From Antedon mediterranea (taxonomy: Eukaryota > Echinodermata > Crinoidea > Comatulida > Antedonidae): 64,000 bases of DNA. The stretch is taken from assembly GCF_964355755.1 (NCBI RefSeq), contig NC_092677.1, positions 18,260,101 to 18,324,100 of the forward strand. The letters are read 5' to 3'. The number at the start of each line of letters is the position of its first letter. Positions within the stretch are counted from its first letter, which is position 1. The position numbers and the translations under genes were made by a program. The notes beneath the pieces were generated by a model. The model ran no database searches. It was not told the DNA's origin and worked only from the letters and a program-made list of their open reading frames with translations. Shown piece after piece: positions 1-64,000 of this stretch.

Positions 1-240
1 ATTGCACCAAATAAAACAATTGTACAAGCTTATTAAAAGTCTCTTTATTCTAAAAATTAGTATAGGGGATCGGTACATAAATATACAAAATTAATAGATT
101 AATAATTGGAAACAGCATCTCTTTTAGTGAGATAATGTCGGACTTTACAAAAAAGCATGTTAAAAGACCTCAACTGTTGAATTTCTTACATTATCAGGGA
201 GAACAGCCCAAACACGTGGAAATAAATTCACAGGAGGCTG
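1..240 (-). mobile_element. LINE 3' end remnant (CR1/L2-like), reversed
   Basis: Read on the minus strand, about 190-235 gives a short peptide resembling the C-terminal end of CR1/L2-type reverse transcriptase proteins (a hydrophobic stretch followed by LPDNV). An AT-rich tail with AATAAA-like signals follows toward position 1. No intact frame is present and the element is cut by the window edge. A weak family assignment from a short match by eye. Confidence 0.3.
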
Positions 241-714
241 TGGTGCGGGCAAATTGGTGTCTAAACAAAAGTGAGTCGTAATGCTTTGCATTGACCAAGA
301 CACCTTCAACGATACATGGAGAGTTAGTTATACCATATGGACATTTAACAATAAAATAACCATGTAATCACGCCGAAAGTTCAGAAGTTAATAGTCCAAG
401 CCGTCTTTAAAAAAAATTAAAATCGATTTTTTCCTAAGTACCACAAACCACAGAATTGATCGGGTTGCAACTGAAAATTTTCTTCGACGTTAATCGGTTT
501 TCTGGTATTCGCTTTTTGAAAATCACCTCATCCATACTCACAACGCAGTTCAAGTTATGGAAGGCCGATGAGAATGGGTTTGTTTACATTTTCTCGCTGC
601 ATAAAACTCTCACATGCATGATTGAAAATTAAAAATTGAACTCTTATGTAAAACTATTTTATTTGTAAATTCCCAATAATAAAAAAAAAATACCCAACCC
701 CAACATTTTGATTC
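241..714. other. intergenic, no gene seen
   Basis: AT-rich sequence without an open frame, splice-bounded exon or clear repeat. It separates two LINE remnants of opposite orientation. Confidence 0.5.
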
Positions 715-2110
715 AGACGAACGCAAGACAGATAATAGAGTCGATTCAGTTTTCTTTGAGATGGAAGAAGTTGTGAAGCATTTGAACGGCTTAGATGTAA
801 GTAAATCTCCTGGCCCTGATATGATAAATTCAAGAGTACTTAAGGAAACTGCTTATTGGGGGAGTAATTACTTTATTATTTAACAAATTAATGACTGTAG
901 GAGAAGTCCCTGACTTATAGAAGAGAGCTGAAGTAGTATCTCTGTTTAAAAAGGGTAATAAAAGTGAACCTTTAAATTATAGACCTGTAAGCCTAACTTC
1001 CATACTATGCAAAACCATGGAGAAATTTGTGAAGGATAAAATCTATAATCATTTAGAAACTTTTAACTTGCTTAAAGAACAACATGGCTTCGTTTTGGTA
1101 AGTCATGTGTTACTCAGTTAATTGAAGTTATAGATTTGTGGACATCAGGGTTGGATAAAGTTCTTTCATTTGATTGCATTTATTTCGATTTTCAGAAGGC
1201 GTTTGATAAAGTTCAGCATAGAAGATTGTTGTTAAAATTAAAGTCTTACGGAGTTTCTGGAAATGTATTAGGATGGATCAAAGCTTTTTTGAGTGATCGT
1301 AAGCAGAGGGTGGTTGTCAATGGGAAAAAGTCTGAATGGCCTGATGTAATTAGTTGGGTGCCCCAAGGCAGTGTCCTGGGACCATTATTATTTGTTATAT
1401 TTATAAATGATCTTCCAGATGTTATTTCTCATTCTGATGTCAAGCTTTTTGCTGACGATACAAAAATCCAATCTGATTTTGACAGTGCCTTGCTTCAATG
1501 TGATGTGGATGCAAATGTATAGATGGTCTACAGACTGGCAGTTGCTATTTAATTTAAAAAAATGCAAAGTAATCCATTTTGGATATAGAAATGGTATGTC
1601 TCAGTACTTTATTGGAGAGGGTCCTTTCAAAGTGCGTATTGAGAGTGTAACACAAGCAACCGATTTGGGGATTTTAATAGATCATATATTGAATGTTTCG
1701 GCTCATACTACCAAAAGTTGCTAGATCTGCAAATATGATGCTGGGGATGATATGTAGGTCTTTTAGCTCTAGTTACATGTATTTGTATAAATCTTTGGTT
1801 AGACACAAGATGGAATACGGAGGTAGCTTATGGATCCCACTCTATCAAAAAGATAAAGACAGACTAGAGAAAGTACAACAGCGATCAACAAGGCTGGTGT
1901 GCGAATTAAGATACAAATCATACGAAGAGAGGTTGAAGGCTTTGGACCTGTCTACTTTAGTATTTAGAAAGAAAAGGGCTGATATATTACAAACATTTAC
2001 AATTGTTTAATAAGTATGAGAAAATAAATGATGAGAAGCTCTTTTAAAAAATATAATTATAAACAAACTAGAGGACACAGTTTCAAAGTCTCTAAACCCA
2101 AGATAAAATT
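715..2110 (+). mobile_element. degraded CR1-like LINE reverse transcriptase fragment
   Basis: Three overlapping broken frames give an RT in order. About 750-850 encodes a 'K.PGPD' type N-terminal palm segment. 1136-1522 carries F..FQKAFDKVQH, then WVPQGSVLGPLLF and FADDTK (the catalytic YADD box, here FADD). 1693-2010 carries the C-terminal thumb region. 2045-2110 resembles the 'TRGHS' C-terminal motif of CR1-type elements. At least two frameshifts and no endonuclease domain: a 5'-truncated dead copy. It stops at a TA microsatellite. The CR1 group call is from motif style and could be another jockey/CR1 relative. Confidence 0.8.
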
Positions 2111-2124
2111 AAACGTTATAAAGA

Positions 2125-2128
<4 letters not shown>

Positions 2129-2174
<46 letters not shown>

Positions 2175-2188
2175 TAAATATATATATA

Positions 2189-2224
<36 letters not shown>
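2129..2224. repeat. (TA)n microsatellite
   Basis: About 95 bases of nearly pure alternating TA, with a few AA interruptions, at the junction between the LINE remnant and the tandem tRNA-bearing repeat. Confidence 0.95.
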
Positions 2225-2228
<4 letters not shown>

Positions 2229-2375
2229 CAATGATGTTGCGTAGCACTGTGTAAATTATATATAAATCATACTGTAAATTATAGAAACAGTGCTCATATT
2301 CGGAACATGATCTCATAATCGCGTCGAGCATAGCTCATTGGCGAAAGTTCCGTATTTTTTAGTTGTATGAAAAAA

Positions 2376-2447
2376 TGTCTCTGGCGGGATTTGAACCTGC
2401 AACCTCTCGCTTACAGGGCGAGTATCATACCACTAGACCACAGAGCC
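2376..2447 (-). tRNA. tRNA-Thr(UGU)-like, copy 1
   Basis: The reverse strand folds into a canonical 72-nt cloverleaf. It has a 7-bp acceptor with one mismatch (G2-A71), a 3-bp D stem, an anticodon stem CTCGC/GCGAG around a 7-base loop with TGT at positions 34-36, a five-base variable loop and a T arm with TTCAAAT. The A51-C63 pair in the T stem is mismatched. The acceptor and T-stem mismatches make function uncertain, and it may be a tRNA-derived repeat unit. Confidence 0.65.
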
Positions 2448-2731
2448 ATGTATGGTATTATCACAGATTTTCACCCACCAGATACATTCTCTCATACAAC
2501 AAACGCCCTCACAATCAGTGGAGGCTTAACAAGCCCAACTTTAATTCGCAACGGTTTTTTAAATAATATTGTGTATATGTAAATCAATGATGTTGCGTAG
2601 CACTGTGTAAATTATATATAAATCATACTGTAAATTATAGAAACAGTGCTCATATTCGGAACATGATCTCATAATCGCGTCGAGCATAGCTCATTGGCGA
2701 AAGTTCCGTATTTTTTAGTTGTATGAAAAAA

Positions 2732-2803
2732 TGTCTCTGGCGGGATTCGAACCTGCAACCTCTCGCTTACAGGGCGAGTATCATACCACTAGACCACAGA
2801 GCC
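2732..2803 (-). tRNA. tRNA-Thr(UGU)-like, copy 2
   Basis: Same fold and same TGT anticodon as the copy 356 bp to the left. The T loop here is the canonical TTCGAAT, so this is the better B box of the pair. The G2-A71 mismatch is retained, so both copies came from one already divergent ancestor. Confidence 0.7.
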
Positions 2804-3092
2804 ATGTATGGTATTATCACAGATTTTCACCCACCAGATACATTCTCTCATACAACAAACGCCCTCACAATCAGTGGAGGCTTAACAAGTCAGAATAAAT
2901 TCCAACTTTAATTCGCAACGGTTTTTTAAATAATATTGTGTATATGTAAATCAATGATGTTGCGTAGCACTGTGTAAATAAATCATACTGTAAATTATAG
3001 AAACAGTGCTCATATTCGGAACATGATCTCATAATCGCGTCGAGCATAGCTCATTGGCGAAAGTTCCGTATTTTTTAGTTGTATGAAAAAAT

Positions 3093-3112
3093 GTCTTTGG
3101 CGGGATTCGAAC
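3093..3112 (-). pseudogene. truncated tRNA-Thr-like (T arm only)
   Basis: Third tandem unit: only the 3' acceptor strand and part of the T arm remain before foreign LINE sequence starts. The acceptor also carries a T for C change. Not functional. Confidence 0.7.
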
Positions 3113-3215
3113 CAAATCAACAAAGTGTTGAGCAAACTAAAAGTCAAAAGAAAAAACAACAAAAAAAGAAAAGGGAAAAGCTAAAAAAGAAGAGGAAACT
3201 AAACATAAGGAAGCA

Positions 3216-3425
3216 GTGAAAAAAACATCAGAAAAACCTAGTAGGCCTACAGCTACAGGAAGAATGCGGCCAATAACAGACTTCATGGTCTCAGGAAGTA
3301 GAGCTGAAATAACCAATGCTGAAGAAGAAGTCGCAACAATAGCAAGGCAGAACTTCGCATCCTCTAAACAGAAGAAAGCGGAGAAAAGAATGCTGAAAAA
3401 AGAGAAAAACAATCAGATTCAGTAA
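3216..3425 (+). pseudogene. LINE ORF1 C-terminal fragment
   Basis: Lysine- and glutamate-rich 69-residue frame, preceded by a very K-rich stretch. It ends about 130 bp before the endonuclease frame opens, the position expected for the end of ORF1. No recognisable RNA-binding domain, so the assignment is by position and composition. Confidence 0.45.
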
Positions 3426-3553
3426 GTTGAATCTATAATGCCTATAATTACGTAATTGTTAACAATTACAACAGTTACTGTAAACAGTGTATAAAACAAT
3501 TTCACAAAACAAATTTAGCCTAAACAAAATAGAAACAAAATTAATAAATTTAA

Positions 3554-4715
3554 ATGAAAGCAAAACAAAAAAACATCTCTCTACATTTAGTATCTTTGAA
3601 TGTAAGAGGCCTTCGAAATTATGATAAAAGAAGAAAAGTCTTTAAATGGCTTGAAGAACAAAGTGCTGGCATTGTGTTTCTGCAAGAAACCCATTTCGAC
3701 AATAATATTATAAGGCAAGACACACTGTGGAAAGGCAAAACCTACCACAGCTTTGGAACAACAAATAGTAAAGGAGTTTCTATCTAGTTTAGATGTTAAA
3801 GATATTAAACTCAAATTTACAGACGAAGAAGGTAGAATACTAATTTTAAGTTTCATTTTTAATGAAAAAGTAATAAATCTTATAAATGTGTACGCTCCTA
3901 ATAACTATAAAGAAAGAGAAATGTTCTTTAAGAAACTAGATAGAAAAATTGTCTCTCTTCGCAATGATAATGATGAACTCATTATAATGGGAGGAGATAT
4001 GAATTGTATTTTAGAACATAAAATAGATCAAAGAAATAGTACACCTATTAAAAATATGACAATTCATCGAATATCTTAAAAAAATTAATGAAAAATCACA
4101 ACTTAACTGATATATGGAGACAGTGCCACAGTGATAAAACACAATTTACCTGGAGGCGAAAGGATACTTTTCGTAGATTAGACTACTGGTGCGTATCTAG
4201 AGATCTCCAAAAAAATGGGGATATTCTTTCAACAGATAATATTAGGCCCTCCTTATTTTCTGACCATCAAGCAATCTCACTTAAACTCGTAAATACCAAC
4301 CAAGTGAAAGGTCCAGGAATTTTGAAAATAAATAATAGCATCTTAAATGATGATACATACGTAGAAAATATAATGCACATAATAGAAATTATTACAAATA
4401 ATGAAAACAATTTAAGTCCAGACCTTCAATGGGAATTCTTGAAAGTTAAAATAAAAAAAATCAGTCGTAGATACTGTACAAAGAAAAAAAAGGAAAGAAA
4501 CACCCAAAAAAATTATTTACTTAATGAAGTTGATGAACTAACTGATCAATTAAATGTTCCTACTCTGAAAATACAGACACAATATTATGAGATAAAATAA
4601 AACAGTTAGATGACATCTACCTTCTAGAAGCACATGGTGCGAAAATAAGGTCTAGAATCGAGTGGTTCGAAAAAGGTGAAAAGAATAACAAATTCTTTTT
4701 AGGATTAGAAAAAGC
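3554..4715 (+). pseudogene. LINE ORF2 apurinic endonuclease domain (broken)
   Basis: Three frames (3554-3787, 3753-4079, 4088-4600) give the exonuclease/endonuclease order. LVSLNVRGLR and FLQETHF are at the N-terminus, then NVYAPN and GGDMNCIL, then FTWRRKDTFRRLDYW and SDHQAISLKL at the C-terminus. These are the metal- and phosphate-binding motifs of LINE endonucleases. 4600-4715 continues with the linker motif EKGEKNNKFFLGLEK. Two frameshifts and an in-frame stop near 4600 disable it. Confidence 0.8.
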
Positions 4716-6702
4716 TAAAGCTTGCTTCAATGAATATTTTACTACTATTGCAGCAAATTTGGTCAGTAAATTTCCATCCCCTAAGAATGTGTATGAATGT
4801 ACGTCGTCCAAACTTAAGGATTTCTATAGAACCGTTAGTGGCAATAACTTTTTGCTCAACTCAGTGAACGAAGACTTTGTATATAGTGAATTAAACAAAC
4901 TTAATGCGACAAAAAGCACGGGTGTCGATAAGATACCTCCCCGCTTCATAAAAGATGGGGCTGAAATTCTAAAAGTTCCCATTACCTACATAATTAATTT
5001 ATCAATTAGTACCAGTACAGTCCCAGAAGACATGAAAAAGGCCAAGGTCATACCTCTTTATAAAAAAGGTAGTAGAACCGATATTAGAAACTATCGCCCT
5101 ATAAGTATACTCAGTACAATGTCTAAAATTTTAGAGAAGGCTATTTTTATTCAAATCGAAAAATACCTTACTGAAAACAACGTATTGTATAAATATCAAT
5201 CTGGATTTCGAGCTGTCTTCTCTACTGACACATGTTTGATAGACTTAGTTGATTCCCTTAAAACCCAAACTTCTAAGGGAAATTTCTCGGGTATGATGTT
5301 GGTCGATTTAAAGAAGGCTTTTGACACTATGATCATGATATTTTATGTAATAAGCTTAAATTAATGGGTATTGGATCTATTGAATGGTTCAAATCTTACT
5401 TGTCAATAAGAAAGCAAATAGTAACTGTTGATGATCATTGCTCTCAATCGTGTACTGTTACATGCGGGGTTCCTCAAGGAAGTATCCTTGGACCCCTTTT
5501 GTTCTTATGTTTTGTTAATGACATGGTAACTTGTATTGATCCTGATTGTAAACTCCTTCTATACGCTGATGACAGTGCAATTGTTTATTCACACAGAAAT
5601 CCAGATATTATTTCTAAGAAGCTAGGGTCAACACTAGACTCATTGTGTGATTGGCTTGTAGACAATAAATTAACAATTAACCTGGATAAAACTGAATGTA
5701 TACTATTTGGTTCTAAGAGAAAAACTAAAAATGTTAACAATTTTAATGTCTCAACAAACGGTAACAATATCAACACTAGTAATTGTGTCAAGTATCTGGG
5801 TATTGAAATAGATCAAAATTTAACGTGTTCTGAATATGCATGTAAAACCATTAAGAAAATAAATAATAGGCTTAAGTTTATGTACCGCCAACGTAAGATA
5901 CTAAGTTGTAAGAATCGTAAACTATTATGCTCTGCTCTCATCCAATGTGTTTTTGACTATGCTGCATCTTCTTGGTTCTGTGGAACCAGTAAAGCTATCC
6001 AAAAAAAACTACAAATTGCTCAAAACAAAATGGTTAGACTCATAAAAGGAGTTGAACCCAGAAGACATATAGGCGTTGATCCATTAGACGATTATGGATT
6101 GTTAAATGTAAAATATCGAGTAAAGTTCTTGCAAATTAGCCAAGTTCATAAGATATTTATGGGCAGAAGTGCTTCATACCTAAATGAAAACTTTCGTAGA
6201 GTTAATAACTTACATGGTCACTTCACTCGTGGTAGTAAACTCAATTTCATTGTACCTAAAGTCCAAGGCATAGAATGCAATACATTCTATTTTAATGCAA
6301 TCAGAGAATGGAATAACCTTCCTGACTATATTAAACAAATTTCTAACACATCTAAATTTAAAACTGAATTGAAACAATATTTCAAAATTAAACATAGATG
6401 AATTATTATTGTGCCATTATATCAGATGTTTTGCTTATATATTTATGAACCCCGTCTCATAATGTTTGTTTTGTAAAAATTATAATTATTATCTTTTTAG
6501 GGACCACATTGGAATTAAGTTGTTTTACTTTAAACGACTTTATGTGTTTTCCCGTGGATCTTCAGACTTCATTAATCCCGCCATTTTTATTTGCTTTTTT
6601 GATGTATTTTAATATTTAAGGTGATAATATATATTATTGATGTATTTTTAATGTTATGTATTGAGATGCCAAATAAATGAAAGAAAGAAAGAAAGAAAAA
6701 GC
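4716..6702 (+). mobile_element. 5'-truncated CR1/L2-group LINE inserted in the Tx1-like LINE
   Basis: Starts abruptly inside its own coding region (FNEYF..., no endonuclease). It has an RT frame to 6401, about 280 bp of 3' untranslated sequence, AAATAAATG and a (GAAA)n tail. The 9-base direct repeat AGAAAAAGC at 4707-4715 and 6694-6702 is the target-site duplication, and the outer coding frame resumes immediately after it. Typical target-primed insertion with 5' truncation. Younger than its host element, since it has only one obvious frameshift. Confidence 0.85.
4720..6401 (+). pseudogene. CR1/L2-group reverse transcriptase, single frameshift
   Basis: Frame one (to 5364) carries STGVDKIPP, VIPLYKKG, NYRPIS and DLKKAFDT. 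Frame two (5364-6401) carries GVPQGSILGPLLF, the catalytic LLLYADDSA, a thumb region with KYLGIEID, and the C-terminal EWNNLPDYI. One missing base near 5325 causes the shift, since DHDIL appears at once in the next frame. The rest is open for about 550 residues. The C-terminal EWNNLP motif is typical of the L2/CR1/Crack assemblage. Confidence 0.85.
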
Positions 6703-7402
6703 AAAAAGAAAACAAATTAACACTGTATTAAAAAGAAATGGTAAATATACTTCAAATAACGAAGAAAGTTATCTACAACACAAAAAAGAGGTATAATAAA
6801 CCTTCTATATAAAAAAGGACAAAGAGAAAACTTAGAAAACTGGAGACCGATTACTCTTCTTAATGTCGATTATAAAATATTAGCAAATGTATTAGCTAAC
6901 AGATTAAAAAATGTGATAGGATCTACAGTAAATGAAGATCAAAAAGGATATGTAAAAAAAAGGTTTGGAGGAGACTGGTAAATGACATACTAGAATACAC
7001 AAAAGCAAACAATATGACAGGTGCTATTGTTTTTCTTGATTATGCGAAAGCTTTCGATTCAATAGACAGAATACTACTGGGTAGGGTTATGTATAAAGAA
7101 ACAGAATGTGTAATAGTAAACAAACGGATGGTTGTCAGAAAAGTTTAAAATGGAATGTGGCGTGAGGCAAGGTTGCCCATTATCTGCTTTGCTATTTATT
7201 CTAATAATGGCAGTAAATATCAGAAATAATCCTAAATGTATAGGAATTACGTTACCTAATAGCACTGACGATGATGATAATAATATCGTTAAAATTGCTC
7301 AATCCGTACTTTTTTCAAATGATGAAGGTAGTTTAAAATATTCCTTTAATGAGATTGAGTCATTTTGTAGTGTTTCAGGGTTAAAATTAAATAGAACAAG
7401 GC
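6703..7402 (+). pseudogene. Tx1-like reverse transcriptase, continuation
   Basis: Resumes the outer element with INLLYKKG, NWRPITLLN, DYKILANVLANRLK, NEDQKGY and the palm motif FLDYAKAFDSID. Then, after a short deletion, ECGVRQGCPLSALLF. The YADD box is degraded (NIVKIAQSVLFSND). The frame ends at the repeat starting at 7403, so the thumb and 3' end are missing. Confidence 0.75.
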
Positions 7403-7650
7403 CAACAGCCATTAAGTCGCGTGCTACAATGCATAGTGATACCGGACCGACAGACAGACCGACAGACCGACAGACAGACAGACAGAGAGACCGACCGACC
7501 GACATAGTGAACTATACTGACCGAAATTACTGAACATGTTTAAAAATGTTGAAATGTTTAAAAACATTTATTTTTTTTTAATTTACACGTGCGTAGCCTG
7601 TCACTTTCGACGTGCTCGTATAACGTAATTTCGAGTTGAAAACAAACAAA
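7403..7650 (+). repeat. GACC/GACA-bearing interspersed repeat, copy 1
   Basis: Begins with AACAAGGCCAACAGCC, runs through a block ending CCGGACCGAC and a (GACA/GACC)n minisatellite, then CATAGTGAACTAT. The following ~130 bp are also shared almost exactly with 12785-12915. The same core recurs at 10104, 12658, 13338, 14911 and 21528. See the copy at 21528 for its boundaries. Confidence 0.85.
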
Positions 7651-8106
7651 CTAGCCTTCGCGCATAGCGCGATACTTGGCCAAATCAAAATTGGCCTCCT
7701 AAACACACTTGACCCGATTTTCACCAAAAGTGTGTGTCTTAATGCTGTGTGATTTAGGCTAATTTTACTACAATCCTGTGTATACAAGTTTAGTGTACAG
7801 GTTATGTAACCAGCCTTTCAACGAACAATAGCTTCAGTCGGCTAACAATAGAACAGCAACGCGAAAAACACACGGGTGAATTTGAAAAGAAATAGGTATT
7901 GTAAACTACTCGCATCAAAAAACCTCTATATTAAATCTAATTAAGTTTTAAAATTACAAATCACAATTTATAACTCTTGCCTCTTGTACAAAAATGGAGT
8001 TTTTTGGACAAGTAGTTCTCGAGAAAATGCAATTTAAGTTTACTTGTTAATTTAAGACTGCTCACCGGCTTTTTATAATTCTGTCCTATCTTTTAACACT
8101 AGCAGG
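7651..8106. other. intergenic, no gene seen
   Basis: No open frame of substance. Contains one decayed instance of the ACTTGGCCAA...TTGGCC inverted motif near 7673 that is amplified at 8295-8520. Confidence 0.5.
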
Positions 8107-8566
8107 TCTGAACATAATTTTTAAAAGTGGCCCAGAATTGGAACCATGGTCCGGATTTTAACCAAAATTGGGCGGTGTCTTCCTTGCACCAGGTGACATG
8201 TATGGTAGTAATTTGAAGTCATTCGAATTAAAACTGTGAGCGCTAGAGTGATGACAAACAAACAAACAAACACACAAACCGCACCAATCAACATACTTGG
8301 CCAATTTTCAATTTGGCCAAGTAACAAACAAACACACACACAAACCAAACAGATCAACATACTTGGCCAATTTTCAATTTGGCCAAGTAACAAACAAACA
8401 AACACACACACAAACCGCACCAATCAACATACTTGGCCAATTTTCAATTTGGCCAAGTAACAAACACACACACAAACCGCACCAATCAACATACTTGGCC
8501 AATTTTCAATTTGGCCAAGTAACAAACACACGCTACCGATTACATATACCTCCTTGGCGGAGGTAA
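8107..8566. repeat. repeat with four tandem copies of a 28-bp palindrome
   Basis: The palindrome ACTTGGCCAA-N8-TTGGCCAAGT starts at 8295, 8361, 8431 and 8493, separated by (CAAA/CACA)-rich spacers of 34-42 bp. The right end, ACCTCCTTGGCGGAGGT (about 8549-8566), is itself a hairpin. It matches, in opposite orientation, the start of the repeat at 25,677, so both belong to one interspersed family. Confidence 0.85.
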
Positions 8567-8745
8567 ATAAATAATATTTATTATAATAATAACAACAACA
8601 GTAGTAATGACAATAATAACTATAGTAATGATAACAAGAATTTTAAATGCAAATATGTATATGTTTGTATGATGTAGTATGTTTAAGCGGATATTAGCCA
8701 TTGATGGCATTTGCAGCAATAAAGAAATTGAATTGAATTGAATTA
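8567..8745 (+). mobile_element. probable LINE 3' tail
   Basis: Ends in GCAATAAAGAAATTGAATTGAATT, a polyadenylation-like signal followed by a short (GAATT)n tail of the kind found at LINE 3' ends; a similar tail ends the remnant at 10.2-10.76 kb. No coding sequence is left. Confidence 0.4.
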
Positions 8746-9119
8746 TTAGTTATAAGTATCCTCCATTAGTCTGAACTATAATTGTTGATGTAAGATGTGG
8801 GTTTCTTAATATTTTTACAAAATGTTTTGGTATGTATCGATGACCCTTGAAATACTCTATAATTATTCACTCTAGTTCCGCGAACTTTGACCGGACAAGG
8901 TAGAGGAGGACATGTTGGTGCAATAACAACTCAATTAGACAGGTATTACGTATTAAAATCTGTTTTTTTAAAAAATATTTATGACTGTCCCTTTAATTGA
9001 ATTTAAATAGGGAACTAGGAACTAGTAACCAACTTCACACACATCCTGGGTAAGGAGATTACTAAACGCGGTGTATAACAGAGCACTTTGGATATTTCTA
9101 TATTATTAAATTGTAGTAG
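8746..9119. other. intergenic, no gene seen
   Basis: No exon or repeat recognised. May be the 5' part of the DIRS remnant to the right, decayed beyond recognition. Confidence 0.4.
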
Positions 9120-10075
9120 GTTACTTTATCCGAATACTGAATTAGGATTGAAGTTGTTAACTTTAAAGGTTGCTGTTTTAATTGCTGTTTTGACAGCAAG
9201 TAGAACACAGACATTGACATGTTTAGATCTACATTGTACGACAAAACATTCAACATAATATACATTTGTGTTAGGTAGATCAGACTTAAAGCAGAGCAGA
9301 CCAGGCTATAATCCTCCACCAATTACTTTACGGCGATACTCTGTAGATCCAAAGTTATTCGTTTATGAGGTTTTGGAGGAATATTTAAATTGTACTAACA
9401 TATTGAGACAGGGTACATCTAAGTTATTTATAAGTTACATGAAGTAACAGCATCTACTATCAGTAGGAGGTGTATTAAAACATTAATGACTAAGGCAGGT
9501 ATTGATGTTATAGTTTCCGCACAGTGTTATGTCGGCGGCAACATCGCACGTCTTTGCGGCAGGAGTTTCTGTGCACTAAATAATTAGTTTAGTAGGGTGG
9601 AGTAATGAGGAAACTTTTTCCAATAAGAAGGTAGATAAAGCAAAGTCGTTTGGTGACCTAATTTTGGGAAATTAAGTACTTCATAACCATCAAGAAGATT
9701 TGCTATGATGACAATAGTGTTTATTGTCATTAAGTATTTATTGTTTTGAATGAATTTGGTTTGATTTTATTTTCATTTGTCAAAATCATGACACGGTTCC
9801 AATTAATTTGAAGTCGCATGGAATTCCGTCTCACAGTCGGAGGGCAGTGTAGAATTAACCAATTAAGCGAGACTGTCTCCGGTCTTGAGAATAGGAATTA
9901 CATGCCTCACCCTCTCACCCATTTTACAATTAACAGGGATTTATTAATTTTATGATGTCTGTAACCGTGTCATAATCGTCTGGTTTACGCATGCGCGATC
10001 ACATCCCATGTAATTCCTAATCTCAAGACCGGAGGACAGTGTAGAACCACAACCAAACTTTAACTTACAGGTAAG
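9120..10075 (+). mobile_element. DIRS-type retroelement remnant (tyrosine recombinase, inverted repeats)
   Basis: 9125-9640 encodes, with a few stops and shifts, a tyrosine recombinase of the DIRS kind: a helical LTLKVAVLIAVLTASRTQTL segment, then LKQSRPGYNPPPITL, a region ending LFISYMK, and near 9535 the ...SAATSHVFAAGVS...GWSNEETF segment that corresponds to the H-x-x-R / active-site end of these enzymes. 9870-9903 and 10008-10042 form an imperfect 34-bp inverted repeat (GGTCTTGAGA...AGGAATTACATG and its complement) about 105 bp apart, in line with the unusual terminal architecture of DIRS elements. RT is not preserved. Confidence 0.6.
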
Positions 10076-10103
10076 TCTCGTTTAATTGTTTATACTATAT
10101 TAT

Positions 10104-10192
10104 AGTTCACTATGTCGGTCTGTCGGTCTGTCTGTCGGTCCGGTATCACTATGCGTTTTAGCACGCTACTTATGGCTGTTGGCCTTGTTAAT
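10104..10192 (-). repeat. GACC/GACA-bearing repeat, copy 2
   Basis: Reverse orientation (TAGTTCACTATGTCGG..., CGGTCCGGTATCACTATGCG...GGCTGTTGGCCTTGTTA). Short version with few minisatellite units. It lies between the DIRS and LINE remnants. Confidence 0.85.
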
Positions 10193-10757
10193 TTTAGAAT
10201 ATGTTCTTATCGAATTATCTGGTGATACTATAACTTCTGATAACAGACAATTTGCCTTCATGTCTAACCATTGTACAGAAACTTGTATTTATTAAATACT
10301 ACTATAGTAACGGTAACACCGTCTACAGTATGTATACTACCTCAATGCTTCAAAAGCTGTTGATAGGATGAACCATTGGACACGTTTTAATAAATTAATT
10401 ATTAATGGTATTCCATGACCAATTGTTAGAGTACTAATATCAAAATCTTAAAATATGTTGACTTGAATGCTTTAAGGCCTCGATGTTGTAGTGCCAGCCT
10501 CATGTTTACGGAATGTAGAATTCATTCTTTTTATGAATTGTTAAGAAAATCGACATATGGCCTGATAGACTGAATTCAAGTGAATTAGTTTCAACGATTA
10601 TATGCAACGTCTTATTTAAGTCAAAGATGCTCTCCAGGTAGAATGCCATCCTGAGATGAGTAGTAGTAATTAGTCTTGGTTATTTTTATTTCATTTCTAT
10701 ATAATTTTTACTTTCTATGGACCAGAGAATCCGAAATAAAACAGATTGAATTGAATT
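10193..10757 (+). mobile_element. LINE reverse transcriptase remnant with 3' tail
   Basis: A broken translation gives an RT fingers/palm order: VLIELSGDTITSDNRQFAF, a cysteine-bearing TETCIY segment, then near 10335 YLNASKAVDRMNHW (degenerate xDASKAFDRVNHW palm motif) and FNKLIINGIP. The remnant ends with CCGAAATAAAACAGATTGAATTGAATT. Stops and deletions throughout. Confidence 0.6.
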
Positions 10758-10828
10758 AAATAAATTCACAATTAACATGATTTACTAACATTTAAATTTG
10801 TAAAAGTAAGAAAAAACATTAGAAAACA

Positions 10829-10891
10829 CTTTGTCAAACCAACAAATGCATTTTCAGGCAATTTAATAATGACGTTACTCCCTAAATCCCG
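10829..10891 (-). pseudogene. decayed 72-bp LRR exon
   Basis: Retains most of the LRR exon found at 12420-12491 (LPENAFVGLT is readable), but about 16 bp at its 3' end including the donor are deleted, and the acceptor AG is changed to AC-like sequence. Flanking intron sequence also matches the functional copies, so it is a duplicated exon that has been inactivated. Confidence 0.75.
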
Positions 10892-12267
10892 TAAAAATAA
10901 AAACATAAAAACTTGGTAGTGGACAAGTTGAGGTTTTCTTCTTTGGGAAAATAGTTATGTGTATATTTATATAGTTGTGTGTATGTCAGTGTATAAAATA
11001 GTGTCCGTAAAATAATGTGTATGTATTGTTTTAGTGAGTATCGGTGAAAATTAGAGATTGTCGATAACGGAAACAAACAGTTGACCAATAATCAATCCTT
11101 TACAATGAGCAGAAACGTGATAGCCTCTAGAAAAGAGACAAATAGTACATACATTATGTGGACTAAAATTAGCATAGCTGATGTAAATGTAAACACAAAA
11201 TCGATGTTATCAAATAATGCTCGATTGAAAAATGTGGCTAGCTCAACTAAATATAAATATTGTGGAACATCTCACACATTGATTCAATGACGTAAACAAA
11301 GACTTCACACTAACAAGAAACAAAACATCTTTTAACAAAATTATGAATAATAAAGTAATATAACGTGGATATGTTGTCAAATTAAAAAAAAATATTCCTT
11401 TCTACAATTTTCTTTTTTGTTGACATCTTAAATTCAATATTTTATAAAATACCGTTCGTTGTAATGTTAATGTTGGCAAATTTAAATAGCGCTTTTATCT
11501 ATTTTTAATTAGGCCTATATTAACTAATCCTTTTATTTTTCATCGTATCATTTTCATTTCTATAATTTCTAAAAAATATTAATTATAAAATGATTTAACC
11601 TATAGAAGGTCCATAACAATACGAACGTTAGATCATTATAAAAAAAATGTAAAGTTTATCGATAAAGTCGATAATTCTATTTTTGTCTTGATTTGGTAGT
11701 TTTCTTATGTTTACGAATTATTTTTGCTTCGGTTAAGGGGGATTGGTCGGCTGATGTTAAGATGTTAATAATTTGTATGATTTAACTTTGTAATTTATTT
11801 TTTTAAATATTTTCTTTGGTCTATGTAACAAGGGAAAGTATTCTACAAATTCAGACTCGACTCAACATAGCTGAACTGGAATTAAGCACATTTTGTTTAG
11901 GATTTCTTGAAATTAATGATGATGTGAGATAAAACAAGAAACTATGTAAAGTTTGTAACAGGAATGACATTGAAGATGAGTACCACTTCCTGTTAATGTG
12001 TTAATACAACTTAAAACTATCGTTTGCTTTATTTTACACACTAAATTAACAAACCCTTTAACCTTTCCACGTATTATTGCTAAAGTATACTAATATTTAA
12101 CATATTATAATACATCAGCACGTTATCCTGACGGTATTAATTTAACAGCTAAACCTCCCTTAAAGGTTAACATGATTTACTTACCATTGTAAATAGCAAC
12201 CATTTAAGTGTAATTAAAATTAATTTTAAATAAAAGACAAAAAAAAAAAGAAGAGCAAAACACTTAC
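10892..12267. repeat. duplicated intronic block of the LRR locus
   Basis: Noncoding. 11090-11330 recurs at 28400-28640 and partly at 13745-13850. 11505-12035 recurs at 18220-18695 with many small differences. These are copies of the sequence that surrounds the 72-bp LRR exons, so the locus grew by segmental duplication. No LRR C-terminal cap or stop-containing exon was found here. Confidence 0.7.
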
Positions 12268-12339
12268 AGTTTTACCAATGATTTTAAACCACTAAATGCA
12301 TTTGTAGGCAGTACTGCTATTTCGTTTTCTTGTAAATAC
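12268..12339 (-). CDS. LRR exon 6 (72 bp, phase 2-2)
   Basis: One 24-residue repeat with YLQENEIAVLP and NAFSGLKSL, of the same subtype as the exon at 20501. Acceptor TTAAAG, donor GTAAGTG. It is only 80 bp from the previous exon, so these two travel as a pair. Last LRR exon recognised. Confidence 0.75.
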
Positions 12340-15300
12340 CTTTAACAAAATACAAGAAGAGTACATAAACAAAGCTTTTAAATTTGTACAATTAAGAAAC
12401 AACATTAGAAAACACTTACAGTTTAACCAATGAAGTCAAACCAACAAATGCATTTTCAGGCAATGTAGTAATGCCGTTACTTCTTAAATCCCTTCAAAAT
12501 AAAAACATGAACACTTGGTAAATAACAGTTCACGATTTGAGGGATTCTTCGTTGGAGAAAATAGTTATCGTTTGGTGTGTATGTCAGTGGATAAATAGTG
12601 ACCGTAACATAATTTGTAACTGTATGTGTATTATTATTTTGTATTACTTATCAATAAACAAGGCCAACAGCCATTAAGTCGCGTGCTACAATGCATAGTG
12701 ATACCGGACCGACAGACAGACCGACAGACAGACAGACAGAGAGACCGACCGACCGACAGAGAGACCGACCGACCGACATAGTGAACTATACTGACCGAAA
12801 TTACTGAACATGTTTAAAAATGTTGAAATGTTTAAAAACATTTATTTTTTTTTAATTTACACGTGCGTAGCCTGTCACTTTCGACGTGCTCGTATAACGT
12901 AATTTCGAGTTGAAAAGTAAGTCAAGAAAACAGAAATCGGGCAAAAAGAGTGCGCAATAACATTTAACGCGCAGTGCGCGCGCAAAAATATGTGCACTCA
13001 TGGCAATTTTGTAAACGCTTAAAATTGCCTGAAATGTACTCTAATTTAATCGAAAAGAAATTTTGAAAATGTTAAGCGCGCGTACGCATGCGTTACATGC
13101 GCTACGCACGTAATTGTATTTATGAAATTTATGAGTACCAAATTTTATTTAATTGTGATTCATGGTTGTGAAGATATGATTACAAACGTGATTTCGTTAA
13201 ATCGTGCGTAGACCGCGTAATTTTTTATTGCGCACCGTGAAAACATAACCACATTGATTCCTGGCCATAAGGAATATACTGTGAAAAATTGACCTAGCTA
13301 GATTAAACTGATATCAAGATAAGGTCAGAAAGCGATAAAACGCATAGTGATACCGGACCGACAGACAGACAGACCGACAGACAGACCGACAGGCAGACCG
13401 ACCGACCAACATAGTGAACTATAACTAACTACTAAAAATGAGAGTCGAATAAGCGTTAAAAAAATTATTCAAATTAAAATGCAAAGTTTATCAACTGAAG
13501 TAATAGGTCGTTACTGTATATAATCGCTAACATAGAAAACGTTTCTAAAACGGAGAGATACACTATATCAAATTTTAATAAAATCTTGAAGAAAATTGAC
13601 CAATAATCAATCCCTTAGGCCTACTTTAAACAGAAACTTTGCAGGAGCGCGAGTAAAGCTTATCATTGTAACTAACGATAAACGTTTCTCAAAAACTGTT
13701 CAAGGGGAGTCGGCTATATAGTTTTTAATTTTTATGAGTTAAGCTTTATACAGTAATTGATTTGTTATAGGTAGCCTTTAGAAAAGAGAAAAATAGTACA
13801 CATCTGGAATCAAATCAACACCAACACAGCTGATGTAATTTGAGGGTATACAATAATAATAATAATTATTATTATTATTATTTATTGAAGTATAAAACAA
13901 ATAAAGAGAGCATTTTAAACACAAATCAGTAAACCGAAAAATGCTCGATAAAAAGTTAATAATATGGAACCTGTCATACATAGATTGTCCCAAATAAAAA
14001 AAAAATGGGAGAAAAACAGATTGAATTGCAACGAACTGAAAAGATGGCCTTAAAAAGGATTTTGAAAAGTTTGATAGAAGGTGCACTATTATTATTATTA
14101 TGAAGTGAATTAGGAAGACAGTTTAGGAACTTCAAAAGCTCGATTAGGCGACTAGGTGGAACAAAAAAGTATAGATGTACTACCGGTAGTAGTCGACCTA
14201 AGAAATCGTTTATAAACTGAAGATCTACATTATAATGAAGGTGGAAATATATAGCGGTGAAGTGAGGTTTATGTAATTAACATTTGTTAATTGGATATAA
14301 TTCGCTGTTTAATTAGAAGCCAGTGTTGTGTACAGTGTGTAATATTGGTGTAAAGTAAGTAAATCTTCAAATGCCGGATGTAAGGCGAGTTGCAGTAGTT
14401 AAACAAAGTTGTAATTTATTAAAGTTGTATTGTCCCCAAAACATGAAAAATAAAGATGAAAAAAATCCAATTTTGAATAGACCATTTTGCAGTTATAATA
14501 AAGTTATTCACTTTCGCCGAAAAAAAATCCGAAAAAAATTTTGATTTCGCTTATAAAAAATCAAAATAAATTTACCATTTTTTCGAACTCATAAGCTCAG
14601 AAATTCCAAAATATTTGATGGTTAGCTAACAACTCATAAATATGCATGATATTTTAATGAGCATCCAAACAGGGGAGATCCGATCTGTTATCTTCACCAC
14701 ATATGGGCGACGAACAGAAGAAAGTGCTGGGGTTTCCCTGATCGTATGATACTGGGCCGATCCAGGGGGGGGGGGAGGGTGTCCACGGGGTCCGGACCCC
14801 CACCCCTAAATTTTAAGGGTGCCCTTTTTTTAGAGGTTCAATATTTTATTCGTGACATATTTGTGTTTATATTAGTATGCACAGAGTAGGCTACACTAAC
14901 CCCAAAAATAACAAGGCCAACAGCCATAAGTCGCGTGCTAAAACGCATAGTGATACCGGACCGACAGACAGACCGACAGACTGACCGACCGACCGACATA
15001 GTGAACTAAAGAGTCGCGAGAGGTGGTGACGCGTGATGATCTCTACTTAAACTTCTAAAAATAGATCGTTTCACATACTACAGAGGGCGCATGTAAACTT
15101 TTTTTGCGCTTTTCAAGATGCCTCGTATATTAGAGAGAGGGAGAAAGCGCAAACAGCAAGATTTGGCAGAACAAGCCAAACTGGTTACATACTAGTAATA
15201 ATGATGATCAGCTAGATACCTCTGGACCACCTATTTTTTTACCCGCCGCCGCTGAAGTCTGTAATAATGATCAGCAAGGCCTAGATACCTCAAGCTCTGG

Positions 15301-18300
15301 ACCACCTACTTTTTTACCCGCCGCCGCTGACGAGGTCTGTCTCCTCCCATTTTTTGTTTATCAAATTAGAAACGGAAAAGCTGCTCATTTAAATCAAATA
15401 AATTCAGTAATCAACATGAACACAATGTCGAATGATAAAAGATTACATGCATCATCAATTGATAATAATAATGGATTATTATCATTGATGACCGTATCGG
15501 AAGAACGCAACAAAAAAGATGTATCTATTGTTAGTCGCCACGTGCTTAGGCTTAGGCTATGCTCACTTTGCTGTTTGCTAGCTAGCTCGCTAATAAAGTG
15601 TCATTTCCGGCGAACTAGAAAGGTGCCATTTATCATGGATTTTGCGTGCGAGAGTACCATTTCCGGCCATCTAAGTGTGTCCTGTAACAAAATTCGCTTC
15701 GCCACAACCCTGTGGCTCAAATACTCAATATCTGATGTGCCCTTTTTATCGGCGGACCCCCCTCTCAAAAATGTCTGGATCCGCCCCAGTGATGTAAAAA
15801 GCTCTGCCGTTAATTTGCTGGTGAGTAGAATTTTATTTTCGATGAATGACACATCCTCCTATAAAAGTTATATCGCAAACTAGACGTTTTTGGCGTATAG
15901 TTACAGGCTTAGCTATCTAGGCAAGGGCTAAAGCATCACTAGGGCCTAGTAAGTAGTTCACTACTGTGTAGTGTAGCAGCTGTAGGCAGGTAGATAATCT
16001 AGTCAGAAAAGTAGACGGGAACCCACTGAGGCCTAGCTAGGTCCTATATACCGTACTCACCTAACTAGGCCATCACTCCACAACTAGCTACAGCAAATAG
16101 GCCTACTATGTTGCTGTACCATTAATATACATTTGGAGCTAGAATTAATTTTAAAGTCTAAAAAAGACTAACAATTATGACAAAAAACAAACATTTGGAA
16201 AATGATCAGGATACAGTACCCAAATAAGTTGACGGTAGAATAGATTGTTGTTGATAGCAACCAAAACGAAAACACTAGTAATTAGACTAGGCCTTTTTTA
16301 GGGAGGAGATGTACTTTTCAGGAATTCTTATACTGTACATTAGTACCCCAAATTGAAAACTTCAGATTCATATACAGAAATAATAACTATATGTATGCAA
16401 TAAATTGTGAAATATTTAACTTTTCTATTTGACTTTTGTATTTATACATCATTGTTTTTAAATTTATAGATTTAAGCTAATGAAGACTGGAACAGAGGTT
16501 ACACCCATACTGCATAAAGGCAACTGGCGGTAGACTCGGTAGTGGAACACAAGATAAATATTGGATGACTATCATAGAGCATTCGGCAAATGTGTTTGTT
16601 GTTTTCCAGCTTTTAAAATGTTGTATAGTTTTCATAATAAAAGCAATAAAATTTGTATAAATTATTTTGCAAACATAGCAACAGCATTAAATAAATAAAA
16701 AATACTACTACAGTACATGAGATAAAATCTCCATAATTTTAATGTGTGAAGATTTACAATACAGTACAGTAAAAAATGAGTTAATTATTAGTATATTTCA
16801 TTGAATGTCTGCATTATTGTTGACAATTTATTTTCAACTATTAATTGATGTGTTGATTGTGTCATTACAGCAATAGCTTGTATTCTGTGATTGTTCATCC
16901 ATTTTAAAGTGTCATAGTAAGAAACGTTCAAATAAATATTGTGAATGTTGCTACCACATTTTGTATTTATTTCTTCACCATTTTCCACTACTTGTTCACA
17001 TTTTCCATTCAATTAGTGTGTTAATACCTATTAAAACAAAGACATTTTTATTAAAATATCTACATAAAAAAGTTTAATTGTGTGAAAGTTGGTTTGAACG
17101 TTATTGCTTTGGAAGAATTTTCAACATAACGGTACTAAAGTACTGTAAAGTACACATCCCAAAAAATATTTAACTTAGATGATTTTGGTCATTTTCTCTA
17201 AAATAATTACATTATTGGATGTACAGTAGGCCTATAGGCCTAGTTACAATTTTCACAAATTTATATTAGCATTAAAATCTAATTAATCATGAAGGAAAAA
17301 CCAAGCACCATAATCTCTCCTGGCCCTGGTTTTATTTTTGGCAGCCATTCACAAGTTTTTACTTTTTGGGTTTCGCTGCTCTTATGTATAATTTTTTTTA
17401 ATCACAAACTCTACATAGAAAAGAAAATTAAATGTTTTGAAATGAATGATATATGAATAATGATGAAGGACTCTTATTATAGTATTATATACTACTAAAA
17501 CCTTATTCTTTACTCCATGCTCACAGATGAATGTAATATTGTAGGCCTAATCCTATTTAAAGCTAGGTTGGCAATAACTATTAATAAGGCTTACAAGTTG
17601 TAGCTATTAGTATTAGCTAGGCCTACTACTCACTCAGGCCTACAACTAGTAGGCCTACTACTAGACTAGCTAGGCCTACTCTATGGATGGTAGGCCTAGC
17701 CCATCATAGATAGGGGATTGTACACTAGCCAGTACAGCTGTACTGGGCTAGCTAGGCTTCCTATACTAACTAACAAAGCTGCACAATATAAACTACAGTT
17801 CTTACTTACCAATCTGCTAGGGCCTAGCCATAGTATTTTCTTCAGATAGGAGTTGTTTTTCTGTTGTTAAACTACAGAACTTTCCCATATCGTCGTCTCG
17901 CCATATCATCGTCGTGTTTTTGGTGATGACCTAGAGGTCACATATACGCACAAGAATCATACAATATGCATAATTCATAAGCTAATTCAGGTCAAGGGTT
18001 AAATTAAACCGGAAGCCAGCTGGCTGCCAGCCAACCGACTTCCGATTTTCTCAGGTAAATTATTTTTTTTTTCGATCCAATTTTTTTTTAAAGTGAATAA
18101 CTTTTATTTATCATTAAAATGGTCTATTCAACAACAACACATCTTTAAGTTCTTTGTTTGGTAGACCATATACAATTGCAATACAGTAATCTAATTTACG
18201 GATGTAGGAAGCCTCAACATTAATCCTATTTTTTTTTCATCCTATCATTTTCATTTCTATAATTTGTAAAAATAATGATAAATTATGAAATTATTTAATC

Positions 18301-21300
18301 TATAAAAGGTCCATAACAATACAAATGGTAGATCATTGTATTTTTGTCTAGATTTGGTAGTTTTCTTAGGTTTACGAATTAAGTTTTCCTTTGGTTAAGG
18401 TGGATATGTCGACTGATGTTAATAATGTATATAATTTGCTTTGTAATTTTTTTTATTTATTCAATATAATCTTTGGTCTATGTAGCAAGGGAAAGTATTC
18501 TACAAATTAAGACTCGACTCAACATAGCTGAACTGGAATCAAGCACATTGTGTTTAGGAATTCTTGATATTAATGTTAGATGATGTGAGATAAAACGAGA
18601 AAATAGAATATGTAAAGTTTATCACAGAAATAAAATTAAAAGATGAAAACCACTTTCTGTTAATGTGTTAATACAACTTAAAACTATCGTTTGATTTGTT
18701 TTGCAAAATACACTGAATTTGGAAAAAACATTATTGATGTTGTATCCGCTTTAATAATAAAGAATAAATCAAAAACTTTGTTATTGTTAACGGTCATGCA
18801 TTTTCACATATTAATGCTATCTATATATAAATTTACTAAAGGGAAAAATTCGATAAATCTCGATTTATTTCAAGAATTTTTACTCGATGGTATATAAAGT
18901 TGGTTCATACTTTCGGTACTGATTTTAACCATCTGATTTAACCCTGTTTACTAATTAAATTGAGTTAGGTAATTAGTTATTGACAATTAAAACAAATTTA
19001 GGTTCAACGATTTTCCCCAAATAGGGGTGTTTTCCAATCGTGGTATACACTGTCTAATGAATGTCCATGGAAAAATACCCGCACACAATAATACGAGTAT
19101 GCTTCGCATTTTCCTATCTCCTACTACGATAATTGTTTTTAATCGAGTATAGCATCATAATTTTGAAGACAGGCATTTTCTTTAAAAAAATACTATTTTG
19201 ATAGATTTAATATAAATTTATACAACTGTTTTGATCTGCGATAAATGGAACATTCCAATCTCTGTTCCACAAGTGTCTATTCCCTCAGTCGTCGTAAAGA
19301 CAAGTACTGTACCGTCATAACAGAAATTCGATCCATTTTATCCAATCTGTGCTCCAGAGGTTGGATATAGGTATTTTTTTAAACGGATAATGAGCTAGCC
19401 TTTCCAGTCGCCGTCTATTATGTACAATCATCTTTATTATTGCAGTTAAACCACCACCCACACCACCACCCTCCCACTCACTGGCATGAGTAGCATTGAA
19501 AAGCCATTAGGGGATAGGCCTACGGTACGGTATGAAGGATCACATGCCCTAAACGCAGATCAACTTTGGTGGTTAGAAACCAACTTAAATATGAATTGGC
19601 TCTAATCTAAGAAACAATTCAAAGCCATAAGACCTACTAATTAAGTTAAGTTAGATAATTATTTATTGACGATTAAAGCGAATTTACGATATTCCCCGAA
19701 TAGAGATGTTTAGGCTACTTTATTACTGACAGTTCCTTCTGAACGTTAATATTAATTAATAACCTAATTACTGTACAAAAATATAAACGTCGTATTAGTG
19801 TACTATTTCAATCGACTATATGGTGACAGTTTCAACAAAGTATTAAATAGCAATGTTTTACTGTGTTTAGTCATGGAGGTATAAATACCTCCATGGTTTA
19901 ATGGTATATTATTTGTAAAACATGAAAACAATTAATATTTCGTTACTAAATGGATAAAGAATATATTTAAAAATTGTTCGTCTTTGCACCCATCCTCTTC
20001 CCTATCCCTCAACCTTCATGTTGTATACAAAACACAAATTCAGTTTGTTTCAAAACAATTGGTCTTATTTTGTGACAAGTTTCTCTTTCGGAAGTAATTC
20101 CCAGGGTGCTAATTTTAGTTGAGTACATAAATCACCGTGTCTATTTATTCGTTCCTGTAAGCGACAAGTATTATTGTCTTGCATGTACATTTGAAGTCGC
20201 CAATTTTTTAAAGATGAAATTACTATGTATTCGAGAACCATCTGTGGGCATGACCGAGATGGTACGCGAGCGAAGCGAGCGTACCATCTAGTTATTATAA
20301 TTTTACAATATTGTAAAATTATTATAATTTTACAATATTGTAAGACACCAGCACGTTACGCTGAACGTTATGGAATTTAGAAACAGGTAAACTTATCCTT
20401 AATTGTATAATATCATAATCACAATTATTAACAATTAAAATTGTAAACATTACAACATTTACATTTTTTAAAGTAAGAAAATAAATAGTAAAACACTTAC
20501 AATGTTACCAATGATTTTAAACCGCCAAATGGATTTGTAGGCAATACTGCTATGTCGTTTTCTTGTAAATACCTTTAACGAAATATAAGTAAGAGTAAGT
20601 TAACAAAATCACCTCCTTTATATTGGAGAAAATAGTTAAAGTTGCCTGTGTCAGTGGTTGAAATAGTGACCGTAAATAAATGTATTGTATTACGTGTATT
20701 ACTAGATGGTCGATAACAATAGGAACGTTAAATTATTATTTAAAAAAAGAATTTAAAGTTTATTGACAGATTGTAGATTATTCGGTTTTTAACTAGATTT
20801 GGTAGATTTGTTTATGCCTACGAGTTCATTTTCCTTTGGTCAAGGGGGATTGGTCGGCTGAATTTATATGATTTAGCTTTGTAATTTATTTGTTATATAG
20901 GTAAAGTCTCTGAACATTGTCTCAATGGTGTAATGATTTATTTGCAGTTTAGCACGTGACAGTATTCTTCCTCCTCTGGGCCTACGGCATAATGTGAGCG
21001 AAAACATCAGTATACATTTGCCAAAAAGTGACATAAAAGTATAAAGAATACTCGATAACAATACTTTATAATAATCTCATATTGCACCTCTACGTACTTA
21101 CACATTGTTTGGTAATGTAGTGTAAAAAAGTGACATAAAAGTATAAAGAATACACGATAAAAATACTTTATATTAATCTCATATAGCACCTCTACATACT
21201 CGCAAATTGTTTCTATATATAAATTTACGTAAGGGCAAAATTCGGTAAATCGCGCGTTATTTCTAGAATGTTTACTCGATGGTATATAAAGTTGGTTAGA

Positions 21301-24300
21301 ATCTCGGTACTGATTTTAACCACCTGATGTAACCATGTTTACTAATTAAATTGACTTAGATAATTAGTTATTGACAATTAAAACGAATTTAGGTTCAACG
21401 ATTTTCCCCAAATAGGGGTGCTTTTCGATCGTAGTATACACTGGATGTCCTTTTGAAAAATACCTGCACACAATAACACGAGGATGCTTCGCATTTTTAC
21501 TATCTCCTCCTACGATAATTGTTTTTAGTCGCGTGGACGCGACTCTATAGTTCACTATGTCGGTCGGTCGGTCTGTCGGTCTGTCTGTCGGTCCGGTATC
21601 ACTATGCGTTTTAGCACGCGACTTATGGCTGTTGGCATTGTTAATAGCTGAAAACTGGTTGAACAGATCGAGTACAGTATCATAATGTTGAAGACAGGCC
21701 GATTTTCTTTAAAAAATACTATTTTTATAGATTTAATATAAGTTTATACAAATGTACTATCAAGGTCACGTTACAAACCGCAGAGAAAAAAACGAGGTGT
21801 TCAGACCCATAGCGTACGATTATCGTTACAACGGAAGTACGTCATCCAGGTTGTTTCTAGTTGCATATTCATGTGCTCTTACCCACGTGTTTTCATCATT
21901 ATTTCCACTGTATATAGGCCTAGATCTCAGCCCTACAATTATGACAAAATTTGCCGTAAATAAAACATACCTCAGCATTTATTTAAGAAAAATATAGTAA
22001 AGCCAAATTTCTGTTTCTATTCTTTTTATTTTGTAGTAAAAAACATTCTCCCCAGGCTCTTGTGTTACGAAAATAAAGCAGGCCTCGTAATGATGAAGAA
22101 AAAATATGATTGTGATTAGTCTATCCAGTCCAGTCAAAGATATTATATTCTTTGGTCCAGTCGGTTGAAAATAACCCTTAACTTGCTAATAAAAGGGACA
22201 CAGCTCCCCTTGTTTGTTTACTAATTTTTTTAGGAGTTAGGGGGTTTTCAGCATTAAACTTGTCCAGTCTAGTCTGCCTTGTATGAATGAGTGACTTGAT
22301 GTCCTACGCTAGTTTTTAGCTTGAATGAAATGCGTGAATGGCTCTAGGCCTAGCTAGGCCTAAAAGCGGATGGGATCGTAGTCCCTATGTTTAAATACAA
22401 GGTGCATGTATCTATGTCATTTGTTAGAAAATATAATGGTAATCAGTTGATAATAGTTTGTAGCCTTTGTAAGAGTTGTATTTGTAGTGTAGTTAGGCCT
22501 TATTTATTCTGGCCTTTTTGTTATTGAAATCCATCTAACACAATAGACGATACAAGATGTCGGCCTAGGTCAAACCTTGTTTCGCGTCATAACAGGAAAC
22601 GTTCTGATTGGATACAACGTTGACTTACAGTAGCGTCGTAAGCTAAAACGGTACTATCAACCGTTTTCCACTACAACGCTACAACCGTTGTACGACGCGT
22701 TGTACGCTAATCCCCAACTGTTCAGACACACATTCTTTTAGCGTCGTACGCTAAAACGGTCTAACGCCATGGGTCTGAACAGGGCCTAAGGCTCTGCGGT
22801 TTGTAACGTGACCTTGATAGTAACGTTGTACGCTAAAACGGTCTAACGCCATGGGTCTGAACAGGGCCTTAGACTCCCAGTTTGTAGGTAAATTTATGAG
22901 CCCTTGGTGTAACACAAGTAGGTAAATTTATGGGCTCTTGGAGAATAAACTTAAAACTGAGATATAGTATTGCAACACTTTTGACAATATTGTAGCCTAA
23001 ATACGTAACCATTTTTGGTCGCCATTTGAATCGACATTTTTTTACTGTGAATGTGGTTACTGTTAGATATATAAACACATATACAAGGAACATTTAATAC
23101 TGACTGTGGGTAGCCTCTACTGCTGGATATATAAACAGATAATATACAAATAAAAACTTTATTACCAGTTTTTTTACGCGGAAATTACCGTGTATTCGAG
23201 AACCATCTGTGGACACGACCTAGATGGTACGCGAGCGAAGCGAGCGTACCATCTAGTGTTTAGTAATGTAGTGTAAGCAAAGATACTAAAAGATACGAAG
23301 CATTTGTTCTATAATACAACACTTCTGTAAGGTCTTAAACCTAAAAGGACTTTGATGCAAGAATTAACAATTGTAACATTTGTACATTTAAGAAAACCAT
23401 TTTCTTACCACTGAATACCCTGTAATACAAAAAACAGTACAACTTAAACCTATCATTTGAATTATATTGCCAAAAAACCAAAACATTTTCTGTTTTATCC
23501 GCTTGGACAAAAAAGAATTAATCAAAGAAGTTGTTATTGTTCACAGTCATTGTTATTGTTCACAGTCATTAACACCAGTAGCGCTTCACTTTGATACCCT
23601 TTAACGTATTACTGTTATAGTGTACCCTCATTTTACAAGATATTAAAGGCCTAATACAACGTCATGGTGGTATTTAGAAACAGCTAATTAACACGATGAT
23701 TTACTTAAAATTGTAAAGCTTTTAAATTTGTACAAGAAAATATATAAAAAAACACTTACAGTTTAACCAACGATGTCAAACCACCAAATGCATTTTCAGG
23801 CAATGTATTAATGCCGTTACGTCTTAAATTCCTTAAAAATAAAACATGAACACTTTGGTAAGTAACAGTTTACGAGCCTTTTCTTTGGAGAAAATAGTTA
23901 CATGTGTGTATGTCAGTGGAATAAATAGAGAACGTAAAAAAATGTGTAATCTGTATTGTGTACTGTGATATACCAAATAAACAAACAGTATTCAAACAAT
24001 CCACTTGGCAAGTGCTTTTATTTGTATTCTCACATTCATATACAGTATAACAAACGTTCCAGTCAAGTGTATTCTCACATTCATATAATACCAAACGTTT
24101 TTCTGTGTGCAGTAGGCTAGCATGTATCGCATCTATAACTAACGCTATTGTGTCCGCGTCGTTGTATGCCCCGTTATTATAAAGGACTGACCATCTGTAG
24201 ACCAATATGCAAAGTAAAGCAACTCGCAGACCAAGTAGGCTATACATAAATAACTACGTAAACACTACATGTACTATTATTGTGTACAACGTGAGGGTAG

Positions 24301-25752
24301 GAAATGTAATATCCTTTACAATGATACAAAATTTAATATTTAACATGAAGGGGATCTTGTGATACGTACGTTATGTCGAAGCATGTATAAAGAAATATAC
24401 AAATCAAATAACAGTTTTGAGAAAATCATGATTGATTGTCAGTGTTATTTTATAAGTATCACACAAATATTATACAATGAAATGTTTTTTTGTAGGATGT
24501 TAATTACTGTGCCAATGTAGTCCTATACAAAAACTATTTCCACATGCTATGTAAACAGGTCAAATGTCAATTTAAGGGATAAGCCAATTACAAGTCAAAA
24601 CAGTACTATATTTCTACTACGTGCTAACCATTACGTGGCGTATCCTTGACAACGGATTTCTGTTTATAAAAAGAATTAAAAAAAAAGATATTATAGGCCT
24701 AGTACAACGTCATGGTGGTATTTAGAAACAGCTAAACCTACCCTTAAATGTATAATTAACATGATTTACTTAAAATTGTAGAGTTTTTAAATGTGTACAT
24801 GTAAGAAAAAACATTAGAAAACACTTACAATGTATCCAATGATGCCAAACCAACAAATGCATTTTCAGGCACTGTAGTAATGTCGTTACTGTTTAAATCC
24901 CTTAAAAATAAGACACGAACACTTGGTAAATAACAGTTCATAAGTTGAGAGCTTCTTCTTTGGGGAAAATAGTTACAGTTGTGTATTGTAATGTAATGAT
25001 ATATATTTATAATTGAAAAATCAACATTAGTATCACAATCCAATTGAATTCACTAATTTGCCCCAGAAAGGTACAGAGAAGGAATTGTCCAGATATTGTA
25101 AATGTCCACTAGGCACAATAATTAGTTCCCCAAAGAAAACAGTTGATTTCTTTCCCATCGTAAAACTATTAGATATTGACAGTTATATGCACAGATTGGA
25201 CAGAGCCAATCCATTATCGGAATACCTTATAGACACAATCAACTCATCCAAAATATACCTAGATAAACTTAGGACCTATAGTTAAGATGATGTAATGACA
25301 TATGCTAACAGAAGCCGATATACCACCAAGTTTCAGAAGAACCCAGACGCACCTAACAGACACTTCTTCGGAGCAGACACCTTGCTGACACTTCCTCGGA
25401 AGCACATCTACAGCTACGCCTTACTTACAGAATCATTTATACTTTGTTCCTGTTTCTTTATTTCTATACTTATTATTTAAACTGGCACTGTCATAGTCGA
25501 TTAAAATAGTAAAGTACATGTACCGATACACCACTACGACGTATTTTTTGTAATTACTAATTATTTACAAACGTTGAGAAGCAACAACTGTCAGTAATAA
25601 AATATAAATTTATATATTATGTGTTTATAATCTAACAGTTGGGCCTACCCACACTCGCAATAATAAAGTTTATTACCTCCGCCAAGGAGGTTATGTTTTC
25701 ACCCCTGTATGTGGGTGGGTGTGGGTGGGTGTAGGGGTGGGTGTGTGTGTGT

Positions 25753-25787
<35 letters not shown>

Positions 25788-28700
25788 TGTGAACAGCCTG
25801 GAGGCCACAGTTTTCATCCGAATCCGGCCAAATTTGGCCACAATGATCTATGCCCAAAAAGCTCGGATGAGTTCGAATTTGAGGGGAAAAGTTCATAGGT
25901 CAAGGTCACAACTAACAAAAAACAATTTTACTGCCTAGAGATCACAGTTTTTAACCAATTCTCAACTTAGCCACAATGATCAATGACACATCATATAATT
26001 GTGGCTAAATTTTGAAGGGTCCGGGTCAAAGATCAAGGTCCACAAAAAAAAAAATTTAAAAAACCCTTGAACTAGCGATCTCAACTGTGAGAGGCTGGAT
26101 ACATAACCATTACACCACACTGTCATCCACAACTTTGTAGTATGCAGTAAGCCTATTTACACTTAGAACTAATAAAAAAAAATGTTAAAAAAAAAATATT
26201 CAGGGGCATTTTTTATGTAGGGGAATTTTACAGTAGGCGGATGTTTGTACTCTCCGAGTATCCTCTAGTTTGTATATATGTTTATATTATATCTAACAGT
26301 ACAAACACTCACAGTAAGAAATTTGCGATTCCAATGGCGGCCAAAAGTGGTTATGTATTTACAGTATTATATATTGCAATACCATATCTTAAGGTTTTAA
26401 GTTTATTCTCCAAGGGTCCATAAATGTATTTACTTGTGTTAAACCAAATAATTTGTAATGTTCCATTTAGTGGAGTCTGTTAGGAATATTTTGGTTCATT
26501 TTTTCCAAAAGCACCAAATTTGGTATACAGGTTGACAACCCTATACAAATTCAATTTTTGATGGGCGGCAAGCATAATTTAAAATTTGCATAATTTAAAA
26601 TTTGCATAATTTAAAATTTGCATAATTTAAAATTTATTTGATTATAAATGTTATTATATTACAAATTAAATGCCCCAATAAACGCAGTACTTGTTGATGT
26701 TATATTCATCATCTAAGACGCATTTCAATAATTGTAACCGAAAACGTCCTATCCAGAACGTCCTTTTACAATCTGTGTAGTTTTTACATAAGTCATGTCA
26801 CCCTCTAGTAATTTTAGAAATACAGACAATCAATGGTGTAATGATTTATTTGCAGTCTAGCACGTGACAGTATTCTTCCTCCTCTGGGCCTACGGCAGAA
26901 TGTGACCGAAAACATCAGTATACATTTACCAAAAAGTGACATAAAAGTATAAGAATATTCGATAACAATACTTTATAATAATCTCATTTATTGCCGCTAC
27001 ATACTCAATTGACAACACATTTTATGTTTTATCCGCTTTGACAATAAAGAATAAATCAAACAAAGAAGTTGTTATTGTTCAGTCATTATCACCAGTAGCG
27101 CTTAACTTTGATAACATACCCTTTAACGTATTGTTATAGTGTGCCGACATTATACAAGATATTAGAAGCATAATACAACGCATGGTGGTATTTAGAAACA
27201 GCTGAACCTACCCTTAATAATGTATAATTTCACAATTAACATGTTTTACTTAAAATTGCAAAGTTTTTAAATGTGTACAAGTAAGAAAAAACATTATAAA
27301 CACTTACAGTGTAACCAATGATGTCAAACCAACAAATGTATTTTCAGGCAATGTAGTCATGCCGTTACTGCTTAAATCCCTTCAAAGTAAAAACATGAAC
27401 ACATGGTAAATAACAGTTCACGAGTTGAGGGATTCTTCGTTGGATAACATAGTTACAGTTTGATCTGTATGTCAGTGGATAAATAGTGTAATCTGTATTG
27501 TGTACTATTATTGTGTATTACGTTCAGTGAAAATGAGAGAGAGTCGATAACTGTATAAATGTTTAAATATTATTTAATTTAAAATGCAAAGTTTATCGAT
27601 TGATTACGTTAGGAATAGGTCGTCAATGTGTATGATCGAGGGAAAACGTTTCTAGAAAGGAGAGATATATCAAAATGTTAATAAATCTTAAAGACATTTG
27701 ACCAATAATCACTCTCTTAGGCCTGCTATAAGCAGAAATGTAGCAGCAGCGTGAGTAAAATTAATCATTGTAACTAAAGATAAACGTTTCTCCAACACTT
27801 TTCAAGGGGAGTCGGCTAAAGTTAAGAATAATTTGTATGAGTTAAAGATGTATTTTCCCTTTGACTACTTCCTAAAAAAATTGTAAAAAAATATTTCGAA
27901 AAAAAGTGGGTAATTTTGAAGTATCATAATAGTTATTAACTTTCACCAAAAATTAGTCGGGGAAAAAATCATTTAACTGAAATACAGACGTTTTTTTGTT
28001 CAAAAAATAACTTTGACTTCCAGTCAAAGTTTTCGATCAAAACATGTCTCATAATGCAACGCACTTGTTTGGCTACTCTGTATGCATAATCATAAAACTT
28101 CATCGCAATCTGTGTAAAAACACCTTCTCAACCGTGACGAGTTGTAAACAATCCTAATTAGCATCATGCATAATGCATACTCGTGGTTTAAATCTTTGTT
28201 TACTTTCGCTCGCGACGATTTTCCAGACGAAATTTAATCAAATTAATTTACCTGTTAATTACGTAAACTTGTTGTTTTTTGCTCACATTATCGACTTAAA
28301 GTGAATAACTTTAATATTACTTTGATATGGCCAATTTAAATTTAGAATATTTTGACCTTCATTTTTTGTGTTTCAAGGGAGAATACATCATTGAGCTTTA
28401 TACAGTAATTGATACCCTCTAGAAAAGAGAAAACAGTACATATCTGGACTCAAACCAACACCAACAGCTGATTTATTCTGAGGGTATATAAAATAATTTA
28501 AATATAACTAAAACGCATAAAGAGAGCAATTTATACAGAAAATCGAGTTTATGCTCGTTGAAAAGTTTGGCAAGCTCAACTAAAGATTAATATGAAATAT
28601 CTCACACATTGATTCATTGACGTAAGCAAAGCCTTTATACTGACTTTAAAAAAGTCAAAATTTAAAAAAAATAACCAAGTACCAAATTATAATATAGATA

Positions 28701-31700
28701 TGTTTCAAACAAATCCTTTCTACAATTTCTGTACACGAATCTTAAATTTAGAATTGTAGAAAATACAGTTCGTTACTGTATACTGTATCTAATTTATGAA
28801 CGTAGAAAGGAAATTATAATACGCACATCTTAGTTCCTTTAATTCTAATAATGTCTAAATTAATGTGCTTGATTTTAATTGAGGATTTTTAGGTCGATTC
28901 TTCAACGATGGTATTATTTATTTATTGTCGAGATAGTGAGAGCCATTTTTGGAAGCACATTGCTGCACATCAATCAATACGGAACTTATGTACGGAAACA
29001 TTATTGATTAAAATGTGTATGTTGCTTTTTATAATTATTCTTTTACGCTAGTCCTGAATTTTTAATTAGGATTACATTAACTAATCCTACATTTCCATCA
29101 TATTTTCATTTCTAGTTTTTCTATTTCAACACTAGGCATACATATTGCACTTTGCATAAACAAGTTCTTGAATGATACTTACAAGTATGTTATTGGTTGA
29201 TGGCTATTGTAGTTCCTGACGGATTCTGCAGTTATAATATTATAATTCCGACAAGTTAAGTAGTTAAATGAACACGAGCATTTGATTGGACATATCTGTG
29301 TTAGGAATAATTTGTCTGAAAAAAAAACCAGTTAGTTACTAGTTTCGAATTTAATCAAATGGACAGTTACAATTTAAAAGATAGCTATATAGCTAAAAAA
29401 TTAACTATTTTTGTCATTAACTGAATTGTATAAGACTCTTTAGTAGTACTGGAAGTTGTTTAAAAGGTAGATGTATTTTTTTTCTGGTAGGTCATTCTTC
29501 ACCAGAGACTAATATCTACTGTTGTACATCTGCAATTTTGGATTCGTGGATTTGGGACACACCAGATAAATAGTTATTATTAATAACAAAAATATCTTGT
29601 TACTTCAAATGCCTAAATGTTGTGTATAATTTTGTTGGTATAGGTCGGTAGAATTGGTATAGTCTCTGACAATGCACCATTCTTCTACTCTTTGTCTGCC
29701 TTTTCCAGAGTAGTGGATGAAGTCTCTTTTGCAAAATGTAATATGTTTATTTTAAAACATCTTACCATTACGTTTGTGAATTTCTTCCAATTGGTCAATC
29801 GATTTTCAACGTCATAATTGTTAATTTTAGAAAGGAGATTTCATGGTGACCAGGGAGTGTTTATTTGCCTAATTTCTCTGCAATCTACAAGTTGTGTCTG
29901 ATTATGAATCAAGTAAACAGCATACTAGGCTATTATTAATAAATTAAATAATAAATTCATGGCAGGAAGCTAGCCTAGGGTCTGGAATATAGATGGCGAT
30001 TCGTCTTAACATTTGTTTTAAAAACTTGATCTGGAAACATCTAAACGGCAAACTAAACGTCAAAAACCAATAATAGAGCATTGAGAATTTGCTATATTAT
30101 GTTCCACGGCACAGCGATCTTCTTTTTATTAGATACAGTGTTTTATTTTAGAATTGTCGCAAGGAGTGTTTCTCTGTTAAGTATCTTCTATGAAATCTTC
30201 AATAAGCCTAAGCAGATATCATGGTATGAAACATATATTTTTTCAGTAGTTCAAATACAATCATGGATTATTAATTAAGAAGACATTGAAACCTACAATA
30301 AATCCTACTTTCAGAATTAATTAAACGCACCCGTTCTCGTCTTATAATTGTCCAACAAAAACATGAACAATTAAGATTAATAAAATCAGACTTGAATAGC
30401 CCATTTTGTAAAAAAAAAACCGGAAGCAAATGATGTTTCTATTCCTACTTATAAAAAGACGGATTAAAGATGTACATAAAATCTTATTGGGCTGACAGCC
30501 AATTTGACTATTTGTAAAACATTATTTTGCTAAAACAATTGTTTACCTTGTGTAACAATTACTGCTGTAACTGTTGCATTAAATCCTCTCTTTGTTACAA
30601 AACCATCAGTAGACAAAGCAATCCACATTGTGTTGTTGTTGGAAACTACAGAATCAAATATTGAACCTGTAAACCTAACATTATATCTATTTCCTCCTGC
30701 AAATGCTAAATTCAAATAATCATATCCGTTCTCCAGTTGAAAGTCGTTGAACTTAATACGAATAACCAACTCTTGAAGGGTCGTAACCATCCATTCACAC
30801 TTTAAATTGTTTTCGTAGTATTTCGGATAATTAGGAGACCAAAATGCATATGATGAGTTCTCAGATTCAAGATGAATATCCCTGTTACATTCTGCAAAAA
30901 TGTAGAATTTAATAATATAATACACGGATATTTAAATGTAATACAGATGTTAAGAAAAGTGATATCTATTACGCATGATGATTTGTAGCAACAAATATGG
31001 TAGAATTAAACCACTTAAATCATACAATTCAAGTTTCTAACGCGAAAACATTTTTAATTCAAAATTTAAGAGAACATTTTAATTCTATATTTTAAATGTT
31101 GCAATTTTTGTATGTTTTATCGCATTTGTAATGTATTTTATAAGTATATTAATGTATTTCTATATAAGTATTATAATGTATTTTATATCTTATCTTGCCG
31201 AAGAAGACAGTAAAAAAAAATCTATTTTTGACAATAAAGTTAATCTATGTCTAGGTCTAATATATTGTTTACAAAAAAAACATTGATAGAAAAATAACGT
31301 AATTAATAATTTAGGAAATCATAATATTTGATATTTTCAATATAACTTTACAAGTTATTTGGATACTCCTGTATAATATCTAAATGTGATTGGTGGTTAT
31401 GATAGTTATTTTTACCTATCATTGTGTTTTTACTTGGGGTACCCGAGTCTAGTACTTACTCATTTTCTCCATCTGGACACTATTGAGTAAAAAGTGCGAT
31501 TTTTAAAGTACTACTCCTCCCTTATTAGTTGTAGTATTGAGCTGGGATTTAGCATGAATATACTACAGGGACATTTCCTCAAATCTATAGAGCCGGATGT
31601 TTAAATTTCAAACCGGATGCAGCCATATGACGTCTCGAAGATGGTACCATATAGCCGTATTTGGTAGGTTATTGATGTGTATGTGACGTCACATCCCGTC

Positions 31701-34040
31701 TTATGACGTCATCTTCATTTGCTGTACCTCGAGTATCGCACATTCGTGATTTTTACTCGGGGTACCCGAGTCTAGTACTTACTCATTTTCTCCTCCACCA
31801 TCTGGACACTATTGAGTAAAAAGTGCGATTTTTAAAGTACTACTCCTCCCTTATTAGTTGTAGTATTGAGCTGGGATTTGGCATGAACATACTACAGGGA
31901 CATGTCCTCAAAGCTATAGAGCCGGATTTTTAATTTTTTGTTAATTAATTTGTTTAATTAAGAATCCACAATGTGTGACACACACCACAGCGTTATGTAG
32001 TTATATGGTTATATGCGGCTTCTTGGCGTAGTGGTTATCACGTTTGCTCAATACGCAGAAGGTACCTGGTTCGAGCCCGGGCTAAACCTTTTTTTTAAAC
32101 TTTATGGTGAAAAGTACTGTATACGCAATATGATAATTATACACAGTATATCTTATTATTATTTTTTAAAATACTTATTTTGTGTAATCGGTAATTATCA
32201 CTTTTACACATGTTTATTTTGCTTTGTGCTTATTACCATTTATTTGTAATTTAAATGGATTAAAAAACTTTCTGTAACCCACAATTTCAATGTAAGAGGT
32301 TTCGTAGTGTAGTGGTTGTCAAGTCTGCTTAACATGCAGAAGGTCCCGGTTCGAGCCCTGGCGAAACCTATTTTTCTTTAACTTTCTAACTGTATACGTC
32401 TGTATACAGCTTCTTTCGCTGTACCCCGAGTATTGCACATTCGTGCTTGTTTGTTAATTAATTTGTTTAATTAAGAAGCCACAATGTGTGACACACACCA
32501 CAGCGTTATGTGGTTATATGCGGCTTCTTGGCGTAGTGGTTATCACGTTTGCTTAACACGCAGAAGGTACCTGGTTCGAGACCGGACGAAACCTTTTTTT
32601 TTTTAAATTTATGGTGAAAAGTACTGTATACGCAATATGATAATTATACAGAGTATATCTTATTTTTATTATTTTTTAAAATACTTATTTTGTGTAATCG
32701 GTAATTATCACTTTTAAACAAGTTTATTTTGCTTTGTGCTTATTACCATATTTATTTGTAATTTAAATGGATTAAAAAACTTTCTGTAACCCACATTTTT
32801 AGTATAAGAGGTTTCGTAGTGTAGTGGTTGTCAAGTCTGCTTATCACGCAGAAGGTCCCGGTTCGAGCCCTGGCGAAACCTATTTTTCTTTAACTTTATG
32901 GTGAAATATACTGTATACGTAAACTAATATAGAGTATATCTCGTTTTATTACTCGGGGTACCTGAGTCTAGAACTCTCTCATCTTTTCCTCTTCTTCTTC
33001 CATCCGGACACTATTGAGCAAAAAGTGCGATTTATAAAGTACTACTCCTCCCTTATTCGTTGTAGTATTGAGCTCGGATTTAGCATGAATATACTTCAGG
33101 GACATGTCGTCAAAGCTATAGAGCCGGATTTTTTAATTTCATACCGGATGCAGCCATATGACGTCTCGAAGATGGTACCGTATAGCAGTATTTGGTAGCG
33201 CGGTTATTGATGTGTATGTGACGTTACATCCGGTCTTATGACGTCATTACAGCTTCTTTCGCTGTACCCCGAGTATTGCACATTCGTGCTTGTTATATAT
33301 AGTTTTAACAATAATTATGGTCATTAACTCAGGACGTGCTAAAGTATAATTTATGATAGACATAATATATAAAATTAGATTACCAATGTCCAAACAGTAA
33401 TCAGCAATTGCCATGGCCCAGTTTATCCCATTTATAAAAGTGTGAATTTTATCAATTACCTATTGATGAAAAATATTTGATTTCTGTGTGTACTTTGTTA
33501 AGTAATAAAATGGTTAGCGATATTGTCCGTTTAGGTTTCCAGTTTTAACTGTACAAGGAAAGTCAGCACCTGTAATCTACATTTACGCCAAAGCTTAAAT
33601 CTGCACATGGATAAAAACAAACAACAGAGACGACTTCAAGCAGGTAAATCAAATTTACAAATAACAAATGCCTATCGTCTTCTTCTTTACTTATGTAACA
33701 TTACATAAACATTAACTGAGTTCATGTTACTGTTTGAACTAATAGTCATAACATTTTTAGTATGTTATGTAGAAAGAGAATCACGATTGATCAAGAGAGA
33801 TAAAATACATTTTTGTTCTACAGAATCGACCAGTTTTCTGTAGAAGAGAATCACGGTTGCTCAAGATAGAAACGATTGTGTACAATTGTGGAGAATTTCG
33901 ATTTTCAATCAATTCTCTTTTGATATTTTTTTTGTTGGAATACAAAAGTAAAACAAGTTCAAGTACTTGAAACCATACTCACGAATAGAACAGCTTGAAA
34001 ATGGTACAACAACCAACATGAGAACGCAAAAGATGAACAT
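12268..34040 (-). CDS. CUB-LRR secreted or surface protein, 3' end not found
   Basis: Nine exons on the minus strand join in one frame: 33983-34040, 30547-30891, 29183-29315, 27308-27379, 24829-24900, 23760-23831, 20501-20572, 12420-12491 and 12268-12339. Together they give 322 codons without a stop. Predicted order: signal peptide (residues 1-19), CUB (20-134), LRR N-terminal cap (about 142-178), six 24-residue LRRs (179-322). Intron phases run 1, 1, then 2 throughout, and all splice sites are GT-AG. CUB and LRR modules bind proteins or glycans outside the cell, so the product should be a recognition protein. The C-terminal cap and any membrane anchor are not seen; they may lie left of the window or have been lost among mobile elements between 1 and 12 kb. 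Exon usage and the number of LRRs in the mRNA are unverified. Confidence 0.72.
12420..12491 (-). CDS. LRR exon 5 (72 bp, phase 2-2)
   Basis: One 24-residue repeat with DLRSNGITTLPENAF and GLTSL, nearly the same as the exons at 27308 and 24829. Acceptor TTTGAAG, donor GTAAGTG. Confidence 0.8.
12658..12915 (+). repeat. GACC/GACA-bearing repeat, copy 3
   Basis: Nearly identical over its whole ~255 bp to 7403-7650, apart from minisatellite length (it has an extra GAGAGACCGACC block). This suggests recent copying of the larger unit. Confidence 0.88.
13338..13425 (+). repeat. GACC/GACA-bearing repeat, copy 4
   Basis: 5'-truncated copy starting inside the element at AACGCATAGTGATACCGG and ending CATAGTGAACTATA. 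Confidence 0.85.
14911..15012 (+). repeat. GACC/GACA-bearing repeat, copy 5
   Basis: Starts AACAAGGCCAACAGCC and ends GTGAACTAAAGAGTCGCG, keeping the GTCGCG-type terminal motif that defines the end in the copy at 21528. Confidence 0.85.
15190..15883 (+). pseudogene. unrecognised frame inside the TIR element
   Basis: A frame open for about 230 codons begins upstream of the first ATG at 15416 and contains a ~90-bp tandem duplication (LDTS..GPP.FLPAAA occurs twice). A short basic N-terminal peptide, MPRILERGRKRKQQ, is encoded in a different frame at about 15118-15195. The 3' half overlaps sequence resembling a MITE end, which argues against a true protein. No known family seen. Confidence 0.25.
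18820..20291 (+). mobile_element. non-autonomous Helitron, copy 1 (1472 bp)
   Basis: Begins 5'-TCTATATATAAATTTAC after an A. Ends in a hairpin (AGATGGTACGC, an 11-base loop region, GCGTACCATCT) whose last bases run into terminal CTAG, followed by T. This is the Helitron rule: 5' TC, 3' hairpin then CTRR, insertion between A and T without target duplication. No Rep-helicase coding capacity. A full second copy lies at 47589. Confidence 0.8.
19866..19900. repeat. 27-bp palindromic micro-insertion flanked by GTTTA
   Basis: CATGGAGGTAT-AA-ATACCTCCATG, with GTTTA on both sides. The Helitron copy at 47589 lacks it and has a single GTTTA, which proves it is an insertion. A relative sits at 52370. 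Confidence 0.75.
20501..20572 (-). CDS. LRR exon 4 (72 bp, phase 2-2)
   Basis: One repeat with YLQENDIAVLPTNPF and GLKSL. Sister copy of the exon at 12268. A Helitron ends about 210 bp downstream in transcript order, at 20291. Confidence 0.75.
21528..21640 (-). mobile_element. GACC/GACA-bearing element with defined ends, copy 6
   Basis: Inserted in a Helitron whose other copies give the empty site. Sequence TTTTTAATAGCTG is split so that TTA is duplicated (21525-21527 and 21641-21643). The 113-bp insert starts GTCGCGTGGACGCGAC and ends GGCTGTTGGCATTG, with the tetranucleotide array inside. A 3-bp TTA duplication is compatible with PIF/Harbinger-type mobilisation, but terminal inverted repeats are not obvious. 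Confidence 0.75.
21757..22820. mobile_element. 1.06-kb TIR element with TA target duplication
   Basis: Perfect ~29-bp inverted ends (CTATCAAGGTCACGTTAC at 21757 and its complement ending at 22820), flanked by TA on both sides, as in Tc1/mariner-type insertions. A second inverted module (TGTTCAGACCCAT) lies just inside each end. No transposase frame; non-autonomous. Confidence 0.75.
22870..23100 (-). repeat. interspersed repeat, inverted relative to 26270
   Basis: Shares blocks with 26270-26440 in opposite orientation: the 'ATGGCGGCCAAAA' type segment, a run near GTTTTAAGTTTATTCTCCAAG, and CCATAAAT.TATTTACTTGTGTT. Both copies are in introns of the CUB-LRR gene. Confidence 0.65.
23760..23831 (-). 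CDS. LRR exon 3 (72 bp, phase 2-2)
   Basis: One repeat with NLRRNGINTLPENAF and GGLTSL. Donor GTAAGTG and acceptor TTTTTAAG intact. A Helitron/MITE composite (21212-23256) lies in the following intron. Confidence 0.8.
23870..24247 (-). other. 125-codon frame with signal-like start, unproven
   Basis: Open minus-strand frame just upstream, in transcript order, of the LRR exon at 23760. It starts with a hydrophobic segment (LGLRVALLCILVY) and is cysteine-bearing, with a short internal duplication (YECENT twice). It could be an alternative first exon of the LRR gene, but it has no match I know and base composition is like the intron. More likely chance. Confidence 0.15.
24829..24900 (-). CDS. 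LRR exon 2 (72 bp, phase 2-2)
   Basis: One repeat with DLNSNDITTVPENAF and GLASL. Splice sites intact. The valine before PEN replaces the usual leucine. Confidence 0.8.
25664..26055 (+). repeat. interspersed repeat starting ACCTCCGCCAAGGAGGT
   Basis: A terminal hairpin (CCTCCGCCAAGGAGG), then a (GT)n/(GGGT)n tract (25705-25790), then a conserved body (GTGAACAGCCTGGAGGCC, TTTGGCCACAATGATC, repeated with divergence near 25968). The left terminus equals the end of the 8107-8566 repeat. Repeats of this look are common in marine invertebrate DNA; I cannot name the class. Confidence 0.75.
26062..26130 (-). mobile_element. tRNA-derived SINE head fragment
   Basis: On the minus strand, a box-A-like TGGTGTAATGGTTATGTATC is followed about 35 bp later by a degenerate box B (GCTAGTTCAAGG). 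Spacing fits a tRNA-derived SINE promoter. No tail found. Confidence 0.4.
26572..26634. repeat. 16-bp tandem repeat, four copies
   Basis: GCATAATTTAAAATTT repeated four times, the last copy imperfect. Confidence 0.9.
26832..26990. repeat. segmental duplicate of 20924-21080
   Basis: About 155 bp nearly identical between the two sites (CACGTGACAGTATTCTTCC, GGGCCTACGGCA, AGTGACATAAAAGTATAA). With the duplications around 11.1, 18.2 and 28.4 kb it shows repeated copying inside this gene's introns. Confidence 0.8.
27308..27379 (-). CDS. LRR exon 1 (72 bp, phase 2-2)
   Basis: One repeat with DLSSNGMTTLPENTF and GLTSL. It joins in phase 2 to the cap exon at 29183, where split codon TT|G gives the leucine that opens the repeat. 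Confidence 0.8.
27860..28400. mobile_element. TIR element related to the one at 14473
   Basis: Left part has ATAATAGTTATTAACTTTCACC (about 27,929), right part has AAAGTGAATAACTTTAATATTAC (about 28,300). These are inverted and like the ends of the 3.66-kb element. About 500 bp, no frame. Boundaries uncertain. Confidence 0.4.
29183..29315 (-). CDS. LRR N-terminal cap exon (LRRNT)
   Basis: Acceptor TTTTTTTCAG, donor GTAAGTAT. Carries CPIKCSCSFNYLTC, the C-x3-C-x-C-x6-C pattern of an LRRNT cap, then a segment ending HQPITYL that leads into the first repeat. Enters in phase 1 and leaves in phase 2, matching both neighbours exactly. Confidence 0.8.
30547..30891 (-). CDS. CUB domain exon
   Basis: 115 codons, phase 1-1, the usual shape of a shuffled CUB exon. 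Has the CUB signature SPNYPKYYENNLKCEW, a central DYLNLAF segment and the C-terminal GFNATVTAV strand. Only the first cysteine pair (CNRD and KCEW) is present; the second pair of a standard four-cysteine CUB is missing. Acceptor TTTTTGCAG, donor ACAAG|GTAAAC. Confidence 0.88.
31432..31734. mobile_element. MITE 'GGGGTACC', copy 1
   Basis: Left end ACT(T/C)GGGGTACCCGAG, right end GCTGTACCTCGAGT: short inverted ends (ACTCGGGGTAC) around about 300 bp. Also at 31755 (truncated) and 32951. Confidence 0.7.
31755..31935. mobile_element. MITE 'GGGGTACC', copy 2 (truncated)
   Basis: Starts ACTCGGGGTACCCGAG and follows copy 1 closely through AGCTATAGAGCCGGAT, then stops at the sequence that precedes the first tRNA-Val-like gene. 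Confidence 0.7.
32017..32089 (+). tRNA. tRNA-Val-like, type A, copy 1 (anticodon position AAT)
   Basis: 73 nt with a good box A (GGCGTAGTGGTTATCACG) and box B (GGTTCGAGCCC). The anticodon stem is TTTGC/GCAGA and the loop reads AAT, which is not valine. The acceptor ends pair poorly. Probably a pseudogene of the neighbouring type A copy. Confidence 0.45.
32298..32369 (+). tRNA. tRNA-Val(AAC), type B, copy 1
   Basis: 72 nt. The acceptor GGTTTCG/CGAAACC is perfect, the box A GTAGTGTAGTGGTTGTC is that of eukaryotic tRNA-Val, the anticodon stem TCTGC/GCAGA is perfect, and the loop carries AAC. One mismatch in the T stem. The best candidate for a working tRNA in the cluster. Confidence 0.75.
32522..32594 (+). 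tRNA. tRNA-Val(AAC)-like, type A, copy 2
   Basis: Loop TTAACAC gives anticodon AAC, and boxes A and B are intact. Acceptor has two mismatches. It sits about 505 bp from type A copy 1, within a duplicated unit. Confidence 0.6.
32810..32881 (+). tRNA. tRNA-Val-like, type B, copy 2 (anticodon position ATC)
   Basis: Same perfect acceptor as type B copy 1, but the loop reads TTATCAC, so the anticodon would be ATC. Otherwise intact. Either a pseudogene or a recoded copy. Confidence 0.5.
32951..33274. mobile_element. MITE 'GGGGTACC', copy 3
   Basis: Complete: ACTCGGGGTACCTGAG at left, GCTGTACCCCGAGT at right, 324 bp. Closes the tRNA cluster on the right, as copies 1 and 2 do on the left. Confidence 0.75.
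33983..34040 (-). CDS. signal peptide exon of CUB-LRR gene
   Basis: ATG at 34040 follows CGTAAGAAG. It encodes 19 residues: M, a hydrophobic core (FCVLMLVVVPF) and a small-residue cleavage region (SSCS). It ends in phase 1 with donor GTGAGT. The split base C plus AA of the CUB exon gives Q, just before the first CUB cysteine. The distance to the CUB exon is 3.1 kb, spanning the tRNA-Val-like cluster. Confidence 0.7.
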
Positions 34041-37000
34041 CTTCTTACGTGATTCTGTACTTATTCGTTAACGATTTTACGCAATTCCGTACGTTCACTC
34101 ACTCGTATTCGCGAATTAAACTTACCTCCGTGATTCTTTCCAACTTATAACACTTGTTTTTGGTGGTCTTCATTAAATTATGATATTGCTTTTAGACAAT
34201 TTACAAAATTGATTAGATAAATCGTATCACCAGGTCTATACTAAATAAATTATGAGTTTGTTACTGATGTTGCATGCATTATGTTATTCTGCTATAATTC
34301 TAAACTTTGTACGATATACACTAACTAGATCTGGTAGAAGCGTTTTTATGTATCTTCTCCTTTTTTCAGACAAGAGATGACAATAGATGTGTGTAGATAT
34401 AGAGTTTTCGTTAACTGGTTACCATAATGTGACGAAATTTAGAGGCGAATTCAAGGGGAGGGGAGGCGCAGTCGGCCCGGGTCGCATCTTATGGATACGA
34501 ATAATGAATATTCATGTTTATTTTGTGATAGAGGGGTCCCCAACTTATGTACGACAAGAAATATAGCGCCCGGGTCTCTCTCAATCTCTACTAAACTCCT
34601 GATAAAACTCACCTGAAATAATCAATTATGATCGTGTTGTTAAGTTTGTAAACGTTTAATTTAATTTTCAGATATCTCCTTTGATTAATTATTTATTTAT
34701 TTCATCGATCAGTGTAGGCCTACTAGTCATTTGCCTGACAGCAGCACCCTAGCTTATTACCAGATAATTATAACAATAGAAAAAAACAAATTATATTTTC
34801 ACAAAATTGATTTATTTAAATCGAACATCAATAAATGTTCACATAAGGTAAATCGTGGTTCCCACTAGAGACGCAATGCAATGGCGACGTAGACGCAACG
34901 CAAGTGAGTTGACTAATCACAAGCGACAGTTTAAATAATCCATCGCTTGTGATTGGTCACTACCTTGCGTTCCGTGCATTGAGTCTCTCTAGTGGAACCA
35001 ATCATTAGTAATATACCAAGCATGCAGTAATAATTTATTCACAGAGTCTTCACCAGACTATACATTGATACGGTACTTACAATTAATCATAACATGATAA
35101 AGCAAACAAAGTTACAGATCGGGGTTGGTGAAATCATGGTTGTATTTTTGTCCATTATAATTATTTTTCTGATACCGTTGTGGACAGAAAAACCCCTATA
35201 TGGACAAATAAAGCCAATTACTCCCCATGACGCTATAATAATAACGGACCAACCCTACTCTATTGAAATGTTATTATTACATTAAATAAACAACTCTTGT
35301 ATGGTATATAACAACAGGGCTCACAACAATTACATCAATATTTTGTTAAAGGCCAAATAAATAAATATTTAAATTGTTCAAGTTTTTTCCTAAGGAAATA
35401 ATTAGATAACGCGGCTTCTATGATAGTGGACCGACCACGATGACAAAAATATTAAATGATGAAATAGAGACTTACACTCTTAAATTTTGATTTTACATGT
35501 AAAATTGAATTATAGTATAATTTAAAAGTGGGTTGCCTCCAGAAAGAGAAGAAACAAAATTATGACAAAACATGTAACAACAAAAGACCTCAACAGATAT
35601 ATTTGTTACAAAACTGTATCGTATTACAATTGCCAATACATATCATATAATTTTTTCATCATATTCACAATAAATAATAATATTGTAATAAATAATCATA
35701 ATTATTGTTGTAAATTGTTCAATATTTAAAAACATGTAGGGCCTATGTTTTGTTTTTCCTTTGTGTTATTAAGCTATTGGATACGAGACCAATACAGTAT
35801 ACTTGTTTTGGATATAGCCTTATTGATTTGATTTATGTTTTTATTTAGGGTATTTGTGATCGTTAATCTTTATACAATTGTTAAATATAATAGCTTGTGC
35901 GATAATACGTTTTGCTTTGTTGATATAAATCGTTATTCTTCGTTTGAAGATTCCTATCATATAGCCTTGTTTTGTAGATACCTATATCTGCACAGTGTCT
36001 ATCAATTATTGTCATGTAACGATTGACTGATCTGGCTTCATGTATTATATTCATTATTTTCGTTTTTAGTTTCGCTTTTACTAGCTGTTCACAATGGTAA
36101 AGTTAATTTTGGTTGTTTGCTTTTTTTACAAAGTTATATGTTAAGTTAAATGGTGTGATGATTACTAAAAGTGTCTTGTATTAATCTAGCTTTAAGTACT
36201 GTACAATTTGATCAATTTCGAATATCGATTTGATTCTCCTTTATAAGCCTTTCTTGTTGTTAATATTGCGCTGCTTGTTATGAATAAAATGTGTTTTTTA
36301 AAAAGAATGTATGGCCATTTCCTTTTTATGTAAATTATGTCACAAAATATATTTGATATTAAAGAATGCAGAATAAATTGTCGTATAAAATTAGGTTATT
36401 AAACAAAAAATTCTAAACGGCATATCTCCTGAAAGATAACAGTTGTGTTGTAATTTTAACAGTGTGATTTGAAATGTGTTTGTGTTATGAGTATTTGTAC
36501 AGTACAGTATTTGTGCTAACGTTATCACGTTCCATTAACTAACTCTAACACTCAACGATTCATGTTAGTAGCCATACAATTTCCGTTAAAAATACAATAT
36601 TAATTATTTGTTTTTTTCAGTTGGGAATTTCCCCAAACTTACAAATTTATAATATTAGGCCTATTTAACTTTTAACAAACAAAAAAATAATAATACTATT
36701 AAAGGAATTAACAAATATACACCGTCTTACCATGTGACACATGCAAGCGAAATCAGACATAAGCATGGGTAGATTTGTATAGATAGCAAAAAACAAAAGA
36801 CTGAAACATTTGTTTAAACAATAGTTGAAACAGTATTTATTTACATTACTTACTGATGTTTTTCTATTTCGAGACAAATTAATAAATACATAAATGTTAA
36901 CATTTTGTGTCGTCTGGTCTGGTGTAAATTATGTATGGTTTTCATAAAACCTATCATGTTTTATGCTTTTAAATTGAAAGTGTTCCAATGGGTTGTTTAA

Positions 37001-37188
37001 AAAAGAGAATATATAAACTTTTAACAACAAATATATATTATCTGGTAATTATTAATTCACAACATAACAAATACAGTAAAATAGGCCTATAATTTAAAAT
37101 TATTGGAAATTTTTATCGTTTTTCAATTATCACAAAGCAATCAACTATTTCTATTTATATACTTGTATGTTATCTGCATTTAAACAAA
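34041..37188. other. intergenic between CUB-LRR and ML-like genes
   Basis: AT-rich, no exon recognised. Holds the MITE at 34857 and, at 34440-34590, a GC-richer patch with AAGGGGAGGGGAGGCG and GCGCCCGGG that looks like a decayed DNA transposon end. The 5' control region of the CUB-LRR gene should lie at its left side, but I see no clear TATA box. The frame at 35094-35285 is chance-like. Confidence 0.5.
34857..34999. mobile_element. 143-bp palindromic MITE
   Basis: Inverted ends GGTTCCCACTAGAGACGC and their imperfect complement (GACTCTC.CTAGTGGAACC) bracket a second inverted pair (GACTAATCACAAGCGA / GCTTGTGATTGGTC). The whole element can fold into one hairpin. Confidence 0.75.
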
Positions 37189-37263
37189 TTATACGACTCG
37201 GGCTTGTAAACAAGTTACAAGTTCGTCCGCGTAGTTGAATATCTGAGCCTTGGCTGATGTATT
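37189..37263 (-). CDS. ML-like gene, last exon
   Basis: Acceptor TCTTTACAG, 24 codons and stop. Ends in NYADELVTCLQARVV, like the final beta strand of ML domains with its disulfide cysteine. Phase 0 entry fits the preceding exon. A second frame is also open here, so the frame choice rests on phase. Confidence 0.55.
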   Translation of the reverse strand, partial: NTSAKAQIFNYADELVTCLQARVV

Positions 37264-40200
37264 CTGTAAAGATAAGTAAATTTATATGAACACTTACCTT
37301 ACTTATTTTGATAATAAAAACATTCAAAGTAATTAACCAGGCGGATTATTATTTATTAATATTATTTTATATTGATTTAGCTAGGCGCTTTATTTGTATT
37401 GTATTTTTTTAATTTGTTCTCATCAGAGATCATGCTTCGTGAATTAATATACTGAAATATGAAGGTGTATCAATTTGATCTCTGGCCGTGTTTTCGCAGT
37501 CCAAAATTAACCGACACAAATTAACAGATAATTAACCGATAACGTTCCTGTGAAAACCCGATTCCTCTAGAGAAAATATAACCGATACTTATCTCATTCA
37601 AATCAGATAATTATTCGAATAAATGCGATAATTGTTTAACTTTGACCTGAAGGACAAATCGTTGCGTTGTGATTGGGCTCTTGGTTGTTCGATGTCTGAT
37701 CATGCGCAATTTATTTTTTTAATTAATTATATGATTGGTTAAAAAACGCGATAATGTTGTTATGGCTGTGGAAACACGGCCTTTAATGCGCGTTCGGACA
37801 AATCGCAAATCGCTATCCAGTCGAGTTTGAACAATACCAGAAATCACCTATTGCTTATTGTTTAGGACATCAAGCACGATGGTTACGGATTCGAATCTCG
37901 TTGGGGCGGCTTTGTCTTATTCTCACAATGTTTCTTTTTTTTTCTCAAATACACGTAGGATTAAATATAATGATGCAAAATAAATTGTATAATTAAGTTA
38001 TTAGTGAGCTTTCGCATCGGGACTGTGACGAAGGACTGTGATGAAAGGGTAATAACTAATAGCTGTGTGAATAGTCTCCCGTCTTGTTATTAAATGCGTT
38101 CCATACAAGCGCGCGACGACGGTAAGCCCTATCCTAGGCATAGAGACAGCAGGCAGGTTAGATTATATTCTGCGTCTAATAGCCGAGTTGAGTTAGCAAA
38201 GTCCAAAAGCATGAACTAAAAACACCTAATCAAAGTCTCAAGGAGGGGTTACAAGGATGTTTCTCTTTTTTTAATTTTCAAAAAGAATCAAAATAAATTC
38301 ACAGTGTATACATAATATAATATACATACAATTATGGTGTTTTAGTTAAATTTACTAAACTAAAAATGAAAAAAACTTGGCCTCATACCATCTATGTATT
38401 TCAAAATGACGTCATAACTTTTATCCGTCTTGTTTTCAGACTGACCGAACGTTAAATCGGCCATATACAGTCGTAATAATGAATGGAACGTGTACTGGGT
38501 TTATACACATAATGGTCGTTTATATAAATTACTTTTCGATTAAGTTCCCGACATGAAAGCTCACCATTAAACAAAGAATAAAATTAATAAAAATGTACTA
38601 CCTTGTAGGTTATTGAATATCCTGTAATACTGCACCTTGTCTTCAAATAAAACCAATCTGAAAGAAAATATTAGAAATACTAGTTTGTATCTTTTGTTAT
38701 CGGATTATTAAGATAAATTCCAGCACAATAGAAAAGATAGCAAACCGGTCCCCAAACTCGTTTTACAGTGCCGAGCTAAAACCAAACTCATGTTTACATT
38801 ATTTTGATTCAGTAGTACAACCCGGCAATCGGCATTGGCACGGTTAAACTACCGTTAATTTTAACGCTTTACTTGTTGGCAGCTCTATCAACGCATTAAT
38901 GAATCATTAGATATGATAGAAGTGGGGATCTTTTCTTTGGAATAGGACCAATTGCTTCTCTAATGCCAACAAGAGGCCACGCATGTCACCGGTATCCGAG
39001 CTGGATGTGATCACTGAGATTAATTCAGCGGCATTTCTTGTTAGACGCTGAACCGTGCTCTTTTGCTGCCTCTGGTAATCAGCTTGTGCAGAACTGGCGT
39101 TCGACCGTTTCGCTTGATCTACGTTTCGCATAAAAAACTCTGGAAGTTAATGTTTAAGCATTTTCAGTCACCCAATCTAGTTGCTTACATGTTGGTCTAC
39201 CCGTCCAAATGCACTAAGAGCTATATCTGTAAGTGCTAATCGAAACCAGCACCTACTGAACTACTAGGCCTAGTTGTTGCAACGTGACCAATAAAAAAAT
39301 CTTGAAACGTGACCATGCTTGCAAGTTGTTTATTTGTAGAAGCGACATCAATTGTAGTGTGATAAACGTCAATTTAAACTATTATTGGTTGAAGGTTCTT
39401 TGTAAATTCTTTTATTATTGATATATTTGATATTTCTTAAATAATTTATATAATCTATTTTTTACTTGTTTTTTTATTCTAAACATGTTAAACTTGTGTT
39501 AGAGAAAAGATATTAGTTTAATTGTTGTTTTTTTGGAGTTTCTAATTGTGTTATATTATTTATATTTTATTTGTTTTGTTTTGAGGAGCCTATTCACCAC
39601 AAGCTTTGCTTTCTTTTAGGCTCCTCCACTTTATATTTATATATTTGTAAAGTGAAATAAATAAATGAAATGAAATGAAATATCTCTTTGGTGAAATATT
39701 AAGAGTGAATCTCACAAGAGCATGATCAGAGTTGCAGTCATTGAATTTTACGCTACGGCAATGGATTACCTCGCGTAGCTCTGACAACGCTTCACACATG
39801 GTCGATCTAGTTGGTGCCAGCGGCGAGAACGAGGATACATCCAGGTTATTGTAAGGCATAAAGTACCTTCAAAATAGGTGAAGGCAACACAAAGACTGGG
39901 AAAACAGAAGCATGTAGTTTTGACATTGACTTGATGCTGAAAAAATACCCTGGTCGCGGAACAACCCAGGTATTATAATGTGTTTCGTTGTTTGCACTCT
40001 GGCCTAAACTTCCACATAGTGTGCGCCCCGGGTGTGACTATTCCGAATCAACTTCGCACTTTCTACTGAAAGTATGAAATGGTTTTTATTGATTGTGCAT
40101 ACAGTAACTAACATAGTGAAATTTATTAATTTTAAAATTTACTTCACTTATAATAAGTCAGATTAGAGGAGATTGAGAGAAGAATCTTTATGTATTGACG

Positions 40201-41420
40201 TTAACGCGCTTCGCCATTTCCAACTATTTATTTAAAGAAAAAAAACGGGACTCTTATCTATAGAGCTATTATTTTGATTTCGGTAATTGATTGTAGTTAG
40301 GCCTACTTAAAGCTCTGTATAGGTATCAAGTAGTAACTTACCATCCTTTTTCACGGGTAGTGGACAGGGCTTGTAATTGATTGTGGAACAGCTGACTCCG
40401 AAATTAAAGTTAAATGACCACGGTTGATTATCATTGTAAAATTGAACAATACCGTTACCAGATCCACCATCAATGTATGCAACTTTAAATAAATAAGTGG
40501 AGCATTAATTAGTAATTTCATTGAAGAGTTATTTCCTGGTAATTTAAATTGGAAGATACATTAAAAAATCATTTTATAAGAACTCTAGCCAGTATAAGGA
40601 CGAGGTGCCAATTAATTATTAAGCTGCAAGGGAAAAAAATATGTGTTCGATCATGTTACAATCTATACATACGTGTTTGAAACGCCATCTCTATGTCAAT
40701 CGAACCAGTGTGTGATGTCAGTTTTTCAGGTGTATATGTATAATAAAACCCCGAGCCATCTGCAATAATGCAAAAAGGTAATTGTGATGAGAAATCAATT
40801 ACAGTTTAACTACCTGCAGTAGACTGAAGATTGTTTCTATTAGTTGTGTGTAAAAAAAGCTATCAAACCAAAAACGTCAACTTAAATACAAAGATTGAAT
40901 TTCAATTACATCCAATGCAGTAGACTGAAGATTGTTTTTATTGGTTGTGTGTAAAAAAAGCTATCAAACCAAAAACGTCAACTTAAATACAAAGATTGAA
41001 TTTCAATTACATCCAATGCAGTAGACTGAAGATTGTTTCTATTGGTTGTGTGTAAAAAAAGCTATCAAACCAAAAACGTCAACTTAAATACAAAGATTGA
41101 ATTTCAATTACATCCAATGTAGGATAGAATATAGGGTGAACCAATACATGATTGACTATTTATGAAAGAATTACACAAAGTAAAACGAGAAATGTAACTA
41201 ATTTTATGCATTATATAAATAGACAGTGGTTGTGGCGAATGTACTTACGACATGTATTCATGATTAGACTTCCGTTAACCTTCTTGTGTCCCGATTTTTC
41301 AAAGATGTTCTTTACATCTTTAGTGGACATAGGTTTCATTGCAAGGGATTTACACAGTCCTTGTTTTGAATATACTACACAAAACGCGAGAAAAAACAAC
41401 ACTGTGTATGCTTTGAACAT
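37189..41420 (-). CDS. secreted ML-domain-like (MD-2/NPC2/GM2A type) protein
   Basis: Five minus-strand exons join in one frame: 41249-41420, 40673-40759, 40342-40482, 38602-38657 and 37189-37263, giving 176 residues with TAA at 37189-37191. Intron phases are 1, 1, 1, 0. The product has a signal peptide (FKAYTVLFFLAFCVVYS), then NTCHGSGFYYTYTPE, DIEMAFQT, a CPLPVKKD box, and the terminal NYADELVTCLQARVV. The order N-x-C..., a mid-domain C-P-L-x-KK-D, and a final eL-x-C-x-x-x-x-V strand, together with the length, match ML lipid-recognition proteins, which bind lipids extracellularly or in lysosomes. The family call is by eye and moderate. Intron 1 contains a 101-bp triplication, intron 3 a LINE tail. 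The alternative last exon at 38907 also fits. Confidence 0.58.
38602..38657 (-). CDS. ML-like gene, exon 4
   Basis: 56 bp between TTTCTTTCAG and GTAGTA (a weak donor). In the phase set by exon 3 it reads DWFYLKTRCSITGYSITYK and continues the domain after the CPLPVKKD box. Confidence 0.5.
38907..39139 (-). CDS. alternative or unrelated terminal exon
   Basis: Acceptor CTTCCAG, then 76 codons and TAA. GC-richer than its surroundings. In phase with exon 3 of the ML-like gene it would replace the last two exons with a charged, helical tail (QRLTRNAAELISVI and LLLALEKQLVLF), giving a 210-residue protein. Because the other splice choice completes an ML-like domain, this exon may be a rare isoform or part of something else. 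Confidence 0.4.
39300..39692 (+). mobile_element. 5'-truncated LINE 3' untranslated region
   Basis: Ends TTTGTAAAGTGAAATAAATAAATG followed by (AAATG)n, preceded by the hairpin-like AGGAGCCTATTC...TTTTAGGCTCCT. Typical CR1/L2-group 3' end, in an intron of the ML-like gene. Confidence 0.65.
39700..39866 (-). pseudogene. possible LINE endonuclease fragment
   Basis: One minus-strand frame reads ALSELREV then DCNSDHALVRFTLNI, where SDH followed by LVR resembles the end of LINE endonuclease domains. It directly adjoins the LINE tail on the other strand. Short and uncertain. Confidence 0.3.
40342..40482 (-). CDS. ML-like gene, exon 3
   Basis: 47 codons, phase 1-1, acceptor TTATTTAAAG, donor GGATG|GTAAGT. 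Carries GGSGNGIVQFYND, SFNFNFGVSC and YKPCPLPVKKD. Confidence 0.65.
40673..40759 (-). CDS. ML-like gene, exon 2
   Basis: 29 codons, phase 1-1, acceptor TTATTGCAG, donor GTATGT. Carries GSGFYYTYTPEKL and SIDIEMAFQT. Confidence 0.65.
40816..41118. repeat. 101-bp unit in three tandem copies
   Basis: Units start at 40816, 40917 and 41018 (GCAGTAGACTGAAGATTG each) and differ at one or two bases, so the amplification is recent. It lies in intron 1 of the ML-like gene, 57 bp upstream of exon 2. Confidence 0.95.
41249..41420 (-). CDS. ML-like gene, exon 1 (signal peptide)
   Basis: ATG at 41420, 57 codons, donor GTAAGT in phase 1. Hydrophobic residues 6-17 form a signal peptide. A charged linker with two cysteines follows. 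A TTTATATAC element about 65 bp upstream could serve as TATA box. Confidence 0.65.
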
Positions 41421-43393
41421 TATGGCCGAGATATTCAGGGTCTTCCTGGTGGGGTAGTGGTATACAGTGGCGAGTAATACAGTATATAAAGCGATGTATG
41501 TACATACTTTGAAACGCTTCACTGATAAAAACAAAATAGCAGTTGACTGTGTAAACGCAACAACAATACATTTTTCAACAATAAAAAAGAGTATATTTCC
41601 TTTTCCGTTTGTAGTTCATTCGTTTTTTTTGGGGGGGGGGGGGGTATTTCCTCGGTACTGACAAATGAAGAAGAGAGATTACAAAGTACCGGATGGAATA
41701 TCTCACAGCTGACATAAATTAATTTACCGAATTATTAGCATTAAGAAACGTGAATGATCGTGTTGCATATGTATGTACTATAAATGGTAAATAAAACATT
41801 AATGGCGGTTGTCATCTCTCAATACACATTAGATTCTTCATGTATCACCCAGTGACTAATATATGTCTTGAGTTGTTGGCTCGCCCCTTATTTTGGGATA
41901 CAGAAAAATGCAAGACAATTGTCGAAGAGGTCAGACTTCTTACGGAAGTTTTTGAACCTTAAATCCACATCCACAATTTATAGGATGGGTTCGAGAATGC
42001 TGTTTTAGTTATGCAATTACATCATGAAGATGCTAAGGAAGTTCCAGAACATGGTACACAATATCAATTTAGTTTTAAGCTCTAGAACCTAACCGTCTGA
42101 CAAAATATATTCGATGGTAGTAATATTTTACTAATATGGCGGTCATATTGTATAAAAAATGACTGCCAATAAAATTGTGCTGTTTGAGACAGTATGATTT
42201 GTGAGATTTTGTAAATAAAGTGTTTAAATTGTTTGATTGTCTTAACGAAACGGTCCTTCAAAACTCTTCGTTTTAGTATGGCGCACCTACATACTTCGTT
42301 AAAAATACAATATGCCATAATGTTGCAGGTTAATGGGTTTTAGTGGGAATTTCCCCAAATGTACACAATAACCGCCGGCTTTGACAACTTCTATCATATT
42401 GTAAATTCAGTTATTGTATTTGTTGCGGTAACAATAGAAAGGGTGCATGCTATGGCGTTTTTATTGTGGAAGTACAATAGAGATGATTGGCATAACTGTG
42501 TAGGCCATCAGATACGCAATGCAAAACTGATATTCTTACAACATTGTAAAATTTGACAATACCAAATATAGTACTGTAGATCATAATAATAATAATTTAT
42601 TTATTTGGCAAAAGTTCTTAAATGTAGGTTTTACATTTCATCTTGCCAGGAACAAGTATTAGGCATGAGCCCAAACAGAAAACTGCTCTTACTCCATTAT
42701 TATCATTAAAAAAAAAATCAAAACTAAGTAGTACAAATTAATTAAAAACAAAAGGCTAACCTATTAGGCTACACTGGAGCCCTCGTTTCGAAGTCTTTCA
42801 AGAACATGTTTTTTTTTTTTAGTTGAGAGAGATTATTTAGAGGGTAGGTTCAGTTATTTAGGAAATAGATCAGCTATCTTGCAATTCTTTATAATAGAAA
42901 ATAATTAAGGTAAGGTGAATTATTTATCATTTCTTGTTTAATTGGAAAATAAAAAAAATAATGCGTCCCGGAAGCGTACGATAGTTCCTCTATCGTTCGT
43001 TTCGGCCTCAATCGACTTTTTGGTAAATCAGCTCACCGATGCGTTTGGAGTTTTAATGAAGTTACTCAATTCCATAGAAAAAAAGATGATTTCACTTATA
43101 AAAAAAACCAAAATAAACAGTTAAATTTAACCAAAAACCCATTGCTTGACAGACATTTTGACTATTTGGTTGCTTTAAATTATAGTTTTTTTCAAGTAAA
43201 TAATTTTTGCCGATTCAATTTTTTGTGAATAACTATTATGTGACATCAAAATAACATATTCAACAACAAAAAGTTTACAAAAATTGTTTTTTTCAGGTAA
43301 ACAATAATATATCTTTAAATTAAAAACTTATATTTATTATTTTAAGAGTCTAGATTCAAGAAATTGATTGGTCCGCTTAAAATGGACATTTAT

Positions 43394-43425
<32 letters not shown>

Positions 43426-43954
43426 GATTTTTATAGCGCACATTATATACGTTCAGCATAATTTTGACCCATCTGGCATCTCATCTAACATTGAAGCTAG
43501 GCATAAATTTAGAAAATCTAGAATAATCTGGCATAATTTGATAGATAAACCCATTTGTACAGCATATTTACCACGTGCTCAAGTTAGTGTTTACCGACCG
43601 ACCGACCAACCGAACGACCGACATTTATACTGCCTTTGATGAAAATATTATATTTGACAGACGACAATAAAATGGCATCATGATAAACAAGAGACAATAA
43701 TTATCGTAATGATACAACGATTTTATTGTTCTGGTTATATTTAATAAAATAATATATTTTTTTTTTATCAAAGACAGCATATTGTTATCCTATAATTCTC
43801 TAGAATGAAACTTTTTCTATATTTTGTTGCTGCATGTTTTATGTAAGAAAAATGTATGTTTTAATTTTATATTTATTGTCGATTTTTATCGTCCTAACTC
43901 TTCATGACTCGGGATATGATCAGAGCCATAATTATGACTGTGGATATGATTTTT
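41421..43954. other. divergent intergenic region, ML-like and SRCR genes
   Basis: Holds a homopolymer T8G14 tract (about 41621-41643) just upstream of the ML-like gene, an (AATAAT) tract at 42584, an (ATA)n tract at 43395-43425 joined to a SINE-like TTATAGCGCACATTATA end, and a TIR-family end at 43200-43275. Short frames at 42359, 42942 and 43364 lack any family feature. Confidence 0.5.
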
Positions 43955-43961
43955 TATATAG
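43955..43961 (+). promoter_or_regulatory. possible TATA box of the SRCR receptor gene
   Basis: TATATAG followed about 30 bp later by CTACTCTACACAGCG, then a GC-rich stretch with a strong donor (GCGT|GTGAGT at 44050/44051). The arrangement fits a promoter plus 5' untranslated first exon, but no transcript evidence. Confidence 0.35.
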
Positions 43962-43984
43962 CGCCCTCTTTCATCTACTCTACA

Positions 43985-44050
43985 CAGCGTTCACAATGGT
44001 GCGCAGAACTATGGCAACATGCGCCGCGCGCGCCGTCACAACAAGCGCGT
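43985..44050 (+). other. possible 5' untranslated exon of SRCR gene
   Basis: GC-rich (GCGCCGCGCGCGCCGTC), contains an upstream ATG whose frame stops right after splicing to 44473, and ends at a consensus donor. The matching acceptor CTGTATCTACAG is at 44461-44472. Confidence 0.35.
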
Positions 44051-44490
44051 GTGAGTACGGTTACAGTCTCCTAGGAATTTGTTGATCATCGGCGACAAAC
44101 AGTAGACAGCTGACATCGTTAGATAAAACAAAGCAGTGCTGAAGTTCTACTGCTGGTATGTAGGCCTATTTTATTTGTAGGCCTAATAGTTAATGAACAG
44201 TTTTCTTTGATTGTACCGCATTTGTTTAATTTTACTATAATTCACCTAATCTCTGCGTTCTGTCTGTCCGTCTGTTCGGCTTTATTTAGAGACTATTACA
44301 ATTAGACTAAGCTCGGTATAAGAAAGAACGAATTTGAGCCAAGGTCAAATAAAAATTGTGGGTACACACATCATCATTTCACGTAGTGGATGCTTACTGC
44401 AGTACTAACAAATGTAAAAACACTTTTCTTGATCTAACAATTAGGCTTTCGATATATTTGCTGTATCTACAGGTTAGTGGTCTGACAACA

Positions 44491-44635
44491 ATGGCATCGT
44501 TGATACATATGTTCTCATTAGTAACACCACTCAATGTGAACCTGATGGGTTTCAAAGCTGCTGAGCGAACATTATTATATGTGGTAGCATTGCTTTCTTT
44601 AATCATCGGAAGCAACTACTCGATCCCGATAACAG
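44491..44635 (+). CDS. SRCR receptor exon 1, signal peptide
   Basis: The first ATG (44491) has A at -3. A second in-frame ATG at 44545 gives a more typical signal peptide (MGFKAAERTLLYVVALLSL). Ends ATAACAG|GTAGCT in phase 1. Confidence 0.7.
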
Positions 44636-47600
44636 GTAGCTACAGTCTCAGAGTGCACATTAGGCCAAATCATTATATTTTAATTCAGCAAAAATCAAAT
44701 GCAACATAAAAATCAAGGCGCAGCCAGTAAAAAAAAAATAATAACATCCAATTTTGAAAAGGCTTCAGTAATGACAATGATAAATTTAGAAGCGGAATGA
44801 GGCCAGATATCCATAGATATATACAAGTGTTAGCGACCATATTATGCTATAGGGACCAAATTAGGAGATTAACATAAAGAAACTAAAATACACCTGACAT
44901 GACCAAAAGAAGCGGATGCAATACCGGTACTGCTTGTAGATTCCCAATTCATCTTATTTATTTCTTTTGAAATTAAAGTAACATTTTGAGTGTTTTTTTT
45001 GTTGCAATTATTATTATTCAGTTACACTTCATGTTTGTTTTGTTATTTTAAAATTTTGTTTAGCTTTATTTTATTGCATTTAACATTCTTTGTTAAATTG
45101 CAGGTTATTTGTAATGATGGTGTTGATGATTATATAAATGTTCAAGGTTGTGATAATGGTGATGTGAATAATAATTATGATCTAATTCTGACGGATGTAT
45201 TCAAAGTGACGACATTGGAGCTTGTCTAAAGTATCGACACATTGTTTTTTACGGTAGGTAACATAAGAGTCATCGGCTCCCTCCATTCCAACCAAGGAGT
45301 TCTTCAGATCAAGACGGACAGTGAATGGCAATGGTTTTGTTCGGACCACTGGACTTTAGGTAATGCCGCTGTGGCTTGTCATCAGCTTGGATTTTCTGCA
45401 CCTTTGGCTCTTCATCCATATGTACACTTAGGAGCCAGTGCCCAAAGTCGTTTCTATAACGTTCGAAGCTCACCTGGGCGTATGTGTACAGGTCATGAAG
45501 ATAGACTAGAGGACTGCCCATCTGACAATGGAGGTGGTTCATGCTATGACATAGATGATGCTGTGAAATTGTATTGCAGCGCAGACTTGTCAGAGATAAG
45601 TGAGTACATCTGAATAAAATAGTTAAAATGTATGCACCTTTAGTACTATTATACTTAATTCCTGGGTTGGTTTGGCGACGGTGAATAGTGCAATGGCTTA
45701 GACTCCTTTAAAGTCATTAAAGTATTAAACTCCTACACTATTTGCAAAGACATATTTTAATAGTTGTTGTGCTGTTTAGTTCTAGACGTGCGTGTAAGAA
45801 ACAACATGGGTGACGATCCAACCGACGGTGGCATCGTAGAATTGCAGTACCAAGGGACGTGGTATCCAGTTTGTGACGAATCTTTCGAGTCAGTTGACGC
45901 TCAATTAGTCTGCAATCAGTTAGGGTATGCTGACGTAAGTTACTATGAAACCAATCGTCATACAGGATACAGTAATAACGATTTTATATTGGATGACATT
46001 GGATGTCATGGTTTTGAGCGTGGTATCAGCGTCTGCAGTCATTCAGGATTTTTCGTTCATAACTGCGTGTCTTCAGAGGGAGCATGGGTGTCTTGTACAG
46101 GCGTATATAGGCCTACTGCCGATGGTAAGCATTTATATTCTTGTAATACTGTATATGGTGGTATTTTCGTTAATTGATTGAAAGAATCATCGACGTTTAA
46201 TAGTTCTAAGGTATAACCAACAGCACCTAAGCTAGAAGTGGTAATCAATACTGTTTGAAGTACACATTCGTTTCAACGAAGTGCATTTCAAAATACAGCG
46301 ATTACACGTTTGTATCAAAGTGTAACTTAGACTACCATGCTTTCAAAATCTTTAACGCTAAGTGTTCACAGATATTACATACACTCGTGGCTGTGCTCGA
46401 TTGTTTTGAATTAAAATAATTGCTCCTCAATAATTAAATAATACGCTTTTATTATTTACGTATCGTTTAGCATTGCACTACATTCCTGCTTTGTTTGGTG
46501 GACCTGGAGCTGATGAAGGAAATCTTCAAATACATATATCAAATGAAGAACGTCCGGTGTGCAGTGATAACATTGGTTGGACAGAGGCTAATATTGCATG
46601 CCGTGAAATGGGGTACATAGGTGTCGAGAGTGTTTTAGAACCTACAGAATGGATCTCTTATGGTACAGAGATGTTTAGCATCAACTATTGTCATGGTGAT
46701 GAGTACACGATAATGGAATGTGATAATAACTGGTTCACGACAGTGTGCACGTCGATGAGGGCACCAAATATAAAGTGTGTCATTGCGACCCTTCCGAGTT
46801 GGGCACAAGGTAACTTCTTCTAATGTCTAATAGGACTAACACAACATTTTTCCTCTCTCTCCTAAACTGCCCGACCGATACTTTAAATTGCACTTTAGCT
46901 TTTCGGTGGCTATGTGAACAGTAATTGAAAAATCCCGCAACTAATATTCAAATTTTCATAAAAATAGCAGTTTATTTCTAGTAAATAAATGATATTTAAC
47001 ATGTTTTCTTCTATCTACAGATGAAGCCGATTGTGATAATTCAGATTGCCAAAATGGTGGATTTTGCGTTGACCATGATCCCTGGGACGGTTTATATGTC
47101 TGCATATGTCCATCGGGTTTAGAAGGTCATGCATGCGATCAACCAACCTCATATCATTCAAGTGAGTACGCTGGTCAAAAAGAGTTTTAAATTATAGGCC
47201 AATGTTTTTGTTGAAAGAAGCATTACGGTAACAATCATTTTTGATTAATAGAGAGCTTTGATTTGTGACGACCTAGATTATGTAAATTATGCATTACGTC
47301 ATTTTTCAAAATCTTCGGTTCTGTAACATCGATTTTGATTTCTTGAATGACCATACTATATAATGCGCACATATGCGTTAAACAGACGAGTTCATTAAAA
47401 AACAAACCCAACGCATGGAAATTAAGGAGCGCAATGAAATCATAAAGTCATGTCGTCGCAAAATCGGAAGCTTGCATCAACGAAAAAATCGGTCATGTGA
47501 CGGTAAACACGAAATTATGAATTATTTCTGATTGTGGCAATACCGGAACTTGCAATCACAAATTTAATCATGGTTGTTACTTTGATTATCTATATATAAA

Positions 47601-50374
47601 TTTACGTAAGGGCAAAATTCGGTAAATCGCGCGTTATTTCTAGAATGTTTACTCGATGGTATATAAAGTTGGTTCGTACTGTCGGTACTGATTTTAACCA
47701 CCTGATGTAACCCTGTTTACTAATTAAATTGAGTTCGGTAATTAGTTATTGACGATTAAAACGAATTTAGGTTCAACGATTTGCCCCAAATAGGGGTGTT
47801 TTTCGATCGTGGTATACACTGTCTTATGGATGTCCGTCTTGAAAAATACCCGCAGACAATAATACGAGGATGCTTCGCATTTTCCTATCTCCTCCTACGA
47901 TAATTGTTTTTAATAGCTGAAAACCGGTTGAACAGCTCGAGTACTGCATCATAATGTTGAAGACAGGCCGATTTTCTTTAAAAAATACTATTTTGATAGA
48001 TTTAATATACGTTTATACAAATGTATTGATTTGCGATGAATAGAACATTCCAATCTCTGTTCCACAAGTGTCTATTCCCTCAGGCGTCGTAAAGGCAAGT
48101 ACTGTATACTCATAACAGAAATTCGATCCATTTTTTTTTCAATCTGTGCTGCAGAGGTTGAATATAAAATTTTTTTAACGGATAATGAGCTAGCGTTTTC
48201 ACTCGCCGTATATTATGTAGGCCCTACACATCTTTATTATTGCAGTTAAACCACCCACATCATCACCCTAGCATGAGTAGCGTTGTAAAACCAGTAGAGG
48301 ATAGGCCTACGGTACATCACATGCCCTAAACGCAGAACAACTTTGGTGGGTAGGGTAGGAACCAACTTAAGTATGAATTGGCTCTAAGAAACAATTGAAA
48401 ACCATTAGGCCTACTAATTAAGTTGAGTTAGATAATTTAATATTTATTGACGATTAAATCGAATTTATGATTATTTTCCCCGAATAGAGGTGGTTTTCAC
48501 AAATTTTACATTATATAAACATATACACGTCGTGTAGTGATGTATCGTTACATGTACTGTACTATTTCAATCGACTATGACGGTGATAGTTTCAACAAAG
48601 TATTAAATCGCAATGTTTTACTGTGTTTATTGGTATATTATTTGTAAAACATGAAAACAATTAATATTTCGTTACTAAATGGATAAAGAATATATTTAAA
48701 AATTGTTCCTCTTTGCACCCATCCTCTTCCCCATCATATCCCTCAACCCTAATGTTACATACAAAACACAAATTAAGTTTGTTTAAATTTGACTTAAACA
48801 ATTTGTCTCATTTTGTGACAAGTTTCTCTTTCGGAAGTAATTCCCAGGGTACTAATTTTACAGTACATAAATCACAGTGTCTATTTATTCGTTCCTGTAA
48901 ACGACATGTATTATTGTCCTGCGGTACGTACATTTGAAATCGCCAGTTTTTTAACGCTGAAATTATTATGTATTCCGAGAACCATCTGTGGGCACCACCT
49001 AGATGGTACGCGAGCGAAGCGAGCGTACCATCTAGTATAACTTAATTTAACTTTGTAATTCATAAGTGGACCTACATTATTGGAACTAGATTAAGCGAGA
49101 AACTAAACCTTATGTATTTGTTGTCAGCAGCGTATCTTGATATCAGACTTGTAGATGGATATTCTGCTGAGAGCGGTAGAGTAGAAGTTTATTACAACGG
49201 TGAATGGGCTACTGTGTGCGATGATGGTTGGAGTATGACTAACTCGGAGATCGTCTGCCGCCAACTGGGCTACTCTGGTGCTCATTATTACTACACAAGC
49301 CATGGCAACGAACACTCTACTATTTTACTGGATGGGGTGGAATGCAATGGTTATGAGAGTAACCTTGCCGAGTGTTACCATTCTGGATTTGGCAACCATG
49401 ATTGTAGTCATAGCGAGGACATCGCCGTCGAGTGCTACTACACATATTACTACAGTAATGTATTTTAAGTTATTTTATGACTATCTATTTCCCACCACTC
49501 CGAGAACCACGTTTTGGTGGAAATATATCATGCTGGTATGGTTTCCTATCCGCAACAAGATGACATCAGTCAGTCCACATCCTGACAACCAAGTTGAAGA
49601 ATGCATAGGTGATAAAATGCGTGCTTAGGCGCTGCACGTGTTGGAAGTTGGCAGTTACTACTGTACTACCATGCTACAATAAATTAGCCAAGCTACAACT
49701 GAACTATTAACTTTTCATCTGATCGGTAATGAAGAGTATTTTACTGCGTGACTGTAGATGTTTATAATAATATGGCCGAAAAGGTGATGATATGGTCAAG
49801 AGTTACAGGCCATGATGGCCATGCATAACGTCACCAATCTGTATATTTCATGTTATGCCCCCGTATTAAACTCCTCGTCTGTGTAAGACAACAATCTTTT
49901 TAAAATATTTGTTTATGTCTCAGTCGTAAAGTAGGTCCTAAAAAGACATCTGCCCAGAATACAAGGAAGTTGTTGCTCTTGATTTGAACCACTGAATATA
50001 ACACGTTTCATAATCTTATCATATCATTTCATAATTTCTTTCAAATAGGTCCTTTCAATGGTGGTATACTTATTGTGATTGTGTGTGTGGTCGTATCCCT
50101 TCTTACAAGTATCATCTCTTACTGTAAATACAAGCACATCCGGGCACGTAGAGCCGCCGTCGTCGCACCTCAGCTACAAGTAACCGCACACTTACCACCC
50201 CAGACACACGTAGGCCCGTACATGCCACCTCAGGCAGGCTCACATATGGCACAACCGCAGCCACCTGCTTATTTTGATACCGGTATTCCAGGACCAGCCG
50301 TTTATCAAGTGCCAATGTCAACGGATGGTGCGTCAACGACTAACACACCAAACATCGCTTTACCAGTTTCTTAA
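44491..50374 (+). CDS. SRCR-SRCR-SRCR-EGF-SRCR type I membrane receptor
   Basis: Seven exons in one frame: 44491-44635, 45258-45599, 45780-46124, 46471-46809, 47021-47161, 49131-49454 and 50049-50374. Every intron is phase 1 with GT-AG ends, giving 653 residues and TAA at 50372-50374. Order: signal peptide, SRCR (about 49-163), SRCR (164-277), SRCR (278-390), EGF (391-437), SRCR (438-545), membrane helix (about 552-571), 82-residue tail. SRCR proteins with this build bind microbial or host ligands at the surface of immune-type cells, and echinoderms have greatly expanded sets. The tail is basic next to the membrane (HIRARR), rich in P and Q, and contains QPPAY, a PPxY motif for WW-domain ubiquitin ligases. 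Helitron insertion in intron 5. No defect seen, so likely an active gene. Confidence 0.88.
45258..45599 (+). CDS. SRCR domain 1
   Basis: 114 codons. Motifs GVLQIKTDSEWQWFCSDHW, ACHQLGF, EDRLEDCPSD. Six cysteines. Acceptor ACGGTAG, donor GATAA|GTGAGT. Confidence 0.88.
45780..46124 (+). CDS. SRCR domain 2
   Basis: 115 codons. Motifs GGIVELQYQGTWYPVCDE, LVCNQLGY, DDIGCHGFE, NCVSSEGAWVSC. Six cysteines, group-A-like. Acceptor CTGTTTAG, donor GATG|GTAAGC. Confidence 0.9.
46471..46809 (+). CDS. SRCR domain 3 (divergent)
   Basis: 113 codons. Motifs NLQIHISNEERPVCSDN, ACREMGY, YTIMECDNN. Lacks the usual W after the first strand but keeps six cysteines. Donor CAAG|GTAACT. Confidence 0.85.
47021..47161 (+). 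CDS. EGF-like domain
   Basis: 47 codons with six cysteines in EGF order: CDNSDCQNGGFC, then YVCICPSGLEGHAC. No calcium-binding consensus. Confidence 0.88.
47589..49035 (+). mobile_element. non-autonomous Helitron, copy 3 (1447 bp)
   Basis: 5' TCTATATATAAATTTACG after A; 3' hairpin AGATGGTACGC...GCGTACCATCT ending in CTAG, then T. Sits in intron 5 of the SRCR receptor and ends 95 bp before exon 6. Close to the copy at 18820 along its whole length. Confidence 0.82.
49131..49454 (+). CDS. SRCR domain 4
   Basis: 108 codons, the most canonical of the four: RLVDGYSAESGRVEVYYNG, TVCDDGWS, VCRQLGY, LDGVECNGYE, DIAVEC. Donor ACA|GTAATG (not full consensus), acceptor TTGTCAGCAG. Confidence 0.92.
50049..50374 (+). 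CDS. SRCR receptor last exon: membrane span and tail
   Basis: Acceptor TTTCAAATAG. The hydrophobic ILIVIVCVVVSLLTSIISYC is followed by KYKHIRARR (stop-transfer). The tail holds repeated P-P-Q motifs and QPPAY. AATAAA at about 50968 is a candidate polyadenylation signal. Confidence 0.85.
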
Positions 50375-51988
50375 ATTATTATTAAACACACCGTATGCTG
50401 ACAATATTTCTAATTATTTACATTGTTAATAATCTATACAGAATATTAAAAGAGTAAATCTATGTTGTCTAAATAGTTTATTATTAGTATTGTAGATTTA
50501 TTTATGGCACAGTGAGTTTTGACAGAACGACTACATTTTGTTAGTGATTTCAATTATTTGCCCATTAAAAATATTAGTGAGTTTGACATAGTAAGCCTAA
50601 GTTTAGCTTAAAATTGGACATGGAGTCTTATGTTGAACGGTAGCCTGCAGTAAAAGATAGTTTGACAATTAAGATTTTGCTGTGTATTCCGGCCACACTT
50701 TCATTTCCTTTCGACCTAATATAACGTAAGACAACCAAACATTTTGAAACAAATTCAGGATAACCCATTCGGTATTAAAGTATAAACTTTGCACACACAA
50801 TCAATATTTCCTGGACTTTCTGCATTCTCACCCCTGAGGACGATCAAAGCATTTTTATCGAAACGTTGAAAAACTCAACAGTTCTTTTCAGAACTAATAC
50901 ACGTGGTGTACCGCAAACTTTATATCAACATTTGATTTCGCCATGCAAACCTTCAAACAATATACAATAAATATTACTAAATTGAAATTGGAAAGAGTTC
51001 TGCCTTAATTGTTCGAACCTCTTTTACTCGTTATCGATATTGATGTTTTGTTTGTCGCATTCAATATCAACTACAATAGGCCTACTATTAACATCATTGC
51101 ACTATTTTTATAAACATATAGATTTTAGGTTCACAGATTATATCTGGTTATTTACCGTCGATGGTACTGGGAAGATACATTCATGTTGCGCTCACAAACA
51201 ATTTGTACCGTAAGTAAATTGAACACGTACTGGAAATAACTTACACATTCTACGGACATTGTTAATGGTGTAGGCCTACATTGTAGCGGTATAGAATGAT
51301 ATTGTAGTTTAAATATAAAAGCGTTTATATGAGAGATAGTAAGTTAGAAAATTCAAACAAGAATATTCAACATGGTACCTTGAAGTTTTGACTGTGTAAA
51401 AGATGTCCTCATCAGAACAATTATGTATTGCCTTCTGATGAGAGGACATGCGTTACATCGGGGAAGAGCTTCCCTGGTTACATGTTGAAATGCAAGTAGG
51501 CCTACTGTGTTGAATTTCTATTGTGCTGAAAATTAGTTTCTTTGATTTTTCTAGCTTGTATACCAGTACGTATGAACTTGTATTCGAACTGAAGAATAGC
51601 AATAGTATTTAATCTAACATTGACATTTAGTTGGTTAAAATAACATCATGGGCAATACAAAGAGAAACCCAGAGAGAATGGCGTAGGCTAATAATAACAC
51701 TTTGATACGTCACAACACAAACGCAGTCAACTGTTAATCCATGGGTTTGGAATACAATCACTCTGACATTACACAATTGATGAGTAATGGAACAACAAAG
51801 TGGCAGACCATCAGGCAGTTTTTTGAAGATTTGTTGATCACGTTTGATTTTTACCCTGCATTATCAACAATAGTGAATGTTATATAACTTCAGATAGAAT
51901 CTATGTTAGAAGTATCTTCGTTATGTTTAAATAATGTATGCGTGTATCGGCATTATTTTTCAAGTAAATGTTTATTTATCTCAAGAAG
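50375..51988. other. 3' flank of SRCR gene and spacer
   Basis: Holds the repeat tail at 50790-50960 and an inverted repeat near 51404-51450 (TGTCCTCATCAGAA and TTCTGATGAGAGGACA around a 15-bp loop). No exon recognised. Confidence 0.5.
50790..50960 (+). mobile_element. repeat tail with hammerhead-like core, possibly Penelope-related
   Basis: CCTGAGGACGATC...TATCGAAACGTTG, then CAGTTCTTTTCAGAACT and CGCCATGCAAACC. CTGAGGA and GAAA at that spacing resemble the hammerhead ribozyme core known from Penelope-like elements, though the pair closing stem II is C-C here. No coding part. Confidence 0.35.
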
Positions 51989-52064
51989 ATGAACTATAAT
52001 CGATATTTTGTCTTAGTAATAACAGTAAGTTTCTGCAAAGGACAGCAATTCAATGCAACCTTAG
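51989..52064 (+). CDS. membrane protein exon 1
   Basis: ATG preceded by CAAGAAG, 25 codons, donor TTAG|GTAAGT. Signal peptide plus a few residues. Confidence 0.55.
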
Positions 52065-55000
52065 GTAAGTAATTTTAAACTAAGTAAAACATATAACGAA
52101 TGGATATGATTTTTCTACATCTACACAGTAGGCTAGGCTTAAAACGCTTGTGTTGTTATTTAGCCTACCGTTATGGTTTCAATTCCGAATCTTTGTTTGT
52201 TGTTCATTCAACCATTTAAATGGGGTTTAGGCAGTGAAGTTGCATTGAAAGATTATTCAACAGTGGAACACTGTATATCTTTTAAGCTGTGTGTAGGACC
52301 CCATTAATTGTTGTTACATATAAAGTAATACAAAATAAGAACCATATATAGTAAATTGTACTGTTTATGCAGGGAGGTATACTCCCTGGTTTATGTTTTG
52401 TTGATAAAAATGGTGTATCATTAGAAACCTTAACTTCTTTATGTTGCAAATTACCTTTCTTTACTTACCTACTTACTTACTTAGTTACTTAGTCCAGGAC
52501 ATATCCGAACTTATTAGACGCTTATAGATAAACCAGGTCTACCTTTAAAGTTACATCAAACAAGTTGTGAAGGAATTCAATTTATCTTTTCTGAGGAATT
52601 TAGCCTAAACTTTAAAAAAAATGAGATACTGTGAGTAAGGGTTATAACTTGATGCATCTCCGAGAGTGTTAGGCAAAGGGAGGTGGTGGTGCTGGCCAAT
52701 CCTATGAATAAAATGGGTAGGCCTACAAGATCATTTTTGGTGATTTCTTATTTAGATCTAAATGTGAGTTTTCCCAAATCCTAGTTACGGCACTGTGTAA
52801 AGTGTAAATCAATACAGTAGGATTGTGAACTCCTTTGTTACAAGTGCATACAATTTATCAATACTTGTAAAGTTTACATAAGGTATACCGTATAATATAC
52901 AGTTACTGTCTATTGTATATGACAATGGTAAATCTTGAATACGGTTCATACTACAAATTTCATTTGAACCAAGAGCCACATATGTATATCTCATAGGGTT
53001 TAATTTTAGCCATTATTACCAGGCAACCATGTGACGATTATTTTAAATTTTCTCAGCTATGTAACAAACGAAAGAAAACATACTGTAACTATGGTCTTGT
53101 GGTACAGTACAGTAGGCCTATATTATAGGAGTGCATATTAGGCGTAGAGGTATATTTTAGTTACGTAAATAATTTAACACTTTTATTTAAAACTTCTATT
53201 TATAGATTTTAAAGTTGCTGTTTATAAATTAAGATAAGTCCATTTCTTTTAAATTTACTTATCCTTGCTTTTCATCAATTCCAGGATCAAACATTTTTCT
53301 ACGTTAATATAATGTATGACTGCACTAATTTGCCAAAAGTGAAAATAGTCTGAAGCAATTCGTAATACTTTTATGCGATCTTTCAGTTTGGTTCATTATA
53401 ATGTATTGCCTAATATGGTAGTTGAGTAGCAAAACAAGTCTGTTGCACAAACATAATCGTTTGATGTAAAGCTTCCATCTATACTTGAAAGGTTGCCTAT
53501 TGTTAGTTTGATGCTTCAATTGACATGAAAATAATAACGTCCTGACAATTAAGAAAATCCGTGATTTAAAAAAAAAGACAATGGCCATTCGAACGTACAC
53601 ATTGTGTATTAGGATTTTCAAAAATTTAATTTAAAAATACATTCAGTGGTGACACAATGGTTTGCCCGATTGGGATTGAGTGTCCACATGAGTGATGCGT
53701 CAATGAAACAAATATTGAAAACAACATTTTTTAAGTCTGTTTCAGTTGTAAAATCAGCATTAACGCTAAGCCTCTCTGTACGATCAAAGCATAGCCACAT
53801 GTAATGTATTTACTTAATATTAACTTCTAATATTGATTTTCCCGCCGGAAAAACATTGTAAATATAGTTGATGCTTCCCCACTCACGATCCTTTTGAAAG
53901 TAGTTCAAAGGATCGACAAACATTCAACTAAACAATTACACGGCAGAAACAATTAGGTATGGGATTAGGAAAACTATATCGTATCATGTTGTAGTCCTGT
54001 TAAGAAAGCTGTGGTGTCTAGTGGCTAGAGTGTGTATGCCTATCACGTGGGCATGTGTATAATGCAACTTCAATTTTAACATCAACCTTGCTCAACCTTG
54101 CTCGGGAATGTCGAATTAACTGAATACTACTGTATTTTTAAAAGGACTACTGATCAATATAGTTCTACAACTTTTCGAAAGGGCTAAGCTAACAAAAACT
54201 AATAGATTACATTGTGATGCTGAAATTGTCATGATGTAGCCTAGTATACTTTGTTTTTATTCGAAGAAATTCAAATCAAGAGCAGCTAATGTAGGCAGAG
54301 TAAATAGACCAAATCAAAATAAACATGCCTCAATAGAAATTCTACACAAAAAGAGCTTTTAGGCATATAGTCGATGCTAATGTTCTATTGTATCCATTTC
54401 TTGCCGGGAACATTGTCTTATTATTGGATTGAGACTAAACAATGCAGCAACGAATGAGAATTGCTGCTAACTTTTATTCAAAAGGTTTTGCCGATGTAAA
54501 GTGTAACCTCTGACATCGCGAGAAAATATTTTGAACATTTTTGGTGATTACTAAAGATGAACGGATCAATGGGTTATCATAAAAGACAATTGACAATGGC
54601 AATGCAGATTTCTATAAAAAGTACCGGTATTTCATATAATACAGTATATGGAAAAGTGTCAAAGTTACCGTGCATACTAAACCACACAGCTATCGACTAA
54701 AACATATCCGCATGAACAGAATGAGTGTATATAATAGTGGTAGTTCTTAGGGATCATTAATCTTATAGAATGAAAATAGGCCTATTATTCACTTAAGCTG
54801 CTGCCGTCACATCTGGTATTACAGTAGTTAACGTCACAAATTATTGTCCAGACATAATAACATTTCATATGATATATTTATTGCAAAAGCCTTTCTGGCT
54901 GCTCTAAAGTTGCCATGTTCTTTTTCAACATCTTCCTTTACAATCTTACTTTATTATTTAAACGTCGTGAGGTGGTTTCCCGATTAATCGTACGATCAAA

Positions 55001-55985
55001 CGGTACTGGGTATGATCAACTAGCGTTCGTGTTCCCACCTAATCATCCATTCATAGAAGTACTGATGAAGATATCAATCTGTGGCGACAATAGAATGGAC
55101 CCGAGACCTGGCTATTGTCGCTTGTAGACCTGGCTTTATTATTTATTTACATGAATTGAAATAAAAAGATAAATCAATATCAATATTATTAAAAACTGTA
55201 CAAACATGATGAGAGATGTAATGTCATTACTGAGTCGACTGTTTTGTTTCTCTTGTTTTTATAGAAGTAAAACCATTGCAATTCAAATGCATTGGTAAAA
55301 CATATTTACACAATTAAAATTGGTAATGTATTCAAATTGTATAAATTAAAGTTTATTTTATATTTCAGATACACCAACTACTACACAAGATGATAGAAAC
55401 ACAATTGTAGCCTGGTTTGAGGACCTTTCAACAGACAGACTAGTACTCTTGGTTGCTGCAGCTGTTATATTCGTACTTTTGATACTAGTATGCGTACTAT
55501 TTTATATATGTTATTCCTGTTGTAAAAAGCGATACGCGTACAGTCCACAGCGTCAGGAGTCGACAATCAAACCAGTAATGGTTGATGTAGAGTCTAAAAA
55601 GATTAGATATGGATTCGCAGTCTCCGCTGCTAGAGAATCTATATCTGAACTATCACCTACGTCACAGAAGTGCGCTCCATGGTCTGATATCACCAGCCAC
55701 CAGTTGAATAAAGTCAACAGCAAGGTTACCAGGAAATTAGAAAAGACCGTTTTTGTCGTTGAAAATTCTGAAGATGATTATAGGCCTACATCTAATGAAA
55801 ACCAAAATGGTTTCCGGCCTAGAACAGGTAGTGTGACAGCATCAGTACACAGCAGAGAATCTAACATACTAAGAAAATCTAGAAAGAAGTCTTTGCTAGG
55901 TGAAAGTAGTCGTTACCCAGGAGGACCATCATCGAATGACAATCCATTATGTAAAGACGGCCATGACATTGATTTGTTTTACTGA
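51989..55985 (+). CDS. small type I membrane protein, unknown family
   Basis: Two exons, 51989-52064 and 55369-55985, join in phase 1 to give 230 residues ending TGA at 55983-55985. Exon 1 is a signal peptide (NRYFVLVITVSFCKGQ). The extracellular part is only about 30 residues (TPTTTQDDRNT), then a long helix (VLLVAAAVIFVLLILVCVLF), a CCKK membrane-proximal motif and a ~150-residue tail with many serines and basic residues, including SELSPTSQ and RKSRKKSLLGES, possible kinase sites. Same strand as the SRCR receptor and 1.6 kb behind it. The 3.3-kb intron may hide phase-1 domain exons that I did not find. No known family recognised. Confidence 0.6.
52370..52393. repeat. palindromic micro-insertion flanked by GTTTA
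   Basis: CAGGGAGGTATACTCCCTG with GTTTA at 52363-52367 and 52389-52393. Same design as 19866-19900. Confidence 0.65.
54912..55127 (+). pseudogene. possible LINE ORF start with 2A-like motif
   Basis: 70-codon frame in the intron. It ends ICGDNRMDPRPG, reminiscent of the CGD-x-x-x-NPGP sequence near the N-terminus of some LINE ORFs. Not splice-compatible with the surrounding gene. Confidence 0.25.
55369..55985 (+). CDS. membrane protein exon 2
   Basis: Acceptor TATTTCAG. Encodes stalk, membrane span and cytoplasmic tail in one 205-codon stretch, far longer than chance in this AT-rich DNA. Confidence 0.75.
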
Positions 55986-57130
55986 AATTATGTTAGTCTT
56001 TTGATATTTAATAATTACGACAATCCAAGCAACAATATGAAGGAGAATAATGACAGTTTTGAGGATGCTGTATTTATTTATTGTTTTTTTGTCACGTAAT
56101 ATTATAATAGGTACGGTATAGTTCTAAGATTGTACAATTGACAAATATTAATAAATGTCGATTGATCTAATCATAAAAGATTTCCCATTTAATAATCGTG
56201 TTAGCTTTATGATATAATACAATAATAATCATTTCTAGTAAGAAAACTACGATGTCGACAAAAATAAATAAATTGATAGTAAAAACATAAAAACTAAACA
56301 TCGTTTAAACTATTGTATACAATTGTTAGATGTGCTTAGGAAGGTGAGTGTGAATTATACTTTATATAAAAACACGATTTTCTGTTTTGTTTTTTGTTCT
56401 ATTGACCATTTAATTGTTTAAGCCGATCCAAAGTGAGATCGTGAGTTCATAAAAGGGTTAAAAAGAATAGCGATAAAGAACAAATCGATTATGGTTACTA
56501 ACACCAAATAATCCTATACCTTAACTGTAATGAGACTTGTGGCTAAATTCTTAGACAACTCGTTAAGTTGAATTGTTATTCTCTTTATTTGTTATACAAA
56601 CTACGTATCTACGCATTGGGTAACTCTGACCTGGTCCGGTGGCAGGAGGCGGGAAATCACCACCCGAAAGGGGGCACATTGCCATCCAACTTTTCTAAAC
56701 CAGAAAAGTTCAACATTTTACCAATTATAACACGATGAAATCGGAACACTTACTGCTCATTTAATTAATGCCTCACTATACCAATTTTTAAAAATGGAAA
56801 TAATTCAAATATTATATCAATCATTATATTCTATTTTGTCTTTCTAAAATCTATGAACGAGTTATCAGTGATCAAACCCTGTCATTGTTCTTTCTTCAGA
56901 TATATTAATAATTTATAGAAAATATGTTTTTGTTACCATGGCAACGTGTGACAAAATAAAAATATGATTGTTAATCGCAAAAATACACAAAATCAAACAT
57001 AGCTATTTAATTATAAATCACATCATGCTCATTTTGGTGGGTGTTAGTAATCTGGTTGTATTTCATTGAATAATTTATATTTCTGCTAATTTTCAACAGC
57101 ATTTGAAAGAAGACATGTGTACCTTTCCAA
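55986..57130. other. 3' flank, no gene seen
   Basis: Candidate polyadenylation signals AATAAA at about 56150 and 56264 for the membrane protein. A GC-richer patch at 56620-56700 (GGTGGCAGGAGGCGGGAAAT) has no frame. Confidence 0.5.
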
Positions 57131-57637
57131 CAATAGAGAGGTTACGCAATCTTACGAACACGATAACGAAAACGGATACGTCACGCACACGTATTCGTTT
57201 TCGTAAGCCATAAAAAAATCTGTTTCGCATGGCAACGAAATATTGAGGCGCGTCCAAAATATGAAATTTGAGCGAAGCGCAGGTACGTGTTGCTTGGTGC
57301 TTGGCTGCCTAGGCCTAGCGTAACATCAAAGCAAGTGAGGACTTTAAAAACTGCTATTTATCAAAATTTACTTGGCATTTTAGTAAATTACTTTAGTAAA
57401 TTACTTTCAATAAATCTATAATTATATTATAATCATGAATCATTCCTGATTCAAATGCAAAATGTGCAAATAGATCAAAAACTATACTCGTTTTGTAGTC
57501 ACGAATATGACTGGTGATATTCGTCAACACGAATACGCTTTACGAATATGAAATGGGGATCAGCTCAAAAGTTTCACAAATGTATGACGTATCCGTTTTC
57601 GTTATCGTATTCGTCAGGTTGCGAAACCTCCCTATTG
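57131..57637. mobile_element. 507-bp MITE with ~50-bp inverted ends
   Basis: Left CAATAGAGAGGTTACGCAA...AAAACGGATACGTCA, right the complement ending ACCTCCCTATTG. No frame. A truncated copy is at 63153. Confidence 0.8.
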
Positions 57638-57989
57638 TATTATTTGCCAACAAATACTAATCTAATAATTAAAAAGTGACATTTGAAAATGGTCAATTTT
57701 GAACTTTAATGTGCTGTGTGTGTGACCTCAAGCTAGCTGTAGGCATGCAACTGAATATCCCTAGAGACATACAATGTGGTACAAGTGAGAAGATTCTTCA
57801 GTCTGTTGATTCGTGTCAACCAATCAAAGCGCGTGAATCCAAAATCGTTCAACCGTGAGCCTTTACCCAGACATTTTTTGGGTCCAGCAGCTGAGACCTA
57901 TACATTATAGTCGAGTTTACAAATTCCCAAACTGTCGGCCTTAGAACTATATCTACCGCGATGATAAAGCTTCTTAATGAGTATGTCCT
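57638..57989. other. intergenic, no gene seen
   Basis: Nothing recognised between the MITE and the RT fragment. Confidence 0.4.
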
Positions 57990-58320
57990 CTTGGGACATT
58001 GCTGGCTAAAACCGCGGAGCGAAAATTAATTCAGGGTATTTTTCTAGATCTCTCTAAGGCCTTTGACTATATGGACCATTCAATTCTACAATAAAAATTA
58101 TCATTATACTATCAGAGGAATTGTACTCGATTGGTTTAAATCTTGTTATATTTCTAACAGAAAACAATATGTGACTGTAGAGGGTACGAATTCAGAGACC
58201 ATTCAAGTATTTTGTATGTGGAGAGCCTCTCGACGGTTATTTTTACCTATAACTTGTAGGTTTGATTCTGCATCATTGATTTACTTTTGTTTTTTTGGCG
58301 AAATAAATGATATATTATGA
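57990..58320 (+). mobile_element. LINE reverse transcriptase fragment
   Basis: LDLSKAFDYMDHSIL (palm motif), then IRGIVLDWFKSC, SNRKQYVTVEG, in two frames with a stop between them. The following G-x-PQG box has decayed (FCMWRAS). CR1/L2-like. Confidence 0.75.
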
Positions 58321-60103
58321 AACTACCGACGCATTTTTGGTTACTTTGCATGATATGAATATATGTTAAAAATATAAATAAAAACGGATTAAAACACAAA
58401 CAAAGAAATGATTTTTCAAGACTTTATTCAAAGCAATGCATTCAACACTACAAAACTAGTGTAAAAGTTAACGCAAATTAAATTATGATTTTAAAGGGTT
58501 TCAACGAGTCTAATTGCACTTTTACCAGAAATCGTCTAATTTGTTATACTACCGTATATTAGAAGCCTACTGTTTGGCAATCTCCAATAACCCCCTCTTC
58601 TACATTACATTTATTACGGACCGTACTAATTAACACATTTTATATAGTACTACCTCACGCCATAGGCCTACAATTCATCTGGCGAAAATTTTTAATAAAT
58701 AATATTAATACAATATTTCACTCCATTTCTTTTTATGAATGACTTAATAAAGATTTAATTATAGACCTAAGAGTGCGATGCAAAGAAACTGTTAGTCCAG
58801 ACATTATTCCACGCAAGCGCGTCATTCTATCATGGTGGCACAGAGACAAATATCATGTTAAAACACACATTGATGTTGTTAATAACGAAAAATAAATTAT
58901 GTATCTCACATATTTCGTATTACACTCAAACAATTTACGAGACATTGACATGACTCAAACTATTATGGCTCAGTCTATACAAAAACAAAACTACACATGT
59001 TATAAGAGACAATACGATACACATACAACATTCATATATATAAAGACGACACTAATCACATCTGATGTGATAATATAATTCAAATTTATCTAAAATATAA
59101 TATAACATTTATATCACATTATTTATATATATTAACATTTTTAACAGCTATAACTCTAAGATTTTTGGATGATTTGTATCTCTGTGCTAGTATTCGAAAT
59201 GTAGACTATCTACACACTATCTTGATTGTGAGCGAATACCACTTCGGAGCGAATACCACTTCGGAGCGAATCACATGCATTTAAAGGAAAACAAAGCGGG
59301 TTGCTTTCACTTAACACATGTTGTTACCACTTAAACCTACATTCACACGACGCAGACCAATTATGTATATGATTTTTCCTTATAAACAAAAAGTATAAAT
59401 GTAGATTAAACAGGCTCACATCAGGAAGATACATTATAACATTAGTAGGCCTATATTATAACAACAAAACTAAATATCGAGAGATGTAAAATTAACTAAA
59501 AAACTACATTAATTAGTTCCCCGACAGGTATAACACATGAAATAGAAACTCAGTCGTACTATCTTAATAAACTTAAACATTAGAAAAAACAATTACCTTG
59601 ACCCTTCAAATACGTTACTTTTATATGCGCTTTAAATAGCAACATAAATATGCGACATATGCGCTTTAAATAGATACATTATAAACCTTTAATAGTAGGC
59701 CGATATTATAACAACAAAACTAAATATCGAGAGATGTCAAATTAATTACAAAACTACATTACTGTATATTTAGTTCCCTGATAGGTACAACACACTAAAC
59801 AATTAGCTTGACCCTCAAATACGTAACTTTCATATGCGCTTTAAATAGCAACAACTAATTCATTTAAATACATTTTAAAACAAAATTGTAAAATTGTTAT
59901 CAACAATTAGATCAATACCCTGCTTTGTAATATTGCAAAAGTTTGGAAAAGTTGTTAATTGTTAATATTATATATGTTGGTATTGCAAATATGATGGAAT
60001 CTAAATCTAGGTATGGTAGTCCAAGAAAGGAATATTTGTTTCAACATTTTACAGCAACTTTCGGGGTAAGAATACCCAATAGTTAGAGCCTGCAAGTGCT
60101 ATT
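58321..60103. other. noncoding, downstream of tyrosine aminotransferase
   Basis: No exon. A ~200-bp direct duplication (59430-59645 and 59680-59855, sharing CTAAATATCGAGAGATGT and CATATGCGCTTTAAATAGC) and a 17-bp doublet at 59235-59270 (CACTTCGGAGCGAATAC). AATAAA on the minus strand near 58430 could end a very long 3' untranslated region of the aminotransferase mRNA. Confidence 0.5.
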
Positions 60104-60408
60104 TAATAATAATAATAGTTAATTCTTATATAGCGCATATAAGCAAGCTCTCAATGCGCTGAACATTATTACCCCAGTCATTTCTTGATCAAACACCTAT
60201 GGAAACATACTCCCATATATGCAGCTAGTAATCAGCGCAAAGTTGTGTCTTGATCTAACCGGGTTTCCAATTATACACCTGGGTGGAGAGAGGCAAACGT
60301 AAGTAAAGTATCTTGCCTAAGGATACAAGCAATGCGGTGAGAGTTGGATTCGAACCTCGGTCTAACGATCAGTAGTCGAACGTCCAACACACAGCGGCAC
60401 ACGCCCTT
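60104..60408 (-). mobile_element. tRNA-derived SINE
   Basis: On the minus strand, a tRNA-like head with box B GGTTCGAATCC (60346-60356), a body with CCTTAGGCAAGATACTTTAC and CGCTATATAAG, and an (ATT)n tail at 60104-60118. A tail-only relative is at 43395-43450. Confidence 0.75.
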
Positions 60409-62628
60409 TACAAAACTAGAGGTTTGCTTTACAATCGGAGGTACACTTTAAAATGTTGGTACTTTCAAATATTCTTTAGAATTAAGATTAAGAGTATTAA
60501 GAGTTCAACAATTTTCTGTTTATTAATAATACGCATTAGCAAGTACAGAATGATGATAGTAACCACACTTGTTTTCTGGCAAGACAAAATAGTTAATAGA
60601 TTAACAATCAATGTCTATTAAAAGTTAACGAGAAAAATCAAATTCAATTCAATTGTTAAAATAAAGACATCCTAAACCTAAAACAATAAAGAATAAATAA
60701 GTATTATGCTTACAATGTACTCTTGTTAACATTTTTATTACTGCACTTTACTTTCAAAATACACTCCAAACCACCGAAGTACACATTTAATTTATTAAAT
60801 TACAAAAACATATGCACACATAATAGTCTCAATATTGCGCTACAACAACAATAGCTTAAAGTGCACTTTTAACTGAGGCTTGTTTCGACTAGAATGGCAA
60901 GTTGGTAAAGATAATATTATTTTATATACATACAGAAATATTTATAATGTGTTACAGTATAGTACAATGTATTACGCTATATTAATTTCCAATATACTTT
61001 ATTCACCCAAATTTGGAGCGATTTTCATGTACAAATTTAACAATATATTTACAAGTTAAATATGGAATCCATTTAATTTATACCAAATTGATGCATTAAC
61101 CACATTGAAATGAAATAAATATTTAAACAAAATAAATAATTATTTAAAACACAATCACTTAAGCATACACTACTAAAATAATAAAGAATAAAATACTTTA
61201 ATGAATGAATTGGCATATCAACTATAAAGTTGGTGTATTTTGTCCTTTAATAAACACCAGAAAATGAGTCCAGCTAGAGGTCAGAAGCACAACATATACC
61301 TTTCTAAGGAGAATGCTAGTAAATGGCATTCAAATAGTCTGCTCACCAGACTACAAAGACATGCCCTCAGACGAAGATACAGATACAAATTATACTGAGT
61401 GGCGCTATGTGATTAGTATGACAATCACTGGCTGTCAACCACTTGTAGGATTGGACACGTCATTACAAAATATTTACTTTCTACACAACACTGAATAAAC
61501 AACAAGGTCGGAAGATACCATCAGTACTTGAAAGACAAGACAACTTGCTAGATGCAACTATATCAGGGCCAGTTTCACTAGAAGTCTAGCAGTTCCGACC
61601 TAGCTATTACTGACTTTATTGCAATGTCTGTTAAAACAATATCTATGCTTAATGTCATTGGCTACAGATGTCTCCATGTAGACGGTTACTTTAACGAGTA
61701 CTACCAGTATTGGCAAACCTTGGCAATAATCATAAATGTTACCACAACACAATTAATAACAAAGAAATGTAGTAAAATTAATTTATATCAGCCAGTCTCA
61801 AAGGTCCAGTTAAAGAGTTAATATATACACAAATATACAATTTGACAATTTTGCACTAAACACCAGGTTCTCTGTGGCATAATAAAAATATATCTAAGGT
61901 CCTGCCGTGTCTTAACTTCTAAACGTTTGTATTTAACATTTTAATTACATAATTAATCCATTAATAGGTTATTATGTTAAAATACCTCAATTGTAAATGG
62001 ATCACAATTTATTTATTATAACATATTAGACTTCCTAACTTGCAAAATGAAATATCATGCGATTTTTATAAAATAAAACTATAGAGGGAGGTGCTATAAT
62101 AATTTGGAAAATAGACACCACCACAAAATCTAAAGGTATTGACATTAATTTATAATAGTTAAAAAAAATATGATGCCAACACAGTATTTCACTTTATTAA
62201 TTTAAACTAATGCATAGATTATCTATAACTATGGAGGAAGTAATCATGCTATAACCATGTGCGACTGATGATTTAGTATGTTTTCTATCCACATCTAGAG
62301 TAGTAGAAATTGTAAATATTGAAATACTTGTTTACCCAAAATATCGGAAGACTCTCACAATTATCGAAAGAGTTGGGAATTCTAAATATTAGGTCTGCAA
62401 AACAGATGTTGTGTGCAATAAGATGTTGTATTATGTAATTCCATAAACCCACCACCTCAGCACAATCTTCTATTCATGTTCATTTTACCCTGAAATTCAC
62501 CAACAAGATGTATCATGCACTTTTATCCCCACCCACAAATAAAAATTCAACATTATCAAAATATTATTGAAATTAATACCACTTGTTCATGTCTCTTGAA
62601 ATTCACAAAATGCATTCTTATTATTATT
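60409..62628. other. noncoding, no gene seen
   Basis: AT-rich with low-information frames (60424, 61313, 61624) lacking domain or splice context. May be 3' untranslated sequence or spacer. Confidence 0.4.
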
Positions 62629-62940
62629 CCACTTCCCTTCAAACCCGACCCCTTCCTTCAAACCCCACCCCTTCCTTCAAACCCCACCCCCTTCCTTCAA
62701 ACCCCACCCCCTTCCTTCAAACCCCACCCCCTTCCTTCAAACCTCACCCCTTCCTTCAAACCCCACCTCTTCCTTCAAACCCCACCCCTTCCTTCAAACC
62801 CCACCCCTTCCTTCAAACCCCACCCCTTCCTTCAAACCCCACCCCTTCCTTCAAACCCCACCCCTTCCTTCAAACCCCACCCCTTCCTTCAAACCCCACC
62901 CCTTCCTTCAAACCCCACCCCTTCCTTCAAACTCCACCCC
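62629..62940. repeat. C-rich ~20-bp minisatellite, about 16 units
   Basis: Units CTTCCTTCAAACCCCACCCC with small length differences. The opposite strand, which is the transcript strand of the aminotransferase, carries GGGGTGGGG in each unit and so has strong G-quadruplex potential. It lies about 55 bp beyond the stop codon. Confidence 0.95.
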
Positions 62941-62994
62941 ATTCTGTTCTAAAAATATATTCTTTTAAAATCTTCACCTGTAGCTGCTCATAAT

Positions 62995-63120
62995 CTATGA
63001 GGTTCCATTGTTTAATGTGTAATGTCGCTTGCAAAATTCTTCAATACGTGTGATTGCTTCTTGTGTTTTCTCTTTAGGAATTGAGAGAACGACTCGCATG
63101 TAATTTGGATACTCAAAACA
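62995..63120 (-). CDS. TAT: tyrosine aminotransferase terminal exon
   Basis: Acceptor TTATGCTACAG. Starts at CFEYPNYMRVV and ends with a short variable tail (TLNNGTS) before TAG. Confidence 0.9.
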   Translation of the reverse strand, partial: CFEYPNYMRVVLSIPKEKTQEAITRIEEFCKRHYTLNNGTS

Positions 63121-63889
63121 CTGTAGCATAAAAGAAAACAATTGTTTATAGTAATAGGGAGGTTTCGCAAAGCTACGAATATGAAAACGGATACGTCACA
63201 CATTTGAGAAACTTTTGAACTTTTAAAGCATATCCATGTTGACAAATATCACCAATCATATTTGTAACCACAAAACGAGTATAGTTTTGATCTATTTTGT
63301 ACATTTTGCATTGAATTAGGAATGATTCACGATTATAATATAATTACAGATTTATTTAATAAAGTAATTTTAATTTCTCAGGTCAATTTTGATAAATAGC
63401 AGTTTTTAAAGTTCTCATTTGATTTGATGTTATGCTAGCCTAGGCAGACAAGCAACGCACACCTGCGCTTCGTTTAAATTTACTGCAGTCATATTTTGGA
63501 CGACGTCCTCAATATTTTGTTGCCATGTGAAACAGATTTTTACTGTCTTACGAAAACGAGTGTGTGACGCATCTGTTTTGTAATAGCGTCTTTATTTTAA
63601 AAATTTATTTGTCGAAAATTTTCAGAGTGGGGATTGTATTTAGCTTTAATATTGTTTGTATTTATATAAGGGAGATTGCCTGAGCAGATTGAACCATGGC
63701 TTTATTTATGTTCAAGTCACATGTGAAGAACACACTAATCAAAATGACCAAGTACTGAAACAGAAGGTTATACTATATTTGGCACTTTACCTTTCCTGGT
63801 AAACAAAACACAGATTCTTCCTCCATCAATTTCTGTACAAAATCCATATCGTCTTTGATATTTGGCATGTGTTCAACATCAACAGCACA
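62995..63889 (-). CDS. TAT: tyrosine aminotransferase, last two exons
   Basis: Exons 63791-63889 (33 codons) and 62995-63120 (41 codons plus TAG) join in phase 0. They read VEHMPNIKDDMDF, MEEESVFCLPGK|CFEYPNYMRVVLSIP and RIEEFCKRHY. This is the conserved C-terminus of tyrosine aminotransferase, the PLP enzyme that converts tyrosine to 4-hydroxyphenylpyruvate in the cytosol. The R of YMRVV is the substrate-carboxylate arginine of this enzyme class. The larger N-terminal part with the PLP lysine lies right of the window. The intron holds a MITE. Confidence 0.9.
63153..63590. mobile_element. truncated MITE, related to 57131
   Basis: Starts AATAGGGAGGTTTCGCAA...AAAACGGATACGTCA and is in reverse orientation to the full copy; the other inverted end is lost after GTGTGACGCATCTG. 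In the last intron of tyrosine aminotransferase. Confidence 0.75.
63791..63889 (-). CDS. TAT: tyrosine aminotransferase penultimate exon
   Basis: Acceptor ACTGATAG, donor GGAAAG|GTAAAG. Reads CAVDVEHMPNIKDD then VQKLMEEESVFCLPGK. The exact acceptor is less certain than the rest. Confidence 0.82.
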
Positions 63890-64000
63890 CTATCAGTTTT
63901 CAAAAAAAATATATATATATTTAATACTAAGTTACTTGCTACAAAATATATTTTGACATGGAGAAAATCAGCATTAACCCGATCCTATGACATCTCTACA

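Follow-up and report, generated by a model that had tools for sequence, protein, structure and literature searches.

CUB-LRR genes of the crinoid Antedon mediterranea: a probable recognition family of relaxin-type LGR descent in which ten members are likely secreted

The variable lymphocyte receptors (VLRs) of lampreys and hagfish are somatically assembled from 24-residue LRR cassettes, giving a capped solenoid with its diversity on the concave face. Truncated or soluble splice variants of RXFP receptors have an antagonist role. The LDLa module is called distinctive of the type C LGRs in the accessible text of PMC11863921, and that of PMC8286064 gives ambulacrarians one ortholog of each type C LGR. 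Ciona has 30 receptors with INSL3/relaxin-receptor-like transmembrane regions and reworked N-termini, among them 14 with LDLa repeats and no LRRs and 14 without a recognisable domain (PMC2396169, accessible text). Lists of GPCR domains place CUB under adhesion GPCRs, and LRR and LDLa under the rhodopsin type (PMC12716839, accessible text). In the open-licence literature searched, the accessible portions described neither CUB-LRR-7TM receptors nor relatives of these without the 7TM, nor LRR-exon duplication. If the reading given below is right, what is new here would be the combination of CUB with LRRs, the branch that lacks a 7TM and the pattern on the concave face; for expansion itself Ciona is a precedent (PMC2396169).

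The locus described here belongs to a genome of 354 Mb in 18 contigs. The window, the whole 64,000-nucleotide stretch that was analysed (C8:18260101-18324100), carries the 5′ half of a CUB-LRR gene, and the predicted gene model extends 50 kb past the window's low end. We consider it quite probable that this gene and its truncated relatives form a diversified recognition family descended from relaxin-type LGRs, in which ten genes likely encode secreted proteins. The exon anatomy, the window gene's open frame, the family relations, the lack of a 7TM exon among the matches listed and the variation in exon number and at particular sites are observed; splicing, secretion, ligand binding and a soluble decoy or recognition role are inferred. 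The window gene as predicted has 16 exons over 84 kb on the minus strand, and these join, with matching phases and splice sites, into a single open frame of 542 amino acids. Its features, in window coordinates unless a contig is named, are as follows.

33983..34040, minus strand: exon 1, with the start codon and a signal peptide, MFIFCVLMLVVVPFSSCSI, recognised by eye; phase 0-1
30547..30891, minus strand: exon 2, CUB domain (Pfam PF00431, 3.8e-16); phase 1-1
29183..29315, minus strand: exon 3, LRRNT-like cap (C-x3-C-x-C-x6-C); phase 1-2
27308..27379, minus strand: LRR exon 1, 72 bp, LPEN type; phase 2-2
24829..24900, minus strand: LRR exon 2, 72 bp, LPEN type; phase 2-2
23760..23831, minus strand: LRR exon 3, 72 bp, LPEN type; phase 2-2
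20501..20572, minus strand: LRR exon 4, 72 bp, LPTN type; phase 2-2
12420..12491, minus strand: LRR exon 5, 72 bp, LPEN type; phase 2-2
12268..12339, minus strand: LRR exon 6, 72 bp, LPTN type; phase 2-2
10832..10889, minus strand: dead exon of an LPEN-type LRR, within the intron that follows LRR6; its acceptor AG is altered, and a deletion has removed the 3′ end with the donor
C8 18259911 down to 18209974, minus strand: LRR7 to LRR12 and the tail exon, beyond the window; from an exon scan, a reading of 80 kb and the joined frame

An earlier reading of the window from its letters alone had proposed six single-LRR exons of 72 bp behind a CUB and LRRNT front end. Each of the six minus-strand exons indeed has an AG acceptor, a GT donor, phase 2-2 and one 24-residue LRR, and the signal peptide, CUB and LRRNT-like exons join in frame at the positions listed. 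An exon-aware scan of 184 kb found 11 LRR exons, every one on the strand of the window gene, together with ten other matches (4 plus, 6 minus) that were not LRR-like by eye; LRR12 was recognised by eye in addition to the 11. A plain LRR motif scan was empty because the motif is split by exon borders. LRR11 is 75 bp long, and the stop codon of the tail exon lies at C8:18209974.

In Pfam, the window protein matches CUB (3.8e-16) and LRR_8 (1.9e-67), with no LDLa, no 7TM and no LRRNT match in the LRRNT-like exon; its cysteine motif C-x3-C-x-C-x6-C is what we take to be an LRRNT. Against the PDB, the ectodomains of LGR4 and LGR5 are among the best matches of the LRR part, behind IGFALS and LRRC15, and the tail exon gave a chance match only. 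An AlphaFold model of the CUB domain (pLDDT 82.7) has as its best Foldseek matches the CUB domains of TSG-6, neuropilins and C1r.

Several other features lie in the window. In the intron between the signal-peptide and CUB exons, at 32000-32889, a 0.5-kb block that is duplicated in part contains four repeats resembling tRNAs; two of them were called as tRNA-Val and one as tRNA-Asp (anticodon atc). tRNA-Thr was called at 2375-2448 and 2731-2804. Copies of a repeat that has GACAGACCGACAGAC motifs and the same flank each time occur in both orientations at 12675-15013, 10114-10192 and 21567-21645. On the plus strand, pieces of non-LTR-like retrotransposons span 1076-7530, where 4591-5361 and 5325-6398 match reverse transcriptase, and four frames with SRCR domains (Pfam 1.1e-11 to 2.9e-29) span 45230-49465. 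A frame at 49988-50371 encodes a hydrophobic segment and a tail rich in proline, and perhaps belongs with the SRCR frames to one multi-SRCR membrane receptor.

The six LRR exons of the window fall into the two subtypes of the earlier reading: an LPEN type comprising LRR1, LRR2, LRR3 and LRR5 (88-93% identical in the five pairs shown), and an LPTN type comprising LRR4 and LRR6 (93%). Matches between exon pairs at the DNA level reach E-values of 4e-26 (LRR1/LRR5) and 1e-31 (LRR7/LRR8). The exons of LRR7 and LRR8 are 99% identical, and with their flanks 93% over 394 nt. LRR4 has five matches in the genome, full length only at LRR4 and LRR6. Intron flanks were copied as well, as had been noted: alignments within a subtype extend over 195-534 nt, with 74-87% identity. 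LRR5 and LRR6 are 80 nt apart, so their mutual flank comparison also aligns a single stretch with itself.

The idea that these exons spread mainly by segmental duplication was not supported. Same-type matches reach 35-248 nt upstream and 45-295 nt downstream of the exons and then end, and because they stop 35-295 nt either side, the duplicated blocks look exon-sized. Colinear pieces of 97-927 nt do occur farther out between LRR exons, above all between LRR4 and LRR9 (up to 927 nt); these are probably dispersed repeats, and could also be remnants of larger blocks. Exon-sized duplications may have been followed by intron growth. Retroelement frames are present within the window and downstream of it. 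The dead exon at 10832-10889 is 91% identical to LRR5 over 57 nt, and its flanks match those of LRR1, LRR2, LRR3 and LRR5. It can be passed over with the frame unchanged, which agrees with the view that the LRR exons are frame-neutral and interchangeable. Elsewhere in the genome, about 15 LRR-bearing frames of 210-443 amino acids lie at C3:5547639-5659433, on the plus strand at the low end and on the minus strand beyond; another expanded LRR family is possible there.

Family relations were traced from the tail exon. It has 65 matches in the genome: itself, nine on contig C9 and 55 that cover the hinge only. The nine C9 tails, at 16.97-17.85 Mb, match the whole tail at 67-70% identity. The 55 hinge-only loci show 39-55% identity over about 30-43 residues of the tail (best E 2.6e-5); 46 have open frames of 308-372 amino acids and nine have short or broken ones. 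Ten hinge loci were translated (L031-L040), and in each the hinge is followed by a 7TM domain in the same frame. The window gene's tail is thus a homologue of a cysteine-rich hinge, cut short relative to the 7TM-bearing loci.

A compact paralog lies at C9:16713506-16724983. Read exon by exon in pieces, as were the other C9 genes, it contains CUB, LRRNT, LRR1, LRR7, two LRR9/10, LRR11 and LRR12 exons, and a final exon in which hinge and 7TM stand together (Pfam 7tm_1, 1.4e-31). Its DNA is 89% identical to that of the window gene in the CUB exon and 87% in the LRRNT exon, and its LRR1 match carries a 16-nt deletion. In the PDB, its 7TM domain is closest to relaxin receptor 1 (8.3e-42), followed by the LH receptor (1.3e-25), which bears out the LGR likeness first suspected from the single-LRR phase-2 exons. 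The CUB-LRR combination, which had seemed unfamiliar, is present; it is not a stand-alone architecture, being instead the ectodomain of relaxin-receptor-like 7TM genes, of which the window member lacks the 7TM. Four tandem 7TM exons with 5.13-kb spacing (C9:16723982, 16729110, 16734239 and 16739367, the last broken) lie downstream of one CUB exon.

Searching the genome with the compact paralog's 7TM gave at least 86 matches when the best 120 of 238 candidates were scored. Of the listed matches, 69 are long, spanning 311 or more of the 334 residues; within this group, 55 are at least 59% identical (two with an internal stop) and 14 are 31-50% identical. Other expanded 7TM clusters lie on C7, C1 and C5 and at 24 Mb on C8. 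LDLa, in what is the customary layout of type C, occurs within about 30 kb of seven other 7TM loci and of the cluster at C3 6.97-7.17 Mb, whose 7TM domains are 41-61% identical, and none of the best 150 of 955 LDLa candidates lies on C9 or near C8 18.2 Mb. As LDLa is found near other 7TM loci and none is listed near the CUB genes, CUB probably took the place of LDLa within one expanding branch.

On C9, nine CUB exons alternate one-to-one with the nine truncated tails, all on the minus strand, with 39-155 kb between partners. DNA matches to the signal-peptide exon lie upstream of 11 of 13 C9 CUB exons. None of the 86 listed 7TM matches (best 120 of 238 candidates scored) falls in the nine C9 intervals or near the window gene. 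With the CUB and tail shared and no 7TM listed, the window gene is taken to be a tenth, dispersed member of this set. The nine C9 tails end at the same codon, which is TAA in one of them and TGA in the other eight; in the window gene this position is read through, and the stop comes about 17 codons later. As the tail stops before the 7TM, the ten truncated genes probably encode secreted CUB-LRR ectodomains.

LRR exon number also varies across the paralogs, as had been anticipated. The nine truncated C9 genes have at least two to six LRR1 (LPEN)-type exons and at least two to five LRR9/10-type exons, dead ones included, these counts being lower bounds with the best 40 of 77 (LRR1) and the best 40 of 93 (LRR9/10) candidates scored. 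By DNA matches, they also have zero to two LRR7-type exons and one LRR12 each. Three 7TM-bearing genes on C9 have at least zero to four LRR1-type, zero or one LRR7-type and at least two to four LRR9/10-type exons, and one LRR12; here the compact paralog's deleted LRR1 copy was left out and its LRR7 was added from direct reading. Among 37 LRR9/10-type exons read on C9, 30 are clean and open and seven have a broken donor; lacking a GT donor, these seven would be skippable without loss of frame. Among 36 LRR1-type exons from C9, 34 are clean and open, one (L124) lacks its 5′ end, and another (L115) is open with intact splice sites and a changed N9. LRR12 is clean and open in all 13 C8 and C9 genes considered (10 without and three with a 7TM; 12 by script and L082 by eye), seven more distant matches having been left out.

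The pattern of substitutions is sharpest in the LRR9/10 type, which was analysed as the 28 distinct sequences among 34 exons (30 from C9, two from the window gene and two from the compact paralog), the seven broken-donor exons excluded. Variability is highest at positions x3, x5, x7 and x8, which we assign to the concave side of the solenoid: this set ranks first among 8855 sets of four positions. At these positions pN is 0.581 and pS 0.284; elsewhere, pN is 0.074 and pS 0.181. The ratio of concave pN to all-site pS is 2.95 (exon bootstrap 2.64-3.44, with 0 of 2000 replicates at or below 1), as obtained by counting methods on related copies in which gene conversion may lower dS. The scaffold is retained, with L6 kept in 27 of 28 sequences and N9, F19, L22 and L1 in all 28, while the codons of L6 and N9 vary synonymously; selecting exons by DNA similarity and excluding dead ones favours alike scaffolds. 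In LRR12 (12 exons, 10 distinct), concave pN is 0.323 against a pS of 0.058 at the same positions and 0.029 over all codons, and the set ranks 9 of 8855. The pattern is weaker in the LRR1 type (24 distinct): concave pN is 0.227, with a pS of 0.035 at those positions and 0.087 over all codons, and the set ranks 267 of 8855. The likely binding surface of the LRRs thus seems to have been altered by selection.

The same variability might arise if these genes were ordinary LGR paralogs with relaxed constraint at solvent-exposed LRR sites and no recognition role. Variability is common at exposed LRR positions. In LGRs it is usual for an exon to encode a single LRR and for some such exons to be skipped at times (PMC8286064, accessible text), and Ciona offers a precedent of expanded relaxin-receptor-like GPCRs with changed N-termini (PMC2396169, accessible text). 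Relaxation alone, however, brings pN only up to pS, whereas concave pN is about 2-3 times pS in the LRR9/10 type and 5-11 times in LRR12, where synonymous changes are few; each range reflects whether pS is taken from the same codons or from all codons. We therefore regard this explanation as rather unlikely.

We judge it improbable that the ten genes are decaying pseudogenes, functionless after loss of the 7TM and intact only through recent duplication, although several observations point that way. No 7TM match was listed in the ten genes, dead LRR exons occur (10832-10889 in the window; seven of 37 LRR9/10-type and one of 36 LRR1-type exons on C9), and the stop position differs between the window gene and the C9 copies. 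The window gene's ten LRRs of the types analysed, when pooled, have a pN/pS of 0.91 with no codon-position bias. The CUB domain has a pN/pS of 1.06 (bootstrap 0.73-1.59), which is compatible with no selection on average. Positive selection on CUB had been considered and was dropped at this value, an estimate of 1.14 having come from counting identical copies. These LRR and CUB values also tell against the preferred reading, as do the low rank of the LRR1 type, the unshared stop and the weak constraint on the tail between the window gene and the C9 genes (dN 0.16-0.20, dS 0.20-0.29). As a control, the 7TM domains of two C9 genes have a dN/dS of 0.15.

Against decay, most of the intron blocks near the CUB exon that align between the window gene and the C9 genes are only 66-80% identical by local alignment. 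All 14 close copies of CUB nevertheless have an open frame, and they differ in length by whole codons only. CUB dS is low relative to this intron divergence, perhaps from gene conversion. Furthermore, the window frame is open across 16 exons, LRR12 is clean in every one of its 13 genes, and the LRR scaffold residues are kept while L6 and N9 codons change synonymously. As to CUB itself, its variation is concentrated in codons 49-80 (pN 0.15-0.17, versus 0.03 in codons 1-16). In the model, the variable stretches lie mainly in loops by eye, and two of them adjoin the near-invariant D57 and D95, positions that bind calcium in other CUB domains.

All ten truncated tails have a donor-like ATGTAAAG within the hinge, ahead of the stop; it could join the tail to another C-terminus and is the main loophole in the secreted reading; splicing from it to a transmembrane or diverged 7TM exon would yield a membrane receptor, and 7TM-bearing relatives do lie on the same contig, but we think this quite improbable, since no listed 7TM match at E ≤ 1e-20 falls in the ten gene intervals (best 120 of 238 candidates scored), the tail search gave no hinge-type 7TM match near C8 18.2 Mb, and the 30 kb downstream of the tail, viewed by eye, hold retroelement frames and no receptor-like frame.

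Under the preferred reading, a diversified family of CUB-LRR genes with ten probably secreted members, the ancestral form would have been a 7TM receptor of the relaxin-receptor-like kind (type C LGR) whose ectodomain consisted of CUB and LRRs. The hinge/7TM exon would have been cut after the hinge in an ancestor of the window gene and the nine tandem C9 genes; what was left would be the signal peptide, the CUB domain, the array of LRRs and a cysteine-rich cap. The ten genes would most likely make secreted CUB-LRR proteins capped by the hinge cysteines, in which CUB and the concave side of the solenoid would bind an extracellular ligand. Their repertoire would diversify through gene duplication, gain or loss of frame-neutral LRR exons and substitutions at x3, x5, x7 and x8. 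The secreted proteins may bind the ligands of their 7TM paralogs as soluble partners or decoys; alternatively, they may recognise microbes or conspecific cells. Such a role could be immune, chemosensory or reproductive.

A broader proposal is tentative, and we would not favour it as it stands: that a relaxin-type LGR exchanged LDLa for CUB, multiplied, and shed the 7TM in ten genes to become a germline-diversified recognition system. Its LRR cassettes would be added, lost and possibly alternatively spliced, its concave face would be under diversifying selection, and each individual would carry a different set of soluble and membrane-bound forms directed against microbes, gametes or conspecifics. 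If the preferred reading is right, the scaffold of a peptide-hormone receptor was converted into a recognition family that is large and changes fast, in which membrane-bound and soluble members coexist and the LRR exons are units that can be counted and skipped. The contribution of exon modularity to receptor diversity would then become testable within a single group of loci, as would the origin of secreted LRR recognition proteins from signalling receptors.

Among described systems, the surreal-GPCRs of echinoderms are similar in being lineage-specific 7TM expansions, but a search of the accessible text of PMC7042368 found neither leucine nor CUB. The relaxin-receptor-like expansion of Ciona likewise combines lineage-specific multiplication with altered N-termini; its members differ in having LDLa without LRRs or no recognisable domain, and CUB was not found in the accessible text of PMC2396169. 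Soluble RXFP variants resemble the ten truncated genes as receptor ectodomains without a 7TM, but are made by splicing, whereas the loss here is in the germline of ten genes.

VLR chains are among the PDB matches of the window gene's LRR part, and VLRs share with this family 24-residue LRR cassettes, a capped solenoid and concave-face diversity (rank 1 in LRR9/10, 9 in LRR12 and only 267 in LRR1). In contrast to VLRs, the cassettes here, known from one assembled genome, are germline exons with splice sites and are accompanied by a CUB domain. From the type C LGRs (RXFP1/RXFP2, Drosophila LGR3/LGR4 and GRL101), the family differs in its N-terminal CUB instead of LDLa, in the lack of a 7TM in the window gene, and in its tens of copies, against one ortholog each in ambulacrarians (PMC8286064, accessible text). 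With those same receptors it shares single-LRR exons, a cysteine-rich hinge and, in the 7TM-bearing paralogs, a class A 7TM domain closest to that of RXFP1.
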